Shown here one piece after another: positions 1 to 64,000 of a DNA stretch of 64,000 bases. Every line of letters starts with the position of its first letter. Positions within the stretch are counted from its first letter, which is position 1. The translations under genes were made by a program, and so were the position numbers. Below the pieces are notes generated by a model. That model did not search any database. It was given only the letters and a program-made list of their open reading frames with translations, and was not told the origin of the DNA. This stretch comes from Clostridiales bacterium (GTDB taxonomy: Bacteria; Bacillota; Clostridia; Saccharofermentanales; Saccharofermentanaceae), in the NCBI GenBank assembly GCA_017551625.1, contig JAFZLF010000050.1:62001-126000 (forward strand), written 5' to 3'.

Positions 1-2
1 GT

Positions 3-89
3 GGCGGCGGAATCGTCGGAACATTTATCGTATCGATCATCGGTGCCTGCGGACTCATCTATGTGTGGAGAAAGGTGCTCAAGAAGTAA
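3..89 (+). CDS. C-terminal end of a membrane-anchored protein (partial)
   Basis: Only the last 28 codons of a gene that starts upstream are inside the window. They read as a glycine-containing hydrophobic stretch (GIVGTFIVSIIGACGLIYVW) followed by a short basic tail RKVLKK and TAA. This is the pattern of a single C-terminal transmembrane anchor with a positively charged cytoplasmic end, as in many secreted or surface proteins. The family cannot be told from this fragment. A strong terminator follows, so it is not part of the ctsR operon. Confidence 0.55.
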   Translation, partial: GGGIVGTFIVSIIGACGLIYVWRKVLKK

Positions 90-114
90 GCGCTTCTCCG
101 AAATAACAAAAACT

Positions 115-187
115 AGAGAAAACTCCCTTGCGACTCATACAGTTTGCTTACGCAAAACTCGTCGCCCGGGAGTTTTCTCTATCTTTT
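115..187 (+). terminator. Rho-independent terminator upstream of ctsR
   Basis: Perfect 13-bp inverted repeat: AGAGAAAACTCCC at 115-127 and GGGAGTTTTCTCT at 168-180, followed by a T-rich run. The 40-nt loop can fold further (GTTTGC with GCAAAAC). It separates the upstream membrane-protein gene from the ctsR promoter. Confidence 0.8.
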
Positions 188-207
188 GTTTGATGAAAAA
201 TAGGGTG

Positions 208-235
208 TTGACATCTTGGAAGGGCGTTGTATAAT
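208..235 (+). promoter_or_regulatory. Sigma-A promoter of the ctsR operon
   Basis: TTGACA at 208-213 and TATAAT at 230-235 are both exact consensus hexamers with a 16-bp spacer. Transcription would start near 242, exactly where the CtsR operator repeats begin. Confidence 0.85.
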
Positions 236-241
236 GAGATT

Positions 242-277
242 AGTCAAAGAAAGTCAAAGTCAAAGGCGTAAGTCAAA
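242..277 (+). promoter_or_regulatory. CtsR operator: tandem heptad repeats
   Basis: AGTCAAA at 242-248 and 252-258, separated by 3 bases, is the classical CtsR box (tandem RGTCAAA heptads with a 3-bp gap). A further GTCAAA follows at 259-264 and AGTCAAA at 271-277. The cluster overlaps the expected transcription start, so bound CtsR would block initiation; this is autoregulation of the stress operon. Confidence 0.88.
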
Positions 278-298
278 ATTCAAGGAGATGAGAGGGAT

Positions 299-760
299 AT
301 GGCAAGACTGGTCGATGTGATCGAGATGATGATCAAAGAGATGCTGGATGAGAATAACGGCGCCGCTGTGATCAATAGAAGTGATCTGGCTGAGCGTGTG
401 AACTGTGTGCCGTCCCAGATCACTTATGTGATCTCTACGAGATTTACGAACGGACAGGGATATATCGTCGAGAGCCGTCGTGGCGGTGGCGGACAGATCA
501 GGATCTCGCGAGTGCAGCGGATGCCGGGGACGAGTTACCTGATGCATACGATCAATTCACTGGGAGATACGATCTCACAGCAGGAAGCGGAGATATTCCT
601 CCTGAATTTCGTGGATTATGGTGTGATCGATCAATCGACGTCGCGACTTATGAAGGCCGCGATATCGGACCGGGCGCTATCGGGGATCGATGCTGATAAG
701 AAAGCTTCGGTCAGGATGGATATCTTTAAGAATATGCTGATCAGTCTGATCACGAAGTAG
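299..760 (+). CDS. ctsR: Transcriptional repressor CtsR
   Basis: CtsR represses class III heat-shock genes (clp genes and its own operon) by binding tandem RGTCAAA heptads, and is inactivated by heat and removed through McsB/ClpCP. The protein has 153 residues, the usual length. It opens with the typical helix-turn-helix region and then the tetraglycine wing (SRRGGGGQIRI), which in other CtsR proteins is the thermosensing loop contacting DNA. A second, helical domain occupies the C-terminal half. The start is fixed by an AAGGAGATGAG ribosome site. It heads the ctsR-mcsA-mcsB-clpC operon behind its own operators. Confidence 0.96.
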   Translation: MARLVDVIEMMIKEMLDENNGAAVINRSDLAERVNCVPSQITYVISTRFTNGQGYIVESRRGGGGQIRISRVQRMPGTSYLMHTINSLGDTISQQEAEIFLLNFVDYGVIDQSTSRLMKAAISDRALSGIDADKKASVRMDIFKNMLISLITK

Positions 761-863
761 AAAGTAAAGAGGATATGAGTCGCGGCAAAGTACGCATCGA
801 AAAGAAAGGACAGGAGAACCGGTCAGAGGATCGGAACTCGATGAGGATAAGGAGAAAAGAAAA

Positions 864-1586
864 ATGAAATGTCAACGCTGTAAGGAAAGAGAAGCAAACG
901 TAAAGATAATGAAGCAGACTTCGGGCAAAGCGCCGCAGATGCTGATGCTCTGCGATGAGTGTGCCAGAGAGCTCGGGATCGCACTCCCGGGGAATCTCAT
1001 GGGCGGCGGACTCTTCGGTTCCGGAATCGGTGGAGCAGGACTCGGAGGGGCGCTCGGCGCCGGCGGAAATGCCGGTGTAGCACAGAGCCCGCTGGGTCAG
1101 ATGGCCAATGCATTACCTAACCCTATCGAGATGCTGGCCGGCGCTTTTGGCGCACCGTTCGGACTGGGATTGGAAGGATTGCTCGACGACTCGAATGAAG
1201 AGATCTGCCCGACCTGTAAGATGACGAGAAGTCAGTTTACCAAGAGAGGATTTCTGGGATGCTCGGATTGTTATAATGTATTTGCTCCGTATATCGATCC
1301 GATGTTCCTGCGGACACAGATGGGATCGAAGCATGTAGGCAGGAAGCCGGGAGCATCCGGATCCATCGAAATGCCCGCTGAGACGGACGAGTTGCCGATC
1401 ATCAAGCAGGTCGATACGCCTGCTGATGAGGTGGAGAACCTGTCGGAGGAAGAAAAGGCCAAGCGCCTCCTTCTTCAGGAGAAAGAGAAACTTCTGAAGC
1501 AGGCGATAAAGGAAGAAAAGTATCAGGAAGCGGCGAAGCTTCGCGATGAGATCCGTGCGATCAAAGGAGAGGAGGACGACACATGA
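864..1586 (+). CDS. mcsA: McsA, zinc-binding activator of the McsB arginine kinase
   Basis: McsA activates McsB and helps it target CtsR and damaged proteins to ClpCP. Four CxxC pairs are visible (C3/C6, C30/C33, C115/C118, C133/C136), as expected for two zinc-binding modules, and a C-terminal UVR motif lies at about residues 198-235. At 240 residues it is longer than usual McsA. The extra length is a Gly/Ala-rich low-complexity stretch (about residues 43-105) between the first and second zinc modules. It ends in an ATGA overlap with mcsB, so translation is probably coupled. Confidence 0.93.
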   Translation: MKCQRCKEREANVKIMKQTSGKAPQMLMLCDECARELGIALPGNLMGGGLFGSGIGGAGLGGALGAGGNAGVAQSPLGQMANALPNPIEMLAGAFGAPFGLGLEGLLDDSNEEICPTCKMTRSQFTKRGFLGCSDCYNVFAPYIDPMFLRTQMGSKHVGRKPGASGSIEMPAETDELPIIKQVDTPADEVENLSEEEKAKRLLLQEKEKLLKQAIKEEKYQEAAKLRDEIRAIKGEEDDT

Positions 1587-2635
1587 GCTGGTATCTGGAA
1601 GCAGGAAATGACAGTGACATCGTTCTTTCGAGCCGGATCCGATTGGCGAGAAATCTCCGCGGGTATCTGTTCCCGAACTGCATGAACGATGAGTCCAGGA
1701 AAGCAGTGCTCGAGAAGGTGTCGGAAGTGTTGACGAATATTCCCGGCAATCCTCTGATGAGGATGGATATCGCACCGTTGCCGCAGACGGACAGGCGTTC
1801 GCTTATCGAGAAACATCTGATCTCAGAGGAACTTGCGAAAGGTCAGGAAGGACAGAGTGCTTTTATCTCGAAAGATGAGAACATCAGTGTGATGGTCAAC
1901 GAAGAGGATCATATCCGGATCCAGGTGATGGCTCCGGGGTTTGCACTCGAGAATACCTACAAGCAGGCGGAAGATATGGCGATCTATCTGGAAGGGATGT
2001 TGCCCATCGCATACTCCGAGAAGTATGGCTTTCTGACAGCGTATCCGAGTAACACGGGTACGGGACTTCGGGCCTCCGTGATGGTTCATCTCCCGGTCCT
2101 GACGAGCATAAGAGGTATCTCGGCCCTGAAGGATTCGCTCCAGAAAGCAGGCTATACGGTGCGCGGAGCATATGGCGAGAACAGTAAGTCGGTAGGAAAT
2201 ATCTACCAGATCTCAAATACGATTACTCTGGGTATCTCAGAAAGCCGGACGCTTCAGAACTTCGCGAAGATGATCAATGAGGTCATTGCGCTCGAGAGAA
2301 AACTGCGGCAGGAGTTCTACGGGAAGAACAAGGAGAAACTGGAAGACCGGGTATTCCGGTCGCTGGGAGAACTGACCTATGCGAGACTGATCTCGTCGGC
2401 CGAAGCGATGAACAGATTAAGTGATCTGAGACTGGGCGTGGCCTGTGGTTTTCTGAAAGATGTAAACGAACGACAGCTGATGCTGCTCCTGAATACGATC
2501 GGGGATGCGTCGGTCCAGAAGCGGTGCGGCGAGGTGCTGACACCGAAGGATCTGGCCATGAGACGTGCCGATCTGATACGGGAAGTACTTAAGGAAAAAG
2601 AAGAGAAAAACAACGAAGATGAGAAGGGGGAATAA
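1583..2635 (+). CDS. mcsB: Protein arginine kinase McsB
   Basis: McsB belongs to the phosphagen kinase family and phosphorylates protein arginines, marking CtsR and aggregated proteins for ClpCP. The 350-residue length and motifs SSRIRLARNL (about 16-25), NEEDH (106-110) and SNTGTGLRASVMVHL (156-170) fit the family. Two departures stand out. Residue 154 is tyrosine (codon TAT, 2042-2044) where Bacillus McsB has cysteine (CPTNVGTG). The C-terminal phosphoarginine-pocket motif RDxxRA reads LAMRRA. The gene overlaps mcsA by 4 bp and is followed 3 bp later by clpC. The kinase fold is clear, but activity or allosteric control may differ. Confidence 0.93.
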   Translation: MSWYLEAGNDSDIVLSSRIRLARNLRGYLFPNCMNDESRKAVLEKVSEVLTNIPGNPLMRMDIAPLPQTDRRSLIEKHLISEELAKGQEGQSAFISKDENISVMVNEEDHIRIQVMAPGFALENTYKQAEDMAIYLEGMLPIAYSEKYGFLTAYPSNTGTGLRASVMVHLPVLTSIRGISALKDSLQKAGYTVRGAYGENSKSVGNIYQISNTITLGISESRTLQNFAKMINEVIALERKLRQEFYGKNKEKLEDRVFRSLGELTYARLISSAEAMNRLSDLRLGVACGFLKDVNERQLMLLLNTIGDASVQKRCGEVLTPKDLAMRRADLIREVLKEKEEKNNEDEKGE

Positions 2636-2638
2636 CCT

Positions 2639-5299
2639 ATGAATATTTCTAGAAGAACTATGGAAATGTTGACTCGTGCACATATGTATGCCGCGTCATT
2701 TAACTACACTTTTATCGGAACGGAGCATATCCTTCTTGCGCTTACAGATGAGAATATGTCACCGGTGAATGAGATATTGGACCGTCATGGCGTCAGTAAG
2801 AACGATGTCATGCGTGAGATCGTCAAACTCGCGGGAAGAGAACCGGGTGCTTTCGTAGAGAGAGAAGCCGATCCGAACCAGATCTTCACGCAGTGCACCA
2901 ACCGCACGAAGAGACTCCTGTATCTCGCAGAGTATCTGACGAAGAAGGAAGGAAAAAACGTCGTGGAACCGGAGCATGTTCTCCTGGCGATCCTCCGTGA
3001 CGGGCAGTGCACGGCATATCGTATCCTGGCGTACCATGACTTTGATGCGCAGTCTGCAAGTGTGGAACTGATCGATATCCTGAGCGAGAGAGCGGAGAAC
3101 GACAGTTCTCGTTACGAGGAGGAAGCGGATGACGATGACGAGGATGAGGATGAGAACGACGAGGATGAGGAGGTCGATCCGGTATCCCGTTTCTTCGGTG
3201 GCGAATCCGTAAAGAGAAAAGGGTCGAAGAGAAACTCCGATGACAAGGAGAAAGACGGAAAGACGAAAACGCTTGATAAATACTGTAAGGATCTTACGGA
3301 AGAGGCCAAGGCAGGACGTATCGATCCGGTGATCGGACGTGAAGAGGAGATCTCCCGTGTCATGCAGATCCTCGTAAGAAGAACGAAGAACAATCCTGTT
3401 CTGATCGGTGAACCGGGTGTAGGTAAGACGGCGATCGCTGAGGGACTGGCAGTGAAGATGGTGAACAACGATGTTCCGGAACTGCTCTCCGGAAAGAGAG
3501 TCCTCTCACTGGATCTGTCCTCGATGGTGGCCGGTACCAAGTACAGAGGTGAATTTGAAGACCGTTTTAAGAAGAGTCTGGAAGAAGCAAGAAAGGCCGG
3601 AAACGTCATCCTCTTTATCGATGAACTGCATATGATCATGGGCGCCGGAAACTCCGAGGGCGCGATGGACGCAGCCAATATGCTGAAACCGCTCCTGGCC
3701 CGTGGCGAACTGCACGTGATCGGCGCGACGACACTGGATGAATACAGAAAGCGCATCGAGAAGGATTCAGCGCTTGAGCGTCGTTTCCAGAAGGTCCTCG
3801 TCAAGGAACCGAGCACGACGGATACGATCCTGATCTTAAAGGGGATCCGAAGCAAGTTCGAAGAGCATCACGGGATCAAGATCCCGGACGATGCCATCGA
3901 TCAGGCTGTCATTCTCAGCAGCCGATATATCACGGACCGCTTCCTTCCGGATAAGGCGATCGATCTGATCGATGAGGCGGCTTCCCGGCTGCGTATCAAG
4001 TCTTCAACGGAACCGGACGAGACAAAAAAGATCGGTGAACGCATCAACGAGATCATGAGACTCAAGCAGGAGGCTGTGAATAATCAGGACTTCGAGACTG
4101 CGCAGAAACTCCGTGATGAGGAGACGCTCCTCGAAGAAAAACTCAGCACGCTGCGTCAGCAGGTCGTCAGCTCCGATAAGAAGAAAGAACTGTCGCTGAC
4201 ACCGGATGATATCGCGGATATCGTGGCGAACTGGACCGGCATCCCGGTCAAGAAAATCACCGAGAGCGACGCCGAGCGTCTGAAGACTCTCGAGGAAGAA
4301 CTCAAGAAGCGTGTCATCGGTCAGGATGAAGCCGTGACTGCGATCAGTAAGGCTATCAGAAGATCCCGTCTGGGGCTTAAGGACCCGAAGCGTCCTTCCG
4401 GATCTTTCATCTTCCTCGGTACGACCGGTGTCGGTAAGACCGAACTGGCAAAAGCGCTGGCCGAGATCATGTTCGGGAACGAGAATGCTCTTATCCGCGT
4501 CGACATGTCGGAGTACATGGAGAAGCACGATGTCAGCAAGCTCATCGGTTCGCCACCGGGCTATGTCGGGTACGAAGAGGGCGGTCAGCTCACCGAGAAG
4601 GTGCGCCGGATGCCATATTCGGTAGTGCTTTTCGACGAGATCGAGAAGGCGCATCCGGAGATCTTTAACTCGATGCTGCAGATCCTGGACGACGGCCGTC
4701 TTACGGATGGTCAGGGAAGAGTCGTAGACTTCAAGAATACGATCATCATCATGACATCGAACATCGGTGCGAGGATGCTGACTACATCGGCCGGACGCCA
4801 TATCGGGTTCTCCATCCCATCGGAAAAGAAGGACGATCCTTTTGCCGATGAGGCCGATGCAGAGAGACTCTATGGCGGCAAGTCCTACAGCGAAGCGAAG
4901 GAAGTCGTGATGGAGGAGCTGAAGAAGGCCTTTAATCCGGAATTCCTCAACCGTGTGGACGAGATCATCTTCTTCAGGATGCTCGGTAAGAAGTCCATCC
5001 TCCAGATCGTGGATCTCCTGACTGCCGGCCTGAGAAAACGTGTCAACGAACTGGGCATCGATATCGAGCTCACAGATGCGGCCAGAGAACTCCTGGCGAA
5101 GAAGGGCTACGATCCGCAGTACGGCGCAAGACCGCTCAAGCGTGTCATCCAGTCCATGGTGGAGGATAAGTTCTCCGAGGCGCTGCTCGACCGTGTGGTC
5201 GAATCAGGCAATACGGCGATCGTAGATGTCGAGAACGATGAGATCGTGATCAAGAAGAAAGAGGCACGCCAGCTGGCCACAGCGGAAGAAGAGAAGTAA
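2639..5299 (+). CDS. clpC: ATP-dependent Clp protease ATPase subunit ClpC
   Basis: Hsp100 unfoldase that feeds substrates to ClpP. It has two N-terminal Clp_N repeats (1-150), a first AAA+ module with Walker A GEPGVGKT (257-264), a middle domain with a UVR motif (NEIMRLKQEAVNNQDFETAQ), a second AAA+ module with GTTGVGKT and Walker B VVLFDEIEKAH, and an IGF loop for ClpP docking. It is 886 residues, longer than the roughly 810 usual, mainly because of an acidic linker (about 160-180, mostly Asp/Glu) and a basic segment up to about residue 210 between the N domain and AAA1. It is the last classical gene of the ctsR operon. Confidence 0.97.
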   Translation: MNISRRTMEMLTRAHMYAASFNYTFIGTEHILLALTDENMSPVNEILDRHGVSKNDVMREIVKLAGREPGAFVEREADPNQIFTQCTNRTKRLLYLAEYLTKKEGKNVVEPEHVLLAILRDGQCTAYRILAYHDFDAQSASVELIDILSERAENDSSRYEEEADDDDEDEDENDEDEEVDPVSRFFGGESVKRKGSKRNSDDKEKDGKTKTLDKYCKDLTEEAKAGRIDPVIGREEEISRVMQILVRRTKNNPVLIGEPGVGKTAIAEGLAVKMVNNDVPELLSGKRVLSLDLSSMVAGTKYRGEFEDRFKKSLEEARKAGNVILFIDELHMIMGAGNSEGAMDAANMLKPLLARGELHVIGATTLDEYRKRIEKDSALERRFQKVLVKEPSTTDTILILKGIRSKFEEHHGIKIPDDAIDQAVILSSRYITDRFLPDKAIDLIDEAASRLRIKSSTEPDETKKIGERINEIMRLKQEAVNNQDFETAQKLRDEETLLEEKLSTLRQQVVSSDKKKELSLTPDDIADIVANWTGIPVKKITESDAERLKTLEEELKKRVIGQDEAVTAISKAIRRSRLGLKDPKRPSGSFIFLGTTGVGKTELAKALAEIMFGNENALIRVDMSEYMEKHDVSKLIGSPPGYVGYEEGGQLTEKVRRMPYSVVLFDEIEKAHPEIFNSMLQILDDGRLTDGQGRVVDFKNTIIIMTSNIGARMLTTSAGRHIGFSIPSEKKDDPFADEADAERLYGGKSYSEAKEVVMEELKKAFNPEFLNRVDEIIFFRMLGKKSILQIVDLLTAGLRKRVNELGIDIELTDAARELLAKKGYDPQYGARPLKRVIQSMVEDKFSEALLDRVVESGNTAIVDVENDEIVIKKKEARQLATAEEEK

Positions 5300-5301
5300 A
5301 G

Positions 5302-6072
5302 ATGATGAGTATCGAGCCGTCTGAACAGAATCGTATTCATGTGACGCTGGCCGGAGAACCGGTTGAAGTCCACTGTCTGTATCCGCAGACAGTGGACTTT
5401 CTGGCGTCCTATAGGAGCACAATAGAACAGGAGTCTCTTCCGGATCCGATCCGTGTGGCTGTCGTTCCGGAAGAACTCGAGATGGAGCAGATCAAGTCCG
5501 ATCGGGAAAGACAGCTCGAAGGTCTGCCGGTACATGTCTGGGAGAAGCCTTATCTGGAGCAGCTCGCGGTGTATCGTAAGATCGCAGATGAAATGCCGAA
5601 AAGAAATGTGATCCTCTTTCACGGCTCTGTGATCGCCGTCGATGGAGAAGGCTATCTTTTCACGGCGGTGAGTGGTACCGGAAAGTCAACCCATACCCGG
5701 TTGTGGAGAGAGTATTTCGGAGGCCGGGCTGAGATGATCAACGATGACAAGCCCCTGATCCGGATCGAAGAGGGAGCAGTGCTGGCATATGGTACGCCGT
5801 GGGACGGGAAGCATCACCTGAGCACGAATAAGGCTGTCCCATTGAAGGCGATCTGTTTTCTGGACCGGGGCGCGCAAAATGAGATCCATCCGATCGATCC
5901 GATGGAGAAATACCCGACGCTTCTGCAGCAGATCTACAGACCGAAATCAGTGGAGGGTCTGACCTGTACGATGCACCTTATCGATCTTCTCATGAAGGAA
6001 ACAAAGTTTTATCACCTGCATTGTAATATGGATATCGAAGCTGCGGAGGTCGCATGGAAGGGAATGCATTAA
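5302..6072 (+). CDS. HPr-kinase/PEP-carboxykinase-like P-loop protein
   Basis: A 256-residue protein with a P-loop SGTGKSTHT (124-132) preceded by HGSVIAVDG and followed by NDDKP (147-151). This is the arrangement of the HPr kinase C-terminal fold and of its small relatives found beside RiPP and peptide-maturation genes. The N-terminal half is not recognised. It is too divergent to be the housekeeping HprK and lacks the usual N-terminal domain. It starts 3 bp after clpC and overlaps the next gene by 19 bp, so it is probably cotranscribed with them. Substrate unknown; phosphotransfer to a protein or peptide is inferred from the fold only. Confidence 0.7.
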   Translation: MMSIEPSEQNRIHVTLAGEPVEVHCLYPQTVDFLASYRSTIEQESLPDPIRVAVVPEELEMEQIKSDRERQLEGLPVHVWEKPYLEQLAVYRKIADEMPKRNVILFHGSVIAVDGEGYLFTAVSGTGKSTHTRLWREYFGGRAEMINDDKPLIRIEEGAVLAYGTPWDGKHHLSTNKAVPLKAICFLDRGAQNEIHPIDPMEKYPTLLQQIYRPKSVEGLTCTMHLIDLLMKETKFYHLHCNMDIEAAEVAWKGMH

Positions 6073-6824
6073 AACAAAGAGACCGGTTAGACCGTACGGC
6101 CGGATCCGGAGAGAAGGCTCCGCTTTCGGGCAGGGGCATAAGCGGAAGTGTACTGAAGGTGATCGCGGTCATCTCGATGCTCATCGATCACACTTCCGGA
6201 CATGTACTTTCGAAGTATGAGTGGATGTATGCGCCGCTTCTGGAGTTTCAGGGACATAAACTGACGTGGATGTATATTCTCCGGAATTTTATCGGGAGAC
6301 TGGCGTTCCCCATCTTCTGCTTCCTTCTGGTGGAGGGATTCCTCCATACGAGGAGCCGCTTGAAATATGCACTGAATCTGGGCTTCTTTGCGATCCTTTC
6401 GGAGATCCCGTGGAATCTCCTCCATGGAGGCTCTGTCCTGAACTATAAGTCCCAGAGTGTCTTCTTCACGCTGTTGTTCGGACTTCTCGGGATATGGGCA
6501 CTGGAATACTTTGAGAAAGAGAAGGCGAAAAGTGTCCTGATTGTCGTCGGACTTCTGATGGTAAGCTCCTTTGCACATGCCGACTATGGTGCGAAGGGAT
6601 ATGGTCTGATCCTGGCGATATACGGGCTCAGAAACAGTAAACTCCTCACGGCTGTCGTGGGCTCGGCCCTGACCTCGTGGCGGGCGGGTATCGCATTCAT
6701 ACCAATTTCCCTATATAATGGGGAACGTGGATTTGTGCGCGGAAAGGTCTTGAAATATGCTTTCTATGCGATCTATCCGGTGCACATGCTGGTCCTGTAT
6801 CTGATCAAACGCGGAGGAATCTGA
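6054..6824 (+). CDS. TraX-like polytopic membrane protein
   Basis: A 256-residue hydrophobic protein with several transmembrane segments. The conserved start LKVIAVISMLIDHTSG, the GRLAFPIFCFLLVEGF segment and the EIPWNLL motif match the TraX family, named after the F-plasmid pilin acetylase and common in Firmicute chromosomes without conjugation genes. An O- or N-acyltransferase role in the membrane is the family expectation, with unknown acceptor. The start has a GGAGG site 6 bp upstream, inside the preceding gene. It lies between an HPr-kinase-like protein and an S26-type peptidase. Confidence 0.75.
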   Translation: MEGNALKQRDRLDRTAGSGEKAPLSGRGISGSVLKVIAVISMLIDHTSGHVLSKYEWMYAPLLEFQGHKLTWMYILRNFIGRLAFPIFCFLLVEGFLHTRSRLKYALNLGFFAILSEIPWNLLHGGSVLNYKSQSVFFTLLFGLLGIWALEYFEKEKAKSVLIVVGLLMVSSFAHADYGAKGYGLILAIYGLRNSKLLTAVVGSALTSWRAGIAFIPISLYNGERGFVRGKVLKYAFYAIYPVHMLVLYLIKRGGI

Positions 6825-6827
6825 TCT

Positions 6828-7310
6828 ATGGAATCGGAGCACGAGGCGGGCACGCTCTCTTTCGAAGAGTATCTTGCCGAATACGGAAAACTGACATACC
6901 GAAATGTCGGGACAAGTATGCTTCCCCTGATCAAGCAGAACCGGGATGCCTTTACGGTCAGGCGCCTCGAGGAGGGAGAGATGCCGAAGCCGAAGGATGT
7001 AGTGCTTTTCCGGAGGACCACGTCATCCGGAGAGATCAAATATGTCCTTCATCGCGTATGGAAAAAGACAGGCGACACATATGTCTGCCTAGGTGATAAT
7101 TGCGTCAATGCAGAGAAGAATGTCCGGCTTCAGGACATCATGGGTATACTGACCGAGGTCAACCGGAAAGGGAAGATCGTCCGTGTGACCGATCGGGGAT
7201 ACCGGCTCTATGTCTGGTTCTGGTGTGTCACAAGGCCGGTACGGATCTTCTGCAAGAAGATGTGGATGAGGGCGAAAAGACTGGGAAAGAAGATATTACG
7301 CAGGGGATAA
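6828..7310 (+). CDS. S24/S26-family (signal peptidase I-like) peptidase
   Basis: A 160-residue protein with GTSMLPL around Ser30 and a second block YVLHRVW with His75, then GDNCVNAE. This matches the S26 signal-peptidase fold. The general base position carries His as in the SipW/ER subtype, not the Lys of ordinary bacterial signal peptidases. No clear transmembrane anchor is visible at the N terminus, unlike true secretory signal peptidases; a basic C-terminal tail is present. Small peptidases like this often accompany HPr-kinase-like and PqqD-like proteins in peptide-modification loci, but no precursor peptide is seen here. Translation starts 3 bp after traX with GGAGG overlapping its end. 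Confidence 0.72.
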   Translation: MESEHEAGTLSFEEYLAEYGKLTYRNVGTSMLPLIKQNRDAFTVRRLEEGEMPKPKDVVLFRRTTSSGEIKYVLHRVWKKTGDTYVCLGDNCVNAEKNVRLQDIMGILTEVNRKGKIVRVTDRGYRLYVWFWCVTRPVRIFCKKMWMRAKRLGKKILRRG

Positions 7311-7348
7311 ACCGGAGAGCGTATATCGGGAAAAAGAGCGGGGCAGCG

Positions 7349-7370
7349 GAAGCAGAACGCTTCTTTTTTT
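7349..7370 (+). terminator. Terminator of the ctsR-clpC operon and its tail
   Basis: GAAGC-agaac-GCTTC stem (7349-7363) followed by seven T residues (7364-7370). It lies directly before the promoter of the next gene. Confidence 0.6.
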
Positions 7371-7375
7371 GCCCA

Positions 7376-7404
7376 TTGACAAAACGAATGTTCGGTTCTA
7401 CAAT
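7376..7404 (+). promoter_or_regulatory. Sigma-A promoter of the DNA-metabolism gene
   Basis: TTGACA at 7376-7381 and TACAAT at 7399-7404 with a 17-bp spacer. The spacer holds a LexA-like site. Confidence 0.75.
7381..7394 (+). promoter_or_regulatory. LexA-like (SOS) box in promoter spacer
   Basis: AAAACGAATGTTCG matches 12 of 14 positions of the Firmicute SOS consensus CGAACRNRYGTTYG; the first two bases differ. It lies between -35 and -10, where repressor binding would block transcription. Counted by eye. Confidence 0.5.
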
Positions 7405-7419
7405 AACCTCACAACAAAA

Positions 7420-7433
7420 CGAACATAAATTCG
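7420..7433 (+). promoter_or_regulatory. Second LexA-like (SOS) box
   Basis: CGAACATAAATTCG matches 12 of 14 positions of CGAACRNRYGTTYG and is downstream of the -10 element. The pairing of one box inside the spacer with one about 35-40 bp downstream recurs at 56425/56460. Confidence 0.5.
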
Positions 7434-7458
7434 TGAATGACGGAAGGAGGAACCGGAT

Positions 7459-8247
7459 ATGGGTATGGACCTGGAATATATTTATGACGGGACTTTTGAA
7501 GGATTTCTGTGCTGCATCTACGCGAGTTATGTGCGAAGAGAAGTGCCGATGCATATCTACGTAGAAGAAGGATTGCCGCTTCTCGGAGAGACGGCGACAT
7601 GGATCACGACGAACTGGCAGCAGGCCCAGAGTGTCTATGTGTCGCTGAGTAAGAAGATCGGTATTGAAGCCCAGGATATCGTTAAGGAAGTCTTTCTGAC
7701 ACATCAGCCGAATAAGGAGATGCTCCTCTTCCGGTACATCCGTCTGGGGTATCAGGTGGGGCGTGCCGTGATCTCTGCGGAAGATTGGGAAGAAGCAGTA
7801 AGAGAAGGACGTCTCAGTGAGAGGGAGAGACAGCAGGCAGAGCTTGTCTTTACTGTTCTCGAGGCCGCCGGGAATTATAAAGCGGAGGTGAAGAATATCG
7901 AGGGAAAGCTTCACTTCCGATCCTATACGGATGTCATGATCTCCTGCATTACCCCGAGAAACAGGGTACTTCCGTCTCTGGCGAATTTCTTCGAGAAGAG
8001 ATTCTCAGATGCCAATTTCCTTCTTTACGATAAGACGCATAAGATGGCGGCCGTGCATAGGGAAGAGGGGACGATGGTGACGCTTTTGAAGAGTGTGAAG
8101 CTGCCGGTCCTCTATGATGAGGAGAATGTGTACGAGAATCTGTGGAAGTCCTGGTATGATCACCTTCACATCGAGCTGCCCGAGAATCCCAGATACGCGC
8201 TAAACGAGATGAGAACACGGCTGTGGCGTGAGGTCACGGGAGAATGA
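7459..8247 (+). CDS. TIGR03915-type putative DNA repair/metabolism protein
   Basis: A 262-residue protein starting DLEYIYDGTFEGFLCCIYASY, which is the signature opening of the TIGR03915 (DUF4130) family. Members normally sit beside a radical SAM protein (TIGR03916), and the pair is thought to act in DNA modification or repair; the C-terminal part has a uracil-DNA-glycosylase-like character in larger relatives. The radical SAM partner is not adjacent here. The start follows a GGAAGGAGG site. The promoter carries two LexA-like boxes, which fits a damage-induced DNA repair role. It converges on the MATE gene with 8 bp between the stop codons. Confidence 0.8.
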   Translation: MGMDLEYIYDGTFEGFLCCIYASYVRREVPMHIYVEEGLPLLGETATWITTNWQQAQSVYVSLSKKIGIEAQDIVKEVFLTHQPNKEMLLFRYIRLGYQVGRAVISAEDWEEAVREGRLSERERQQAELVFTVLEAAGNYKAEVKNIEGKLHFRSYTDVMISCITPRNRVLPSLANFFEKRFSDANFLLYDKTHKMAAVHREEGTMVTLLKSVKLPVLYDEENVYENLWKSWYDHLHIELPENPRYALNEMRTRLWREVTGE

Positions 8248-8255
8248 TCCGTCTT

Positions 8256-9650
8256 TCAATTCTTCCCGTCCGTACTGGCCTGTTGGGCAGGAAGACGCCC
8301 GTTTGATAGCGCGTAGAGAAAATGCAGTGCGAAGGGAAGACTGGTCAGACAGGTCAGTAGATCGCAGACCGGATAAACGGCCTCGATACCGGAGATTCCG
8401 AAGAAGTAGGGAAGAAGCCAGATCAGAGGGATGAAGTACAGACCCTGTCGGAGGCAGGAAAGAAAAGACGCCTTGAAGCGTTCGCCCATGGACTGGAAGG
8501 TCATATTACACATGACATTGACGGCAAGAAGAGGAAGCATGAACGCCTCGAGCCGAAGGGCGCGGGTTCCGATCGAGATGACCTCGGCATCGTCGATGAA
8601 CATCGGTACCAGCTGTGGAGCGAAAATGAAAAGAGGGATGGCAAACAGCAGCATCACACCGGACCCGAAGACCCAGGTAAAGATAAAGGCGGTCTTCATG
8701 CGATCCCACTTTTTCGCGCCGAAGTTAAATCCCAGTACGGGCTGATAGCCCTGACCGATCCCGAGAAGGATGCAGAAGATGAGCATGACTACCTTGGAGA
8801 AGATGCCCATGGCAGAGAGTGCAGCGTCACCGGCCAGATCACCGCCCTGAAGATTCAGGAAGATCGTAGAGATGCTGGCCAGTCCCTGACGAAGAAGAGA
8901 GGGAAGTCCTGTGAACCAGATGTTTCCGTGGAATGAAAGATCCCGCGAGAAATGTGTAAAGGTGAGCTTGGAGATGTTCTTTCTCAGGATAACGGGAACG
9001 AGGAGAAGCAGGAAAGAGACACACTGCGAGATGAGGGTCGCGATCGCGGCCCCGGCGACTCCCATGTCAAAGACGTTGATCAGAAGCGGATCCAGGAAGA
9101 TATTGAGTACTCCGCCGAAGCCGATACCGATCATGGAGAAGACGGCTTTGCCTTCCCATCGCCAGAGATTGTTCAGTACATAGGAGCCCATCATGATCGG
9201 GGCGCCGAGAAGGATGTAACGTGCATAGATCTTCGCATAGGGCAGGGCGGTCGGAGTCGAGCCGAGCATGTTCATGATGGGCTCGATAAAGATCAGTCCC
9301 AGTACCGTGATCAGTCCGCCGATGCCCAGCGCGGAGAAAAAACCGGAAGAGAGCGCAGAACTGGCTTTGTCAGTATCCTTGGCCCCGAGCGATCTGGAGA
9401 TGATGCTTCCGGATCCCATGCCGAGGGTAAATCCGATGGCCTGGATCAGTGCCATGAGCGAGAAAACAACACTGACTGCGCCGGACTGGCTTTTGCCGAG
9501 CTGGGAAACAAAGTAGGTGTCCGCGGTATTGTAGATACCGGTCACGAGCATACTGACTGTTGTCGGGACCGCGAGTTTCAGAATCAGCGGACACACCGGC
9601 GCCTCGGTCATTTTCTTGTATTGTTTCTGATCATTGGCCGTTCTGCCCAT
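8256..9650 (-). CDS. MATE family efflux transporter
   Basis: A 464-residue, twelve-helix integral membrane protein. The opening (PLILKLAVPTTVSMLVTGIYNTADTYFVSQLG) and the repeat half starting MTFQSMGERFKASFLSC are typical of the DinF/NorM-like MATE branch. It would export cationic drugs or metabolites against a Na+ or H+ gradient; substrate cannot be told. The ribosome site upstream (AAAGG) is distant from the ATG, so the start is only probable. Confidence 0.9.
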   Translation of the reverse strand: MGRTANDQKQYKKMTEAPVCPLILKLAVPTTVSMLVTGIYNTADTYFVSQLGKSQSGAVSVVFSLMALIQAIGFTLGMGSGSIISRSLGAKDTDKASSALSSGFFSALGIGGLITVLGLIFIEPIMNMLGSTPTALPYAKIYARYILLGAPIMMGSYVLNNLWRWEGKAVFSMIGIGFGGVLNIFLDPLLINVFDMGVAGAAIATLISQCVSFLLLLVPVILRKNISKLTFTHFSRDLSFHGNIWFTGLPSLLRQGLASISTIFLNLQGGDLAGDAALSAMGIFSKVVMLIFCILLGIGQGYQPVLGFNFGAKKWDRMKTAFIFTWVFGSGVMLLFAIPLFIFAPQLVPMFIDDAEVISIGTRALRLEAFMLPLLAVNVMCNMTFQSMGERFKASFLSCLRQGLYFIPLIWLLPYFFGISGIEAVYPVCDLLTCLTSLPFALHFLYALSNGRLPAQQASTDGKN

Positions 9651-9699
9651 GATAACATATGCCTTTCAGATAATAGCGGAGATTGTCGCGGATGACACC

Positions 9700-10164
9700 T
9701 CAGAGCAGGAAACTCAAGCCCGCGAGTACACCGTAAGAAATCATAGTTACGACAGTCGCGGCGATCAGGACGCCGATGATCGCGGCCAGCAGGGCTTTCT
9801 TAAACGGTACTTCGCAGACGGCGGCGATGCCGCTCCCGGTCCAGGCACCGGTGCCGGGCAGGGGGATGGCGATAAAACCGACCAGTGTCCAGAAAGCTGT
9901 ATTTCCGGCTTTCTCGACTTTCTTGGCAAATTTATTCTCGCAGAAATCTACGATTTTCTTAAGTTTCGGATATTTTCGCATCCAGTCAAAGACCTTCCTG
10001 ACAAAGAGAAGGATGAACGGTACCGGAAGGAGATTGCCGATTACGGCAACAGCAAAAACGATATACCAGGGAAGCCCGCGGCTGCAGCCGACCGGGATAC
10101 TTCCACGAAGCTCCACGACCGGGATCATCGAAATAAGAAACACGTATATGGCGTTTTTGATCAT
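9700..10164 (-). CDS. Small multidrug-export-like membrane protein (PF06695)
   Basis: A 154-residue membrane protein with the family features MIPVVELRGSIPVG near the N terminus and PLPGTGAWTGSGIA in the middle. These are conserved in the COG2426/Sm_multidrug_ex family. The family name comes from weak export phenotypes; the transported compound is not known. About four transmembrane helices can be drawn. It lies upstream of, and in the same direction as, the MATE gene (49 bp gap), so both may be on one transcript. Confidence 0.82.
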   Translation of the reverse strand: MIKNAIYVFLISMIPVVELRGSIPVGCSRGLPWYIVFAVAVIGNLLPVPFILLFVRKVFDWMRKYPKLKKIVDFCENKFAKKVEKAGNTAFWTLVGFIAIPLPGTGAWTGSGIAAVCEVPFKKALLAAIIGVLIAATVVTMISYGVLAGLSFLL

Positions 10165-10228
10165 TCATTTTCTCCTTTGTTTTCCGTATCCGGAGCACTG
10201 TCGCCCGGCGGCGGTATCGCAAACGGGG

Positions 10229-11194
10229 TTAGGATACCACATTCACGGGGTTACCTTCAAGATAGGCCCGGAGATTTCCGGAGGCCACATCGATCAGGCG
10301 GAGCCGGGTCTCTTTCGGAGCCCAGGCGATATGTGGGGTCAGATAGGTATTCGGAGTCGAAAGAAGGGGATTATCTTCCCGGATCGGCTCGATGCTGACA
10401 ACATCAGCGCCGAGGGCCGCGATCTTTCCGCTTCGAAGTGCAGAAGCGACTGCTTCTTCGTCGAGGACCGGCCCGCGGGAAGTGTTGATAAGGATCACGC
10501 CGTCCTTCATCTTCGCGATAGTCTCTGCGTTAACAAGTCCTGTGGTGTCCGAGGTCAAAGGACAGTGGAAGGAGAGGACATCTGATTCCCGCCAGAGAGT
10601 CTCGGCGTCGACAAAGGTGACCTGTGGCGCAGCTTCGCGCATCTCATCCGTGACTTGACTACGGCGGCAGGCGAGGACACGCATGCCGAGCTCTGATGCG
10701 ATCCGGCTCACGCGAGATGCGATCTTCCCGAAGCCGAATAGTCCGAGCGTCTTGCCCCAGAGCTCCGTGAGTGTACCGTCCCAGAAACAGAAATCGCGGT
10801 TTTTCGTCCAGACGCCCTGATGCACGAGGTCGCTGTGGTGACCGACTTTCCCGGCAATCTCGAGAAGAAGAGCGATGGTCATCTGCGCGGTCGCGAAAGT
10901 GGCATACTCGGGAATGTTCGTGACGATTATCCCATGCTCGCGGCAGTAGTCTATATCGACGACATTAAATCCGGTCGACAGGCAACCGATATAGCGGAGA
11001 TCCGGAAGCTTCTCCAGCACCTCTTTGGGGAAACAGGTCTTGTTGGTCAGGCATATGGAAACACCGGCGAGCCGCCCGAAGATCTCTTCCGGCGCGGTAT
11101 AGTCGTATGTGACAAGCTCGCCTAGTGAAGCAAAAGGAACCCAGGAGATATCTCCCGGGTTCGTGGTGTATCCGTCAAGAATTACTATCTTCAT
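10229..11194 (-). CDS. D-2-hydroxyacid dehydrogenase (NAD-dependent)
   Basis: A 321-residue enzyme of the D-isomer-specific 2-hydroxyacid dehydrogenase family. It has a Rossmann motif LGLFGFGKIASRV, catalytic Arg in INTSRGPVLDE, Glu in the GADVVSIEP block, and His in LTPHIAWAP. The Trp after the histidine pair is typical of the hydroxypyruvate/glycerate dehydrogenase-like branch (HprA-like). It probably interconverts a 2-oxoacid and D-2-hydroxyacid; substrate not determined. It lies downstream of nfnB in the same direction with a 36-bp gap, so it may share that transcript. Confidence 0.88.
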   Translation of the reverse strand: MKIVILDGYTTNPGDISWVPFASLGELVTYDYTAPEEIFGRLAGVSICLTNKTCFPKEVLEKLPDLRYIGCLSTGFNVVDIDYCREHGIIVTNIPEYATFATAQMTIALLLEIAGKVGHHSDLVHQGVWTKNRDFCFWDGTLTELWGKTLGLFGFGKIASRVSRIASELGMRVLACRRSQVTDEMREAAPQVTFVDAETLWRESDVLSFHCPLTSDTTGLVNAETIAKMKDGVILINTSRGPVLDEEAVASALRSGKIAALGADVVSIEPIREDNPLLSTPNTYLTPHIAWAPKETRLRLIDVASGNLRAYLEGNPVNVVS

Positions 11195-11230
11195 AGATTT
11201 CCAAAAACGATTTTCGCGGCCGAAAAAAGG

Positions 11231-12625
11231 TCAACCGTTGTTCTTCTCCTTGATGTATTTGTCGATCGAGACAGCGGCTGTCTTGCCGGCGCCCATCGCG
11301 AGAATTACGGTTGCGGCACCGGTCACGGCATCACCGCCGGCATAGACGCCCGGACGGGAAGTGGCCATGGTCTCATCTGCAACGAGACAGCCACGGGAGT
11401 TCGCATCCAGCCCCTCGGTCGTACTTCTGATCAGAGGGTTCGGAGATGTGCCGATGGACATGATGACGGTATCGACCTCGATCTCGTGCTCCGAACCGGG
11501 GATCGCGACAGGTCTTCTTCTTCCGCTGGCATCCGGCTCACCGAGCTCCATGGAGATGACCTCGATGGCGCGGACTTCACCGCTGTCACTACCCAGGATG
11601 CGGGTCGGGTTATTCAGGCACATGAACTCGATGCCCTCTTCTTTGGCGTGGTGCACTTCTTCGGCACGGGCAGGCATCTCTTCTTCGGAACGGCGGTACA
11701 CGATATAGACATGTTCCGCGCCCAGACGCTTCGCTGTACGCGCAGCATCCATCGCGACATTGCCGCCGCCGACGACAGCTACGGCCGTGCTCTTTCTGAT
11801 CGGTGTGTCATAGTTATCGAGGTAGGCCTTCATGAGATTGACACGGGTCAGGTATTCGTTTGCTGAATAAACACCGATCAGGGACTCGCCCTCGATACCC
11901 ATGAAAGAGGGAAGACCGGCGCCGGATCCGATAAAGACTGCTTCATATCCTTCTTCGAAAAGCTCATCGATCGTCATGGTCTTGCCGATGACGAAGTTCG
12001 TCCTGACTTCAACACCGAGCGCTTCGAGATTATCGACTTCTTTCTGTACAATCGCTTTCGGGAGACGAAACTCCGGGATACCGTAGACCAGCACGCCGCC
12101 GGCCTTATGAAAGGCCTCGAAGATCGTGACCTCGTAGCCGAGTCTGGCGAGGTCGCCCGCGCAGGTAAGACCCGAAGGACCGGAACCGATGACTGCGACC
12201 TTATGACCGTTCTTTTCAATCGCCGGGGCAGGCTCGGAAACGTGTGCCATATGGTAATCTGCGACGAAACGCTCGAGACGGCCGATGCCGACGCTCTCGC
12301 CCTTCATGCCACGCACGCACTTGCTTTCGCACTGTGTCTCCTGCGTGCAGACACGTCCGCAGACGGCAGGAAGGCAATTCGTCGAGGTGATGATTTTATA
12401 AGCTTCTTCGAAGTTTCCGGCTGCGACCTGTGCGATAAAGTCCGGGATGCGGACATTTACCGGGCATCCGCTGACGCACGGACGGTTCTTGCAGTTCAGG
12501 CAGCGGGTCGCTTCTTCCTTTGCCATTTCTTCGGTATAACCGAGCGCGACCTCGTCGAAATTCTTATTCCGGATATTCGGATCCTGTTCAGGAATCGGGA
12601 CCTTGGTAAGAGAAAGATTTGCCAT
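11231..12625 (-). CDS. nfnB: NfnB/GltA-type NADPH-dependent flavoprotein, large subunit
   Basis: A 464-residue relative of glutamate synthase small subunit. It has N-terminal [4Fe-4S] cysteines (CLNCKNRPCVSGCPVN and CGRVCTQETQCESKCVRG), an FAD motif VIGSGPSGLTCAGDLA and an NADPH-site motif VVGGGNVAMDAARTAKRLGA. Directly downstream of an NfnA-type subunit, it is best read as the large subunit of the electron-bifurcating NADH-dependent ferredoxin:NADP+ oxidoreductase, also known as sulfide dehydrogenase SudA. The start at 12625 has GGAGGA 8 bp upstream; a longer reading to 12709 would run into nfnA. There is no glutamate synthase large subunit nearby. Confidence 0.88.
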   Translation of the reverse strand: MANLSLTKVPIPEQDPNIRNKNFDEVALGYTEEMAKEEATRCLNCKNRPCVSGCPVNVRIPDFIAQVAAGNFEEAYKIITSTNCLPAVCGRVCTQETQCESKCVRGMKGESVGIGRLERFVADYHMAHVSEPAPAIEKNGHKVAVIGSGPSGLTCAGDLARLGYEVTIFEAFHKAGGVLVYGIPEFRLPKAIVQKEVDNLEALGVEVRTNFVIGKTMTIDELFEEGYEAVFIGSGAGLPSFMGIEGESLIGVYSANEYLTRVNLMKAYLDNYDTPIRKSTAVAVVGGGNVAMDAARTAKRLGAEHVYIVYRRSEEEMPARAEEVHHAKEEGIEFMCLNNPTRILGSDSGEVRAIEVISMELGEPDASGRRRPVAIPGSEHEIEVDTVIMSIGTSPNPLIRSTTEGLDANSRGCLVADETMATSRPGVYAGGDAVTGAATVILAMGAGKTAAVSIDKYIKEKNNG

Positions 12626-12626
12626 A

Positions 12627-13508
12627 TTATTTGTCCTCCTTCGATGCTTCACTTGCTGCCGCGGATGCTTTCTCACTTGCAGCGAGCATACGGCAGGGAT
12701 GGGAGGCACTCTCGCGCTCCTGGGCCTTATAGTAGGAATTTCTTCTCATCAGTTCGTCGAAATCGACTTCGTGTCCGTCGAAGTCCGGACCGTCGACACA
12801 GGCGAAACGGATCTTACCGCCGACGGTGACACGGCAACCGCCGCACATGCCCGTACCATCGATCATGATCGGGTTCAGGCTGACGAGAGTCTTGATGCCA
12901 TAGGGGCGGGTCACTTCTGCTAAGAACTTCATCATCGGAATCGGTCCGATTGCGATGACCAGATCGTACTTGTTTCCGGCATCGATCAGGGCCTGGAGTT
13001 TATTTGTAACGAAGCCCTTTTCCCCGTAGGAACCGTCATCGGTCGTCACATAAAGATTGTGGCTCACAGCCCGCATCTCATCTTCGAGGATCACGATATC
13101 CTTGTTCCGGAATCCGGCGATCATATCTACATGGGCACCAGCCTTGAAGAGCGCTTTGGCTGAAGGGTACGCGATGGCACATCCGACGCCGCCACCCACG
13201 ACACAGACGTTCTTATAGCCCTCGATCTCGGTGGCATTTCCGAGAGGACCGACAAAATCAGCGATGGCATCGCCCTCGTTCATCTTGGAAAGGGCGATGG
13301 TCGAGGTGCCGACCGCCTGGAATATGATGGTGACGGTGCCCTTTGCCGGATCTGTATCGGCGATAGTCAGCGGGATACGCTCACCGTATTCGTCGATGCG
13401 GAAGATGATAAACTGTCCGGCTTTTGCTTTCTTGGCGATGTAAGGAGCCTCGATGTCCATCAGAGTTACGGCCTCATTGAGCTGTCTTTTGGAAACGATC
13501 TTAAACAT
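12627..13508 (-). CDS. nfnA: NfnA/SudB-type FAD/NAD-binding subunit
   Basis: A 293-residue member of the dihydroorotate dehydrogenase electron-transfer (PyrK-like) family with a ferredoxin-reductase fold. It ends with a [2Fe-2S] cysteine set (GMCGGCRVTVGGKIRFACVDG) followed by FDGHEVD, the hallmark of NfnA/SudB. With NfnB it should couple NADH and reduced ferredoxin oxidation to NADP+ reduction, balancing cofactors in fermentation. The start at 13508 has an AAGGGG site. The stop codon is one base from the nfnB start. The C-terminal tail after the cluster is alanine-rich. The gene is divergent from the ABC gene at 13667. Confidence 0.88.
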   Translation of the reverse strand: MFKIVSKRQLNEAVTLMDIEAPYIAKKAKAGQFIIFRIDEYGERIPLTIADTDPAKGTVTIIFQAVGTSTIALSKMNEGDAIADFVGPLGNATEIEGYKNVCVVGGGVGCAIAYPSAKALFKAGAHVDMIAGFRNKDIVILEDEMRAVSHNLYVTTDDGSYGEKGFVTNKLQALIDAGNKYDLVIAIGPIPMMKFLAEVTRPYGIKTLVSLNPIMIDGTGMCGGCRVTVGGKIRFACVDGPDFDGHEVDFDELMRRNSYYKAQERESASHPCRMLAASEKASAAASEASKEDK

Positions 13509-13666
13509 ATCTACCCACCCCTTCGAAAGAAAAATCATATCCTAATTTAATACTACACAGAAATGAAAATCAATAATCTTTCCTATATTTAGAAAAAGAA
13601 TGGCGAAAACCGGCAAAAAATGCTAGACTATTTCTGACTTATACTCTTTTGCTTATGGAGGGCTTC

Positions 13667-14485
13667 ATGCTTCGGGTCAAGAAGTTGACGAAGAAATTCG
13701 GCAAGAAATATGCTAACGAGGATGTCAATCTCTCACTGGATGAAGGAGAGATCGGTGTACTTCTCGGACCAAATGGTGCCGGCAAATCCACTACGATGAA
13801 GTGCATACTGGGACTTCTGAGCTTCGAGGGCGAGGTGACGGTCGGCGGGAATCCGGTCAGATCGGTGGAAGCGAAGAAAATGCTGGGATACGTTCCCGAG
13901 ACACCTGCGCTCTACCCGATGCTGACGGTGCGGGAACACTTCGAGTTTATCATCCGCGCCTATCACCTGAATGCAGAAAAGACCAAAGAGTATGCGATTG
14001 AACTGGCCGAGCGTTTCCGCCTTACCGAGGTCATGGACTACTACTGCAAGGATCTGTCTAAGGGCATGCAGCAGAAAGTGTCGATCATCTGTGCGCTTCT
14101 GCCACATCCGAAGATTCTTCTCCTCGATGAGCCGATGATGGGACTCGATCCGCACGCGATCAAAGAACTCCGCGTTATGATCTCCGAGCTTTCGGAAGAA
14201 GGCGTGGCGATCCTGATCTCCACACATCTGATCTCGACGGTGGAGGGAATCTGGAACAAGGCCTACATCATGAGAAAGGGTCAGATCCTGTCCTGTCATA
14301 AGAAAGAAGAGATGGTCGGTGTCTGGGCCGAATCACTCGAGAGGATCTTCTTCGCCGAGACCGAGTCCTATGACTCGATCTGGCAGACACCTTCGCCTGC
14401 CAAAGCGCCGACGAAGCAAAGCCATACAGTGACCCGCCCGAATACGGCCAAGAAGAAGAAAAATACGAAGAAAAAGAAGAAGTAG
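13667..14485 (+). CDS. ABC transporter ATP-binding protein
   Basis: ATPase with Walker A GPNGAGKS, Q-loop region, signature LSKGMQQK (in place of LSGGQ), Walker B ILLLDEPMMGLD and switch His in STHL. This resembles the ATPases of ABC-2-type exporters. The start at 13667 is chosen because GGAGG lies just upstream, instead of the in-frame ATG at 13649. The C terminus carries a disordered, strongly lysine-rich tail of about 30 residues (KKKKNTKKKKK), unusual for the family and possibly interacting with membrane or nucleic acid. The partner permease follows after 46 bp. Confidence 0.92.
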   Translation: MLRVKKLTKKFGKKYANEDVNLSLDEGEIGVLLGPNGAGKSTTMKCILGLLSFEGEVTVGGNPVRSVEAKKMLGYVPETPALYPMLTVREHFEFIIRAYHLNAEKTKEYAIELAERFRLTEVMDYYCKDLSKGMQQKVSIICALLPHPKILLLDEPMMGLDPHAIKELRVMISELSEEGVAILISTHLISTVEGIWNKAYIMRKGQILSCHKKEEMVGVWAESLERIFFAETESYDSIWQTPSPAKAPTKQSHTVTRPNTAKKKKNTKKKKK

Positions 14486-14531
14486 ATGCCATTTTCTCCG
14501 AAAAAGGAGAGGTTGTCGGGAAAAAGATAGC

Positions 14532-16118
14532 ATGGATGCGTGTATATTTGTAATCATTCAGCAGTGGAAGAATGACTTCCGCAAGAAAAAGAAGCAGCCT
14601 CCGTTCTGGATCGGAGTAGGCCTGATTTCGTTGTACCTCCTATATTGCATCTACCAGTTGATCGTCCACTTCGGAAAGAACGGAGCGATGTCAAACGGGG
14701 TGAGGCGGTTCCAGGGACTCTCGATCATGGTGTTCATGTTCTTCTCCTTTGTGGCGCTTCTGCTGGGTATCGTGAAAGGAAATACATGGTTTACCAAGGC
14801 AGACATCAATCTCATGTTTGTTTCCCCCATATCGCCGACGCAGGAACTCCTCTACGGCATGCTGAGGAGACTGATCGTCAGCGTTCCGATCACGCTGATC
14901 CTGCTTACCCAACTCCCGAACATCCATTACTATTTCGGTGTTTCGGCCCTGGATCTTCTGATACTGGTGTTGACGTGGCTCCTGCTGATCTTTTCGCTTA
15001 CCGTACTGTCTATCGCGATCTATTCTGCAACAGCGATGCACCCGTCTATCCGTAAGCTGATCCTCATCGCCATGTTCTTCTGCGGCGGTGTCGTTATCGC
15101 GGGGGCTGTGGCCGCGCTATGGCGAAGCGGAACGAATCTGGGCGGCGTACTTTCCTTCTTTACTGATTCGACGCTTCACATCGTTCCACTGGGCGGATGG
15201 GCGGCCGGTTTCCTGGTAAACATGATGAACGGGCAAGTCTATCAGGCTTTGATCTATCTGGCGCTCCTACTGGTCATGCCAATCATCGGAATGGCTCTGA
15301 TCGCTCTTAACAGTTCGGACTATTACGAAGAAGTGCTCACGTCTATCGGACACGGATACGGTATCCTCCACGAGACGGGAGATCAAAACGATGGCAGACA
15401 AGCTCCCCGCAAATGGAGGTCGCATCTCTTCGGACTCAGTTCCGGAGAAGTCGCGCTCATGCAGCGGAGGATCACCGAGCAGAGCAAGGGGACGTTCCTG
15501 CTCATGGACCGTATCTCGGTCATCATGTTCGGTGTGGCTGTTTTTCTCGGAGCCGTCATGCACGTATTTATGCGAAAAGGGATGTACCCGTTTATCATGG
15601 AAGTGATCACGCTGGGTGTGCTGAGCTATGTGAGTATCTTTACACTCCCTGCGGAAAGATTTGTGGATGAACTGCAAAAGCCATTTATCTTCCTCATGCC
15701 GGGGAAACCGGTCAAGAAGCTCCTGTTTGCATCGGCGGCGCCGATGCTCAAGTGTCTCATCGAGAGTGCGCTCTGCCTCACGATCGTATCTATCCTGGCC
15801 CAGCTTCCGGCATCGTTCGTATTCTACGGAGCGATCTTCCAGTCTTCGGCGATCTTCCTTTACTGTGCGGCCTATGTTGCCTCGGTCCGCACACTGGGAC
15901 TGAACCACTCGGAGTTTGCGAGAAAACTCCTGGCCCTGGCCGTAGTATCGGCTATATTTATGTTTGAGATGTCACTCGGCATCAACATCGGACACGAGCT
16001 TTATATCGCATCTACGACGATCTTTGTTATCGTATTCCTGTTCCTCGCAGTATGCAACCTGATTGCGGCCATGGTCTTTTTCTCTAGCGCAAAGAGTATC
16101 CTCGAGTATCGGGATTGA
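14532..16118 (+). CDS. ABC exporter permease-like membrane protein (ABC_export family)
   Basis: A 528-residue protein with about twelve hydrophobic segments. It resembles the putative ABC exporters (PF16962) that pair with a single ATPase in Firmicutes. The cytoplasmic start (IQQWKNDFRKKKKQPPFW) and the segment FVSPISPTQELLYGMLRR are typical. Together with the preceding ATPase it would form an exporter of unknown substrate. The ORF ends 19 bp before the lipoprotein gene at 16138, so the three may be cotranscribed. Confidence 0.75.
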   Translation: MDACIFVIIQQWKNDFRKKKKQPPFWIGVGLISLYLLYCIYQLIVHFGKNGAMSNGVRRFQGLSIMVFMFFSFVALLLGIVKGNTWFTKADINLMFVSPISPTQELLYGMLRRLIVSVPITLILLTQLPNIHYYFGVSALDLLILVLTWLLLIFSLTVLSIAIYSATAMHPSIRKLILIAMFFCGGVVIAGAVAALWRSGTNLGGVLSFFTDSTLHIVPLGGWAAGFLVNMMNGQVYQALIYLALLLVMPIIGMALIALNSSDYYEEVLTSIGHGYGILHETGDQNDGRQAPRKWRSHLFGLSSGEVALMQRRITEQSKGTFLLMDRISVIMFGVAVFLGAVMHVFMRKGMYPFIMEVITLGVLSYVSIFTLPAERFVDELQKPFIFLMPGKPVKKLLFASAAPMLKCLIESALCLTIVSILAQLPASFVFYGAIFQSSAIFLYCAAYVASVRTLGLNHSEFARKLLALAVVSAIFMFEMSLGINIGHELYIASTTIFVIVFLFLAVCNLIAAMVFFSSAKSILEYRD

Positions 16119-16137
16119 GTCGGAGGACTTTCGGGAG

Positions 16138-18543
16138 ATGAGCTGCATCAGTAAACGTATTTTGGCTGCCACTATGGCTGTGACGATGGTGGTCCCTCTC
16201 GTCTCCTGTAAGAGAAAGAAGAAACCCGTAAAGGAGATCATCTCCGAGTCAGACCCGTATTTTTTCGCGGATGTTGTAGAGCTTGAGGTCTCTCCGGATA
16301 CGGATAAGATCGTCGAGTCTCAGAGCATCACAGCAGAAACTCTGGTGGATGATAAAGTCATCGCCTCTTATGCGATCTCCTATGAAATGCCGGCTGATAT
16401 CTGGGATGGGTACGATGAAACGGAGATGACTCCCGAAGAAATTGATGCATTCTACGATATGTATAACGAATATTATGTCCAGGGCGTGGGTGTGTTCGGA
16501 CTCGATGGGAAGATGATCTCTACCATAGATATTGACTCCAACTTGCAGATCACGTGTATTTCTGAAGGCCAAAACGGGGAGATCCTGATCATGGCTGACG
16601 AATATCAGTATTTCGATGACTATGATGCCTATGCGATAAAGAACATAATTTACAAATTCAATCAGGATGGAAAACAGGTAGGTCGGGTCAGGCTTCCCGA
16701 TGATGTGGATTTCTATCCGAATTATGTCTGTCAGGCGGCAAATGGTGACTATGTCATCTCTACCTATGGCGAATTTGCTGTGGTAACGAAGAACGGGACT
16801 TTTGTCGGATCGTTCACAGACGAGAATATGCAAGGCGAACTGTTTGTGTCTGGTGAGGACGTGTATGTTAGTAGCATCGAAAGCAGCGCCGATTATTCGA
16901 GTGTGTCGAGATACCTCGTGAAACTGGATCTCGAGAAGGGCGAATACACAGATAAGAAGGTAGCGCTCGACTACTACTACTACAATATGTGTTCGGACGG
17001 CCAGAATGGTATGGTCGTGATCACGGGCGCCGGAATCGAGAAATTCGATATTCAGACCGGAAAGATGGAGGAATATCTGAAGTGGGACAGCACGGATGTA
17101 AACTATAACAACATCTCAAGTATCCGCTTCTATTCGGAGGACTGTTTATCTTTCATAAGAGAAGAGTGGAAGCAGGACAGTGAAACCGGAGAGTGGGGAG
17201 AAAAAGTATACATTTCGACACTCACCCGTGCAGAGAAGAATCCGCACGCAGGAAAGACTTACATCGAGATGGGGATGATCGGTTCGCCCGGAACAGCCCT
17301 GATGGACTACATCGTGTCTTATAATGCCAGTAAAGAGAACAAAGCGAGGATGCGTGTCCGCGACTACTCGGTCGAGGGTGAAGAGTCGACCATCACGCTT
17401 AAACAGTTCAATGCGATCTCCGATCAGGTGTACCAGGAGATGCTTGCCGGGAATGGCCCGGATATTCTCGTGGACTTCTCGGGATACAGTCAGTTTAACT
17501 CCGAAAATGTGCTGGAAGATCTGAACAAGTACATCGACGGAGAGAATGGTTTTAATCGGGAAGAGTACTTCGATAATGTTCTTTCGGCTTTCGAGACAAG
17601 AGAGAAACTCTTCCATGTTCCGGTATGCTTCGATATCCGCGGGCTTCTCGGGAATAAAGAGATGGTGGGAGAGAGATCCGGCTGGACATATCCTGAATTT
17701 CAGCAGATCGTCGAGACGCTGGATCCCCAAGTGTCGGTCTTTGAACCTAAGGAGTATTCGCTGCTCCTCGAGTCCCTGCTTTCCAATTCGATGAGTAACT
17801 TTATCGATTATGAGAAGAAGGTCGTCTACTTTGACGGAGACGAATTCAAGCAGCTCCTGCAGATCGCGAAACAGTACGGTGTCGCAGAAATACCGACAGA
17901 TCCGGGATCAGACCCCGTATATGAAAGCGGAGTCGGTCTGGTCCTGCCGGAAGATGGTATACGGGCAATGATGGAAGAAGGTCTGCTGGCGCTAATGGAT
18001 ACATATATATACCGGGTCGACCAGTATGCGGAGAATGCATCGCTTCTTAACGGGAATGTCGTCTATGTCGGTATGCCTTCCCCGGACGGGACCGGGATGG
18101 CAGCCGCCCCGATGCTGACCATGGCGATCTCCGCGTTTTCGAATAATAAGGAAGAAGCTTGGGACTTCATCCGCCGCATGTTCGATGAAGATGCCCAGTT
18201 CGAATATACGACATCCTATACTTCGATCCCGCTGAACAGACGGGCTTTTGACCGTGTAAATGAGACGATACTGAAAGAGAGTCAGGAGAGTTATGATTAC
18301 TATCTCGAGTTGGCTTCGGAGTACGGATGGTTTCTAGACGAACTTCCGACACGAATCACCACTGAACATGTAGAGGGATTCCGGGAACTGGTAGAGAATG
18401 TCAGTACCATCCAGTCAACCGATCTGGCGGTTCTGGACATCATAAATGAAGAAGCGGCCGCCTTCTTCGCGGATCAGAAGAGCATCGATGAAGTCTGTAA
18501 GAATATTCAGAACCGGACGACGACCATCGTAAACGAAAGATAG
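16138..18543 (+). CDS. Large lipoprotein: N-terminal propeller-like region plus extracellular solute-binding domain
   Basis: An 801-residue protein with a signal peptide and lipobox PLVSC (Cys at about 23), then a basic KRKKK stretch. The first half (about 40-400) has repeated beta-rich segments such as GVFGLDGKMISTIDI and GTFVGSFTDEN, suggesting a beta-propeller. The second half resembles a family 1 ABC sugar-binding protein (QVYQEMLAGNGPDILVDFSGYSQF, AMSAFSNNKEEAWDFIRRMF, and a helical C terminus). It is a close paralogue of the next gene. The start is set by GGAGG and the RBS-proximal ATG. It may be the binding component for the permeases at 21.4-23.4 kb. Ligand unknown. Confidence 0.78.
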   Translation: MSCISKRILAATMAVTMVVPLVSCKRKKKPVKEIISESDPYFFADVVELEVSPDTDKIVESQSITAETLVDDKVIASYAISYEMPADIWDGYDETEMTPEEIDAFYDMYNEYYVQGVGVFGLDGKMISTIDIDSNLQITCISEGQNGEILIMADEYQYFDDYDAYAIKNIIYKFNQDGKQVGRVRLPDDVDFYPNYVCQAANGDYVISTYGEFAVVTKNGTFVGSFTDENMQGELFVSGEDVYVSSIESSADYSSVSRYLVKLDLEKGEYTDKKVALDYYYYNMCSDGQNGMVVITGAGIEKFDIQTGKMEEYLKWDSTDVNYNNISSIRFYSEDCLSFIREEWKQDSETGEWGEKVYISTLTRAEKNPHAGKTYIEMGMIGSPGTALMDYIVSYNASKENKARMRVRDYSVEGEESTITLKQFNAISDQVYQEMLAGNGPDILVDFSGYSQFNSENVLEDLNKYIDGENGFNREEYFDNVLSAFETREKLFHVPVCFDIRGLLGNKEMVGERSGWTYPEFQQIVETLDPQVSVFEPKEYSLLLESLLSNSMSNFIDYEKKVVYFDGDEFKQLLQIAKQYGVAEIPTDPGSDPVYESGVGLVLPEDGIRAMMEEGLLALMDTYIYRVDQYAENASLLNGNVVYVGMPSPDGTGMAAAPMLTMAISAFSNNKEEAWDFIRRMFDEDAQFEYTTSYTSIPLNRRAFDRVNETILKESQESYDYYLELASEYGWFLDELPTRITTEHVEGFRELVENVSTIQSTDLAVLDIINEEAAAFFADQKSIDEVCKNIQNRTTTIVNER

Positions 18544-18664
18544 ACAGGCTCTTCTTTCGGGAAACAGAAAAAAATCTCAAAAACAGGCAAGTATTACAAA
18601 TCTTTCATTTTTCTTTCCGTGGTTCTACTATAATAAACTCGACAAGAACCGTGGAGGTATGTTT

Positions 18665-21106
18665 ATGAAGAAGTATGTTAGGAATGTTTTGGCAGTAGTT
18701 CTGACATGTTCCATGATCCTTCCTCTTGCCGCATGTAAGGGCAAGAAGAAGGGCGGCAAGCAGAAGAAAGTCCAGGAAGATGATCCGTATTTCATGGCGG
18801 AAGAGACCCCGCTCGAACTTGAAATCGACAAGTCTAAGAAGCTCTCATACAAAGAGATCTATAACGTGCAGATGGTCGGTGACAAACTGATCGGTACGTA
18901 CAATATCCAGTACGAGATGCCGGATGACCTGGAAGAGCAGATCACGGAAATGTATATGAATGCAAAGGAAGACGAACAGGATCAGATCTATGAGAAGATC
19001 ATGGAACTGTATGCGCCTTATTCGGAGATGGGAGTCATCATGTTTGACCTCGAAGGCAATATCGTCAAAAAGGCACAGGGGGATCTGGATTCCCAGCTTA
19101 ACGCGATTACGGCGCTTCCGGACGGCGGATATGTCTCACTGGCCTCGAACTATGATATGGGCGAGTGCAAGGAGTCGTATTCACTTGCTTTCCTCGACGA
19201 AAATCTCGAGCCTTCCAAAGAGATCGAACTGGATTCCGAGCTCGATGGGATGTGGGGCGGAAGAGTCTATCCTCTTGATAACGGGAATTATCTTATCGGT
19301 ACTTACTCGGGAGTTTTTGTCGTAGATAAGAACGGCAAACTTCTCGGTAAGGACAGTGTTCAGGACATGAATGGAGACACCCTCTATAAGGTGGACGGGA
19401 AATACTACGTACTTCTTTACGAATACGATGAAGTGTCGATGACATCGAAGTGCACACTCAATGAAGTCGATCCCAATACCGGTAAGGTCAGCAGGGACGG
19501 CAAAGAAGTCAGCACAAAAATATGGAGCGCGTTTGAGGCGGCCGACGGATACTACATGAACAGCAGTAACGGTATCAGCAAGATCGATCTTTTCGACAAG
19601 AAGAGTGAGGGAGAGATGATCCTCGACTGGAACTGGACGGACCTCAACCGTTCGTCGATCCAGTATGACAGTGTCGTGATCAAATCGGCAGATGAGATCT
19701 ATTTCCTCAAGGTATCCTACAATTACGACGATGATCCGGGTTCGAAGTATTCCGGTTCGGAAGTTTCCCTGGTGAAGCTCTCCAGAGAAGAGAAGAATCC
19801 GCATGCCGGAAAGACGATCATCCAGATCGGCGCGATCGATCTCTATAGTGAAAAGTTCATGGACTATATCGTTTCCTATAATACGGACTCGAAGAATAAG
19901 TCCAGAATCCTCATTAAGGACTATGCAGAGGATATATACGATGGTTCCGAGGATTACAACAAGGCGTCCAAAGAACTGGCCGACAAGGTATATCTGGATA
20001 TGCTGGCCGGAGAGGGTCCGGACATCCTTCTGAACTTCTCTTCCTTCAGCCAGTTTAATAATGACGATGTCCTTGTCGATCTTAATCCCCTCATCGACGG
20101 CGAGAACGGATTTGACCGTGATGACTACTTCGATAACGTTTTCCGCGCTTTCGAACTGAAGGGCAAGATGTATCAGATCCCGGTATGCGTGGATGTCCAC
20201 GGATTTATTGCTAACCGTGATTTCGTCGGTGACAGAGACTCCTGGACCTATGATGAATTCATGAGCATCGGCGATTCTCTGCCGGAGGATGTCTCCATGA
20301 TGGAAGAGATGAGCTGTGAGGCCCTGCTGTCGAATCTGATCAGTGTTTCCGGCGATGCTTTTATCGACTACGAGAATAAGACGGTAAACTTTGATAGTGA
20401 GGACTTCCGCAAAGCCCTCGAGATCGCGAAGAAGTATGGTACGCTTCATCCGTCGAATGAAGGCGGTCACGTCGTCTACAGTGACAGTGGCGCCTACTAC
20501 GGTGACGGCATGAGCGAATATGTCGACCCGATGGATAAGGTCAAGGAAGGCATGCAGGTCATGGCTTCGGCATACTTCTACAATATCCGCGGATATGCAG
20601 AGTGCTACTCCGCGCTGAATGAGAAGGCTGTATTCCTGGGTGCTCCGGCGCCGGAGGCGTCCGGCATGTCGGCTCAGCCGATGCTGACACTGGCGATCGC
20701 GAAATCCTGCGCAAGCCAGGAGGAGGCATGGGACTTTATCCGATTCATGTTTGAGAAGGATCAGCAGATCGAGTATGCCAACAACTTCTGGTCTGTCCCG
20801 CTTCTTAGAGAGGCTCTTGATGAGAAGAATAAGAGTGATATCGAAGAATATCAGAGAGAGAAGGAAGATGCTAAGCAGTGGGATCCGGATTTCTACGAGG
20901 AATACTACAAGTTTGATCTTAACGAAGAAATGGCAGAAGGATTCGTCCAACTTGTTGAGGGTATCCGTACCATCACGAGCACTGACCCGGGTATCATGAT
21001 GATCGTGAACGAGGAAGCTCCGGGCTTCTTCGAGAACCAGAGATCGGCAGAAGATGTCTGCAAGAACATCCAGAACCGTGCCTCTACGCTGCTCCACGAG
21101 CGCTGA
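18665..21106 (+). CDS. Large lipoprotein: propeller-like region plus solute-binding domain (paralogue)
   Basis: An 813-residue paralogue of the preceding gene, with lipobox LPLAAC and a basic KGKKKGGKQKK linker. It has the same two-part layout, with shared landmarks EKNPHAGKTIIQIG, DKVYLDMLAGEGPDILLNFSSFSQF, DGENGFDRDDYFDNVF and the end EDVCKNIQNRASTL. The ATG at 18665 is chosen because GGAGG at 18653-18657 is too close to the ATG at 18659. A TATAAT at 18629-18634 suggests its own promoter. It probably delivers sugars or oligosaccharides to the downstream permeases; the two receptors may have different ligands. Confidence 0.8.
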   Translation: MKKYVRNVLAVVLTCSMILPLAACKGKKKGGKQKKVQEDDPYFMAEETPLELEIDKSKKLSYKEIYNVQMVGDKLIGTYNIQYEMPDDLEEQITEMYMNAKEDEQDQIYEKIMELYAPYSEMGVIMFDLEGNIVKKAQGDLDSQLNAITALPDGGYVSLASNYDMGECKESYSLAFLDENLEPSKEIELDSELDGMWGGRVYPLDNGNYLIGTYSGVFVVDKNGKLLGKDSVQDMNGDTLYKVDGKYYVLLYEYDEVSMTSKCTLNEVDPNTGKVSRDGKEVSTKIWSAFEAADGYYMNSSNGISKIDLFDKKSEGEMILDWNWTDLNRSSIQYDSVVIKSADEIYFLKVSYNYDDDPGSKYSGSEVSLVKLSREEKNPHAGKTIIQIGAIDLYSEKFMDYIVSYNTDSKNKSRILIKDYAEDIYDGSEDYNKASKELADKVYLDMLAGEGPDILLNFSSFSQFNNDDVLVDLNPLIDGENGFDRDDYFDNVFRAFELKGKMYQIPVCVDVHGFIANRDFVGDRDSWTYDEFMSIGDSLPEDVSMMEEMSCEALLSNLISVSGDAFIDYENKTVNFDSEDFRKALEIAKKYGTLHPSNEGGHVVYSDSGAYYGDGMSEYVDPMDKVKEGMQVMASAYFYNIRGYAECYSALNEKAVFLGAPAPEASGMSAQPMLTLAIAKSCASQEEAWDFIRFMFEKDQQIEYANNFWSVPLLREALDEKNKSDIEEYQREKEDAKQWDPDFYEEYYKFDLNEEMAEGFVQLVEGIRTITSTDPGIMMIVNEEAPGFFENQRSAEDVCKNIQNRASTLLHER

Positions 21107-21124
21107 TTTTCAGACCCGGAGGGT

Positions 21125-21305
21125 AAGTGACGGATCTGTCACTTTAAGGTCACTTGAAAGTCATACCGCGATGAGACAATAAAGATGTCGAAAGGGAGAG
21201 ACAACCTCCAATACCCCTTCTCCCGGAAGACAGATAGCAAAGAACCTTTTACTATCTTCTATTTACTTTCATACCCCGGGAGCGAGGCCCACCCCCCTCG
21301 CTCCC
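21125..21305 (+). terminator. Intergenic hairpins after the SBP lipoprotein genes
   Basis: The 296-nt gap holds AAGTGAC/GTCACTT (21125-21131 with 21138-21144, then TT) and a stronger 10-bp stem GGGAGCGAGG/CCTCGCTCCC (21278-21287 with 21296-21305). Neither has a long T run, so they may be weak terminators or transcript stabilisers that raise receptor over permease expression. No gene is evident. Confidence 0.4.
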
Positions 21306-21402
21306 ACCCCTCCTCAAAACGAAGAGAAAATGAAAACGATAACTCCACAGTATGGTAGAATGATTTTGTTACTGGACTGTGCTTATATACGAAGGAAAAC
21401 CA

Positions 21403-22326
21403 ATGGCTACACATGAATATAATCCCGAAGAGGTGAGAAAGAGACGGATCAGAGGCAGAAGGAAGAGAGCCCTTCGCGAATGGTTCGTCTTTACCGGTTA
21501 TCTTACGCCGAGTCTCCTCGGGGTTTTGCTTTTCTTCTTTGGACCGATGATCATCGTCCTGGTCCAGTCCTTCCAGAGAAGTGCCACGAACACAGAGTTC
21601 GTAGGTTTCGAGAATTACGTAAATGTATGGAACAATAAAGCTTTTCGTACCGCATCGGTAAATACACTGATCTTCGCTGGCCTGGCGGTTCCGCTGGCGG
21701 TCCTTCTTTCCCTCCTCCTGGCTCTGCTTCTGAGCTCGAAGATCCCGGGAAAGAGCGTCTTCCGCAGCATCATGCTCAACCCCATGATGGTCCCGGTCGC
21801 CTCGATCGTTCTGATCTGGCAGGTCATGTTCAGTTACAACGGCGCGCTGAACACCTACATGGGCTGGTTCGGGATCGATAAACTCGACTGGATGAAGTCC
21901 GACTGGTCCCGACTGGTTATCCTGATCCTCTTCCTGTGGAAAAATCTCGGTTACAATATGGTGCTCTTTATCTCCGCGATTTCAGCCGTTCCTTCCGAAC
22001 AGCTCGAATCGGCGAAGATGGACGGAGCCGGAGCGGTAAGAAGATTCTTCAGTATCAAGCTCCCGTACCTGTGGCCGACGATCTTCTTCGTCGGGATCAT
22101 GTCCCTCATCAACTCGTTTAAGATCTTCCGTGAAGTATATCTTCTCGCCGGAGACTATCCGTACGATGCGCTCTACATGCTCCAGAATTTCATGAACAAC
22201 ATGTTCTCGCACTTAGATAATGCGAAACTTACCGCTGCGGCGATCATCATGTGTATCGCCATGATCATCATCGTCGGTATCCTCTTTATCGCAGAGAACC
22301 GGCTGGGAAGAGATACGGAGGAGTAA
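21403..22326 (+). CDS. Carbohydrate ABC transporter permease (MalF/UgpA type)
   Basis: A 307-residue, six-helix inner-membrane protein of the binding-protein-dependent transport family, with the EAA loop near EQLESAKMDGAGAVRRFFSIKLPYLWP. The start at 21403 follows an AAGGA site; the upstream ATG at 21379 lacks one. It forms the heterodimeric channel with the next gene. No ATPase gene is present in the cluster, so a shared MsmK/UgpC-type ATPase encoded elsewhere is expected, as is usual in Firmicutes. Confidence 0.92.
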   Translation: MATHEYNPEEVRKRRIRGRRKRALREWFVFTGYLTPSLLGVLLFFFGPMIIVLVQSFQRSATNTEFVGFENYVNVWNNKAFRTASVNTLIFAGLAVPLAVLLSLLLALLLSSKIPGKSVFRSIMLNPMMVPVASIVLIWQVMFSYNGALNTYMGWFGIDKLDWMKSDWSRLVILILFLWKNLGYNMVLFISAISAVPSEQLESAKMDGAGAVRRFFSIKLPYLWPTIFFVGIMSLINSFKIFREVYLLAGDYPYDALYMLQNFMNNMFSHLDNAKLTAAAIIMCIAMIIIVGILFIAENRLGRDTEE

Positions 22327-22329
22327 GCC

Positions 22330-23391
22330 ATGAAAAAGAATGATATTACTCCACTTCAGCCCATATCTCCTGCTACAGAAGAAGTCCATGATCACGGCTC
22401 GATCCGTGATCTCGAAGAGGTTGAGATCGTACGCCTCTCTGATGAGGAGCTCGAAGCGCTTCACGCGAAGGGCCGTGCGGACGCGAAGCGCCGCATGCGC
22501 GTAAGAACATTTACCGACCGTGTCTGGACGACACTCGGTGTTATCCTGGCCCTGTCGGTGGCGATCTTCGCCCTGATGCCGATCGTACTTACCATCCTCG
22601 ATTCCTTTATGTCGACCGATGAGATCAAGACAAACTACAGCGCGGTCTATAACAGCCTTTCTTCCGCTTCCGCCGAGACGAAGACGTATCTTTCCTCGAC
22701 GCCGAAGCTGAAGATGATCCCGGATTTCGTATCCTTCAGCCAGTATAAGACGCTCCTGTTCCTGAGCCCGACATACCTTCTTAAGTTCTGGAACTCGGTC
22801 GCGCTGGTCGTGCCGATCGTGCTCGGACAGATCCTGGTCGGATGCCTCGCTTCCTACAGCTTCTCGAGATACAGAAAGAAGAGAAGAGAAGTCCTCTTCT
22901 TCTCGTACGTCATCCTGATGCTGATGCCATTCCAGGTCACGCTCGTTCCGAACTATCTTATCGCTAAGAACTTAGGGATCTACAATACGTGGTGGGCGAT
23001 CATCCTGCCGGGTGTGTTCTCTACATTCAGTATCTTCCTCTTAAGTAAGTACATGCGCCAGATCCCGTCCTCGTACATCGAAGCGGCGAAGCTCGACGGC
23101 GCAAATGAATGGAACATTTTCACGAAGATCTCACTCCCGATGTGTAAGAGTGCGATCTATGCGATGGCGATATTGCTGTTTATCGACTACTGGAACATGG
23201 TCGAGCAGCCCCTGATCCTGCTGGAAGATGCGAGCAAGCAGCCGCTGTCGGTATTCCTGAGTCAGATCAACGCATCGGAGGTGGGCGTCGCTTTTGCCGC
23301 ATCGTTCATCTTCATGATCCCGCCGCTACTCATCTTCCTTTATGGTGAGCAGTATCTGGTAGAAGGTATTTCCCGCTCGGGTATCAAATAA
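22330..23391 (+). CDS. Carbohydrate ABC transporter permease (MalG/UgpE type)
   Basis: A 353-residue partner permease with the EAA loop (SSYIEAAKLDGANEWNIFTKISLPMCK). It has an N-terminal cytoplasmic extension of about 60 residues and, between the first two helices, an extracellular insertion (about residues 95-135, YNSLSSASAETKTYLSSTPKLK) longer than usual for the family. It starts 4 bp after the MalF-like gene. It may contact the large two-domain receptors. Confidence 0.92.
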   Translation: MKKNDITPLQPISPATEEVHDHGSIRDLEEVEIVRLSDEELEALHAKGRADAKRRMRVRTFTDRVWTTLGVILALSVAIFALMPIVLTILDSFMSTDEIKTNYSAVYNSLSSASAETKTYLSSTPKLKMIPDFVSFSQYKTLLFLSPTYLLKFWNSVALVVPIVLGQILVGCLASYSFSRYRKKRREVLFFSYVILMLMPFQVTLVPNYLIAKNLGIYNTWWAIILPGVFSTFSIFLLSKYMRQIPSSYIEAAKLDGANEWNIFTKISLPMCKSAIYAMAILLFIDYWNMVEQPLILLEDASKQPLSVFLSQINASEVGVAFAASFIFMIPPLLIFLYGEQYLVEGISRSGIK

Positions 23392-23423
23392 GGACCGAAG
23401 GTATTTGAAGGAGGTTTTTGACA

Positions 23424-25106
23424 ATGTCAGAAGAGAAAAAGATAAGGAAGAATAAGAAGTGGATCGTCAAAGCGCTCATCGCTTTTCTGATCGTGATGGG
23501 GATCCTGACTTTCTTCTCGAATACCATCATGAATATGACGCTCACGCAGGTCAGCACACAGCAGATCTATGGCGCGACTTTGAGCTCGATCACGAGAGCA
23601 CAGGGTACGGTCAGGACATATCAGGAAAAGACCGTCAAAGCACCCGGCGAGATCACGGTCGGTGATATCGGCGTCTATCTCTACGGAATGGTAGAAGCGG
23701 GCGATACACTGGCGACGATCAGTCTCCCGGAAAGCAGGGAAGACCTGGAGCAGGCGAAGAAGAATCTCGAAGACCTCGAGAAGGAGATGGAATACGAGGA
23801 ACGTAAACCATCTGAAAGCAGCGACTTTTACGATGATGAAATGGCGGTCGTCGATGCACAGAAGGCTGTAGAAGATGCGGAAAAAGCACTCGATGCCGCA
23901 AGGAACAAGGATCAGTCCATCGCTGATTGTGAGGAACAGATCAAGAGCCTGCAGGACACGATCAAGCAACTCGAAAAAGAGAAGAACTCACTCGAAGAAC
24001 AGAAGCTCGACGCGGAGACGAAGCGCGATGCTTACCCGGAACAGATCGAGATGTGCCAGGAAGCGCTTGATGCGGCCAAGGCTGCTCTCGAGGCCTGCAT
24101 CACGGATCCCGAAGACCCGGCATTTTCTCAGGAAGATCTCGATGCCGCGAACCAGGCGGTCACCGATGCCCAGCAGACACTCGATGATGCGAACGCGGCG
24201 TATGAGAAGGCGAAGAAGGATGTCACGGATATAGCCAATTCCATCACGGACAAGGAGACGGAGATCGAGAAGAAGAATAGCGATCTTACGGAGAAGCAGG
24301 GCGACCTTGAGACCTTCAAGGCAATCACGACAGTAGAAGCTGCCGAGCGTGCGCTGAATGATGCGAAGCATCGCCTGACAGTCGCAAGAAAGACATTGAG
24401 TGATGCGAAGACGAACGCCGGTATTACCAGTGACCAGAAAGAGGACGAATGGGAAGCAAAACTGAAGAAAAAAGAAGATTATGAGAAAGAGGTCGCACGT
24501 CTCGAAGAATACTATTCGATTACCGAGATCACCGCGCCGATCTCCGGCATGGTTACATCCATCAACGTAACCCGTGGCGGCACCTGCATGAAAGATGAGG
24601 TTATGTTCACGATCGCAGATATCGATTCCGGATACTATATCGAGTGCTCGATCCCGAAGAAGGATGCAGAGAGTATGTATATCGGATCAGAAGTCAAGAC
24701 GGACTACTGTGACAGCGCCTTTGTGGAGTCGATCCGTCCGGATCCGCTTGATCCGATGAATTCCAGTATCGTAAGGATCACTGTGAGCGGATATTATCTG
24801 ACCCCGGGAGCGACAACAGTCAACTGCACGATCTCTACTTCGAACCGTTCCTATGAGAATGTAGTTCCTAAGGGCGCGCTCCAGCAGGATACTGAAGGAT
24901 ACTTCATCTACATTCTTGTAACGAAGAACAGTCCGCTTGGCGAGCGTTATATCGCGAGAAAAGTGCCGGTCAAGCTTCTGGCAGAGGATGCGACATCCGC
25001 CGCGATCGAGGGAGCGGGAATCAGCTATGCATACTGCATCGTCCGTTCCGGAAAACCGATAACAAATGGTGAACAGGTGCGTCTGGCACAAGGAGAATCG
25101 AACTGA
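23424..25106 (+). CDS. HlyD-like membrane-fusion/adaptor protein with long coiled coil
   Basis: A 560-residue protein with one N-terminal transmembrane segment, a lipoyl half-motif (TVKAPGEITVGDIGVYLYGMVEAGDTLA), a long coiled-coil hairpin from about residue 105 to 350 and the matching second half (ITAPISGMVTSINVTRGGTCMKDEVMFTIAD). This is the topology of periplasmic adaptor subunits of MacA/HlyD type, here in a monoderm where it would be extracytoplasmic. The start at 23424 follows GAAGGAGG. The gene's TGA overlaps the next start. An associated ATPase is not in the cluster. Confidence 0.85.
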   Translation: MSEEKKIRKNKKWIVKALIAFLIVMGILTFFSNTIMNMTLTQVSTQQIYGATLSSITRAQGTVRTYQEKTVKAPGEITVGDIGVYLYGMVEAGDTLATISLPESREDLEQAKKNLEDLEKEMEYEERKPSESSDFYDDEMAVVDAQKAVEDAEKALDAARNKDQSIADCEEQIKSLQDTIKQLEKEKNSLEEQKLDAETKRDAYPEQIEMCQEALDAAKAALEACITDPEDPAFSQEDLDAANQAVTDAQQTLDDANAAYEKAKKDVTDIANSITDKETEIEKKNSDLTEKQGDLETFKAITTVEAAERALNDAKHRLTVARKTLSDAKTNAGITSDQKEDEWEAKLKKKEDYEKEVARLEEYYSITEITAPISGMVTSINVTRGGTCMKDEVMFTIADIDSGYYIECSIPKKDAESMYIGSEVKTDYCDSAFVESIRPDPLDPMNSSIVRITVSGYYLTPGATTVNCTISTSNRSYENVVPKGALQQDTEGYFIYILVTKNSPLGERYIARKVPVKLLAEDATSAAIEGAGISYAYCIVRSGKPITNGEQVRLAQGESN

Positions 25107-26338
25107 TGGAATTCCGAGCGAAAGTTCAAAAGTTCATAAAGAGAAAATGGGGCGACATCTGCCGCAGATCACACTACGTCCTGATGGGGATTCCCTTCAT
25201 CCTCGTGACCGGTGGAATCGTGCTCTCCGTGGCCTCTGTGGTCCGGATCAATCAGGTGCTTGACGGGCAGTCTCTGCAGTATGCAGCCGAGCGTTTCGAG
25301 TCAAAATCCATGCAGTACAGGTATCTGACGGTGCTGGGTCCGGGCGAGATCCTCGGAGACGGATCTGCACCCAGGAAGATGAGCGATGGCCTGGATCTTG
25401 AGAAGGTCACACAGATCCACGAACAACTGGAACTGACAGAATCCTCCACGAGCACGACTAAGAGTAAGGATGGCAAGAAGTCGGATGAGATCGTGAATCT
25501 CTGGGAAGACTGCTATTCAGCGACAGCTTCCTATCCGGCACAGGGATACCTCGATAAGACGGCGACAGGCTCGGTGGGGAAATGCGAAGTTGTAGGCGTA
25601 GGCGGCGCATATAATGTCGTTCACCCTTTCCGCTATGAGAGTGGCGGTTTTCTCCCGGATGAGAACGGTGACAGATATACGGTCGTTCTGAACACCCAGC
25701 TGGCATGGAACCTCTTCCGATCTTATGAGATCCTCGGCGCATTTGTCGAGATACAGGGCTCGATGTATCAGGTAGTTGGTGTCGTGAATGAGGGAACCGA
25801 TACGATAGCAGAAACTACGGGAGTGACACAGCCCCGCGCCTATATCCAGTTTTCACAGCTTGCCAATCTCGCCAACGGGTCCATCTCTCCGGAGTCTACT
25901 GCCGAGATGGAAGGCGCAGTTAAGGTGGAGGATCTGGCCGTGACTTGTTACGAAGTCCTTCTTACCGATCCGATCAGCGAGATTGCCTGTAACGACCTTA
26001 CAAAGACCATGGCCGATACCATCGGCTATTCGGCAGATACGTCCTCACTTCTGGTCATTAACAACACTGACCGGTTCAATGTGCTCCGGCTCTATAAGAA
26101 ATACTTCCCGCTAAAGAATTCCTATCCGGGAGGAGAAGGGATCCCGGTCCCTTACTACGAACGATCTGCCCGTCTGGCTGAACAGTATGTGGTATTCTGG
26201 GCCGAGGCTCTGATCTGCGGGATCATACTGATACTCGCCGGAATGTGTAATATCTATGCGATCTTCCACGGACGCCATACTAAGCATGAAAAGGAAGAAG
26301 AACTGGAAGAAGAACATGATATCAGTTATCTCGACTAG
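25106..26338 (+). CDS. FtsX/MacB-like protein with single N- and C-terminal membrane helices
   Basis: A 410-residue protein with one hydrophobic segment near the N terminus (about 24-48), a large extracytoplasmic domain and one hydrophobic segment near the C terminus (about 365-388), then a Lys/Glu-rich tail. The extracellular part (VVGVGGAYNVVHPF, GDRYTVVLNTQLAWNLF, IQGSMYQVVGVVNE) resembles the MacB periplasmic core domain, but the usual four-helix FtsX permease module is reduced. It is coupled by TGATG to the HlyD-like gene, so the two likely form a complex. Role unknown. Confidence 0.6.
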   Translation: MEFRAKVQKFIKRKWGDICRRSHYVLMGIPFILVTGGIVLSVASVVRINQVLDGQSLQYAAERFESKSMQYRYLTVLGPGEILGDGSAPRKMSDGLDLEKVTQIHEQLELTESSTSTTKSKDGKKSDEIVNLWEDCYSATASYPAQGYLDKTATGSVGKCEVVGVGGAYNVVHPFRYESGGFLPDENGDRYTVVLNTQLAWNLFRSYEILGAFVEIQGSMYQVVGVVNEGTDTIAETTGVTQPRAYIQFSQLANLANGSISPESTAEMEGAVKVEDLAVTCYEVLLTDPISEIACNDLTKTMADTIGYSADTSSLLVINNTDRFNVLRLYKKYFPLKNSYPGGEGIPVPYYERSARLAEQYVVFWAEALICGIILILAGMCNIYAIFHGRHTKHEKEEELEEEHDISYLD

Positions 26339-27416
26339 GACTCCTAATAGCCATAACGAGCTCCGAGCTAAGCCCGTACTCTCCTCATTTCACCGGAGAG
26401 GACGGGCTTTTGCCGTATCGTGCCTGATCCTGGGTCAGATGCTTCTTTGGATGATTTCCGGGTGCGCTGCGAAGGTTCCGAAGGAAACCATAACGGTACT
26501 CGCACTCGATACCTATGTCACGCTGACTGCAGAAGGAAACGAAGCCGGGAAGGCTGTAGCGGAGGGCGCAGCCTATCTTACGGAACTGGAGGGAAGACTC
26601 TCCCGGAAGAAAGATAAAAGTGAGATCGCACAGTTAAATGCCTCGACCAAAGAGACGCCGGTCCGCTTATCCGAGGAGACGTACGCGCTTCTTGAGGCCG
26701 TGTGTCTCTATGCAGAAAAGACAGAAGGACTCTTTGATCCGACGATCGCGCCGGTCATGGACCTCTGGGGATTTGGAGAAGATCCGCATGTGCCTTCTTC
26801 TTCCGACATCGAAGAGGCGGTACAGCGTGTCGACTACAGGCGGATCCATCTTCTTCCGGATGGCTGTGCCTATGTGGAGGAGGGGACCAGGGTCGATCTC
26901 GGAGGAGCAGCCAAAGGCGCGATCGGCATTCTGCTGATGGCGAAGATGAGAGAATCCTCTGTCACCAAGATCATCCTGGATCTCGGAGGCAATGTGTGTG
27001 CATGGGCGAAGAAAGAAGAGCTTACGATCGGTATAATATCCCCGGCCGATCCCACGAAACTCTGCTGTGCCTATTCCCTGGGGAAAGACGAAGAACAATC
27101 CGTGATCACCAGTGGCGCCTACGAGCGGTATTTCGAGGAAGCAGGCATCCGCTACGGTCACATCATGGACACAGCGACCGGATATCCGGCCGTCACTGAC
27201 CTTCTGTCAGCGACCGTTATCGGACGGGACGGAACAGTTGGAGATATCCTGTCAACGGCACTCTACGCATCCGGGAGTGAAAAGGCCCGAATACTTGCCG
27301 GAGAGCTTCATATCGATTGCATCTTGTGCGCGGATAATGGTACATTATGGGTATCTTCATCGCTTAAGGGGAAGGTCGATGCGCAGGAAGGATGGACAAT
27401 CGAATACTTCGGCTGA
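26316..27416 (+). CDS. apbE: FAD:protein FMN transferase (ApbE), lipoprotein
   Basis: ApbE covalently attaches FMN to threonines of extracytoplasmic flavoproteins such as RnfG or fumarate-reductase-like proteins. The family core is clear: TVLALDTYVTLTAEG, LSRKKDKSEIAQLN, GLFDPTIAPVMDLWGFG, RVDLGGAAKGAIG, KIILDLGGNVCAWAKK, GHIMDTATGYPAVTDLLSATVIG. A lipobox WMISGC shows it is a surface lipoprotein. The start is uncertain. The ATG at 26316 gives 366 residues with a long n-region and a weak GGAAGAAG site, and it places a terminator-like hairpin in the coding sequence. A later non-ATG start is possible. It overlaps the next gene by 38 bp. Confidence 0.9.
   Translation: MISVISTRTPNSHNELRAKPVLSSFHRRGRAFAVSCLILGQMLLWMISGCAAKVPKETITVLALDTYVTLTAEGNEAGKAVAEGAAYLTELEGRLSRKKDKSEIAQLNASTKETPVRLSEETYALLEAVCLYAEKTEGLFDPTIAPVMDLWGFGEDPHVPSSSDIEEAVQRVDYRRIHLLPDGCAYVEEGTRVDLGGAAKGAIGILLMAKMRESSVTKIILDLGGNVCAWAKKEELTIGIISPADPTKLCCAYSLGKDEEQSVITSGAYERYFEEAGIRYGHIMDTATGYPAVTDLLSATVIGRDGTVGDILSTALYASGSEKARILAGELHIDCILCADNGTLWVSSSLKGKVDAQEGWTIEYFG
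26371..26411 (+). terminator. Terminator-like hairpin at the transporter/apbE junction
   Basis: AGCCCGTACTCTCC (26371-26384) pairs with GGAGAGGACGGGCT (26395-26408), 13 of 14 positions, with a 10-nt loop and then four T. It lies 32 bp after the FtsX-like stop but inside the N-terminal coding part assigned to apbE. Confidence 0.5.
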
Positions 27417-27885
27417 AGGGCTCAGTGAGTCCTCGATAAAGGACGCACAGCCGCGACGTGATCTTCCGGCAAGACGGTTCCGTTTCTCATGGGGCGACGG
27501 CGTAGTCATCGGCGCAGTCATTGTCCTGTGCGGCCTGCTTCTTCTATCTTCATGGATCTACGGGAAAACGGTTCGGAGCAGGAGCCGTGTCGTCCGGATC
27601 ACGATGGACGGACAGGTGATCCTCGAGCGGGAAATGGCCGACTTTACCGAGCCGATGGAATACCGGATCACGTCCGCCGACGGAGAAATGGTGATATATC
27701 TTTCTTCCGAAAAAGTATATGTCAAAGAGAGCAGTTGTCCGGATAAGATCTGCATGCATACCGGAGAACTGACTAAAATCGGAGAAGGAGCCGTGTGTCT
27801 CCCGAACCGCGTCGTCGTTCAGATCATTTCCGGAAACGGAGAAACAGACGATCCGGATGCTAAAGTGGATGTGGTGGCCCGATGA
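27379..27885 (+). CDS. NusG domain II protein (EetA-like), membrane-anchored
   Basis: A 168-residue protein with a cytoplasmic N terminus, one transmembrane helix (about 38-56, VVIGAVIVLCGLLLLSSWIYG) and an extracytoplasmic NusG_II beta domain ending with the conserved SSCPDKICMHTGELTKIGEGAVCLPNRVVV block. This family is regularly next to Gx-transporter genes. In Listeria-type flavin-based electron transfer loci a protein of this kind is called EetA. The ATG at 27379 has GGGGAAGG upstream and lies within apbE. The gene joins the following one by an ATGA overlap. Confidence 0.85.
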   Translation: MRRKDGQSNTSAEGLSESSIKDAQPRRDLPARRFRFSWGDGVVIGAVIVLCGLLLLSSWIYGKTVRSRSRVVRITMDGQVILEREMADFTEPMEYRITSADGEMVIYLSSEKVYVKESSCPDKICMHTGELTKIGEGAVCLPNRVVVQIISGNGETDDPDAKVDVVAR

Positions 27886-28406
27886 GAAAGACGAGTATGG
27901 CATATGACATATCGAAGACGGCGATCCTTCTGGCGCTGGCGCTGGTCCTGAGCATCCTCGAGGCATGGCTCCTCCCGAGGGGGATCCTTCCGATCCCCGG
28001 CTTTAAACTGGGCCTGGCGAATATCGCGATCCTCGTGACGCTCTACAGTGTCGGGAGGAGAGAAGCGCTTCTGGTGGCGCTGCTCCGCTCTCTGCTGCTC
28101 CTGGCTTTCGGAGGAAATATCGTCGGATGTATCTTCTCTCTGATGGGAGGTCTTGCCGCATGGGGAACGATGTGCGTTCTCTCTGATATGCCGCATGTAT
28201 CGATCTTCGGTGTGAGTATAGGAGGCGCGGCCAGTCATGGGATCGGCCAGATCGTGGCGGCGCTTCTGGTGACGCGTACACTCTATGTAGTTGCCTATCT
28301 TCCGTATCTGGTGCTGGCCGGATCGTGTGCCGGCGCCCTGATCGCATATCTTACGATTCCCGTGGTAAAAGCACTCGACCACATCGGAAATGAAATGATA
28401 CAATGA
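27882..28406 (+). CDS. Gx transporter family membrane protein (EetB-like)
   Basis: A 174-residue protein with five or six hydrophobic segments. KTAILLALALVLSILEAWLLP, GFKLGLANIAILVTLY and LLLLAFGGNIVGCIFSLMGG are typical of the family long labelled heptaprenyl diphosphate synthase component I and now Gx transporter (PF07456), an ECF-S-like fold. In flavin-based extracellular electron transfer loci this member is EetB. Its coupling to the NusG_II gene and proximity to apbE support a role in flavin or quinone-linked electron transfer at the membrane, but a menaquinone or prenyl role cannot be excluded. Confidence 0.83.
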   Translation: MRKTSMAYDISKTAILLALALVLSILEAWLLPRGILPIPGFKLGLANIAILVTLYSVGRREALLVALLRSLLLLAFGGNIVGCIFSLMGGLAAWGTMCVLSDMPHVSIFGVSIGGAASHGIGQIVAALLVTRTLYVVAYLPYLVLAGSCAGALIAYLTIPVVKALDHIGNEMIQ

Positions 28407-28439
28407 AAGCAGAATACGAGGGGAAAGCGGGTAGGAAAT

Positions 28440-29294
28440 ATGAGAAAGAGTGAGAGTCCCTTCTGGCCACAAAAGAGTATACTGCATCCGGCACCGCCGA
28501 AGGTGCCCTATGAGCCGGTGCGCCGTGTGCGCATGTCGCTTATGCGGGAGGAACAGCGGGAGCTCGACCGGGTCGCTGCAAAGGAGTACCACGTACCGAT
28601 CGCGGTCCTTATGGAGCATGCCGGACTGGCTGTGGCTGACGCGTGTGTTTCCGTGGCCAAGGCCGTAACGACACCTATCCATATCTTTGCCGGTAAAGGC
28701 ATGAATGGCGGCGATTCCTATGTGGCAGCGAGGATCCTCCATTCACGTGGATATAAAGTAACGATCTGGGACTGCTTCCCCGGGACGGAGCATTCTCCTA
28801 TAGTTAAGAATAACCGTGAAGCCGCAGAGTGCTTCGGTATCAAGATCCGCCCGGCATCAGAATTTGATCCGGGGGTATGGCAGGCCGGTATCTCTCGCAT
28901 GATCTACGAACAAGAGCCGGGGATGCCGTGTGTCCTCGTGGATGGCATCATCGGAACGGGATATGATTTTACCCGGCCGCTCCCGCCGAATCTTACCGAG
29001 ATCACGGCGAAAATCGAGGAAGGTCACATCCGCGGTGCCCGCGTTATCTCGATCGATATTCCTACCGGAGTGGACTGTGATACCGGCGAGGTCGATCCTG
29101 GTGCGATCAGCGCAGATCTGACGCTTTCGTTCATTCTTCCGAAGAAGGGCATCACGATCCTGCCGGGCAAGCAGAAGGCCGGCGCGGTGAGAGTGCCGAC
29201 GATCGGACTTCCCATCAACTTCGCGGACATCGTCCTCGGTCCTGTTCCGGAGCCGCCTTGCGAGGAGTCTTCTGACGAAGAGACTACGAAATGA
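28440..29294 (+). CDS. nnrE: NAD(P)H-hydrate epimerase (YjeF N-terminal domain)
   Basis: A 284-residue protein with the YjeF_N motifs MREEQRELDRVAAKEY, MEHAGLAVADA, HIFAGKGMNGGDSYVAARIL, LVDGIIGTGYD and SIDIPTGVDCDTGEVDPGAISADLTLSFILPKKG. It repairs damaged nicotinamide cofactors by epimerising NAD(P)HX. Most Clostridia fuse this to an ADP-dependent dehydratase domain; here only the epimerase is present, with an unusual N-terminal extension of about 35 residues and a Pro/Glu-rich C-terminal tail. Ribosome site GGGTAGGAAAT. The dehydratase must be elsewhere. Confidence 0.85.
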   Translation: MRKSESPFWPQKSILHPAPPKVPYEPVRRVRMSLMREEQRELDRVAAKEYHVPIAVLMEHAGLAVADACVSVAKAVTTPIHIFAGKGMNGGDSYVAARILHSRGYKVTIWDCFPGTEHSPIVKNNREAAECFGIKIRPASEFDPGVWQAGISRMIYEQEPGMPCVLVDGIIGTGYDFTRPLPPNLTEITAKIEEGHIRGARVISIDIPTGVDCDTGEVDPGAISADLTLSFILPKKGITILPGKQKAGAVRVPTIGLPINFADIVLGPVPEPPCEESSDEETTK

Positions 29295-29356
29295 CGAAAA
29301 ATCGAGAGGAAAAGTTCAGAAGAATGGTTGGAATAAGGGAAAATTTCCGATAATTC

Positions 29357-29385
29357 TTGACAACGTATTTTGTATAGAGTATAAA
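29357..29385 (+). promoter_or_regulatory. Sigma-A promoter of purA
   Basis: TTGACA at 29357-29362 and TATAAA at 29380-29385 with a 17-bp spacer, followed by a leader of about 85 nt. Confidence 0.75.
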
Positions 29386-29399
29386 GTGTGCGGTATTGA

Positions 29400-29435
29400 C
29401 AATGGTGTCTTGATGGAGTATTCGGGACACCATTG
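29400..29435 (+). promoter_or_regulatory. Leader hairpin before purA
   Basis: CAATGGTGTC (29400-29409) and GACACCATTG (29426-29435) form a perfect 10-bp stem with a 16-nt loop, followed by CTTTT. It could be a weak attenuator, a protein-binding operator or an mRNA stabiliser in the purA leader. Confidence 0.5.
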
Positions 29436-29477
29436 CTTTTGGAGAAAAAGCAAGAGAATAAACGGGAGGCATACACT

Positions 29478-30755
29478 ATGGGAAATTGCGCGATCGTGGG
29501 TATTAACTGGGGCGATGAAGGCAAGGGCCGCATGGTCGATCTGCTTACGGAAGACTACGATGTGGTTGTCCGTTTTCAGGGCGGCGGCAATGCCGGACAC
29601 ACAGTAATCAACGAGAAGGGCAAGTTTGCACTCCATCTCCTGCCGTCAGGCATCTTCCGTGACGGTGTGGTGAATATACTCGGTAACGGTGTCGCACTTG
29701 ACCCGGAGAATCTCGTTAAGGAGATGAACGATGTGAAGGCTCAGGGCGTGAGCCTGACACCGGAGAACCTCAAGATCTCCGACCGTGCGTCACTCCTTCT
29801 GCCGTGGCACAGAGAACTCGACGAACTGGAAGAACAGCGTCTGGCCGATAAGAAGTTCGGTTCGACCAAGCAGGGCATCGCGCCTTTCTATTCGGACAAG
29901 TACCAGAAGAAGACGATCCTCGCCGGAGAACTCTTCTATCGTGAACATCTCCTCTCCCATCTCCGGGATCTCATGGAGTGGAAGAACCTCACATTGACGA
30001 AGGTGTATGGCGCCAGACCTTACACGATGGAGATGCTCGAGGCCTGGCTGGATGATGCCTGTGAGAAAATCAAGCCGCATGTCTGTGATACAGGCGCATG
30101 GCTTTCGAAGGCATCGGCCGAAGGAAAGTCTATCCTGTTCGAGGCGCAGCTCGGATCTCTCCGTGACCTAGATTATGGTATTCATCCCTATACCACATCT
30201 TCCAATACGATGGCGGCCTATGCGCCGATCGGCTCCGGGTTCCCGGGTGCGAAGATCGATTCGGTCGTCGGAGTCGTAAAGGCGTACTCCACCTGTGTAG
30301 GTGAAGGACCGTTCGTATGCGAGATGTTCGGTGACGAAGCAGAAGAACTCCGTAAGGCCGGCTTCGAATATGGCGCCAAGACCGGCAGACCGCGCCGTGT
30401 AGGACCGCTGGATGTCGTAGCGACACGCTATGGTGTAGAAGTGCAGGCGGCGACGGAGATCGCGCTGACGAAGCTCGATGTCCTCAGTTACATGGACAAG
30501 ATCCCGGTATGTACACAGTATGAACTGGATGGCGAGAAGATCGACCGTTTCCCGTTCCCGGTCGCGCTCGATGCCTGCAAACCGGTCATCAAGTATGTCG
30601 ACGGATGGAAGACGGACATCAGTGGCGCACGCGCATGGGACGACCTTCCGAAGGCAGCACAGGAGTATGTCCTTGCTGTTGAGAAGGCCATCGGATGCCC
30701 GATCACGTATGTGTCGGTAGGCGCAGAAAGAGAAAGTATCATCATCAGAAAATAA
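29478..30755 (+). CDS. purA: Adenylosuccinate synthetase
   Basis: PurA makes adenylosuccinate from IMP, aspartate and GTP, the first committed step to AMP. The 425-residue length is standard. Motifs seen are the N-terminal GTP/IMP loop GINWGDEGKGRMVD, with Asn-Trp in place of the more usual GxQW, then FQGGGNAGHTV, ILGNGVALDP, the FEAQLGSLRDLDYG block and TGRPRRVGPLDVVATRYG. The start at 29478 follows GGGAGG; the longer in-frame reading has none. It is transcribed from its own promoter and ends in a hairpin terminator. Confidence 0.96.
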   Translation: MGNCAIVGINWGDEGKGRMVDLLTEDYDVVVRFQGGGNAGHTVINEKGKFALHLLPSGIFRDGVVNILGNGVALDPENLVKEMNDVKAQGVSLTPENLKISDRASLLLPWHRELDELEEQRLADKKFGSTKQGIAPFYSDKYQKKTILAGELFYREHLLSHLRDLMEWKNLTLTKVYGARPYTMEMLEAWLDDACEKIKPHVCDTGAWLSKASAEGKSILFEAQLGSLRDLDYGIHPYTTSSNTMAAYAPIGSGFPGAKIDSVVGVVKAYSTCVGEGPFVCEMFGDEAEELRKAGFEYGAKTGRPRRVGPLDVVATRYGVEVQAATEIALTKLDVLSYMDKIPVCTQYELDGEKIDRFPFPVALDACKPVIKYVDGWKTDISGARAWDDLPKAAQEYVLAVEKAIGCPITYVSVGAERESIIIRK

Positions 30756-30759
30756 ATAG

Positions 30760-30785
30760 CAGGCGCGAGTCATCGCGCCTGTTTC
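30760..30785 (+). terminator. Hairpin terminator between purA and glmS
   Basis: CAGGCGCG-agtcat-CGCGCCTG, a perfect 8-bp stem (30760-30781), followed by TTTC. The T run is short, so read-through into glmS is possible. Confidence 0.6.
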
Positions 30786-30803
30786 AATTGAGGAGACAGT
30801 AGT

Positions 30804-32630
30804 ATGTGTGGAATCGTCGGATATACAGGAACACAGCAGGCAGCGCCGATCCTTCTGGACGGTCTTAAGAAACTGGAGTACAGAGGCTATGACTCGGCCG
30901 GCGTGGCGGTCCTCAATGAGGGTGTCATCAAGGTTGATAAGGTCAGCGGACGTATCGCGAATCTCTGCGAACTGACTGAAGATGGCAAGAACTGCCCCGG
31001 TCTGGTCGGTATCGGACATACCCGCTGGGCGACACACGGTGCCCCGACAGACACCAACGCCCACCCGCACTTAAGTAATGACGGCCGTTTCGCTATCGTG
31101 CATAACGGCATTATCGAGAACTATATCAGCCTTCGTGAGGAACTGATCAGTAAGGGGTATCACTTCGACAGCGAGACAGATACAGAGGTCGTGGTGCACC
31201 TTCTGGAGATGTACTATAAGGGTGATCTCCGACGCGCTGTCATCAAGACCTCATCCCGACTTTCCGGATCCTACGCGCTCGGAGTCATCTGCACCGAAAA
31301 GCCCGACACGATCGTCGTAGCCCGTGAAGCAAGTCCTCTGATCCTCGGCGTCGGCGCCGGTGAGAATTTCTTCGCTTCCGATGTCACGGCGCTAGTGGCC
31401 AACACAAGAAATGCCATCTATCTTGACGACGGTGAATTTGCCGAGCTCACGCCGGAGGGCGTGAATGTTTTCGACGCGGCAGGACAGACAGTGAACAAGA
31501 AGATCGCCCGTATCACATGGGATATCGAAGCCGCAGAAAAAGGCGGTTACGAGCACTTCATGCTCAAGGAGATCATCGAGCAGCCGAGAGCGGTCAAGGC
31601 AACCGTCGCGCCGCGTATCAAGGACGGCAAGATCGTGCTCGACGAGATCGAATGGTCGAAGGAATACCTCGAGTCCATCAACAAGATCGTGATCACGGCC
31701 TGCGGATCAGCTTACTATGCCGGTTGTGCAGCGAAATACACACTCGAGAAACTCTGCCGTATCCCGGTCACATGTGAGCTTGCCAGTGAACTGCGTTACA
31801 GCGATCCTCTGATCGACGAGCACACGCTTCTCATCGTGCTCTCGCAGTCCGGAGAGACGGCGGATACAATCGCTGCCATGAAGGAGTGTAAGTCCCGTGG
31901 CGCCAGAACACTGGCGATCGTAAATGTCGTCGGAAGCACGATCGCCAAGCTCGCAGATGATACCCTCTACACATGGGCCGGACCGGAGATCGCCGTGGCA
32001 ACTACGAAGGGCTATACGACACAGGTTTCCGTACTTTATCTGGTTGCCGTTTATATCGGCAAAACACTCGGCCTCATCGAAGATGCCGATTACTATCACC
32101 ATCTCTCTACGCTTCTCATGCTTCCGAAGCGTGTGCAGGAAGCACTCGATATGAACCCGAAGATCCCGAAGATGGCAAAGAAATACCACGCCACAAGGTC
32201 GATGTTCTTTATCGGAAGAAATACAGACTATGCCATCGCACTCGAGGGCGCACTGAAGATGAAGGAGATTTCTTACATCCATGCCGAGTCCTATGCCGCC
32301 GGCGAACTCAAGCACGGCACCATCGCGCTGATCGAGGAGCATCAGCCGGTCATCGCGCTCTGCTGCAATGCTTCCATTATGGAGAAGACACTGAGCAATA
32401 TCGTTGAGGTCAAGGCCCGCGGTGCCGAGGTCCTGGCAGTGGCTTTCAAGGGGAATCAGGAGATCCTCTCTCAGGCGGATGATGTTATCTTCATCCCGAA
32501 GATCGACACGCTGTTCTCTGCAGTCGTTGAGATCGTGCCGATGCAGATGCTCGCTTACTATGTCGCAAAAGAAAACGGATGCGATATCGATAAACCGAAG
32601 AACCTCGCTAAATCGGTAACAGTGGAATAA
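30804..32630 (+). CDS. glmS: Glutamine--fructose-6-phosphate aminotransferase (isomerizing)
   Basis: GlmS makes glucosamine-6-phosphate, the entry point to peptidoglycan and teichoic acid precursors. The 608-residue length is standard. The protein begins MCGIVGYTG (Cys2 is the glutaminase nucleophile after Met removal), with HTRWATHG and HNGIIEN in the glutaminase half, two SIS domains (ACGSAYYAG and LSQSGETADTI), and the C terminus DKPKNLAKSVTVE. The 48-nt gap from purA is far too short for a glmS ribozyme, so that regulation is absent. Confidence 0.97.
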   Translation: MCGIVGYTGTQQAAPILLDGLKKLEYRGYDSAGVAVLNEGVIKVDKVSGRIANLCELTEDGKNCPGLVGIGHTRWATHGAPTDTNAHPHLSNDGRFAIVHNGIIENYISLREELISKGYHFDSETDTEVVVHLLEMYYKGDLRRAVIKTSSRLSGSYALGVICTEKPDTIVVAREASPLILGVGAGENFFASDVTALVANTRNAIYLDDGEFAELTPEGVNVFDAAGQTVNKKIARITWDIEAAEKGGYEHFMLKEIIEQPRAVKATVAPRIKDGKIVLDEIEWSKEYLESINKIVITACGSAYYAGCAAKYTLEKLCRIPVTCELASELRYSDPLIDEHTLLIVLSQSGETADTIAAMKECKSRGARTLAIVNVVGSTIAKLADDTLYTWAGPEIAVATTKGYTTQVSVLYLVAVYIGKTLGLIEDADYYHHLSTLLMLPKRVQEALDMNPKIPKMAKKYHATRSMFFIGRNTDYAIALEGALKMKEISYIHAESYAAGELKHGTIALIEEHQPVIALCCNASIMEKTLSNIVEVKARGAEVLAVAFKGNQEILSQADDVIFIPKIDTLFSAVVEIVPMQMLAYYVAKENGCDIDKPKNLAKSVTVE

Positions 32631-32641
32631 GTAAGAAAAAA

Positions 32642-32667
32642 GGCCGCCTCGTTTGAGACGGTCTTTT
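32642..32667. terminator. Terminator between glmS and tRNA-Ala, possibly bidirectional
   Basis: GGCCGCCTC-gttt-GAGACGGTC stem (one mismatch, one wobble), flanked by an A run upstream and a T run downstream. It would work for glmS and, read on the other strand, for the tRNA. Confidence 0.65.
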
Positions 32668-32743
32668 TGGTGGAGCATAGGGGACTTGAACCCCTGACCC
32701 CCACACTGCCAGTGTGATGCGCTCCCAACTGCGCTAATGCCCC
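32668..32743 (-). tRNA. tRNA-Ala (anticodon GGC)
   Basis: Read on the minus strand, all arms fold: acceptor GGGGCAT with ATGCTCC (one G-U), D arm GCGC-AGTTGGGA-GCGC, anticodon arm with loop CTGGCAG giving anticodon GGC, and T arm AGGGG-TTCAAGT-CCCCT. Discriminator A and an encoded CCA end at 32668. It reads GCC and, by wobble, GCU alanine codons. Confidence 0.93.
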
Positions 32744-32768
32744 GGATGGTCTTTCAAAGACAAGAGAA

Positions 32769-32797
32769 ATTTTATTATGAAAAAGCGCTGTTGTCAA
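32769..32797 (-). promoter_or_regulatory. Promoter of tRNA-Ala
   Basis: On the minus strand, TTGACA (complement of 32792-32797) and TAAAAT (complement of 32769-32774) are separated by 17 bp, about 25 bp upstream of the mature tRNA. Confidence 0.75.
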
Positions 32798-32806
32798 TTC
32801 CTCGAC

Positions 32807-32866
32807 AAGAAATCCTGAAGGAGGTTCCGCAGGTCGTAGGCCGAGGACCGGCGATGGGGATTTCTT
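32807..32866 (+). other. Hairpin in the gap before the lipoprotein gene
   Basis: AAGAAATCC (32807-32815) pairs with GGATTTCTT (32858-32866), with an inner GGTC/GACC pairing. It lies between the divergent tRNA promoter and a possible plus-strand promoter (TTGAAA at 32901-32906, TAAACT at 32924-32929). Function unclear. Confidence 0.3.
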
Positions 32867-32985
32867 TCGAACTGCGCGTATAAGTAAGGAGTCACTTTTG
32901 TTGAAAGCAGTAAAAGATTGTTGTAAACTTACTTCGTGGTCCCATCTCGGAGGCTGCAACGTAGAGAACCTGACAGGAGGCGCAT

Positions 32986-34452
32986 ATGAAGGCAGGGAAG
33001 ATCTTGGCGATTATCATGGCCGCATCGATGACGATGTCTCTCTGCGCCTGTAAGAAAAAGACCGGTAAAGAGACCGAGGAGACGACACACGAGTCTTCGA
33101 CGAAGACGACGACTTCCACAACTCAGACTGAGACGGATCCCTCGGAGAGCGTGACAGAACCGACGGAGGAACCGACTGTTCCTTCCGATGTAAGGGATGA
33201 ATCTGACGACGCGCTGATCATCTACGGCTATGAGAAGGATTTTGGCAAGAAAATCGAGGAATATCTCCCGGATGTGGTGTATGAATACGTGTATGTAGAG
33301 CAGGATGTATATTTTGCGACGCTGAGCGAAGCACTGCAGAGCGAAGAAAAACGGCCGGATCTGTTTATGATGGATGCGACCCACCTCGGCGACTGGGCCG
33401 AGTCGGAGAGAACACTGGCCTTAGAACAGTTGGGCATCACGAGATCTGATCTGTATGACCAGTTCGAATATACATATGAGATGGCTGTCGATCAGGACCA
33501 TGCGGTAAAAGCGCTGGCCTTTGAGATCGCACCTTCTGTGATCATCTATAATCGGGCGCTCGCCGCACAGACACTCGGCGTATACGATCCGGCCGATGTT
33601 GCGGAGAAGCTCTCAGACTGGCAGTCTATCCTGGATCGTGCCCATGAAGTGAATATCAACTCGGAGGGAGCCGTGAAGCTCCTTTCGGACCGGCAGCAGC
33701 TGCACGATGTTTTCTGGGCAGGTCACTCCGATGCATGGATACAGGATGGGAAAGTCGTGGCCGGCAGTGATTTTGACCAGTATATCCTTCTTCAGGAATC
33801 CCTGTTTGCCGAGTCTCTGACCGGGGAAAAAGCACCGTTTAGCAGAGAATGGAGAAGCGATATCAACACGGATATGACGGTGATGTTCTTCGGTTCGCTC
33901 CAGACTGCGGCAGACGTGATCGGATATGTTCCCGGACATGAGGAGAAGCAGGACCCGGATGAGAGCTCGGCTGGGTCGTCGACCGGCAATACGGATCCGA
34001 CAGGTGAAACTACTGAAGAACCGGAGATCACGGGATGGAGCATCGTTCCCGCTCCTTCTGCGACGTACGATGGAGGCACCTGGCTGATGGTATCTTCTTC
34101 CAGTGATAAGAAAGCGACAGCGGCACACGTACTTCGCGCTCTGACGATTGATAAGGACACACTGACCGGTATGGCTGTCGATGGCCGGTTCGTGAACAGC
34201 AGAAGCATCATGAGAAGATGCGCCGATGATCCGAATTTCATCAGCGATTTCTTCTGTGGACAGAATCCGTATGCGATCCTGGTGCCGGAAGCGGAAAAGA
34301 TCCGGATCCCTTCCGATCCGCAGACAGAACGCTACGCCGATTCGGAGATCAAGCGTCTCCTCGATGCCTATCTGGCCGGTGACATACAGACTCCCGAAGA
34401 GGTAAGAGAGCAGTTTATCATCGGAATGGAAGAACTCCTCGGACTGTCCTGA
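32986..34452 (+). CDS. Extracellular solute-binding lipoprotein
   Basis: A 488-residue protein with signal peptide and lipobox MSLCAC, a Thr/Ser/Glu-rich linker (about 25-75, TTTSTTQTETDPSE) that probably spans the cell wall, then a solute-binding-like domain (LIIYGYEKDFGKKIEEYLPDVVYEYVYVEQ, KRPDLFMMDATHLGDW, FEIAPSVIIYNRALAAQTLG). A second low-complexity Ser/Thr/Glu insertion occurs near residues 320-345. No transporter gene is adjacent; the gene is flanked by a tRNA and a terminator, so it is monocistronic. The nearby cellobiose and cellodextrin phosphorylases suggest, but do not prove, a role in oligosaccharide capture. Confidence 0.75.
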   Translation: MKAGKILAIIMAASMTMSLCACKKKTGKETEETTHESSTKTTTSTTQTETDPSESVTEPTEEPTVPSDVRDESDDALIIYGYEKDFGKKIEEYLPDVVYEYVYVEQDVYFATLSEALQSEEKRPDLFMMDATHLGDWAESERTLALEQLGITRSDLYDQFEYTYEMAVDQDHAVKALAFEIAPSVIIYNRALAAQTLGVYDPADVAEKLSDWQSILDRAHEVNINSEGAVKLLSDRQQLHDVFWAGHSDAWIQDGKVVAGSDFDQYILLQESLFAESLTGEKAPFSREWRSDINTDMTVMFFGSLQTAADVIGYVPGHEEKQDPDESSAGSSTGNTDPTGETTEEPEITGWSIVPAPSATYDGGTWLMVSSSSDKKATAAHVLRALTIDKDTLTGMAVDGRFVNSRSIMRRCADDPNFISDFFCGQNPYAILVPEAEKIRIPSDPQTERYADSEIKRLLDAYLAGDIQTPEEVREQFIIGMEELLGLS

Positions 34453-34517
34453 TACTTTTTTCCTCATTTGACCGGAAAATGCGAAACCGTTTTCGAGTTC
34501 GTATTCATTAGACTTTT

Positions 34518-34550
34518 GCCGTTTTGACTTGAAAAACGGCGTTTTTTCTT
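34518..34550 (+). terminator. Terminator of the solute-binding lipoprotein gene
   Basis: GCCGTTTT (34518-34525) with AAAACGGC (34533-34540), then G and six T residues. Confidence 0.75.
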
Positions 34551-34572
34551 GCGCGAAAGCCAGCACGAAACG

Positions 34573-34601
34573 TTCCGCTTTGCTTTTTTTTATTGTATGA
34601 T
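34573..34601 (+). promoter_or_regulatory. Probable promoter of cellobiose phosphorylase
   Basis: TATGAT at 34596-34601 with TTCCGC at 34573-34578, 17-bp spacer, preceded by T-rich DNA. The -10 is good, the -35 weak, which may mean activation by a regulator. Confidence 0.45.
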
Positions 34602-34640
34602 ATATGTACCTGAAATTTCCAAATCAAGGAGGCACATATC

Positions 34641-37121
34641 ATGAAGTTCGGACATTTTGACGATTTAAACCGTGAATATGTAATCGAGACACCGAAGACC
34701 CCGTATCCGTGGATCAATTATCTTGGTTCTGAGGCGTTCTTCGGACTCATTTCCAATACTGCGGGCGGCTACAATTTCTATAAGGATGCGAGACTCCGCA
34801 GAATCACCAGATACCGCTACAACAATGTACCGATCGATATGGGCGGCCGCTATTTCTATATCAACGACAACGGTACGGTGTGGAATCCGGGATGGTCTCC
34901 GGTAAAGACCGAGCTCGATGCGTATGAGTGCCGTCACGGTATGGGCTATACGATCATCAAGGGCAAGAAGAATGATCTTTCTGCAGAAGTAACCTTCTTC
35001 GTACCGAACGGCTATGACGGAGAGGTACAGCAGGTCGTTCTCAAGAACGAGGGAAGCAGCCCGAAGACATTTAAGTTCTTCTCCTTTGCCGAGTGGTGCC
35101 TGTGGGATGCGCAGGACGACTGCACGAACTTCCAGAGAAACTTTTCTACGGGCCGTGTCGAGGTAGACGGTTCCGTTATCTACCATAAGACCGAGTACAG
35201 AGACAGACGTAATCACTACGCTTTCTATTCCGTAAACGATGCAATCGACGGTTACGATACAGACCGTGACGCATTCATCGGACTTTACAACGGATTTAAC
35301 AATCCGGAGGCCGTTCTCGCAGGAAAAGCGACGAACTCCTTCGCAGACGGCTGGTCCCCGATCGCTTCCCACTATAAGGAGATCACACTTGCTGCAGGCG
35401 AGAGCAAGACGCTCATCTTTATCCTCGGTTATGTCGAGATGCCTGTTGATCAGAAGTTCGAAGCGGATGGCAAGACCATCAACAAGGTAAAGGCCAAAGC
35501 CATGATCGAGAAGTTCGATACACCGGAAAAAGTTGCCACAGGTCTTGCTGATCTGAAGGCTTCCTGGGATAAGCTCCTCGGTATCCTGAACGTTACCACA
35601 CCGGACGACAAGGTCGACCGCATGGTCAACATCTGGAACCAGTATCAGTGTATGGTTACCTTTAATCTTTCCCGTTCCGCTTCCTACTTCGAGTCCGGTA
35701 TCGGCCGTGGCATGGGCTTCCGTGATTCCAACCAGGATATCCTCGGTTTCGTACATCAGATCCCGGATCGTGCGAAGGAGCGTATCATTGATATCGCTTC
35801 CACACAGTTCCCGGACGGCGGATGCTATCACCAGTACCAGCCGCTCACCAAGAAGGGTAACGCGGACATCGGCGGTGACTTCTCGGATGACCCGCTCTGG
35901 CTGATCCTTTCCGTTTCCGCTTATATCAAGGAGACCGGCGACTGGTCCATCCTTGACGAGATGGTTCCTTATGACAATGACATGAGCGTTGCCCAGACCA
36001 TGCTCGAGCACCTGAAGGTCTCCTTCTATCACATCGTAAACAACCTCGGTCCTCACGGTCTCCCGCTCGCAATGCGTGCAGACTGGAACGACTGCATCAA
36101 CCTCTCCTGCTACTCCGACACACCGGGTGAGTCTTTCCAGACCTACACGAACCCGAAGTTCAAGGCAGAGGGCGGTTACTCCAAGGTAGCGGAGTCCGTA
36201 ATGGTAGCCACACTCTTCACCTACACAGGCCCGAACTATGTGGCGATCCTCAAGCATCTCGGTAAGGACGATGAGGCAGCAGCTGCTCAGGCTGAGATCG
36301 ACAAGATGAAGAAGAACATCATGGAGTCCGCATGGGACGGTGACTGGTTCCTCCGTGCATATGATGCAAACGGCGAGAAGATGGGCTCTAAGGAATGCGA
36401 GGAAGGACAGATCTTCATCGAGCCGCAGGGCTTCGCGATCATGTCCGATGTAGGCAAGGATCAGGGCGCGGATAAGAAGACTCTGGCTGCAATCGACGAG
36501 AGACTCAATACCGAGTTTGGTCTTGTTCTGAATAATCCTTGCTTCAGTAAGTACTACATCCAGTACGGTGAGATTTCCACGTATCCGGGCGGATATAAGG
36601 AGAACGCCGGTATCTTTACTCACAACAACGCATGGATCATCTGCGCAGCGGCTTATGCCGGTGAAGGTGACCAGGCATTCAAGTACTACTCTGAGATCGC
36701 TCCGGCTTTCACAGAGGAGACATCTGACATCCATAAGACTGAACCGTATGTTTACGGTCAGATGATCGGCGGTAAGGATGCAGGTTCCGATATCGGAAGA
36801 ACAGGCAATCACTTCGGTCAGGGAAAGAACTCCTGGCTCACCGGTACCGCTGCATGGAACATGGTGGCTATCTCCCAGTACATCCTGGGTGTACAGCCTG
36901 ACTTCGACGGCCTTAAGATCGACCCGTCTATCCCGGCGGCATGGGATGGTTTTACCATCACCAGAAAGTACCGTGGCGCAGAATATGCAGTAACGATCAA
37001 GAACCCGGATCATGTATGTAAGGGTATCAAGAGCGTGACTGTTGACGGTCAGGCGATCGAAGGCAATATTCTTCCTGTTTTCGACGGCGGCGTACATAAC
37101 GTCGAAGTCGTGATGGGCTGA
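34641..37121 (+). CDS. cbp: Cellobiose phosphorylase (GH94)
   Basis: Phosphorolyses cellobiose to alpha-glucose-1-phosphate and glucose in the cytoplasm, saving ATP. The 826-residue protein matches the Acetivibrio/Thermoclostridium enzyme almost motif for motif: [91 protein letters not shown]. The predicted general acid is Asp481 in RADWNDC. Codon use is strongly biased, which suggests high expression. Ribosome site AAGGAGG. It pairs functionally with the cellodextrin phosphorylase downstream, but the 600-nt gap suggests separate transcripts. Confidence 0.95.
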
Positions 37122-37723
37122 TCGTATTCTTACTTTAGCGGCAAACGCGTTTCTTATGTGATGTGCGGGGAAGAGGACCTGCCTTTTTGAGGCAGTCCCG
37201 CCGTCACGGGGGCGCGACGCCATAGCCGGCAAGTATGGCCGGCATCACACATCGTGCGCTGCATGAAGGCTTTCTTCAGCATCGTGCGGTGGTATCGCAC
37301 ACAGGGATTATACCTGCGTCTGGCGATCAACCGTACTGATTTCGTAACAGAGGGCTAAATCCGACCGCCTGTTTGAGGAGACAGGAGAGGAAGTATTTGG
37401 TTTCCCGGTTACTGGGATTGGATTTCGGGAAAGAAGTGCGGTCCGGCTGCGATCCGTATTTGCAATCAGGCAAATACCTGCGCAGCGGAGGAGAAAAAGC
37501 CAGGTTATATGCTCCTGTGTCGGATCCTTCGTGTGCTTCGATTGTGGAAATGTTCGCGACATCTCATTTTGGGGAGAGCTTTTTCGTGAACCTGGATAGG
37601 GCGGGCAAGAATCTGCCGTAGCTATCCATTACACAATCGGGCAACGAAAGTGATACAATGTTTCTGTAATTATTTCGGCATTCATTTTCCCAATACGATA
37701 TTCTGTCAGGAGGTTCCCAAGCG
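37122..37723. other. 602-nt gap rich in hairpins, no convincing gene
   Basis: The first 200 nt hold consecutive stem-loops: GTGATG...CGTCAC with GCGGG/CCCGC (37158-37207), GCCGGC/GCCGGC (37225-37243), GAAG/CTTC (37265-37277), GTGCG/CGCAC (37284-37300) and CAGG/CCTG (37302-37315). ATCGTGCG is repeated at 37251 and 37281. This looks like a structured RNA or a cluster of palindromic repeats, and no known riboswitch is recognised. An 82-codon ORF (37373-37621) has no recognisable features and no good ribosome site. TACAAT near 37654 may be the -10 of the next gene. Confidence 0.4.
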
Positions 37724-40699
37724 ATGAAGAGCGAGAGAGCAAGATCAGTCATCAAACCGGCTGAGGTTTTACTTAAGGAAAAATTCGGCAAGTATGTGGA
37801 GGAAGGAAGCGTTAGTGCCCAGTATATCTCCACACTGGACGGAGGCATCGTTTTCGGTGTAGCAGGACTTTCTTTCCCGGCACCGGTATGCGCGACACTC
37901 CTGACCGACGAGAATATCTGCGGTTACATCGCCGCATCCGCCGGATTTAAGATGTCCGTGCTGGTCGCTAAAATCGATGGAACTCTTCGCATGTTCCTCG
38001 AAGCTGAAGGCGGCGTTACCGAAGTGACTGAAGAAAACGAAGGAAAGCAGTTCCTCTCGTGGGCAGCTCCGATCATCGAATTTGCCGGCGAATGGGGCGG
38101 TAAGCTCAACGACGGTGGCGAGCTCATCTGCGATCTCGCATCGCCGGCTCCGGGACCGCACTACTACACGAACCTTCTGATCGGCAACCGTATCGGATTT
38201 GACCATCCGCTTCAGAGCACACCGAAGAGTGCGATCGACCGTATCGGCGGCGGATGTTTCCGTTCCCACGCTGACACACAGGTCCTGGCGACACGCTGGG
38301 ACTACCTGCCGGAGCAGAACGGCTTCCCGGCGAACCGACAGTTCTATCTCGTAGAAAAAGGCAAGGTCATCTTCTATTCTGGTTCCGCGAAGCAGGATTC
38401 CGTAGAGAAGGCAATCTGCAAGCATTCCCAGAACAAGACCGTGATCGAGTATACCCTGAAGGACGGCCTCTTCGTACGTCGTACGATCTTCATCCTCCCG
38501 CAGGAAGAGGGACTCCCGGTGGCGACCGAGGCCCAGCTCATCGAGATCGAAAACAAGGGTGGAGCAGCGAGAAACCTCCGCATCGTCTATACCGGCATGT
38601 TCGGAACACAGGAAGTGCACGCGCTTCGTGAAGACGTTATCTTCAGTACCGTCGTTGCCCAGTCTGAAGTTTTCTATGGCGATAACGATGAGATCCGCGC
38701 GATCTCCTTTAACCCGAATCCGAAGTGGACGAAGGGCAATATCCGATACAATACCCTGATCGTTCACGAAGGCGATAAGGCGGTCTTCCCGGATCAGTTC
38801 TGCGCCCGCTATGCAGACTTCGTCGGCGCCGGCACACTGGAGAATCCGCAGTTTGCATCCGTTCTCAGTAACGCACACTCCCGTAAGGGCCCGGGATTCT
38901 TCGCCCTCTCTGCTCCGTTCACGGTAGCAGCAGGAAGCAAGGTGCAGATCGATAACTTCACCTGCCTGTCTTCGGACTGCGTCAACGAGAACTACAAAGA
39001 AGACATCACTATGAAGGAAGAACTCGATGCCCTGATCGCAAGATTCACGGATGCTTCCGCGCTTCCTTCCTGCCTTGAGAAGGTCGTTTCTTTCGCGAAG
39101 CGGTATTCCTCCTACATGCAGATCAAGCATGCGGATAAGGACTTCGAGGCCTATGTAAACAATAACCTGCCGTTCCAGGTATTTTATCAGACATTCGTCT
39201 CCCGCTCCCTCGATTGGACACAGAAGGGCTACCGTGAGATCGGATTCCGTGAGATCCAGGACATCTTCGCATCGATGTACTACTTCGCCGGCATGGGCGA
39301 GATCGAGTTCGTCAAGAAACTCCTCCGTGAGTGGATCTCGAACATCTATAAGGACGGCTATGCCAACCATAACTTCTACTGGAAGGGTAAGGAACCCGGC
39401 TGGTGGTCTGACGATGCCCTGTGGCTCCTGCAGGCACTGGACCGCTTCATCAGCCTTACCGGTGACTATGACTTCCTGAAGGAAGAACTCCCGATCGCAG
39501 GTGGAGAAGGTGAGAAGCGCTCGATCCTCGAGACCATCAAGGCTGTATTTACGTACTCCTATAAGATCTCCGTCGGCGGACACGGACTCCCGCTCATCGA
39601 CCGCGCGGACTGGAATGACTGTCTGCGTGTCGATCCGGACTGCGTAAACGGCCCGACGAAGATCGAAGCATATCAGGAGCAACTGGCCGCATCCGGCAAG
39701 AAGTACGGCGAAGTACCGTATGAGTCGGAGTACAGTGAGTCCGTCATGAACGGCTGCCTCCTAAAGGTCGCGGTAGATGCGGCGATCGGTATGTTCCGTC
39801 ACTGCGGTGACGAAGACTACGCCGGATATCTCGATGGTGTTTCTTCCGACCTGAAGACCCGCATCAACGAATACGCATGGAAGGGTGACTATTTTGCACG
39901 TGTACTCTTCAACCGCAAGGATAAGCCGAATCTTTCCTATCTCGGTGCCGGCGGTGACGGCCTCGTCGTAGAAGAAGGCAAGGATGGTACCTACTTCCTC
40001 AATTCCTTCAGCTGGGCGGTCCTCGCAGACTGTGCGTCTGAGGAGCAGATCAGTACGATGCTCGACAGCCTCGACAAGAACCTGAGAACACCTTACGGCT
40101 TCCGTCTCTGCACGGGTGTAGATTACCCGCAGATCGCGCCGAAGATCGACGTCGCACTCTACTATGCCGGTGACCGTGAGAACGGCGGTATCTTCAAGCA
40201 CGCGAACATGATGGCCGCCGCGGCGATGTTCAAGGCCGCAAAGGCAGTAAATGATATCGCGCTTGCCGAGAGACTCAGTAAGACCGCGTTCTGGATCATC
40301 GACTGCATCCTGCCGTACCGCACACTGAAGTCTCCGTTCACCGTCTGTGGTAATCCGAGGCTCTGCACTCAGTACAATAACTCTGATACGGGCGAGAACA
40401 TCGGACCGACGCTGTCCGGTACTTCCACGTGGCTCCTGCTTTGCCTCTTCACGAGCTTCGGCGTAGACTTCACGAGTGATGCCCTGATTGTCGAGCCGAT
40501 CCTCCGTGCAGAAGATACGGCTGAGGATATCCTCGTTTCCTCGGGAAAAGCACTGTATCACATCACGGTCAGTAAGCCGGAGGGCTTCAAGAGAACGAAG
40601 GATGGCGTCTCCATCACGGTAGACGGCGCTCCGATCGAGGGAGCCCGCGTCCCGATCTTTACAGATGGAGCGACCCACGAGGTAGCGGTCACGTTCTGA
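37724..40699 (+). CDS. cdp: Cellodextrin phosphorylase (GH94)
   Basis: Phosphorolyses cello-oligosaccharides of three or more glucoses to glucose-1-phosphate and a shorter chain. The 991-residue length and motifs match the clostridial cellodextrin phosphorylase: PAPGPHYYTNLLIGNR, CFRSHADTQVLATRWD, GFPANRQFYL, YTGMFGTQEVHA, KGPGFFALSAPFTV, SLDWTQKGYREIGFREIQDIFASMYYF. The predicted general acid is Asp629 in RADWNDC. Ribosome site AGGAGG. With cellobiose phosphorylase it completes intracellular cellodextrin use. It ends at a bidirectional terminator facing the minus-strand envelope genes. Confidence 0.94.
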   Translation: MKSERARSVIKPAEVLLKEKFGKYVEEGSVSAQYISTLDGGIVFGVAGLSFPAPVCATLLTDENICGYIAASAGFKMSVLVAKIDGTLRMFLEAEGGVTEVTEENEGKQFLSWAAPIIEFAGEWGGKLNDGGELICDLASPAPGPHYYTNLLIGNRIGFDHPLQSTPKSAIDRIGGGCFRSHADTQVLATRWDYLPEQNGFPANRQFYLVEKGKVIFYSGSAKQDSVEKAICKHSQNKTVIEYTLKDGLFVRRTIFILPQEEGLPVATEAQLIEIENKGGAARNLRIVYTGMFGTQEVHALREDVIFSTVVAQSEVFYGDNDEIRAISFNPNPKWTKGNIRYNTLIVHEGDKAVFPDQFCARYADFVGAGTLENPQFASVLSNAHSRKGPGFFALSAPFTVAAGSKVQIDNFTCLSSDCVNENYKEDITMKEELDALIARFTDASALPSCLEKVVSFAKRYSSYMQIKHADKDFEAYVNNNLPFQVFYQTFVSRSLDWTQKGYREIGFREIQDIFASMYYFAGMGEIEFVKKLLREWISNIYKDGYANHNFYWKGKEPGWWSDDALWLLQALDRFISLTGDYDFLKEELPIAGGEGEKRSILETIKAVFTYSYKISVGGHGLPLIDRADWNDCLRVDPDCVNGPTKIEAYQEQLAASGKKYGEVPYESEYSESVMNGCLLKVAVDAAIGMFRHCGDEDYAGYLDGVSSDLKTRINEYAWKGDYFARVLFNRKDKPNLSYLGAGGDGLVVEEGKDGTYFLNSFSWAVLADCASEEQISTMLDSLDKNLRTPYGFRLCTGVDYPQIAPKIDVALYYAGDRENGGIFKHANMMAAAAMFKAAKAVNDIALAERLSKTAFWIIDCILPYRTLKSPFTVCGNPRLCTQYNNSDTGENIGPTLSGTSTWLLLCLFTSFGVDFTSDALIVEPILRAEDTAEDILVSSGKALYHITVSKPEGFKRTKDGVSITVDGAPIEGARVPIFTDGATHEVAVTF

Positions 40700-40723
40700 T
40701 CACCGGTTTCGCGAAGTAAAGAG

Positions 40724-40781
40724 AATCCCCCGCAGCATACTACGGACAAGAAGTTCCGCAGGGTGGCAGCGGGGGATTTTT
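40724..40781. terminator. Bidirectional terminator between cdp and the envelope operon
   Basis: AATCCCCCGC (40724-40733) pairs with GCGGGGGATT (40769-40778), followed by TTT on the plus strand. The interior can form TGCGGAAC-type pairing. It serves two convergent units. Confidence 0.75.
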
Positions 40782-40785
40782 GTAC

Positions 40786-43569
40786 TTAATGGATCCCTTC
40801 GTCTTCCCAGTTCTCGGGATCGAAGATATTCTGATTCTTCAGACTGAACCAGATGCCCTTGGAGAAGGTGTTGCCGTTATTCGTCGTGATCGTCCAGTCG
40901 GGCGAGTACATGACGTGGAGTTTGTCTTCATACTTGGCATCACTAGTGATGGGATTACCTGTGGCCGGATTCACGGGATCTTCGATCAGATCCGCAAAGG
41001 CCAGTACAGGTGTGTCCGCATTGGTCATAAAAGTGTAGTCGGTAGAAAAGCCGGTGCTTCCGAAGTCCTTTACCATAAGAAGGGCGTTATAGGCCAGCAT
41101 GTCTTCACAACTTACGGCGACAAGATCCATATAGTCATGACCGAGCACCATCTCTTCCATATGCTCCAGGTAGTAGCCGTGATCGGATACGATGATGATC
41201 CTCGTGTTGTCATAGACGCCTTCCTCGCGTAAATAATCCAGCCACTTTCCGACTTCACGAAGAGCAGCCATATTGCTCTGGTAGTGCGCATATTGATAAT
41301 CCGTAGACATCGCGATGGTCTTCCCATCGGTGGTGAAACGGTCCTGATGAGCCGCATCGTACTCACGGTTATCGATATCCATGGCAGGTATATATTCGGG
41401 TTCCTTAAGCATGGCTACATTGTGCGTGGTGCAGTTATCCACCATAAGGAAGGTGTTCTCGGATCCGGAACTGATATCCGTCGTGTCGCGAAGAGCCTGA
41501 AGGAACGAATATGCATACATAAACTCGGCACTATACCCGGAAGCTTCGCTCGGACCAAAGAGATACTGTGTCTGATAGACGGAGTCCGTATTCCAGTTCG
41601 GGTCATGGTACCTCCCGCTGTCATAGAGCGCTTCCTGCGCTGGAAGCGGCATGATACGAGTAAAAGCATAGCAGAAGAAGTTGCGGGTCCATATGTGCTC
41701 CTGGCGCTCGTGATTCTGTATCGGATCCCAGTACTGCCCGTACTGCGTAAGGTAGGCATCGATGTCGGGGTGATCGTCATAGATCGAAAGATCCGGAGGA
41801 GAAGAATAGCCTGCGTACGGCGGGTCACAGACAGTGACATCGTATCCGGCCTCATCGAAGAGGACCGGCATGACACGGATAGCCTCATTATGTTTCTGCC
41901 CGATCGTCAGATCACTTCTGGCGTTTAAGTTCATCGGCTGGTATTCGTACCCGCCGAAGAGAGCCGGTGTGGCGATGTTCGTGGAACCACCGAAGGCAAG
42001 ACAGTTCGGATACCATGTAAAACCGTCGAACTGTGCCTCCAGAGAGGGATCTTCGTTAAAGAGATAAGGGATATAGCAGCTGATCGCCCGGTCGAGCATG
42101 AGCACGACTACATTCTTTCCATCCCGGCTTAAGGTGAAGGATGCTTTTCTACCGCTTTCTTTTTCCAGGATCCGCTTGACCGGAGGCATCGCCTTCGAGA
42201 TCTTGACGATGTTATAGATCCCGAGGAAAGAGGTGCCGCAGCAGAGGATCAGGAGTGCGAACGGAAGAATCGAAGCGCGCTTCTTCCACAGAAGAACGAT
42301 AAGACCAACCAGGAGGGGGAGGAAAAGGAGGTCCAGTAGCATCTCGAGATTCGGGAGGACCAGTCCTCCGGCTACGGAAAGCCCGGTGTCCAGATAGGTC
42401 AGATGCCGCCCGGAGAGATAATAATTCAGGATCGAACAGATCGCGATCGAGCACATCACGATCGAGAAGACGCGTCGTGCACGGAGAGAAGACAGATAGT
42501 AAAAAAGTCCGCACCAGATGACGAAGATGCCCAGTGATAGCGAGAAGGAGAGAATGACATAGTTGACGGGGGATCTGTACGAAGTGAAGATGACAAATTC
42601 GGATGGCGAAGAAGATACAACAGAAGAAGGAATAAGAAGACCGGTAAGGACGGCCAGGAAAAGACTCGAGAAGAAGAAGATCCGGCCAGAGAGTGGTTCT
42701 GAAGAGGGGGCTTCTTTATGGGGGACTTTGCTTTTCCCGATTCTGAAGTGAAGCGAACAAGACACGATGATCGGGATGAGAGAAAAGACCAGGAGAATCA
42801 GGAAATTCTTGCGGCTCCCATCAAAGATGAGCAGTGTGTAGACCAGCATGAAAGCACTCATGGCAATAAGGAGAAGACGAAGGATCGACTTTGGGTTTTC
42901 CGATGCCTTGACGATATTCTTGATGAGAGAAAAGACCTGATTCAGCGTCCAGTAGAAGACAAGTCCGGAGGGAGACCGGTAGAGAAGAACGAGGAAGACG
43001 AGTGAGATGGCATACATGCGGAGCTTGTCTTTCGTCGACAGATCCTTGGCATAGATCTTGCTCGAAAGAATGTTGATGAGTGTCATCAGGATCGGAAGGA
43101 GATTGATGGATAGACTGGCGACCGTAAGAAGACCGTCCGGACTTCCGAGATCCTTCAGAGGACCGAGGCTGGCTCCGTTTAGTGTCTCAAAATGCGACAG
43201 GAAGTGATAGACGGCGATGAAAAACGGGATCTCCAGCAGGACGGCAAAGGAACTTCTCAAGGCGGATAAAGGGGAGTAGTGATTCTGTCTGTAGTACGTC
43301 TGCAGGATCATGAAACGCTTGTCGCCCTTGAACGTCTTCTTCAGATGCGCGATCCCCGGCGCAAGTTTCGCCTCGATATCGTGCTGTTCCTTCTGGATAA
43401 GATCGGCTCGGTTATAGAAGGGGAGCAGGAGCAGATTGATCAGGAGACTCAGCGGCAGGATCGAAAGACCGGCGTTTCCTATGATCCCGTAAGCAAAACT
43501 GTAGATCGTCTCGAATATCAGTTCAAGAGGGGATATCAGTAACTGATACAATAACTGCGCAAAGGACAT
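40786..43569 (-). CDS. YidC/Oxa1-type insertase domain fused to a sulfatase-like (LtaS-type) domain
   Basis: A 927-residue fusion. Residues 1-225 read as a YidC/Oxa1 insertase (LISPLELIFETIYSF, LSLLINLLLLPFYNRAD, HIGYY-like NHYSPLSALRSSFAVLLEIPFFIAVYHFL, FYWTLNQVFSLIKN). Residues about 230-450 hold some eight more transmembrane helices. Residues about 480-900 form an alkaline-phosphatase-superfamily domain: VVVLMLDRA (metal Asp492), GGSTNIATPAL (candidate nucleophile Thr530 or neighbours), IIIVSDHGYY (Asp796, His797). Metal residues appear intact. LtaS-like enzymes transfer glycerol-phosphate or phosphoethanolamine outside the membrane. The gene follows a CDP-glycerol glycerophosphotransferase by 2 bp, suggesting surface phosphopolymer synthesis. 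Confidence 0.82.
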   Translation of the reverse strand: MSFAQLLYQLLISPLELIFETIYSFAYGIIGNAGLSILPLSLLINLLLLPFYNRADLIQKEQHDIEAKLAPGIAHLKKTFKGDKRFMILQTYYRQNHYSPLSALRSSFAVLLEIPFFIAVYHFLSHFETLNGASLGPLKDLGSPDGLLTVASLSINLLPILMTLINILSSKIYAKDLSTKDKLRMYAISLVFLVLLYRSPSGLVFYWTLNQVFSLIKNIVKASENPKSILRLLLIAMSAFMLVYTLLIFDGSRKNFLILLVFSLIPIIVSCSLHFRIGKSKVPHKEAPSSEPLSGRIFFFSSLFLAVLTGLLIPSSVVSSSPSEFVIFTSYRSPVNYVILSFSLSLGIFVIWCGLFYYLSSLRARRVFSIVMCSIAICSILNYYLSGRHLTYLDTGLSVAGGLVLPNLEMLLDLLFLPLLVGLIVLLWKKRASILPFALLILCCGTSFLGIYNIVKISKAMPPVKRILEKESGRKASFTLSRDGKNVVVLMLDRAISCYIPYLFNEDPSLEAQFDGFTWYPNCLAFGGSTNIATPALFGGYEYQPMNLNARSDLTIGQKHNEAIRVMPVLFDEAGYDVTVCDPPYAGYSSPPDLSIYDDHPDIDAYLTQYGQYWDPIQNHERQEHIWTRNFFCYAFTRIMPLPAQEALYDSGRYHDPNWNTDSVYQTQYLFGPSEASGYSAEFMYAYSFLQALRDTTDISSGSENTFLMVDNCTTHNVAMLKEPEYIPAMDIDNREYDAAHQDRFTTDGKTIAMSTDYQYAHYQSNMAALREVGKWLDYLREEGVYDNTRIIIVSDHGYYLEHMEEMVLGHDYMDLVAVSCEDMLAYNALLMVKDFGSTGFSTDYTFMTNADTPVLAFADLIEDPVNPATGNPITSDAKYEDKLHVMYSPDWTITTNNGNTFSKGIWFSLKNQNIFDPENWEDEGIH

Positions 43570-43571
43570 AA

Positions 43572-44828
43572 CTACTCTCCCGCCTGCTCCTCGGTTTTCT
43601 CCGATTCGGTCAGTTGCTGATACTTAGAAAGAAGATAATCGACGACCCTCTTCGATCCTTCTTCCGGATACAGCCAGACTTCCTTACAGATCCGTCTTCG
43701 GTTCTCGGCGTACTGCGTATCCTCGATGACGGAATCGATCAGGCTCTTGATATTCCTGACGTTATCCTCGGTGAGGATAGCGCCCATCTGCGGGATATAC
43801 TCGAGCTTCCATGTCGGTGTATCGAGCCACCACACGTCGTACTTAGATTTATCGAAGTCCTGCAGGGCACAGATGACCGGTTTATCGAAGAGAAAAGCAA
43901 ACTCATAGATGACTCCGGAGAAGTCGGAGATCATGAGATCGGATCTCGCGAGGACCGGGTAGTTGTCGGTGTCTCTGTTCCATTCGAGTCGGTCGCTGTT
44001 TGGAAATTCATTCATCAGTTTCTCGACCATCTCTTTTTCGGACTGGAAGGTCTGCGGGTGCGGACGGATGATGATGTGATACCCTGTGTCGAGAAGAGCG
44101 CGGATCGCCTCCTCGCCGAAACGGTTCAGGATCGAGTTCGAGCCCCAGGACGGCGCCAGAAGGATCGTCCTATCGTGGGGGGCGGCCGGAGGCATACTGC
44201 GCACTTTCTTCAGTTTCTCATCCATAAACGGGATGCCGACATAGGTCAGTTCTTTGGCCGGAAGATCACGGAGCTTCTCGAGTGCGCGGATATCCTCTTC
44301 CTGATGCTTGCAGTTAAGGAGGATCGCATCATAGTAGTCCATGCCGAATACTTCATACATCGGGAGACCGGCTTCCGGAGCATGCATGGTGTGCACATAG
44401 TACTTCACGTATTTCGATCGCTTCCACTGATAGACGTCGAGACCCGGTGTCGTAGACAGAAGGATCGTGGCATTTAGGAAATTCAGCTTGGCAAAAGCGC
44501 GGTTGCCTTCACCGATAAACTGCGCCTTGCAGTGCGGATACGGGTTCTCCAGAGCCGGATCATCTGAAGATGCGGTCATGTATACCACGTCAAAACCGCG
44601 ATTGTCCAGATCACGGACGATCGGCTCGAAAACCGGCCAATATCTCTTATCATCCGAGAAGATCACGAGCGGGATCTCACTTGCATCCATGGCCGTTTTC
44701 TTTCCACGGGAAATCAGGAAGCGGAGTTTCACGATGAGTCCCTTTAGGAAATAGATCAGAACTCCGAATAGTCCGATCACAATAGCAAAGAGCATGCTCC
44801 CCGTACCGGGGTCGATGTACAATCTCAT
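43572..44828 (-). CDS. CDP-glycerol glycerophosphotransferase family protein
   Basis: A 418-residue protein with one N-terminal membrane helix (about 8-30) and a TagB/TagF-type glycerophosphotransferase domain: VVYMTASSDDPA, VHTMHAPEAGLPMYEVFGMDYYD, TILLAPSWGSNSILNRFG, HIIIRPHPQ, ARSDLMISDFSGVIYEFAFLFDKPVI. It would add glycerol-phosphate from CDP-glycerol to a lipid-linked or glycan acceptor. It is shorter than polymerising TagF proteins, closer to a primase (TagB-like). It is translationally coupled to the YidC-sulfatase gene. No cytidylyltransferase (TagD) is in the window. Confidence 0.88.
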   Translation of the reverse strand: MRLYIDPGTGSMLFAIVIGLFGVLIYFLKGLIVKLRFLISRGKKTAMDASEIPLVIFSDDKRYWPVFEPIVRDLDNRGFDVVYMTASSDDPALENPYPHCKAQFIGEGNRAFAKLNFLNATILLSTTPGLDVYQWKRSKYVKYYVHTMHAPEAGLPMYEVFGMDYYDAILLNCKHQEEDIRALEKLRDLPAKELTYVGIPFMDEKLKKVRSMPPAAPHDRTILLAPSWGSNSILNRFGEEAIRALLDTGYHIIIRPHPQTFQSEKEMVEKLMNEFPNSDRLEWNRDTDNYPVLARSDLMISDFSGVIYEFAFLFDKPVICALQDFDKSKYDVWWLDTPTWKLEYIPQMGAILTEDNVRNIKSLIDSVIEDTQYAENRRRICKEVWLYPEEGSKRVVDYLLSKYQQLTESEKTEEQAGE

Positions 44829-44858
44829 TCTTTTCTCCTCATGCTTTAGTCGTACTGA

Positions 44859-47312
44859 TCAGCCGTCTGCCATATCACTGTCGGGATTGGCCATCGGATC
44901 CGGAGTCGGCTCAGGGGTCGGCGTCGGCGAGACGTGGAAGGAGCAATCACGATTCGGTGTCAGGTAACTGTCTTCGATAAAGTAGTCGCTCGTAGCAGCA
45001 TCGGCCTCACGGCAGTACTGTGTAGCCTTAAGTCCGGAGGAAGTGCAGACTTCCATACGGATGACATTGTCCGGCTTTTCGAATTCCGCCCCCGGACAAT
45101 TCGTGTGGATCCGCTGCATGACGTAATTCCATATATACTGAGCATTGTTTCTGTCGCCCTTCGGGATCTCCGTCGTACGCAGACGGTTATCGTAGCCGTA
45201 CCAGACTGCGGCCGCATAGTAAGGAGTATACCCGCAGAACCACTTATCGACATTATCGTCGGTGGTACCGGTCTTACCGGCGACGGCGATATTCTCGCCG
45301 TCGGCATTCGTGATATGCTCGACTTTCCCTCGCGCGGTACCACTATCGATAACGTCCTCGAGGATATCGGACATCAAGAAGGAGGTATCTTCGCGGTAAA
45401 CACGGTGAGAATCGGCCACGTGCTCCAGAACGACGTTCCCGTCGCTATCGAGTACTTTGGTATAGGCATAGGGCTCGGTATAGATACCGCCGGTTGCAAA
45501 AGTATTGTACGCGGCGGCCATCTCCAGCGGGGACATGCCGACGTTAAAGCCTCCGATTGCAGTTGATGGGTACTGCTCGGTAAGACGGTCGATACCGACC
45601 TCGTTCAGAAACCACAGCGCCATCTCCGCACCGACGTCGTTCCAGACCATGACGGCGATGGTGTTTCGCGACGAGGCGATCGCACGGCGGATGGTCATCG
45701 GTCCGTTGTATCCGTTATCCGAGTTCTTCGGCCATACTTTATCCGGGTTAGAAGGATCGAGGTGGGACTCCTTATCTTCGTAAATCATGGAAGGCGTGAT
45801 GAGCCGGAGTTCCATCGCTGGACCATAGTCGATCAATGGCTTGATGGACGATCCGGGCTGGCGGTGAGCATCGACAGCGCGGTTCGTTCCCAGATTCACC
45901 GTTTTCTCACCATAGCCACCCTGCATACCGGCGATCGCGCCGGTCTTGACGTTGATGACGACCATGCCTCCCTGTGGTTTTTCCGGATAGTCCTCGAGTG
46001 CTTCCGGATCTGTCTGGAAGAGAGACTGGGTCTTAAAGGCCTCGTCCATGACGGCCTGCACGTACGGTTCCATGGTGGTGTAGATGTGATATCCGCGGTT
46101 ATAGACGGTCGTCGCAGCGAGAGATCGGCTGATATTCCTCTCGCGCTGGATATCGGAAATCACCTCGGAGACTGCGTACTCGACGAAATATGAGTTGATC
46201 GCTGTCGCAGAGGAAGTGGTCTTCGTCTTAAAGATCAGCTCTGTGTTCAGAGCGTTGTCATACTCTTCCTGGGTGATGTCGCCAAGCTCGTACATCTTAC
46301 TGAGTACGATACGCATACGGCGCATGGCGTTTCTTCTGCCGGATTCGCGGAGCGGGTTATAGTAGGACGGGCTCTTCGGAAGACCAGCGAGAAAGGCACA
46401 CTCAGCAAGGGAGAGCTCCTTAGCGTTCTTGCCGAAGTAATTCTGCGCGCCGGCCTCGATGCCGACGTAGTTATTGCCCATCGGCGCGAGGTTGATGTAG
46501 AGCTGCATGATTTCGTCTTTGCTGAGCTGCTGCTCGAGCGTCATGGCTGAGAACCATTCTTGGACTTTACGCTGGGTTGAACGCTGGTCCTGACCGGTGA
46601 TGAGCTTGACGGTCTGCTGTGTGATCGTCGAACCACCGTGAGATGCAGTACCTCCATTGAAAAGCGCGGAAAGGATCGCACTTCCGATACGCTGGACATC
46701 GATACCGGAGTGCTCGAGGAAACGCTCATCTTCGATGGCCATGATGGCCTCGTCGATGTAGGTGTCCTTCACATCGGTATAGGCGACATAGATACGGTCG
46801 ACGTTCTCACTGCCGGTAAGCTTGGCGATGACTGTGCCGTTGCTGTCATAGACGAAAGAAGTCTCGACTGAATCGGTCATAGAGATATCCGCGATCGAAA
46901 GAGGTGTAGTTGTGGAGATATAGCCGATCAGCATACCGCCGCCAAAACCTCCGACCAGAAATCCGAGACATAGGAGAATGACCAGAGCGGTCTTCACGAT
47001 ATCCATGACCGCTCCCAGAACTTCGAGATACCAGTGACGGTTGTGTGCCGCACGGGTTGGCTTACCGCGCAGGCGTGAGCGGAGTTCATCGGCCAGTGCA
47101 GAGTTCTCCGGAGGACAGGGCACGGTAGAGCGTTTCTGTCCGGCAGCGGCCGCCGCTCTTGCCCGGTCGCGGTCATAGATCTGGTCACGTGTGTAGCCGG
47201 AACCGGCTGCAGCAGTACGTGTCGGAGCGCGCGGCGTGGTCGCATCCTGATTTCTATTGTTCGAGCCGGACGGACGAGGGGAACCCTTGCCGTTCGGAGT
47301 ATGATCAGACAT
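44859..47312 (-). CDS. Class A penicillin-binding protein (transglycosylase/transpeptidase)
   Basis: An 817-residue bifunctional peptidoglycan synthase. It has a long disordered cytoplasmic N terminus (about 100 residues, rich in Asn, Arg, Ala), one membrane helix (about 110-132), a GT51 domain with EDERFLEHSGID and GGSTITQQTVKL, and a transpeptidase domain with PGSSIKP (serine motif), SSRNT (SxN) and AGKTGTTDD (KTG). A proline/threonine-rich tail (SPTPTPEPTPDP) ends the protein. Ribosome site AGAAGG. It is the first gene of the minus-strand envelope cluster, divergent from rlmD. Confidence 0.96.
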   Translation of the reverse strand: MSDHTPNGKGSPRPSGSNNRNQDATTPRAPTRTAAAGSGYTRDQIYDRDRARAAAAAGQKRSTVPCPPENSALADELRSRLRGKPTRAAHNRHWYLEVLGAVMDIVKTALVILLCLGFLVGGFGGGMLIGYISTTTPLSIADISMTDSVETSFVYDSNGTVIAKLTGSENVDRIYVAYTDVKDTYIDEAIMAIEDERFLEHSGIDVQRIGSAILSALFNGGTASHGGSTITQQTVKLITGQDQRSTQRKVQEWFSAMTLEQQLSKDEIMQLYINLAPMGNNYVGIEAGAQNYFGKNAKELSLAECAFLAGLPKSPSYYNPLRESGRRNAMRRMRIVLSKMYELGDITQEEYDNALNTELIFKTKTTSSATAINSYFVEYAVSEVISDIQRERNISRSLAATTVYNRGYHIYTTMEPYVQAVMDEAFKTQSLFQTDPEALEDYPEKPQGGMVVINVKTGAIAGMQGGYGEKTVNLGTNRAVDAHRQPGSSIKPLIDYGPAMELRLITPSMIYEDKESHLDPSNPDKVWPKNSDNGYNGPMTIRRAIASSRNTIAVMVWNDVGAEMALWFLNEVGIDRLTEQYPSTAIGGFNVGMSPLEMAAAYNTFATGGIYTEPYAYTKVLDSDGNVVLEHVADSHRVYREDTSFLMSDILEDVIDSGTARGKVEHITNADGENIAVAGKTGTTDDNVDKWFCGYTPYYAAAVWYGYDNRLRTTEIPKGDRNNAQYIWNYVMQRIHTNCPGAEFEKPDNVIRMEVCTSSGLKATQYCREADAATSDYFIEDSYLTPNRDCSFHVSPTPTPEPTPDPMANPDSDMADG

Positions 47313-47390
47313 AACGTACCTTCTTAATGCAGGTCATTTGTAGGGGATTTCCATAAAAATCCACACTAATAATACCAGTATTCCCTATAA

Positions 47391-47420
47391 TTGGAAAGAG
47401 AAGAGCAAGTGCGCTATAAT
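47391..47420 (+). promoter_or_regulatory. Promoter of rlmD
   Basis: TTGGAA at 47391-47396 and TATAAT at 47415-47420 with an 18-bp spacer, 30 bp before the start codon. Confidence 0.6.
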
Positions 47421-47450
47421 AGGAATATACATTTTCAGGGGAGTTCGGGA

Positions 47451-49148
47451 ATGGGTATCTTCGATAGCAATAAGGTGTTAAAAGCCCGCTGTGTGGGCAT
47501 TTCCAACGAAGGTTACGGGGTCGCGAGAATTGAAGAAACTGGTGCTTCCGAAGACGGAATGAAGGTCTTCGTCGAGGATATGCTCCCCGGGGAGAAAGGT
47601 CGGGTCCGCCTAACACGCACAGAGAAGAATGTGACTTATGCCGTGAAACTTAAGACCACCGCCTCTTCCGAACACCGTGTCGAGCCCATCTGTCCTGAAT
47701 TCCTGCGCTGTGGCGGCTGTCAACTCCTGCATGCAGACTATACCTGCCAACTCCGTATGAAAGAGAATCTGGTACGTTCCTGTCTCATACGACTCGGTCA
47801 TTTTCCGGAAAAAGAGATACGCGACTGTATGGAGCCGATCGTCGGCGCCCAGGATATGTACTATTACCGCAATCAGATGCAGTATCCAGTCGAGTACAAC
47901 AGAGAGAAACGGTGTGTAAACATCGGCCTCTTTGAGAGAAATACGCACAACCTTATCGAACACGAGAAGTGCTATCTGGCTGATCCTGCTGCGGAGATCG
48001 TCCGTGGTGTCGCGCAGATCTTCTTCTCGGATCTCTCCCGTATCGATGCAGCACGGGCTCTCCGTCAGGTCGTCGTACGCTCCGGAACGATGTCCAAAGA
48101 ACTGATGGTCATCTTCGTCATACGGAAACAGGTACCGATCGATGGCGATGCTTTTGCCGAGGCATGCGACGACGCCCTGAAAAAAGCCGGAAACGGTATG
48201 CGTATGGTCAGTATCTGGACGGAGGAACGTCCTTCCGCGATGAAATGGAAAAACAGTAAGGGCCTGTGGACGAATATCTGGGGCGAGACCACGATCCGGG
48301 AATTCCTCAGTAACCGCGTATTCCGCATCTCGCCCGATTCCTTCTTCCAGGTCAACACCAAGCAGGCGGTCGTCCTTTACAACAAGATCAAGGAATATCT
48401 GCGTCTCGACGGAGTTCTTCCGAGGATGCTCCTCGATCTTTATTGCGGTACGGGAACGATCGGCATCTACTGTTCAGACGCCTGCCACCACATGTACGGG
48501 ATCGAATCGGTCGAGTCGGCTGTCATCGACGCAAGAAACAACGCCCGTACCAACTTTATTGAGGATACCGAGTTCTTCTGCAGCAAGGCCGAGGACTTCG
48601 ATTTCGGCGCCATGATGCCCGATGCGGTGATCATCGACCCGCCGAGAAAGGGCTGTGACGAGAAACTCCTCGGAAAACTCCTCCAGCTCGCGCCTTCGCG
48701 CATCATCTACGTGTCCTGTAATCCCGCCACATTGGCGCGCGACCTCGAGCGCTTCTTCCATCTGCAGGAACAGAGCGATGTGAAGTACGGCATCAAGAAG
48801 ATCTGCCCGGTCGATATGTTCCCTCAGACCTCGCATTGCGAGACGGTTGTCTTGCTTTCCAAGGGAAATATGTCAACAAAGCATGTCCGAGTTGAGTTTA
48901 ATCTTGAAGAAATGGATATGTCCGATTTTAAAACCGGTGCTACTTATGAAGAAATCGCGGAATGGGTGCAGAAAAACTATGGATTGCATGTGTCGAATCT
49001 GAACATCGCACAAACAAAGAGGAAATGCGGAATCACTGAACGAGAGAATTATAATCTTCCCAAGTCGAAAGACGCAAGACAACCGGGAACAACTAAGGAA
49101 AAAGAGGATGCGATAATCGCGGCCTTTAAGCATTTTCACATGATTTAA
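47451..49148 (+). CDS. rlmD: 23S rRNA (uracil-5-)-methyltransferase RlmD with element-supplied C terminus
   Basis: RlmD methylates uracil in 23S rRNA. Seen are an N-terminal TRAM domain, Fe-S cluster cysteines (CPEFLRCGGC, EKCYLA), the SAM motif DLYCGTGTIGIYC, IDPPRKGCDE and the catalytic cysteine in YVSCNPATLARDL. The start at 47451 follows GGGGAG. The core ends at CETVVLLS (residues 463-470). About 95 further residues form a separate small domain (TYEEIAEWVQKNYGLHVSNL, AQTKRKCGITERENYNLPK, EKEDAIIAAFKHFHMI) with AT-richer codons. This tail begins at the 48840 junction repeat, so it comes from the integrated element; the native end is now at 60512-60541. Confidence 0.93.
   Translation: MGIFDSNKVLKARCVGISNEGYGVARIEETGASEDGMKVFVEDMLPGEKGRVRLTRTEKNVTYAVKLKTTASSEHRVEPICPEFLRCGGCQLLHADYTCQLRMKENLVRSCLIRLGHFPEKEIRDCMEPIVGAQDMYYYRNQMQYPVEYNREKRCVNIGLFERNTHNLIEHEKCYLADPAAEIVRGVAQIFFSDLSRIDAARALRQVVVRSGTMSKELMVIFVIRKQVPIDGDAFAEACDDALKKAGNGMRMVSIWTEERPSAMKWKNSKGLWTNIWGETTIREFLSNRVFRISPDSFFQVNTKQAVVLYNKIKEYLRLDGVLPRMLLDLYCGTGTIGIYCSDACHHMYGIESVESAVIDARNNARTNFIEDTEFFCSKAEDFDFGAMMPDAVIIDPPRKGCDEKLLGKLLQLAPSRIIYVSCNPATLARDLERFFHLQEQSDVKYGIKKICPVDMFPQTSHCETVVLLSKGNMSTKHVRVEFNLEEMDMSDFKTGATYEEIAEWVQKNYGLHVSNLNIAQTKRKCGITERENYNLPKSKDARQPGTTKEKEDAIIAAFKHFHMI
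48840..48848 (+). repeat. Left attachment-site core repeat (attL)
   Basis: GAGACGGTT, codons for E-T-V in rlmD. It is identical to 60512-60520. GC content and codon use drop just downstream. Confidence 0.78.
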
Positions 49149-49251
49149 TAGTTCTTATATAGATTTAATCTCTTGCATTCTGTGGAATGGATATCCAACC
49201 TGTTGCCCCCAATATAGGGGCAGACTCTCTTTCCGCGACTTTCGGAGCGGC

Positions 49252-49281
49252 TTGAAACCGTAAAAGAAAGAAATGTATAAT
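49252..49281 (+). promoter_or_regulatory. Promoter of the first XRE regulator
   Basis: TTGAAA at 49252-49257 and TATAAT at 49276-49281, 18-bp spacer. A small TGCCCC/GGGGCA hairpin (49204-49222) upstream may end rlmD transcription. Confidence 0.55.
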
Positions 49282-49313
49282 TCTTCCAAGGACTATACGA
49301 AAAGGTGGCAAGC

Positions 49314-49742
49314 ATGGACAAAAAAGTCAACTTGGGAGAACAGATTCGGAAATACCGTAAGCAGAAAAGGTATTCTCAGGAAAACCTAGCGGATTTACTG
49401 GGCAAGAAGCGTTATACGGTAGATGCCTGGGAAAGAAACAGAAGCACACCTGACGAAGCGATGATGATAAAGATTGCAGATGTTTTGGGTATCCAAGTTG
49501 ATGATCTTTATGGAAGACAGTCCTTTGAGGATAAACAGACATTAGAAAGCCTGAATGAGATTTCAGATCAGGCAGATGGTATTACCAGAAGAGCAAAGAG
49601 CTTCCAGATCGATTTCAAAACACCTGAAGATGTCAAGCGGTATTACAGAAAACGGATAGCTATTACCATAGGCATATTTGGTCTGATTATTCTCGCCATC
49701 TTTATCATCTGGCCGATACTTGGCCAGATCGAAGTACAATAA
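49314..49742 (+). CDS. Membrane-anchored XRE-family regulator 1
   Basis: A 142-residue protein with an N-terminal Cro/C1 helix-turn-helix (LGEQIRKYRKQKRYSQENLADLLGKKRYTVDAWERNRSTP, about 6-60) and one C-terminal transmembrane helix (about 113-137, IAITIGIFGLIILAIFIIWPI). The ATG at 49314 follows AAGGTGG; the GTG at 49305 overlaps that site. DNA-binding proteins tethered to the membrane often sense envelope or peptide signals. It is the first gene after the element's left end and is followed by a second protein of the same design. Confidence 0.85.
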   Translation: MDKKVNLGEQIRKYRKQKRYSQENLADLLGKKRYTVDAWERNRSTPDEAMMIKIADVLGIQVDDLYGRQSFEDKQTLESLNEISDQADGITRRAKSFQIDFKTPEDVKRYYRKRIAITIGIFGLIILAIFIIWPILGQIEVQ

Positions 49743-49774
49743 GAGAGGACAAGGATGAATCCGGAGAATCAAAT

Positions 49775-50329
49775 ATGGTGGATAAACAAAGAATTGCAGA
49801 AAACATAGTCAAGTATAGAAACCTGCGGAGCATGACGCAGGACGAACTTGCAAAAAAAGCGGGAGTGGCACGGACAAGTCTTTCGAGTTGGGAATGCGGA
49901 GACGGCACTCCTACGCCTCTAAGTATGAGAAAAATGGCTGATGCGTTGGGCATTAGAGTAGAAGAATTAACTTCCGATAAAGAACCACTGGAGCAGGAAG
50001 AAGAAAAAAGAAAAGAAAACAGGAGAATATCTCTGGAAGAAACTGTCGAAAAAGTGAGAACTGCTGCTGACGCCGTATCGCAGGCAGAAGAGATTTTACT
50101 AAAGAACAAAAGGATAGAAGCAGAGATAGAACGATTGACAAAACATTATAAGAAAGTGATGCGTATAACTGTCATAGTTGGCACACTTCTGGTCCTTTTG
50201 GTTTTCGTATGGAAAATCCATAGAACCTATTACATCAGTGATTGGGACTCTGTGGTAACAGACGTAGTATTTGAGACTTGGGATGGATATCCACCGGATT
50301 ATACTGGTCCTACAGAGCCGGAATCTTGA
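49775..50329 (+). CDS. Membrane-anchored XRE-family regulator 2
   Basis: A 184-residue protein with N-terminal Cro/C1 helix-turn-helix (RIAENIVKYRNLRSMTQDELAKKAGVARTSLSSWECG), a charged coiled-coil linker (about 70-125) and one transmembrane helix (about 131-148, ITVIVGTLLVLLVFVW), then a short extracellular tail. It has the same architecture as regulator 1 and lies 32 bp downstream, so the two are probably an operon. The palindrome just downstream of its stop codon, repeated before the next two units, is a plausible target of one of them. Confidence 0.82.
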   Translation: MVDKQRIAENIVKYRNLRSMTQDELAKKAGVARTSLSSWECGDGTPTPLSMRKMADALGIRVEELTSDKEPLEQEEEKRKENRRISLEETVEKVRTAADAVSQAEEILLKNKRIEAEIERLTKHYKKVMRITVIVGTLLVLLVFVWKIHRTYYISDWDSVVTDVVFETWDGYPPDYTGPTEPES

Positions 50330-50336
50330 TGATTGT

Positions 50337-50366
50337 ACAATTTGCGTAATTCTTTACGCAAATTGT
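50337..50366 (+). promoter_or_regulatory. Palindromic operator copy A
   Basis: Perfect 13-bp arms ACAATTTGCGTAA and TTACGCAAATTGT around a 4-bp centre, followed by CGTG. There is no T run, so it is not a terminator. The gap to the ATG of the secreted-protein gene is 81 bp. Copy B shares 24 of 30 positions and the CGTG. Confidence 0.7.
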
Positions 50367-50447
50367 CGTGTTGTTTTCAGTGCTGTTTTGTTATTCTGCA
50401 TTATTATATATCTTAATTGTTAAAACGGTTCGACAGGAGGCAGCAAT

Positions 50448-51035
50448 ATGAAGTTCATTGAAGAAAAACTAATCCCAGTTCTGTTGTGTATGGCTTTGTT
50501 TATTTGTAATGCCGATGTGTTGCGTGCGGAGACGGACAGTTTTAGTCTGATTTCTTATGTGGAGAACCACCACATAGGTTCACAAGCGGAATTCAATGAG
50601 GTTCTGCAAACATATTGCAGTCAGTATTATGTTGAACCTGTTGAGGAAGAAGGTGAGAGTTTTCAAGTTGGCATTGACTATGAGAATTCTCTTGTATATA
50701 CCGCCTTTTACATAAATACATCTGAAACCAGATCCACAAAGAGCGGAAGAGCCCAAAAGAATTACTATTCAGATACGGGAGAAAGAGCATTTACTATCAG
50801 TGTTGAAGGTGTTTTCAGTTATTCGTCGACTGAATGCCATACAATATCAACAACAGGTTCTTTTACAAAACCATTTGCCTCACCGTGGAACAGTTCGCCA
50901 TCTTTGACAAGTGGGAATTTCACAGCAACAAGCGCATACTCAAAGATTTCAGGAACTGCAACATATTTATATCAATCCCAATCATATTCGCTCACGCTGG
51001 TATGCAATCAATACGGCGATATAAGCTGGTTCTGA
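50448..51035 (+). CDS. Secreted protein of unknown function (element cargo)
   Basis: A 195-residue protein with a Sec signal peptide (about 1-27, ending VLRA) and no membrane anchor. The mature part has an acidic N-terminal half and a Ser/Thr/Tyr-rich C-terminal half (SVEGVFSYSSTECHTISTTGSFTKPF, GTATYLYQSQSYSLTLVCNQYG). Two cysteines may form a disulfide. No family is recognised. Ribosome site CAGGAGG. It stands alone behind operator copy A and shares a Ser/Tyr-rich beta-like character, but not clear sequence similarity, with the three small secreted paralogues downstream. Confidence 0.75.
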   Translation: MKFIEEKLIPVLLCMALFICNADVLRAETDSFSLISYVENHHIGSQAEFNEVLQTYCSQYYVEPVEEEGESFQVGIDYENSLVYTAFYINTSETRSTKSGRAQKNYYSDTGERAFTISVEGVFSYSSTECHTISTTGSFTKPFASPWNSSPSLTSGNFTATSAYSKISGTATYLYQSQSYSLTLVCNQYGDISWF

Positions 51036-51144
51036 TCGTTCTATCGTTGAGATTCTGCCGCTTGGCGTAGTCAACAATTTGCGGCGAAAACTCCTCTGAA
51101 ATGTAATTTGTGAATCACTATTTTCAAGATGTATTCAAAACCGA

Positions 51145-51174
51145 ACAAATTGCGCAGATTATTACGCAAATTGT
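51145..51174 (+). promoter_or_regulatory. Palindromic operator copy B
   Basis: Arms ACAAATTGCG and CGCAAATTGT around a 10-bp centre, total 30 bp as in copy A, followed by CGTGG. A TATAAT lies at 51217-51222 with no consensus -35, which suggests activation by a bound regulator. The ATG is 89 bp downstream. Confidence 0.68.
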
Positions 51175-51263
51175 CGTGGCACTGTCAAGGTGTTCCTGCT
51201 ATGTTTGAGTTGTAGATATAATTCTGCATAAGAGTATTAGAAAAGTATGGTTGGAGGTGTGAC

Positions 51264-51692
51264 ATGAAATCTCTTACAAAGATAATTCTGGTGACAGTCA
51301 TGATAAGTATGCTCGTTCTTTATTCTTTGCCGGCAAATGCTTTAACAAGCACCGTATATGTTAGTGCTGGGACAACAGGATACACGAATGATTCCAGTAC
51401 AGCATCTAAAGCTAGGAGCAAGTGCGATATTACATTAGAATTTGTGCAGTTTAGTTATTATCCGCCGAACAATATTCCGAGTACGTATTACGTCTACGCA
51501 TGGTTGAGCACATCTTCTGGACATGCTAAAGCAACTAATACTGCAGCTTTTTCGTCATTATCGGCGCAATATCCATCCTATTATTCAGGCTATGGTGGTG
51601 AAGGAACTTCCTATGTTTTAGCTTCAAACACCGATTTGGGGATTTATTATTCAGCCCGGTTTGATTGGACAGCAAATGGTCAGGCTGCATAA
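51264..51692 (+). CDS. Small secreted paralogue 1 (element cargo)
   Basis: A 142-residue protein with a signal peptide (about 1-26, ending SLPANA). The mature 116 residues are Ser/Thr/Tyr-rich and begin LTSTVYVSAGTTGYT. It shares with paralogues 2 and 3 the landmarks CxIxLxFVxF, YPxNxIPSxYYVYA, SGYGGEG and a C terminus YYSARFDWTANGQAA. One cysteine (CDITL) is common to all three; the second cysteine of the others is absent here. Ribosome site TTGGAGG. It is followed after 21 bp by a lipoprotein gene. Family not recognised. Confidence 0.78.
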   Translation: MKSLTKIILVTVMISMLVLYSLPANALTSTVYVSAGTTGYTNDSSTASKARSKCDITLEFVQFSYYPPNNIPSTYYVYAWLSTSSGHAKATNTAAFSSLSAQYPSYYSGYGGEGTSYVLASNTDLGIYYSARFDWTANGQAA

Positions 51693-51713
51693 TATGATCG
51701 GAAATATACAAAT

Positions 51714-53903
51714 ATGAGATTATTGGGCAAAAAAGCATTATCGTGGTGTATACTTGTTCCTTTCTTGTTAAGTCCTTGTGGATGTAAAAACAAAAAAGAA
51801 ACCGTGCATTATGACTCCGGTGCGTACTCTTCACAATCTTTTGTTCTTCCTGAGAAAGAAGGATGTGTGACGTACTTGCAAAGTGTTCTTCCGGATGGGG
51901 AAAATTATTGCGTATCTGCAGTGTATACCCAATTTGACCAGCAAGATGAGGTAATCGGCCGTACAACAGACATATATACTCTTAACGATAAAGGCGAGAT
52001 TGTCTACACATTGGAACTCCTGGGAAGTCAAGCTCCATGCTCTGTCCTGGAGAATGAATATGTCTTTCTTGGATATAAAAACGAAGATTTGGAAAATAAC
52101 CCGGATAACCTCATGAATCTGAATAGGACGGCAGTTTTTCTGGATAAGAAGACAGGTGAGCCGACCAAGACGATCGAAACGGACTTTGATCCATGGTATG
52201 TTACCCCTATCTCAGATGGCTTCGTGATCGTTGGTGCCTCGACAATCAATCGCTATTCGAAAGAGGGTGTATTACTAAAATCCCTGAAACCGGGTTTTTC
52301 CTGCTACACAGAAAGAGACGGATTTTTTGAAGAGAATGGGAAATTCTACGTTGTAGAAGATCTGGGCATGATGAATATCATGTATCACGAAGTTGATTTT
52401 GATACAGGTGTTTGCCCGCCATTGGCCGGAAATAAGGATATTGGCATAGATGGCAGATTATATATCAGCGGGCAGTATTTCTTTAATACGGATGGGGAGT
52501 ATAAAGTAGATCTTCAGAATATGAAGGTGAAGTGCCTGGCCGACTGGAACTGTATTGATATTCGTCCGCCGATGAAAAATCTATACAGTCCCGCAGGATA
52601 TCATCGTATGGATGACGAAAGATTTGCCATTAGTTATGAGTACTCAGACGATACGGTAGAAGTAATGCTATTTCGTTTTGACCCTTCTGTTGACCGTTCC
52701 CAAGTTGAGACAATAAAGATCGGCGGGTATGGAGTATATAATGACCAGATCCTCCAATGGGTCGTTTATACATTTAACGTATCCAACAAAGATTACCGTG
52801 TGGTTCTGGAGGAGTACGGTAAACGTTTCTTTGAGGGTCTTACGTCTGAGGAAAGACGCAAGTCCACACTTAATCTCATGCAGTATTTTCACGATGGCAA
52901 TGCTCCGGACATATTCTATGGCACCCGTTTCGATTATGAATATATGGGAAGAAATGGTATGGTCATAGATATAACCGAGTATCTTAAAAAGGATGAGGGT
53001 GCGTTACTTGTATTAACTGATACTGTCTCAAAGCTTGTGTGCGATGGCAGCGGAGCATGCTATGAACTGTTTTCAGGATATCAGATGTATGGGAATTATG
53101 CACTTCGGAGCGTAACAGATGCTGTTTCAGACACTTCGGTTTTCAGCTTGTTCCAGTACGCACAAAAACATGAATTCAACTACTCTATGGACGCGGCTTC
53201 GGATATTGTGGATGAGGGAATCCGATACAACTTTGCTGATTTGTGGGGAGCTTATGATGGGACTCGTAAAGTTACGCATGAAGAATTGGTTGAATTGGTT
53301 TCGGATGTATTGTCGCTACCGGTATCGCAAATGAACGTAGCAGGCTATGACGATGTGCTCGATGGACGAACAATGATGATGCCGTCTGGTGTGTACAGTT
53401 ATTATTTCTTTTCGGATATTCTTTCTAGAAGCAAAGACTTTCGTTTTATCGGGTACCCCTCTATTCATGATTCGGTGTATCTTGCGGTTCCTCAGTGCAG
53501 TCTTGCGATCTCGACAACTGCAAAGAATAAGGATAAATGTTGGGAAGTCCTCTCCATGCTTTTGGGAGAAAATGTTCAGAAACAGACCGTGAGCTCGGGG
53601 GCAATACCAGTTACACAGGATGCACTGGATACATTATGTGATATCGTGATGCATCCGGATGATGTCGATGATGAAGTACTTGAGACGTTTGTGAGAAAGG
53701 ATGAACCTGCTAATCAGGAGACAGTCGACCTATTTCTCTCGACAATTTCCAAGGCAAATGCTATTCAGACAGTTGATTGGGGTGTCTACGGTATTATAAG
53801 TGAGGAAATAAACAGTTACTACACGCAGGACCGTTCGCCTGAACAGATTGCGGAGACGTTAGAGAAGAGGCTTACGCTCTACATGCAGGAGAATTATCAG
53901 TAA
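51714..53903 (+). CDS. Lipoprotein with propeller-like and solute-binding-like regions (element cargo)
   Basis: A 729-residue protein with a signal peptide and lipoprotein cysteine in SPCGCK. The first half has propeller-like segments (YTLNDKGEIVYTLEL, KTGEPTKTIETDFDPWYVTPISDGFVIVG). The second half resembles a family 1 solute-binding protein (NAPDIFYGTRFDYEYMGRNGMVIDITEYL, STTAKNKDKCWEVLSMLLGENVQ, and the end DRSPEQIAETLEKR). It therefore shares the layout of the chromosomal lipoproteins at 16.1 and 18.7 kb but is divergent and AT-richer. No permease is in the element. It may bind a ligand for the secreted partner or act as an immunity or receptor protein. Confidence 0.75.
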   Translation: MRLLGKKALSWCILVPFLLSPCGCKNKKETVHYDSGAYSSQSFVLPEKEGCVTYLQSVLPDGENYCVSAVYTQFDQQDEVIGRTTDIYTLNDKGEIVYTLELLGSQAPCSVLENEYVFLGYKNEDLENNPDNLMNLNRTAVFLDKKTGEPTKTIETDFDPWYVTPISDGFVIVGASTINRYSKEGVLLKSLKPGFSCYTERDGFFEENGKFYVVEDLGMMNIMYHEVDFDTGVCPPLAGNKDIGIDGRLYISGQYFFNTDGEYKVDLQNMKVKCLADWNCIDIRPPMKNLYSPAGYHRMDDERFAISYEYSDDTVEVMLFRFDPSVDRSQVETIKIGGYGVYNDQILQWVVYTFNVSNKDYRVVLEEYGKRFFEGLTSEERRKSTLNLMQYFHDGNAPDIFYGTRFDYEYMGRNGMVIDITEYLKKDEGALLVLTDTVSKLVCDGSGACYELFSGYQMYGNYALRSVTDAVSDTSVFSLFQYAQKHEFNYSMDAASDIVDEGIRYNFADLWGAYDGTRKVTHEELVELVSDVLSLPVSQMNVAGYDDVLDGRTMMMPSGVYSYYFFSDILSRSKDFRFIGYPSIHDSVYLAVPQCSLAISTTAKNKDKCWEVLSMLLGENVQKQTVSSGAIPVTQDALDTLCDIVMHPDDVDDEVLETFVRKDEPANQETVDLFLSTISKANAIQTVDWGVYGIISEEINSYYTQDRSPEQIAETLEKRLTLYMQENYQ

Positions 53904-53918
53904 AAAACTCTGTTGCGT

Positions 53919-53937
53919 ACTAAATTGCGCAAAATGT
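53919..53937 (+). promoter_or_regulatory. Palindromic operator copy C (short form)
   Basis: ACTAAATTGCGCAAAATGT, centred on TTGCGCAA and followed by CGTGG as in copy B. The arms abut here, without the longer centre of copies A and B. The ATG is 96 bp downstream. Confidence 0.6.
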
Positions 53938-54033
53938 CGTGGCTTTTGAACGAGCGTATCTATACACTTAAAGTGAATGCATGGTATATGCAAAAAACAG
54001 CAACCCTAAGTTGCAAAGATTAGGAGGTACGAC

Positions 54034-54471
54034 ATGAAAGCTCTTACAAAACTTTTTTCATTGATTATGATGATAAGCGTGCTAGTCTGCGTTTCTTTAC
54101 CTGCAAATGCATTAACAAGTACTCTGAATGTAAGTGCAGGCTCGACGGTTTATACGAATATAGCAAGTGTGACGACAGCGAATCGATCATCGTGTCATAT
54201 TGCACTGGACTATGTGAAGTTCAACAGTTATCCCGCAAACGTCATTCCTAGTTCATACTTTGTATATGCGGCATTGTGTACTCCTTCAAACCATTTGGTG
54301 GTAACTAACGAAGCGGGTTTCTCTGCTGTTAATTCAAGTGGATATTATTATGGATATTTATCAGGATATGGCGGAGAAGGGCAGCCATATGTTCTGAAAA
54401 CACACAGCAATTTGAATATGTATTATTCTGCGAGATTTATCTGGACCTCTGATGGACAAGCAGCGAGTTGA
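54034..54471 (+). CDS. Small secreted paralogue 2 (element cargo)
   Basis: A 145-residue protein with signal peptide ending SLPANA and mature start LTSTLNVSAGSTVYT. It has the same landmarks as paralogue 1 (SSCHIALDYVKF, YPANVIPSSYFVYA, LSGYGGEGQPYVL, YYSARFIWTSDGQAAS), with a second cysteine at AALC shared with paralogue 3. Ribosome site TTAGGAGG. Its stop is 23 bp before the start of a lipoprotein gene, giving a second secreted-protein/lipoprotein pair. Confidence 0.78.
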   Translation: MKALTKLFSLIMMISVLVCVSLPANALTSTLNVSAGSTVYTNIASVTTANRSSCHIALDYVKFNSYPANVIPSSYFVYAALCTPSNHLVVTNEAGFSAVNSSGYYYGYLSGYGGEGQPYVLKTHSNLNMYYSARFIWTSDGQAAS

Positions 54472-54494
54472 TATACTTGAGAGGGGAAAGAAGA

Positions 54495-55817
54495 ATGACC
54501 TTTTGGGAAAAACGTAAGCAAATCTGCACTGGAGTGTTGCTTTCACTATTTCTTGTGACTTCTTGTAATCATGCCACAGATCAAGAGATAAGTCGTTCGT
54601 TGAAGGACGAAGATATTACGGTGACGGTTGACTCGTCTTTATCAATGGCTGAGACAGATTTGACAATAGTTGATCCTGATACTTCTGAATCACTTGATCC
54701 GAATTCATGGTTGGTTCGGGTGAGTGATCCTGAAAGGATGCAGTTTCATCCGGATGCTCCGAAAGAATATGATTTCTCTGTTTCCTTTAAAGAAGATATG
54801 CTGGTTGTGGACTATGGAAAGCAGACAGTTAATGTTTATATAGGCAAATATGACAAGAGTCCTGAGCCGTGGCAAAACAAGACATGGGATACTGTTGGTG
54901 CAATACATGTAGTCTTATGGTGTGAAGGTGAGCCGACGAATATCTCTTGTGAAGAACTGGATGGAGAGATTATTGAAGGAGATGATTATGTTGCTTTAGA
55001 GAAGGCGGAAGTTCTTGACAACATATACAACGTGCACATCATTTCCCTATCCGATATTGAGGGAGGCTCGGAATTGACAGAAGCACTTGGATTGAGCACG
55101 GATACTGCGGTTTTGAGTTGGACTTACAATCTTTATGATTTCCCGTGGGATTCTGAATACTTTAATGCTATTGAGAGCTTTAAGGTACCGTCAACCATTA
55201 CTACCTTCGAGTATATTCCTTTAAGCGCGCAATATATTGATGGTGTGCCGACGCGTTTGCCTGCTGGAGATGCACCAACGATAGATTGGTTACATGATGG
55301 GAATCTGGCTCGACCGGCGCACTATGATCCTCGAACTGACTGGGGGAAATCGTATTTGTTTAACCAATCATTCACTTGTGCGACAGTTTTTCACGTGTAC
55401 AGATATATGATTACAGATACGATTCAAGAAGAAGTGCCAATCATTCCTGCTGATAGTTGTCTGGCAGAGATTAAGAAAGCTATTTTATATAACGCATACA
55501 GTCACCTTAAAGCTACGCCGGATTCGAGCAAAATCGGTATGAATCATGTTTGGGAAACAGATGTAGTCGTATATTGTATGGAACTGTCATATGCAGTACT
55601 AGATCCCTGTCCGTTGGATCCATATGAAGATGATCTTGACTCTCACGAGTTGACGATGGTTCCCGTATGGAATGTCTATTATACTGCGACAAATTCTAAA
55701 GTAGCGGATGAAAATGTGGTCTATAGCGGCACAGTTATGGTCAGTGCGGTTACGGGCGAATCGATTTATTCGGAGATGTATGGACCGGATGAAAATGAAT
55801 ACCTATATCCCAGGTAA
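54495..55817 (+). CDS. Lipoprotein of unknown function (element cargo)
   Basis: A 440-residue protein with signal peptide and lipobox LVTSC (Cys24); the start at 54495 follows GAGGGG. The mature protein begins with a Ser/Asp-rich linker and has no recognised catalytic motif. A C-terminal segment with MVPVWNVYYTATNSK, followed by VVYSGTVMVSAVTGESIYSE, resembles DUF6034-like lipoproteins of Clostridia; this is a weak assignment. It is not related to the solute-binding lipoprotein of the preceding unit. It lies between small secreted paralogues 2 and 3 on what appears to be one transcript. Confidence 0.7.
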   Translation: MTFWEKRKQICTGVLLSLFLVTSCNHATDQEISRSLKDEDITVTVDSSLSMAETDLTIVDPDTSESLDPNSWLVRVSDPERMQFHPDAPKEYDFSVSFKEDMLVVDYGKQTVNVYIGKYDKSPEPWQNKTWDTVGAIHVVLWCEGEPTNISCEELDGEIIEGDDYVALEKAEVLDNIYNVHIISLSDIEGGSELTEALGLSTDTAVLSWTYNLYDFPWDSEYFNAIESFKVPSTITTFEYIPLSAQYIDGVPTRLPAGDAPTIDWLHDGNLARPAHYDPRTDWGKSYLFNQSFTCATVFHVYRYMITDTIQEEVPIIPADSCLAEIKKAILYNAYSHLKATPDSSKIGMNHVWETDVVVYCMELSYAVLDPCPLDPYEDDLDSHELTMVPVWNVYYTATNSKVADENVVYSGTVMVSAVTGESIYSEMYGPDENEYLYPR

Positions 55818-55837
55818 AGAATAATGGAGGTTAATGT

Positions 55838-56275
55838 ATGAATACGGTTAAGAAACTATTGTCTTTGGTAATCATGATGAGCATTCTCACTTGTGTGTCC
55901 CTGCCTGCAAATGCAGTAACGAGTACGTTGTATGTCAGCGCTGGTTCGACTGCTTATTCGACTGAGACAAGCAAGACAACTAAAACACGGAAAACGTGTC
56001 ATATAGCTCTTACTTTTGTGCAGTTTTCCAATTATCCTCAAAATAGTATTCCAAGTGGATATTATGTTTACGCTGCGCTATGTCCTTACTTGTCAACATC
56101 AGATGCAACGGATACTGCCGGTTTTTCCATGGTTAGTTCCAGCGGTTACTATTATAACTATCATTCAGGACAGGGTGGTAATGACCAGAGATACAGACTC
56201 AAAACATATAGCAACTTGAATATCTATTATTCAGCCACCTTCGATTGGACTGCAAATGGTCAGGCCGCTAGTTAG
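55838..56275 (+). CDS. Small secreted paralogue 3 (element cargo)
   Basis: A 145-residue protein with signal peptide ending SLPANA and mature start VTSTLYVSAGSTAYS. Landmarks are as in paralogues 1 and 2: KTCHIALTFVQF, YPQNSIPSGYYVYAALC, HSGQGGNDQRYRL, YYSATFDWTANGQAAS. GGAGG precedes the ATG, 20 bp after the lipoprotein stop. It ends the cargo region; a terminator follows. The GYGGEG motif of the others is GQGGND here, so this position tolerates change. Confidence 0.78.
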   Translation: MNTVKKLLSLVIMMSILTCVSLPANAVTSTLYVSAGSTAYSTETSKTTKTRKTCHIALTFVQFSNYPQNSIPSGYYVYAALCPYLSTSDATDTAGFSMVSSSGYYYNYHSGQGGNDQRYRLKTYSNLNIYYSATFDWTANGQAAS

Positions 56276-56365
56276 CATCGGTGAATAATCGAATATCCGT
56301 CCTGCAGAATGAAAAGAGGCAAAACGATGTATCTGCAGGGGCAAACTATATGTTAAAACCAGTCA

Positions 56366-56389
56366 GAGCGTCCTTTGGGGCGCTCTTTT
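56366..56389 (+). terminator. Terminator of the cargo operon
   Basis: GAGCGTCC-tttg-GGGCGCTC (56366-56373 with 56378-56385), then TTTT. A second pairing, CCTGCAGA with TCTGCAGG (56301-56308 with 56332-56339), lies just upstream. Confidence 0.72.
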
Positions 56390-56418
56390 CTTATTGAAAA
56401 ATGTTCACAAATAGGTTA

Positions 56419-56447
56419 TTGAATCGAACAAACATTCGTGTTATTAT
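56419..56447 (+). promoter_or_regulatory. Promoter with SOS box in its spacer
   Basis: TTGAAT at 56419-56424 and TATTAT at 56442-56447 with a 17-bp spacer, of which 14 bp are a LexA-like box. Confidence 0.65.
56425..56438 (+). promoter_or_regulatory. LexA (SOS) box 1 of the element
   Basis: CGAACAAACATTCG matches 13 of 14 positions of CGAACRNRYGTTYG and fills the spacer between -35 and -10. Confidence 0.7.
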
Positions 56448-56459
56448 TCAATCAAAATA

Positions 56460-56473
56460 CGAACAAACGTTTG
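56460..56473 (+). promoter_or_regulatory. LexA (SOS) box 2 of the element
   Basis: CGAACAAACGTTTG matches all 14 positions of CGAACRNRYGTTYG, 21 bp downstream of box 1. Two boxes imply tight repression that is lifted by DNA damage. Confidence 0.72.
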
Positions 56474-56510
56474 CTTAAAAGAAGAAAACTGCAGAAAGGA
56501 GAACTGGAAA

Positions 56511-56711
56511 ATGGCAAAAGAAACAGTTCGGTTTGAGTACGATTCTGACAAATTGATGGCAATCAGAAGCTTTATTCCGCACGCTGGAATAACGATTGAG
56601 GGTTCTCTCGAGGCAATGCTGGACGCTCTATTTGAAAGGTATGTATCGTCAGAAGTGAGAGAATTCATAGCGAATAATTGTTGTAGAAACCAAACCAGAA
56701 AGGAAGGTTAA
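56511..56711 (+). CDS. DUF6103-like small protein, SOS-controlled
   Basis: A 66-residue protein (FEYDSDKLMAIRSFIPHAGITIEGSLEAMLDALFERYVSSEVREFI). It resembles the DUF6103 proteins common on integrative elements of Clostridia; their role is unknown. No signal peptide or membrane segment. Ribosome site AAAGGAG. It is the first gene behind a promoter with two SOS boxes, so it is probably made on DNA damage and may take part in element excision, replication or gene control. Confidence 0.68.
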   Translation: MAKETVRFEYDSDKLMAIRSFIPHAGITIEGSLEAMLDALFERYVSSEVREFIANNCCRNQTRKEG

Positions 56712-56988
56712 GGCAGAAAACCACACCAAGACAGCCTCAAAAAGCGGTCAAAAAGTGCTCTTAAAAACAACGATGAACAAGCAGGATAAAGGAGTGGAGT
56801 CATTTTCATGCCTACACTCGGTTCACAATGTCGGGCAGTGCCCGCCATTAGGGCGTTTCGGGGTTTTGGGAATATGGGTACAAATGACGTCATTATTTCC
56901 CTTCGGAGCAAAATCGTGTGTCAAAAGTTCCGGAAGTACTGGAAACAGGGGCTGTCTTGTGTGTCGGTGCTTTTGCCGAATGCACATG
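56712..56988. other. 277-nt segment with overlapping small ORFs, coding status unclear
   Basis: One frame stays open into the next gene (from 56755), and a second frame has an ATG at 56808 behind AAGGAGTGG giving 86 codons to 57068. The first frame reads GRFGVLGIWVQMTSLF and VKSSGSTGNRGCLVCRCF, cysteine- and glycine-rich and unlike normal cytoplasmic protein. The segment may be a leader RNA, a replication or transfer origin, or a small gene. No strong hairpin is seen. Confidence 0.35.
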
Positions 56989-57417
56989 AAACCAAAACAC
57001 ATCCGACACTCGACCTGGCTTGCCGAGAGCACGGTCGAGAAGGTAAAAGAGAACTACATGCAAGATAACTGCAGCACACAGAGCGAGTTCATCGAGAAGG
57101 CGATCCTGACTTATGTGGGATATCTCGAGTCGGAGAAAAATGCAGACTATCTCTCCCCGACTATCTTGTCCTCGATGAAGGAATGCTCGGATGAGAACAC
57201 GAAGAGGATCACGAGGATACTTTTTAAGCTTGCGGTGGAACAGGCCGTGAGTAACAACCTCGTTGCTGCACAGATCAACTTTGAACCATCTCGGTACAAG
57301 ACTCTGGTCCGAGAGTGCGAAAGAGAGGTCCGAAATCTCAATGGCAACTTCGCCATGATCGATGCACTCAGATGGCAAAGGAAATTAGCGGACGTTGAAA
57401 GTATTGATGATGAGTAA
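56989..57417 (+). CDS. Small ribbon-helix-helix-like protein of the element
   Basis: A 142-residue protein whose N terminus (HIRHSTWLAESTVEKVKENYMQDNCSTQSEFIEKAILTYVGYLESE) fits a ribbon-helix-helix fold, followed by a helical domain (ITRILFKLAVEQAVSNNLVAAQINF). This type is frequent on clostridial mobile elements and is probably a DNA-binding accessory factor. The ATG at 56989 is the best start, because the in-frame sequence upstream looks non-coding; no convincing ribosome site is seen. Codon use is GC-richer than its neighbours, suggesting a separate origin within the element. Confidence 0.62.
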   Translation, partial: KPKHIRHSTWLAESTVEKVKENYMQDNCSTQSEFIEKAILTYVGYLESEKNADYLSPTILSSMKECSDENTKRITRILFKLAVEQAVSNNLVAAQINFEPSRYKTLVRECEREVRNLNGNFAMIDALRWQRKLADVESIDDE

Positions 57418-57440
57418 TCGTATTTAGCGGAGTAAATGTC

Positions 57441-57701
57441 ATGAGGAAATATTATAACGATCCCCATTATGATGCGGCTTTTGATCGGTGGCTGAATACA
57501 GTTTCTCATTTGATGATGAAATATGGTCCGCGTGTTCTTATAAAACAGAAGTACGAGCAATCCCTTGGCTTGAACAAGGGAGATGTAAAAGTTCATTCTC
57601 CGGAAGATCCTGCAGTAAGAGAAAGACGTTTATCAGGATATTTCAAACGAATGAAAAATCTATTCGCCTCGGGAATCAAAAATAGGAAGAGATCCAAGTA
57701 G
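57441..57701 (+). CDS. Small basic protein, unknown
   Basis: An 86-residue protein, basic at its C terminus (RRLSGYFKRMKNLFASGIKNRKRSK), with no signal peptide. GGAG precedes the ATG. It starts 23 bp after the preceding gene and ends before the XRE promoter, so it would close the SOS-driven unit. No family recognised; it may bind nucleic acid. Confidence 0.5.
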   Translation: MRKYYNDPHYDAAFDRWLNTVSHLMMKYGPRVLIKQKYEQSLGLNKGDVKVHSPEDPAVRERRLSGYFKRMKNLFASGIKNRKRSK

Positions 57702-57725
57702 AAATGATTTTCTTGAATTGATGCA

Positions 57726-57762
57726 TTGCGTAAGAAGACGCGATTTGTTATAATGTACGCAA
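57726..57762 (+). promoter_or_regulatory. Promoter and flanking half-sites of the small XRE gene
   Basis: TTGCGT (57726-57731) and TATAAT (57749-57754) with a 17-bp spacer. TTGCGTAA at 57726-57733 and TACGCAA at 57756-57762 flank the promoter as inverted half-sites, and CGCGTAA follows. These half-sites equal the inner arms of operator copy A (TTGCGTAA/TTACGCAA). Confidence 0.6.
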
Positions 57763-57788
57763 CGCGTAAATGTAATGAGGATGATTAT

Positions 57789-57995
57789 ATGGATTGTAAG
57801 AATAAGATAAAAGAGCTTCGAGAAATGACGGGGATGAATAGAACAGAGTTTTGTGAACATTTTAATATCCCTTATCGAACTGTAACGGATTGGGAAAGAG
57901 ATAGTCGCCATGCACCGGATTATGTTCTTCGACTATTGGAATACTATATCCGAATGGAGAAATTTATTAAAGAAAAGAAGAAAGACGAGAAATAA
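57789..57995 (+). CDS. Small XRE-family helix-turn-helix protein
   Basis: A 68-residue protein consisting of one Cro/C1-type domain (NKIKELREMTGMNRTEFCEHFNIPYRTVTDWERDSRHAPDYVLRLLEYYI). The ATG at 57789 follows GAGG; the longer reading includes the promoter and is rejected. Small proteins of this type autoregulate and control the following genes; here KilA-N and the recombinase follow within 32 bp. Confidence 0.82.
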   Translation: MDCKNKIKELREMTGMNRTEFCEHFNIPYRTVTDWERDSRHAPDYVLRLLEYYIRMEKFIKEKKKDEK

Positions 57996-58026
57996 ACCGA
58001 CCCTGCGAATAGGAGGAGTTAAATAT

Positions 58027-58890
58027 ATGACGAAACAGCCGATAAAAGATACTATTCATGCTAAAGGATTTGATATTGGTATATATACTACAGATTATGA
58101 GAATGAATTCATCTCTTTGACGGATATCGCAAAATACAAGAGTTCGGATCCTAATGATGTTATCAAAAACTGGATGAGAGGAAGGGAAACATTAGAATTT
58201 CTTGGTTTGTGGGAAATGCTTCACAAGCCAGATTTTAAACCCGTCGAATTCGACGGGTTTAGAAGTGAAGCAGGACTGCACGCATTTACGATGTCTCCGA
58301 CAAAATGGATTGAAGGAGTTAACGCTATTGGCATAGTAACGAAAGCTGGTCGCTATGGCGGTACATATGCTCATTCTGATATTGCGCTAGAATTTGCATC
58401 GTGGATATCAGCAGAGTTCAAACTCTATATCATGAAAGATTATCAAAGATTGAGACGAGACGAGAATAGTCGTTTGTCGCTAAGCTGGAATCTTCATCGC
58501 GAAATATCCAAACTCAATTATCGTGTGCACACGGATGCAATCAAAGAATACCTGATCCCGCCGGAGCTTACGCAGGCACAGATCAATTATATGTATGCAA
58601 GTGAAGCTGATATGCTTAATATGGCACTGTTTGGAAAGACCGCCAAAGAGTGGCGTGATGAAAATCCAGAGTTAAATGGGAATATGAGGGATTATGCGAC
58701 GTTGAACCAGCTTCTCGTCTTGGCGAATATGGAAAGTTATAATGCTATTCTTATAGAACAAGGCAAGAAGATGTCCGAACGTCTCATACTCTTGAGGCAT
58801 CTTGCTGTTCGACAGATGAAGACACTCTCCACCCTCAACCTTGAAAGCTTGCCCAAACTTCCAGAAGGTCAGACCGATGAAAAAGAGTAA
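58027..58890 (+). CDS. KilA-N domain protein
   Basis: A 287-residue protein with the KilA-N layout: ISLTDIAKYKSSDPNDVIKNWMRGRETLEFLG, SPTKWIEGVNAIGIVTKAGRYGGTYAHSDIALEFASWIS, then EFKLYIMKDYQRLR. This DNA-binding domain is found in phage antirepressors and on mobile elements. A helical C-terminal half (YMYASEADMLNMALFGKTAKEWR) follows, typical of the clostridial members. Ribosome site AGGAGG. It overlaps the recombinase gene by 14 bp. A 26-bp perfect palindrome lies within the coding sequence. Confidence 0.87.
   Translation: MTKQPIKDTIHAKGFDIGIYTTDYENEFISLTDIAKYKSSDPNDVIKNWMRGRETLEFLGLWEMLHKPDFKPVEFDGFRSEAGLHAFTMSPTKWIEGVNAIGIVTKAGRYGGTYAHSDIALEFASWISAEFKLYIMKDYQRLRRDENSRLSLSWNLHREISKLNYRVHTDAIKEYLIPPELTQAQINYMYASEADMLNMALFGKTAKEWRDENPELNGNMRDYATLNQLLVLANMESYNAILIEQGKKMSERLILLRHLAVRQMKTLSTLNLESLPKLPEGQTDEKE
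58236..58261. repeat. 26-bp perfect palindrome inside the KilA-N gene
   Basis: Each arm is TAAACCCGTCGAA (58236-58248) and its exact reverse complement (58249-58261). It encodes KPVEFDGF, which reads the same on both strands. Confidence 0.85.
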
Positions 58891-60541
58891 ATGCTACATC
58901 TATACTCGTGTTTCCACGATGATGCAAGTTGATGGGTACAGTCTCGATGCACAGAAGGATAAACTGCGTAAATACGCGGATTATCAGGATATGGAGGTTG
59001 TCGCCGAGTATTCGGATGAGGGACGTTCCGGGAAGAATATTCAAGGAAGACCTGACTTTTCGCGAATGATGAGCGATATTGAAGATGGTAAAGATGGAAT
59101 AAGTTATGTTCTGGTCTTTAAACTGTCGCGCTTCGGTCGAAATGCTGCGGATGTTTTGAATTCCTTGCAGATAATGCAGGATTTTGGAGTGAATCTTATT
59201 TGCGTAGAGGATGGTATCGATAGTTCGAAAGATGCAGGGAAACTCATGATATCCGTTCTTTCAGCAGTGGCGGAGATCGAACGAGAGAATATCCGAACAC
59301 AGACCATGGCCGGACGAGAGCAGAAGGCTCGTGAAGGCAAGTGGAACGGTGGATTCGCTCCCTATGGATACAAGTTAGAAAACGGGAATCTCATCATCGC
59401 CGATGATGAGGTAGAAATAATCAGATTGATCTACGACCGATATATTCATACGAAAGATGGACTCAATGGAGTTGCAGCTTTTCTTAACAATCACGGCTAT
59501 ACGAAGAAACTTCGGCAGAACAATACGATCTCCGGTTTTTCTGCGAAATTTGTTAAGGATGTCATTGATAATCCCGTATATATGGGAAAGATTGCTTATG
59601 GCCGAAGAAGAACGGAAAAGAAGATCGGGACGAGAAATGAGATGCATGTGGTAGCAAAGTCCGAGTTCCCTATCTTTGAGGGAGAACATGAAGCGATCAT
59701 ATCCGAGGAGGACTGGAATCTGGCTCAGGAAAAACGGAAACTCAATGCGTATAGACGCCAGAAAGTCCATAATATCGATCACGCTCACATTCTGTCAGGG
59801 ATTCTGCGGTGCCCTTGTTGCGGGAAAAGCCTTTATGGGAATATTTCTAAAGCACACAGCAAGGACAATAAGACCAGATACTATTACTACTGCAAAAACA
59901 CGATGAATGCGACAGGACATCGTTGTTCTTTCCGTTCAAGTATTGAACAGACTGAAATGAATCAGATGGTGGCTTCGATTATTTCGGCAATGGTGAGAAG
60001 ACCGGATTTTAAAGAAGCGATCATGGAAAAAATCGGAACGGCAGTAGATACCAAGGATCTGGAAAACCAGTTGGAGGTGTTGAAGGATAAACTGAGAAAG
60101 ACGCTGGGCACAAAATCGAAACTTGAACATCAGATGGACAGTCTGGATGTTATTGATCCTCACTATGATAGAAAGATGTCGGATCTGCAGCGAAGATATG
60201 ATCAACAGTACGACATTCTTGCAGACATTGAAGATCAGATGGATGAACTGAAAGAACAGATCAGATATATTCAACGAGAAAATATTACGGGAAATAACAT
60301 CTATCAGTTGCTTCTTACGTTCGATGAGTTATATGATGAATTCAATGAAGCAGAGAAGAAGGACTTTATGAGATCTTTTGTTGAACATATTGATATATAC
60401 CCACAAAAGCCTGAAAATGGCTGTTGGATAAGAAAAATCGTTTTCAATTTCCCCATACCGATGAATGGGGAGGATGTGGTAGAACTGCCCTTGGAAAGTG
60501 AGCGGACAGCCGAGACGGTTCTGCTTCTTTCTAGAGTGTAA
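58877..60541 (+). CDS. Large serine recombinase (integrase) of the element
   Basis: A 554-residue site-specific recombinase. The resolvase domain has YTRVST with catalytic Ser13, SLDAQ, VLVFKLSRFGR and the AEIERENIRTQTMAGR helix. The recombinase domain contains GGFAPYGYKLENG and DNPVYMGKIAYGRR. A zinc ribbon (CPCCGKSLYG with later CKN and HRC) and a long coiled coil precede the end. The ATG at 58877 follows AGAAGG within the KilA-N gene. The last nine codons (ETVLLLSRV) are the displaced 3' end of rlmD, so in the excised circle the protein must end differently. It should integrate and, with a directionality factor, excise the element. Confidence 0.94.
   Translation: MKKSKCYIYTRVSTMMQVDGYSLDAQKDKLRKYADYQDMEVVAEYSDEGRSGKNIQGRPDFSRMMSDIEDGKDGISYVLVFKLSRFGRNAADVLNSLQIMQDFGVNLICVEDGIDSSKDAGKLMISVLSAVAEIERENIRTQTMAGREQKAREGKWNGGFAPYGYKLENGNLIIADDEVEIIRLIYDRYIHTKDGLNGVAAFLNNHGYTKKLRQNNTISGFSAKFVKDVIDNPVYMGKIAYGRRRTEKKIGTRNEMHVVAKSEFPIFEGEHEAIISEEDWNLAQEKRKLNAYRRQKVHNIDHAHILSGILRCPCCGKSLYGNISKAHSKDNKTRYYYYCKNTMNATGHRCSFRSSIEQTEMNQMVASIISAMVRRPDFKEAIMEKIGTAVDTKDLENQLEVLKDKLRKTLGTKSKLEHQMDSLDVIDPHYDRKMSDLQRRYDQQYDILADIEDQMDELKEQIRYIQRENITGNNIYQLLLTFDELYDEFNEAEKKDFMRSFVEHIDIYPQKPENGCWIRKIVFNFPIPMNGEDVVELPLESERTAETVLLLSRV
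60512..60520 (+). repeat. Right attachment-site core repeat (attR)
   Basis: GAGACGGTT, identical to 48840-48848. It is followed by codons for LLLSRV and TAA, the expected native rlmD end. Confidence 0.78.
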
Positions 60542-60576
60542 TACAGCATATTTCTGTGAATCAAGGAGATCCGAAG

Positions 60577-62241
60577 ATGTGTGAAGATATGCTTGAAGAG
60601 AATAAACTCTCCGATGAAGAAGCAAGAAAGCTGATATGTCTGGCGCGAGCAGGGGATGAGACGGCCAAGGAAAAGCTCATGGAGGCGTACGCATACATTA
60701 TCGGGTACCTCGTTAGAAAAATGATGAGACCGATCTCCTTTCGTGTCCAGAGCCGCCGGGAAGATTGGGAAGAGGAGCTCTGTCAGCGTGGATGGGCAGC
60801 ATTCTTCGGAGGAGTAGGGCGATTCGATCTGGAGGCTTCCAATCGGTTCAGCACCTATATCTGGACGTGTGTCTCTGTTGAGATGCGGGATGAATTTAGT
60901 TTTCTTATCAACAATTATGGAATCACTGACCTTTCTCCGAGAAGCAGGGCCGTGATTCACGAGACGGTCGATTGCGAAGAAATCGCGGAAACGGTGGCGG
61001 AAGAATCCTTGACGGAAGACCTCGCGGATGAAAAGAAGACTCAGGATTCTCTTTCGGGAACAGCAATAAAGTATCTCGAAGGAGAGAGTTCAGTCAGACT
61101 TGCCCTACAGATCTTGGAAGTTCTGAAGCAGTATTCAAGTGAAAGCGATCCCATCACGAAGACGCAGCTCCTCGATCTTCTCACTGAATACCGTATCAGG
61201 AAATATGGCAAGAGCGCTTCTCCGGGAGCACGAAATACGATCACTAAAACAATCGAGGAGATCCTGGCCGAAGCGGATCCGGCGGAGTATACGGAAGAAT
61301 CGGCCAAGCAATATCAGATTCTTTATTCCGGCTATAAAGAGGATCGGCTGAAGGGCAAGTGGGAAGGAACGGCACAGGGGAAAAGTGCGACGATCAGTGA
61401 TCTTGCTCTTGTGCATCTCTTCTCCGAGGAGCAGCTGGATAAACTGATCCAGATCGTCCGTTTTTCCGATTTTCTCTCTGAAGAAGAGAAGCGGGATCTC
61501 ATCGGAAAGCTCCTTCGTACGGCCAGTATACGATACCGTTCGCCCTTCTCGGACGGAAAAATGCGATTTGATCCGAAAGCAATCCACAGCCGTCTGTCGG
61601 GAATGGACGCAAACCGAAACCAAGAGATCTTCAAAAGCCTGAATACAATCAAGGAAGCGATCAATAAGTATGGTCGTATCCGATTCCATTACAACCGCTA
61701 CACATCGGATCACAAACTTGTCCATGATGGAACTTTCTGGGAGCTATCTCCCTATCACATCGTGGTGTACCATGAGAAGTACTTCTGCATCGGACAAAGA
61801 AGCGGCGGGAATATCTATCATCTCCGGATCGACCTGATGACGGATGTGAAGATCGTGAAGGACCGGAAGGGAAGAATGAAAACCTTCGAGAACAGTACTT
61901 TTGCAGGTGCGCCGCTATCGATCACGAACTGGGACCCTGAGAAATATATGTCCGAGCACATCTATATGGGATATGATGACCCGCAGCCGATCCTCATCAA
62001 GATCAAGATTCCCGAAGGATACACGATCCTTCAGGACTGGTTCGGAGATCACTACGAGAAACTGGACGTCAGATGTGAAGAAGACCGGGACATCGTAAGA
62101 ATCTTTACGTCCCCGTCCATGATCGTGCCGTGGGCGATGCAGTACGGCGATTTTGTCGAGGTGCTGGATAAGAAGATCCGGGATCGTATCCGTCGGAAAC
62201 TCGAAGAGATGAAAGAGCGGTATGAAGATAGAGGAGAGTGA
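60577..62241 (+). CDS. Sigma-70 region 2-like domain fused to winged helix and WYL domain
   Basis: A 554-residue regulator. Residues about 14-110 resemble sigma-70 region 2 (CLARAGDETAKEKLMEAYAYI, EELCQRGWAAFFGGVGRFD, NRFSTYIWTCVSVEMRDEF). Residues about 175-235 resemble the winged helix of WYL proteins (ALQILEVLKQYSSESDPITKTQLLDLL). Residues 358-430 are a WYL domain (INKYGRIRFHYNRY, ELSPYHIVVYHEKYFCIGQ, YHLRIDLMTDVKIV), followed by a WCX-like C-terminal extension (470-545). No region 4 is seen. The ATG at 60577 follows AAGGAGA. It sits 36 bp after the displaced rlmD end, so before insertion it probably followed rlmD. Likely controls the next genes in response to a ligand. Confidence 0.8.
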   Translation: MCEDMLEENKLSDEEARKLICLARAGDETAKEKLMEAYAYIIGYLVRKMMRPISFRVQSRREDWEEELCQRGWAAFFGGVGRFDLEASNRFSTYIWTCVSVEMRDEFSFLINNYGITDLSPRSRAVIHETVDCEEIAETVAEESLTEDLADEKKTQDSLSGTAIKYLEGESSVRLALQILEVLKQYSSESDPITKTQLLDLLTEYRIRKYGKSASPGARNTITKTIEEILAEADPAEYTEESAKQYQILYSGYKEDRLKGKWEGTAQGKSATISDLALVHLFSEEQLDKLIQIVRFSDFLSEEEKRDLIGKLLRTASIRYRSPFSDGKMRFDPKAIHSRLSGMDANRNQEIFKSLNTIKEAINKYGRIRFHYNRYTSDHKLVHDGTFWELSPYHIVVYHEKYFCIGQRSGGNIYHLRIDLMTDVKIVKDRKGRMKTFENSTFAGAPLSITNWDPEKYMSEHIYMGYDDPQPILIKIKIPEGYTILQDWFGDHYEKLDVRCEEDRDIVRIFTSPSMIVPWAMQYGDFVEVLDKKIRDRIRRKLEEMKERYEDRGE

Positions 62242-62257
62242 TTTTTCCGTAGTATTA

Positions 62258-62293
62258 TTCTGAAAAATGGCATTTGTGTTCAGAAATCTGAAC
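62258..62293 (+). promoter_or_regulatory. Palindrome and repeated half-sites upstream of the 62400 gene
   Basis: GTTCAGA-AA-TCTGAAC (62278-62293) is a perfect inverted repeat. TTCTGAA also occurs about 20 bp upstream, near 62259. This 158-nt gap follows the WYL-fusion gene, so it is a plausible operator for that regulator. The ribosome site AAGGAGG of the next gene is at 62384-62390. Confidence 0.5.
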
Positions 62294-62399
62294 ATGATTT
62301 CCTCCATAAGTATAGGTGAAGGGATCTTCCACGGGAGTTTCCTTCGAAAAAAGCACAGATCGAAAAGACGTGCTTGTATACTTAAGGAGGAAAGAAAAA

Positions 62400-63110
62400 A
62401 TGTCTAAAGAAGAAGGAAAAAAGTTCGTCGTAGTCACTTTTCGTGAGATGATGATGGCGTTTCTGAGGTGTTGGGGACTGCAAAGAGATGTGACGATCAC
62501 GGAAGACGAGGCGCACCAGATCAGGATGACATACGAAGGACCGCTCTATATGCTCCTGAAATACGGATACTATGAGCCGGATCTTCGCGCGATCCCGGAG
62601 GAAACGTGGCGGTTCATCTTCGATAATACGGATCTCATCTGTGACTACATCTACGAGAAGTATGAGATCCGGGAGCCCGGAGAGATCCTCGAGCATGAGT
62701 GGGAGGAGATGTTTGAAAATCCCGAGCTCTCGTACTGGGATCCGCTGGTGTTTGATACATGGGATGAGTATCTCGAGCTGGTAGGTGGAGATGGAGAGGT
62801 AAGCGGTTCGGCCGTTGAGAAGTTTGATACCTATGAGGAGTATTGGGACACGCGTGAGAAGGGCTATGAGCGGTATGCATATGAGCATATCTTCAGGGCC
62901 AAGAGAAGATGGAAGGAGATGGAAAAAGAGGCGGAAGAATACTTCCGTCATGAATGCCCGGCAGCGACGACCGCACCTTATGAAGAGGATTTCATGGCAC
63001 TTCGTTTCTATGTGCGGGAGCTGTTCGACGACATCTTCGAGTTCTTCGGGCTGTGGTATGAATTTGAGAACGATTGGTCACTGGTGTGTCACAGGAAGGA
63101 GGAGTTTTAA
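62400..63110 (+). CDS. Acidic protein of unknown function downstream of sigma2-WYL
   Basis: A 236-residue, strongly acidic, aromatic-rich protein (EHEWEEMFENPELSYWDPLVFDTWDEYLELVGG, FDTYEEYWDTREKGYERYAYEHIF, LFDDIFEFFGLWYEFENDW). No signal peptide, membrane helix or catalytic motif is visible and no family is recognised. The first part (TFREMMMAFLRCWGLQRDVTITEDEAHQIRM) looks helical. AAGGAGG precedes the start. The next gene begins directly after its stop codon, so the two are translationally coupled and likely interact. Confidence 0.65.
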   Translation: MSKEEGKKFVVVTFREMMMAFLRCWGLQRDVTITEDEAHQIRMTYEGPLYMLLKYGYYEPDLRAIPEETWRFIFDNTDLICDYIYEKYEIREPGEILEHEWEEMFENPELSYWDPLVFDTWDEYLELVGGDGEVSGSAVEKFDTYEEYWDTREKGYERYAYEHIFRAKRRWKEMEKEAEEYFRHECPAATTAPYEEDFMALRFYVRELFDDIFEFFGLWYEFENDWSLVCHRKEEF

Positions 63111-63896
63111 ATGAGAGATTTTCTGAAGGAATATCTGAAAAACGAGTATACGGGGAATCTGATCAAGGACTTCTGCCGGTATTGGATCAACTATGGTGAG
63201 AACGAACCCAAACCATACGATAGTTGGGAAGAAAAGAATACCTATCGTAGCAAGAATGATCTGGATTGCATCTGCTTCGGTGGTGATCTCCGCGCCGATA
63301 CGCTTATGAGTGCATGGACAGTGATGAAGTGGGTAGCCGACTATCTGAACAAGGATAAACCTAAACGAATCACGTTCAATAAGAAGACGAATTATTCCAA
63401 GGATCCCTACTGGTGTGTCCGCCTTCTCATGGAGAAAACTGAGGAGTATCTGCCGTCTGAACATGAACTGGTACAGCTCCTCCTTCGGTTCCTCAATCTG
63501 GCTAAACGTCCGTGCAACTTTATTCTTCTTCCGGATAAGAACATGAATTGTGAAAGGTACAACTGCAATATCCACGGGCAAACGGTGAGGCTCTTTGATG
63601 AAGTCCCGGCGACATTGTATTACATCTTCGATAAAGAGGCGCTCGGACGCTATTTTCTTACGGATGCCAGAGACGCCGTAGATGTAGAAAAGGTCAGGGA
63701 TTGGATCCGAGAGGAGAAACTGGATGTGGGGTTCGAGGATAAGGTGATCGATCCATCCCGGATCATCCCGATCATGGAAGGAGTTCATCCCAAGGATCCG
63801 CTGGAGGCCCAAACGGAAAAAGAGATCCGGGCCGTTCTCTCCTACATGATTTCTATATTGGAAGCGCGCCGGGAAGCACTGCATGAAGAGAGGTAA
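63111..63896 (+). CDS. Protein of unknown function (DUF6994-like)
   Basis: A 261-residue soluble protein with landmarks DCICFGGDLRADTLMSAWTVMKWVADYL, RPCNFILLPDKNMNCERYNCNIHGQTVRLFDEVPATLYYIF and RIIPIMEG. These resemble a family of uncharacterised bacterial proteins (possibly DUF6994), recalled only tentatively. Asp, His and Cys residues are present, but no known active site is identified. AAGGAGG lies in the end of the preceding gene. It is followed after 6 bp by a metallophosphoesterase start, suggesting a common pathway. Confidence 0.6.
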   Translation: MRDFLKEYLKNEYTGNLIKDFCRYWINYGENEPKPYDSWEEKNTYRSKNDLDCICFGGDLRADTLMSAWTVMKWVADYLNKDKPKRITFNKKTNYSKDPYWCVRLLMEKTEEYLPSEHELVQLLLRFLNLAKRPCNFILLPDKNMNCERYNCNIHGQTVRLFDEVPATLYYIFDKEALGRYFLTDARDAVDVEKVRDWIREEKLDVGFEDKVIDPSRIIPIMEGVHPKDPLEAQTEKEIRAVLSYMISILEARREALHEER

Positions 63897-63902
63897 AAGC
63901 TA

Positions 63903-64000
63903 ATGATCTATGCGATGAGTGACATTCACGGATGTCTGGAAGATCTGAAAAAGAAGATGGAAATGGTTTCGCTTGGGGAAGGCGATCGCCTGATCCTCCT
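63903..64000 (+). CDS. Metallophosphoesterase / Ser-Thr phosphatase, N-terminal part
   Basis: The window ends after 32 codons: MIYAMSDIHGCLEDLKKKMEMVSLGEGDRLILL. The SDIHG motif supplies the first metal ligands (Asp, His) of the calcineurin-like phosphoesterases, and the spacing to GDRLILL (normally followed by GDYIDRG) is that of PrpA/ApaH-type protein or diadenosine phosphatases. It continues beyond the window. It closes the visible sigma2-WYL gene set. Confidence 0.82.
   Translation, partial: MIYAMSDIHGCLEDLKKKMEMVSLGEGDRLIL

Follow-up and report, generated by a model that had tools for sequence, protein, structure and literature searches.

A conserved regulator, exoprotein and lipoprotein gene set carried by an rlmD-inserted element, with a possible bacteriocin-like role

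In a gut-dwelling member of the Saccharofermentans group, a mobile element has inserted into the 3' end of rlmD. Its cargo is a gene set that is conserved beyond the window (the whole 64,000-nucleotide stretch of DNA that was analysed) and whose genes we judge to be real. The module occupies positions 49305-56275 of the forward strand, on which all features given below lie, in the order HTM1, HTM2 (two HTH-TM proteins), S195, P1, L729, P2, L440 and P3. From family scans the set appears to be so far undescribed, with P, S195 and L440 representing three unnamed protein families. The interpretation that we favour, tentatively and as one that falls somewhat short of probable, is that of a polymorphic locus of exoproteins and cognate lipoproteins, a mobile cargo that may be bacteriocin-like and switched by a co-component pair of the ToxR/ToxS kind. 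If true, the three unnamed families gain a joint role, the co-component idea reaches the Firmicutes from enteric Gram-negatives, and natural swaps, in which the same switch is joined to another exoprotein and partner, would let pairs of effector and immunity protein, or of signal and receptor, be tested directly in rumen bacteria.

Gene content and the rlmD element

The earlier note had described a 195-aa secreted protein, three small secreted paralogues and two lipoproteins, all of which we find: S195 at 50448-51035; P1 (51264-51692, 142 aa), P2 (54034-54471, 145 aa) and P3 (55838-56275, 145 aa), with 53-61% mutual identity and, in all three, the signal peptide ending SLPANA and the C-terminal WT..GQAA that it had pointed out; and L729 (51714-53903, 729 aa) and L440 (54495-55817, 440 aa). 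HTM1 (49305-49742) and HTM2 (49775-50329), each an HTH_3 protein with a single membrane helix, also belong to the unit and had been overlooked. The statement that no known family is recognised is borne out by the scans, in which P, S195 and L440 matched no family of Pfam or NCBIfam, and the HTH domains were the sole family matches when all cargo proteins were scanned with Pfam, NCBIfam and PADLOC.

The 3' end of rlmD, which encodes the 23S rRNA uracil methyltransferase (47391-49148; Pfam tRNA_U5-meth_tr), is swapped in frame for an element-encoded extension of ∼90 aa (MSTKHVRVEF...), and a plain 495-aa rlmD is present elsewhere in the host genome and also in relatives. At the opposite end of the element lies the gene for a large serine recombinase (58841-60541; Resolvase, Recombinase and zinc ribbon), the last codons of which (AETVLLLSRV) resemble the displaced rlmD 3' end. 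The inferred junctions are two identical copies of the 9-nt GAGACGGTT, the left one in the rlmD codons (48840-48848) and the right one in the recombinase 3' end (60512-60520). The element also encodes a KilA-N protein (57910-58890; KilA-N 3e-18) with a homologue in the element of genome G100, where the same recombinase and KilA-N genes accompany different cargo; a related rlmD site in genome G101 has AgrB, a LytTR regulator, a kinase and a P-like protein as cargo, and another has an exoprotein and a 937-aa membrane protein. The 3'-end insertion, the recombinase at the opposite end, the shared short junction and the variation in cargo identify an rlmD-inserted serine-recombinase element, and the junction repeats and related elements uphold the earlier assignment of the module as its cargo. 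The set is not confined to rlmD elements, most copies being at other chromosomal sites.

Regulators, S195 and their upstream sites

HTM1 consists of an XRE-type HTH_3 domain (4e-13) and a C-terminal membrane helix with almost no outer tail, a layout that recurs in relatives, and HTM2 of an XRE-type HTH_3 domain (6e-13), one membrane helix and an outer tail of ∼35 aa. S195 is encoded directly downstream of HTM2. A one-helix HTH protein directly precedes S195 in 29 of 29 distinct loci, with gaps of -17 to +144 nt and often with overlap, and the outer tail of the regulator is ∼15-40 aa. The predicted fold of S195 (AlphaFold2, mean pLDDT 86; family alignment of 14) has two helices and eight long meandering strands. 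Its best structural neighbor is Lmo2686/Zea of Listeria (PDB 4k15; Foldseek probability 0.97, Z 7.7, rmsd 3.2 over 95 residues), and the top six also include ToxS and VtrC, with Z of only 5.3-5.6; matches at these levels (best Z 7.7, ToxS/VtrC below 6) are within the usual noise, and a sequence-profile search of the PDB with S195 gave no match. In the scheme that we favour, HTM2, perhaps with HTM1, would be a membrane-tethered XRE-type regulator, and secreted S195 would pair with the short outer tail of HTM2 to sense the envelope or the surroundings as a co-component, as in ToxR/ToxS or VtrA/VtrC.

Upstream of S195, site 1 (50337-50370, including its CGTG) is a strong palindrome at 50337-50366, the score of which was reached by none of 200 dinucleotide shuffles. 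Site 2 (51145-51178, also with CGTG), upstream of P1, matches site 1 at 82% over 34 nt and is a weaker palindrome, with a score reached by 35 of 200 shuffles. The proposal of three units under one palindrome is not supported, since site 3 (53908-53941), upstream of P2, is degenerate: it keeps the right half-site GCGCAAAATGTCGTG alone, with CGTG, and forms no palindrome by itself. A different inverted repeat scores best in the intergenic region there and is insignificant (153/200 shuffles). The right half plus CGTG (TTRCGCAAANTGTCGTG) has exact copies at these three sites only in the 3.18-Mb genome, a recurrence that exceeds chance; matches with two mismatches elsewhere number two, not above the three of a reversed control. 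P3 has no motif copy of its own and starts 20 nt past L440, and site and spacing therefore define the units S195, P1-L729 and P2-L440-P3. Two other S195 loci have different strong inverted repeats 70-72 nt before S195 (81 nt here); of six regions upstream of S195 that were checked, three had no significant palindrome. The switched regulator would act on such locus-specific sites, here those before S195, P1 and P2.

P and S195 are each present in ∼10% of the order's genomes, nearly all within one family, and their loci span several genera and many chromosomal sites; the hosts are bacteria of the ruminant gut. P was absent from the phage, plasmid and viral-contig collections searched, as was S195 from the viral contigs searched, and a phylum-wide sample gave no convincing S195 outside the class. 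All 17 P loci that could be read have an L729-type lipoprotein gene close by, against ∼0.14 such neighbors expected per locus (45 such genes in 3.18 Mb); the secreted and lipoprotein genes co-occur at other loci, one of the points on which the earlier note had staked its proposal. Two L729-like copies (C42:48131 and C42:54171) have no nearby P, and L729 is therefore not restricted to P loci. It is highly improbable that these are ordinary fast-drifting surface proteins with no joint function and a neighborhood inherited by chance: unknown functions and an occurrence nearly all in one bacterial family fit that explanation, but it is already disfavoured by the conserved gene order, and the co-occurrence in all 29 and all 17 loci, across genera and chromosomal sites, and the exact locus-specific motif argue against it.

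Exoproteins, lipoproteins and sister loci

P1 and P3, assigned by paralogue comparison, and P2, the paralogue that was modelled, are small secreted proteins with a predicted jelly-roll fold (AlphaFold2 mean pLDDT 86.8 for P2, ∼95 for most residues of its mature part). The best fold match is the Tk-subtilisin C domain (Z 8.2), followed by PirA, GOLD, TNF-like and CBM domains (Z ∼6.5-7.5); on the model, these neighbors are generic jelly-rolls within the usual noise, from which no function is deduced. A sequence-profile search of the PDB gave no match for P, nor did comparison with bacteriocin, toxin and defence families. Homology between P and S195 was considered and rejected, as their match in profile comparison spans the signal peptide only.

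L729 and L440 are classed as lipoproteins by a conserved cysteine, which is cysteine 24, invariant in the family, in L729 and part of the lipobox LVTSC in L440. The N-terminal part of L729 is of uncertain fold, and its C-terminal part has the solute-binding-protein fold (solved family 1 proteins, CbpC 7x0o, E 2.9e-16, profile 348-734); no permease adjoins it. L440, a putative new family, does not itself reach the gathering score of DUF6034 (Pfam PF19499), and two of 15 members of a wider L440 group match it weakly (best 7.9e-07). A module for fibre or glycan attachment and capture, with P as a CBM-like protein, L729 as an orphan solute-binding protein and a regulator that senses plant-fibre breakdown in the rumen, is an unlikely explanation. 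The jelly-roll common to CBM6 and lectin-like domains (Z ∼6.5-7), the CbpC-like part of L729, the ruminant-gut hosts and a CBM2 protein after S195 in sister locus L056 would all suit it, but the jelly-roll matches are generic, the module has neither permease nor glycosidase, and bacteriocin-type ABC transporters occur in sister loci.

These sister loci have the same HTH-S195 pair, followed there by different small secreted proteins that are mostly unrelated to P in profile comparison (the exception, L055, at 94%). One type continues from HTM, S195 and a small secreted protein to permeases of the FtsX type and an ATPase for which L_ocin_972_ABC is the best NCBIfam model, a match below the cut-off in L045, L050, L104 and L112; the other has membrane proteins and an ATPase with galliderm_ABC (lantibiotic protection) as its best model, also below the cut-off. 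The sister-locus ATPases also resemble LolD/FtsE and CcmA. Locus L035 carries four P genes, and L056 and L057 have a very large secreted protein in the exoprotein place. At one chromosomal site (C63/C6) the module of one species has, in another, given way to a diverged version: the flank is 98.4% identical (dS 0.32), and within the module S195 is 46% and L729 72% identical (dS ∼2).

An effector/immunity reading of P and the lipoproteins appears more likely because bacteriocin-type ABC transporters are found in sister loci and divergent alleles are swapped at a fixed site. The released P proteins would be compact jelly-rolls that act extracellularly, probably as bacteriocin-like antagonists of competing or sister bacteria. 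L440 and L729 would remain at the producer's surface and serve there as cognate partners for binding or immunity, a role that the ABC transporters appear to fill in sister loci. Against a bacteriocin-type reading, HTM-S195 is followed by no exoprotein in L116 and L118, P matches no bacteriocin family and the ABC matches are below cut-off.

Transporters of the FtsX/LolD and LanFEG types are often devices of resistance, and the module might instead respond to envelope stress or antimicrobials, with HTM-S195 sensing membrane or wall damage by competitors and P, L440 and L729 shielding the producer as decoys or by binding or sequestering, with no attack. We regard this as rather unlikely, while noting that two S195-like proteins from other families of the class adjoin a PadR regulator and a HAAS-like protein, HAAS-PadR being a proposed membrane- or envelope-stress signalling dyad (PMC11237479), and that Lmo2686, a weak structural neighbor of S195, belongs to an operon induced by beta-lactams (PMC6686043). 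Such a role does not easily explain the locus-to-locus differences and multiplication of the exoproteins, as in L035, or the allele replacement at C63/C6.

A signal-and-receptor module is distinctly unlikely. In it, P or S195 would be a protein signal outside the cell, received by L440 and L729 on the surface and read out by HTM-S195 to sense kin or density. Two lipoproteins per locus, multiple P paralogues, locus-specific sites and the AgrB-LytTR-kinase set with a P-like protein in G101 are consistent with signalling; the lipoproteins, however, have no membrane-spanning signalling part, and transporters replace them in sister loci.

Comparison with known systems

VtrA/VtrC and ToxR/ToxS are co-component signal transduction systems (PMC9214523). 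Like HTM2-S195, they evolve fast and combine a one-helix, membrane-tethered DNA-binding protein with a beta-meander partner on the outside, whose gene comes next and often overlaps that of the regulator. Their outer parts form an obligate heterodimer under ligand control, and a contact of that kind is proposed here for S195 and the HTM2 tail. As in those systems, a DNA-binding domain with one membrane helix is followed directly by its partner (all 29 loci). The co-component partner is a lipocalin-like eight-strand barrel; S195 is predicted to have eight long strands, and its fold similarity to ToxS and VtrC, at the low Z given above, is below the reliable range. The DNA-binding domain of HTM1 and HTM2 is XRE (HTH_3) rather than an OmpR/ToxR-type winged helix, the outer tail is only ∼15-40 aa, S195 appears to be secreted by way of a cleavable signal peptide while ToxS stays anchored in the membrane, and the host, unlike theirs, is Gram-positive. 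It is possible, if rather doubtful, that the module represents a Gram-positive co-component system in which a one-helix XRE regulator and a secreted Zea/ToxS-like partner command interchangeable cassettes of small exoproteins with cognate lipoproteins or ABC transporters as surface partners, spread through gut bacteria by allele swapping and rlmD elements.

The HAAS-PadR-like dyads that adjoin S195-like proteins in two other genomes likewise include a membrane protein with one helix and a short outer tail, an arrangement that also counts in favour of the scheme preferred here; in the window, an XRE domain, not PadR, is fused to the membrane helix. Zea (Lmo2686), an RNA-binding hexamer (PMC6907008), is, like S195, small and secreted, yet the two fold neighbors share 7% identity and no sequence-level match. 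Family 1 solute-binding proteins such as CbpC resemble the C-terminal half of L729, which differs in its long extra N-terminal part and in having no nearby transporter.

Membership in the lactococcin 972 family was rejected: P and the other exoproteins scanned did not match PF09683 or TIGR01653, and profile comparison with the sequences from the only two of 291 class genomes that carry PF09683 gave at most 24.5%, over a signal peptide only and with a small test profile. The dedicated ABC transporter beside the exoprotein, a lactococcin 972 feature, is absent in the window, where the module has lipoproteins and lacks a transporter and modification or processing enzymes. Lactococcin 972-type and lantibiotic LanI/LanFEG loci, in which a LanI-like surface lipoprotein protects the producer, are nevertheless alike in plan: the gene of a small secreted protein comes first, and a lipoprotein, an ABC transporter or both come after it. 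The layout most resembles that of a bacteriocin with its immunity genes.

Gene content and distribution of the module

The module lies at 49305-56275 of a 3.18-Mb draft genome, with all eight genes on the forward strand in the order HTM1, HTM2, S195, P1, L729, P2, L440, P3. HTM1 (145 aa) and HTM2 (184 aa) each consist of an HTH_3 domain and then a single membrane helix, S195 is a 195-aa protein with a signal peptide, L729 and L440 are lipoproteins of 729 and 440 aa, and the small secreted paralogues P1, P2 and P3 share 53-61% pairwise identity. Scans with Pfam, NCBIfam or PADLOC placed the window's P, S195, L729 and L440 in no named family. The named homologous loci come from Clostridiales and Saccharofermentans MAGs of ruminant and horse gut. 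P occurs in 20 of 188 genomes of the order, all of one family, and in nine copies in the genome containing the window; S195 occurs in 21 of the 188, from two genera, with only two weak matches added by a class-wide sample and no convincing match in a phylum sample.

An L729-type gene was found within a few kb of P in all 17 loci with readable flanks; with 45 genes of this type spread over 3.18 Mb, ∼1 in 7 randomly chosen points would have one within 5 kb. The L440 profile matched in 9 of 15 readable P loci. L729-like lipoproteins form a very large family, present at 45 places in this genome, often in tandem and with a solute-binding C-terminal part; among these places are 16063-18543 and 18659-21106 of the window. 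The C-terminal part of L729 itself has a solute-binding fold. In one locus (L035, 8831-10985) four P genes stand in tandem, repeated blocks lie upstream of them, and S195 is absent from the vicinity.

A constant pair, variable cassettes and putative operators

An HTM gene stands immediately 5' of S195 in all 29 distinct loci (36 entries, some contigs being represented twice). Where there are two HTM genes, the product of the distal gene usually stops shortly past its membrane helix, and that of the proximal gene continues into an outer tail of ∼15-40 residues. The cassette after S195 differs between loci, so the module has a constant portion, HTM-S195, and a variable one made up of the secreted protein and its partner. 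Ten loci, one interrupted by a contig end, carry P and L729, mostly with L440. In L045, L050 and L112, and in the second cassette of L104, another small secreted protein is accompanied by two FtsX-like permeases and an ATPase, for which L_ocin_972_ABC is the best-scoring model, under the NCBIfam cut-off; in L111 and L120 a small secreted protein is joined by membrane proteins together with an ATPase for which galliderm_ABC (lantibiotic protection) is the top model, also under the cut-off. In L052, L053 and L114 the small secreted protein comes with a different lipoprotein and a solute-binding protein, L056, L057 and L113 encode very large secreted proteins of ∼1030-1440 aa (that of L056 with CBM2 and TSP3 repeats), and an exoprotein is absent from L116 and L118. 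Between cassettes, the exoproteins are mostly without sequence relationship to one another. Large membrane proteins of ∼940-980 aa adjoin exoproteins at L119 (7632-10586) and L144 (2-2812), one of these two loci being an rlmD site.

The palindrome that the earlier note had set before three transcription units is present at 50337, ahead of S195, where none of 200 shuffles reaches its score, and with mismatches at 51145, ahead of P1; at 53908, ahead of P2, only its right half is found. TTRCGCAAANTGTCGTG has three exact occurrences in the genome, all within the module locus, and its genome-wide count with two mismatches is not above that of a reversed control. Five other loci have enough space upstream of S195 for the same check: no significant inverted repeat precedes S195 in three of the five, and L044 and L045 have a different strong one, 70-72 nt before the start codon as against 81 in the window. 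Within one locus, the P genes share upstream repeats of their own, as judged by eye, which gene duplication explains in part. We infer that these motif sites and upstream repeats are putative operators of the local HTM.

The rlmD element, its cargo and block exchange of the module

The rlmD gene of the window terminates in an element-encoded extension, and a plain rlmD is present elsewhere in the same genome. GAGACGGTT is found both in rlmD, at 48840, and in the final codons of a large serine recombinase gene, at 60512; the last residues of the recombinase, AETVLLLSRV, resemble the rlmD C terminus. The element has swapped the 3' end, extending rlmD by ∼90 aa (48840-49148), and recombinase codons 60483-60541 look like the displaced terminus. 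The extension also follows rlmD in G096, G101 and G100 and is fused with it in G114, as in the window. The KilA-N and recombinase genes of the window recur at rlmD in G100, with other cargo; in G096 and G101 the extension precedes either an exoprotein and a membrane protein of 937 aa, or genes for AgrB, a LytTR regulator and a kinase together with a P-like protein. Since these related sites hold different gene sets, the cargo of the element can be exchanged, and some of it is of the same broad kind as the module. In G101 (L145, contig C27, 785-4203) the AgrB, LytTR regulator and GHKL kinase genes adjoin the P-like secreted protein (P profile, 7.8e-05), and this is a quorum-sensing version of the cargo. 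A 561-aa WYL-domain protein is encoded immediately after the element (60556-62241). Another insertion may be present between the element and sbcD/sbcC, because these genes directly follow rlmD in G097 and lie ∼9 kb further along in this genome.

At the C63 site of this genome, the flanking gene is 98.4% identical to that of G107 (dS 0.32), whereas S195 and L729 are 46 and 72% identical (dS about 2) and divergence in HTM, P and L440 has reached saturation. With the flank nearly identical and the module strongly diverged, the sequence comparison indicates that the module was replaced there as one block. At the C42 site, flank and module have diverged together. Replacement of a whole block at one fixed site is common in antagonism and recognition loci and is proof of neither.

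Predicted folds and comparison with known systems

In most loci a surface or membrane partner comes after the small secreted protein, and lipoprotein and ABC transporter interchange in that place. This alternation beside the exoprotein resembles that of lantibiotic loci, where immunity is divided between LanI and LanFEG (PMC4828448). Together with the block replacement at C63, it leads us to favor antagonism with immunity over a housekeeping function. P2 is predicted as a jelly-roll (∼95 pLDDT across most of the mature part) with generic PDB matches. The architecture, conservation and mobility of the module are established; the whole account, including a bacteriocin-like role of P, we hold as tentative, that role being less likely than the regulatory model for HTM2 and S195.

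The regulatory model, in which HTM2 and S195 would form a co-component switch, we consider fairly probable when taken alone. S195 is predicted to have eight long strands arranged as a meander, along with two helices, with Lmo2686/Zea (PDB 4k15, Z 7.7) as closest neighbor and ToxR/ToxS and VtrA/VtrC next (Z 5.3-5.6); unrelated models reach such values, so these matches are weighed only jointly with gene order. Two distant S195-like proteins have as neighbors a PadR regulator and a HAAS-like protein that has one membrane helix and little outer tail, a dyad proposed to act in membrane-stress signaling (PMC11237479). These neighbors, PadR and HAAS/DUF6120-like, occur at L096 (G201) and L097 (G281), in other families of the class. 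VtrA/VtrC and ToxR/ToxS each pair a membrane-tethered DNA-binding protein with an outer partner of eight strands, whose gene lies downstream and often overlaps that of the first (PMC9214523). The hydrophobic pattern in many tails leads us to guess that the outer tail of HTM2 would contribute a strand to S195. The HTM2-S195 pair has the same layout as VtrA/VtrC and ToxR/ToxS but a DNA-binding domain of another kind; the protein families are new, and the system as a whole is a variation on kinds already known.
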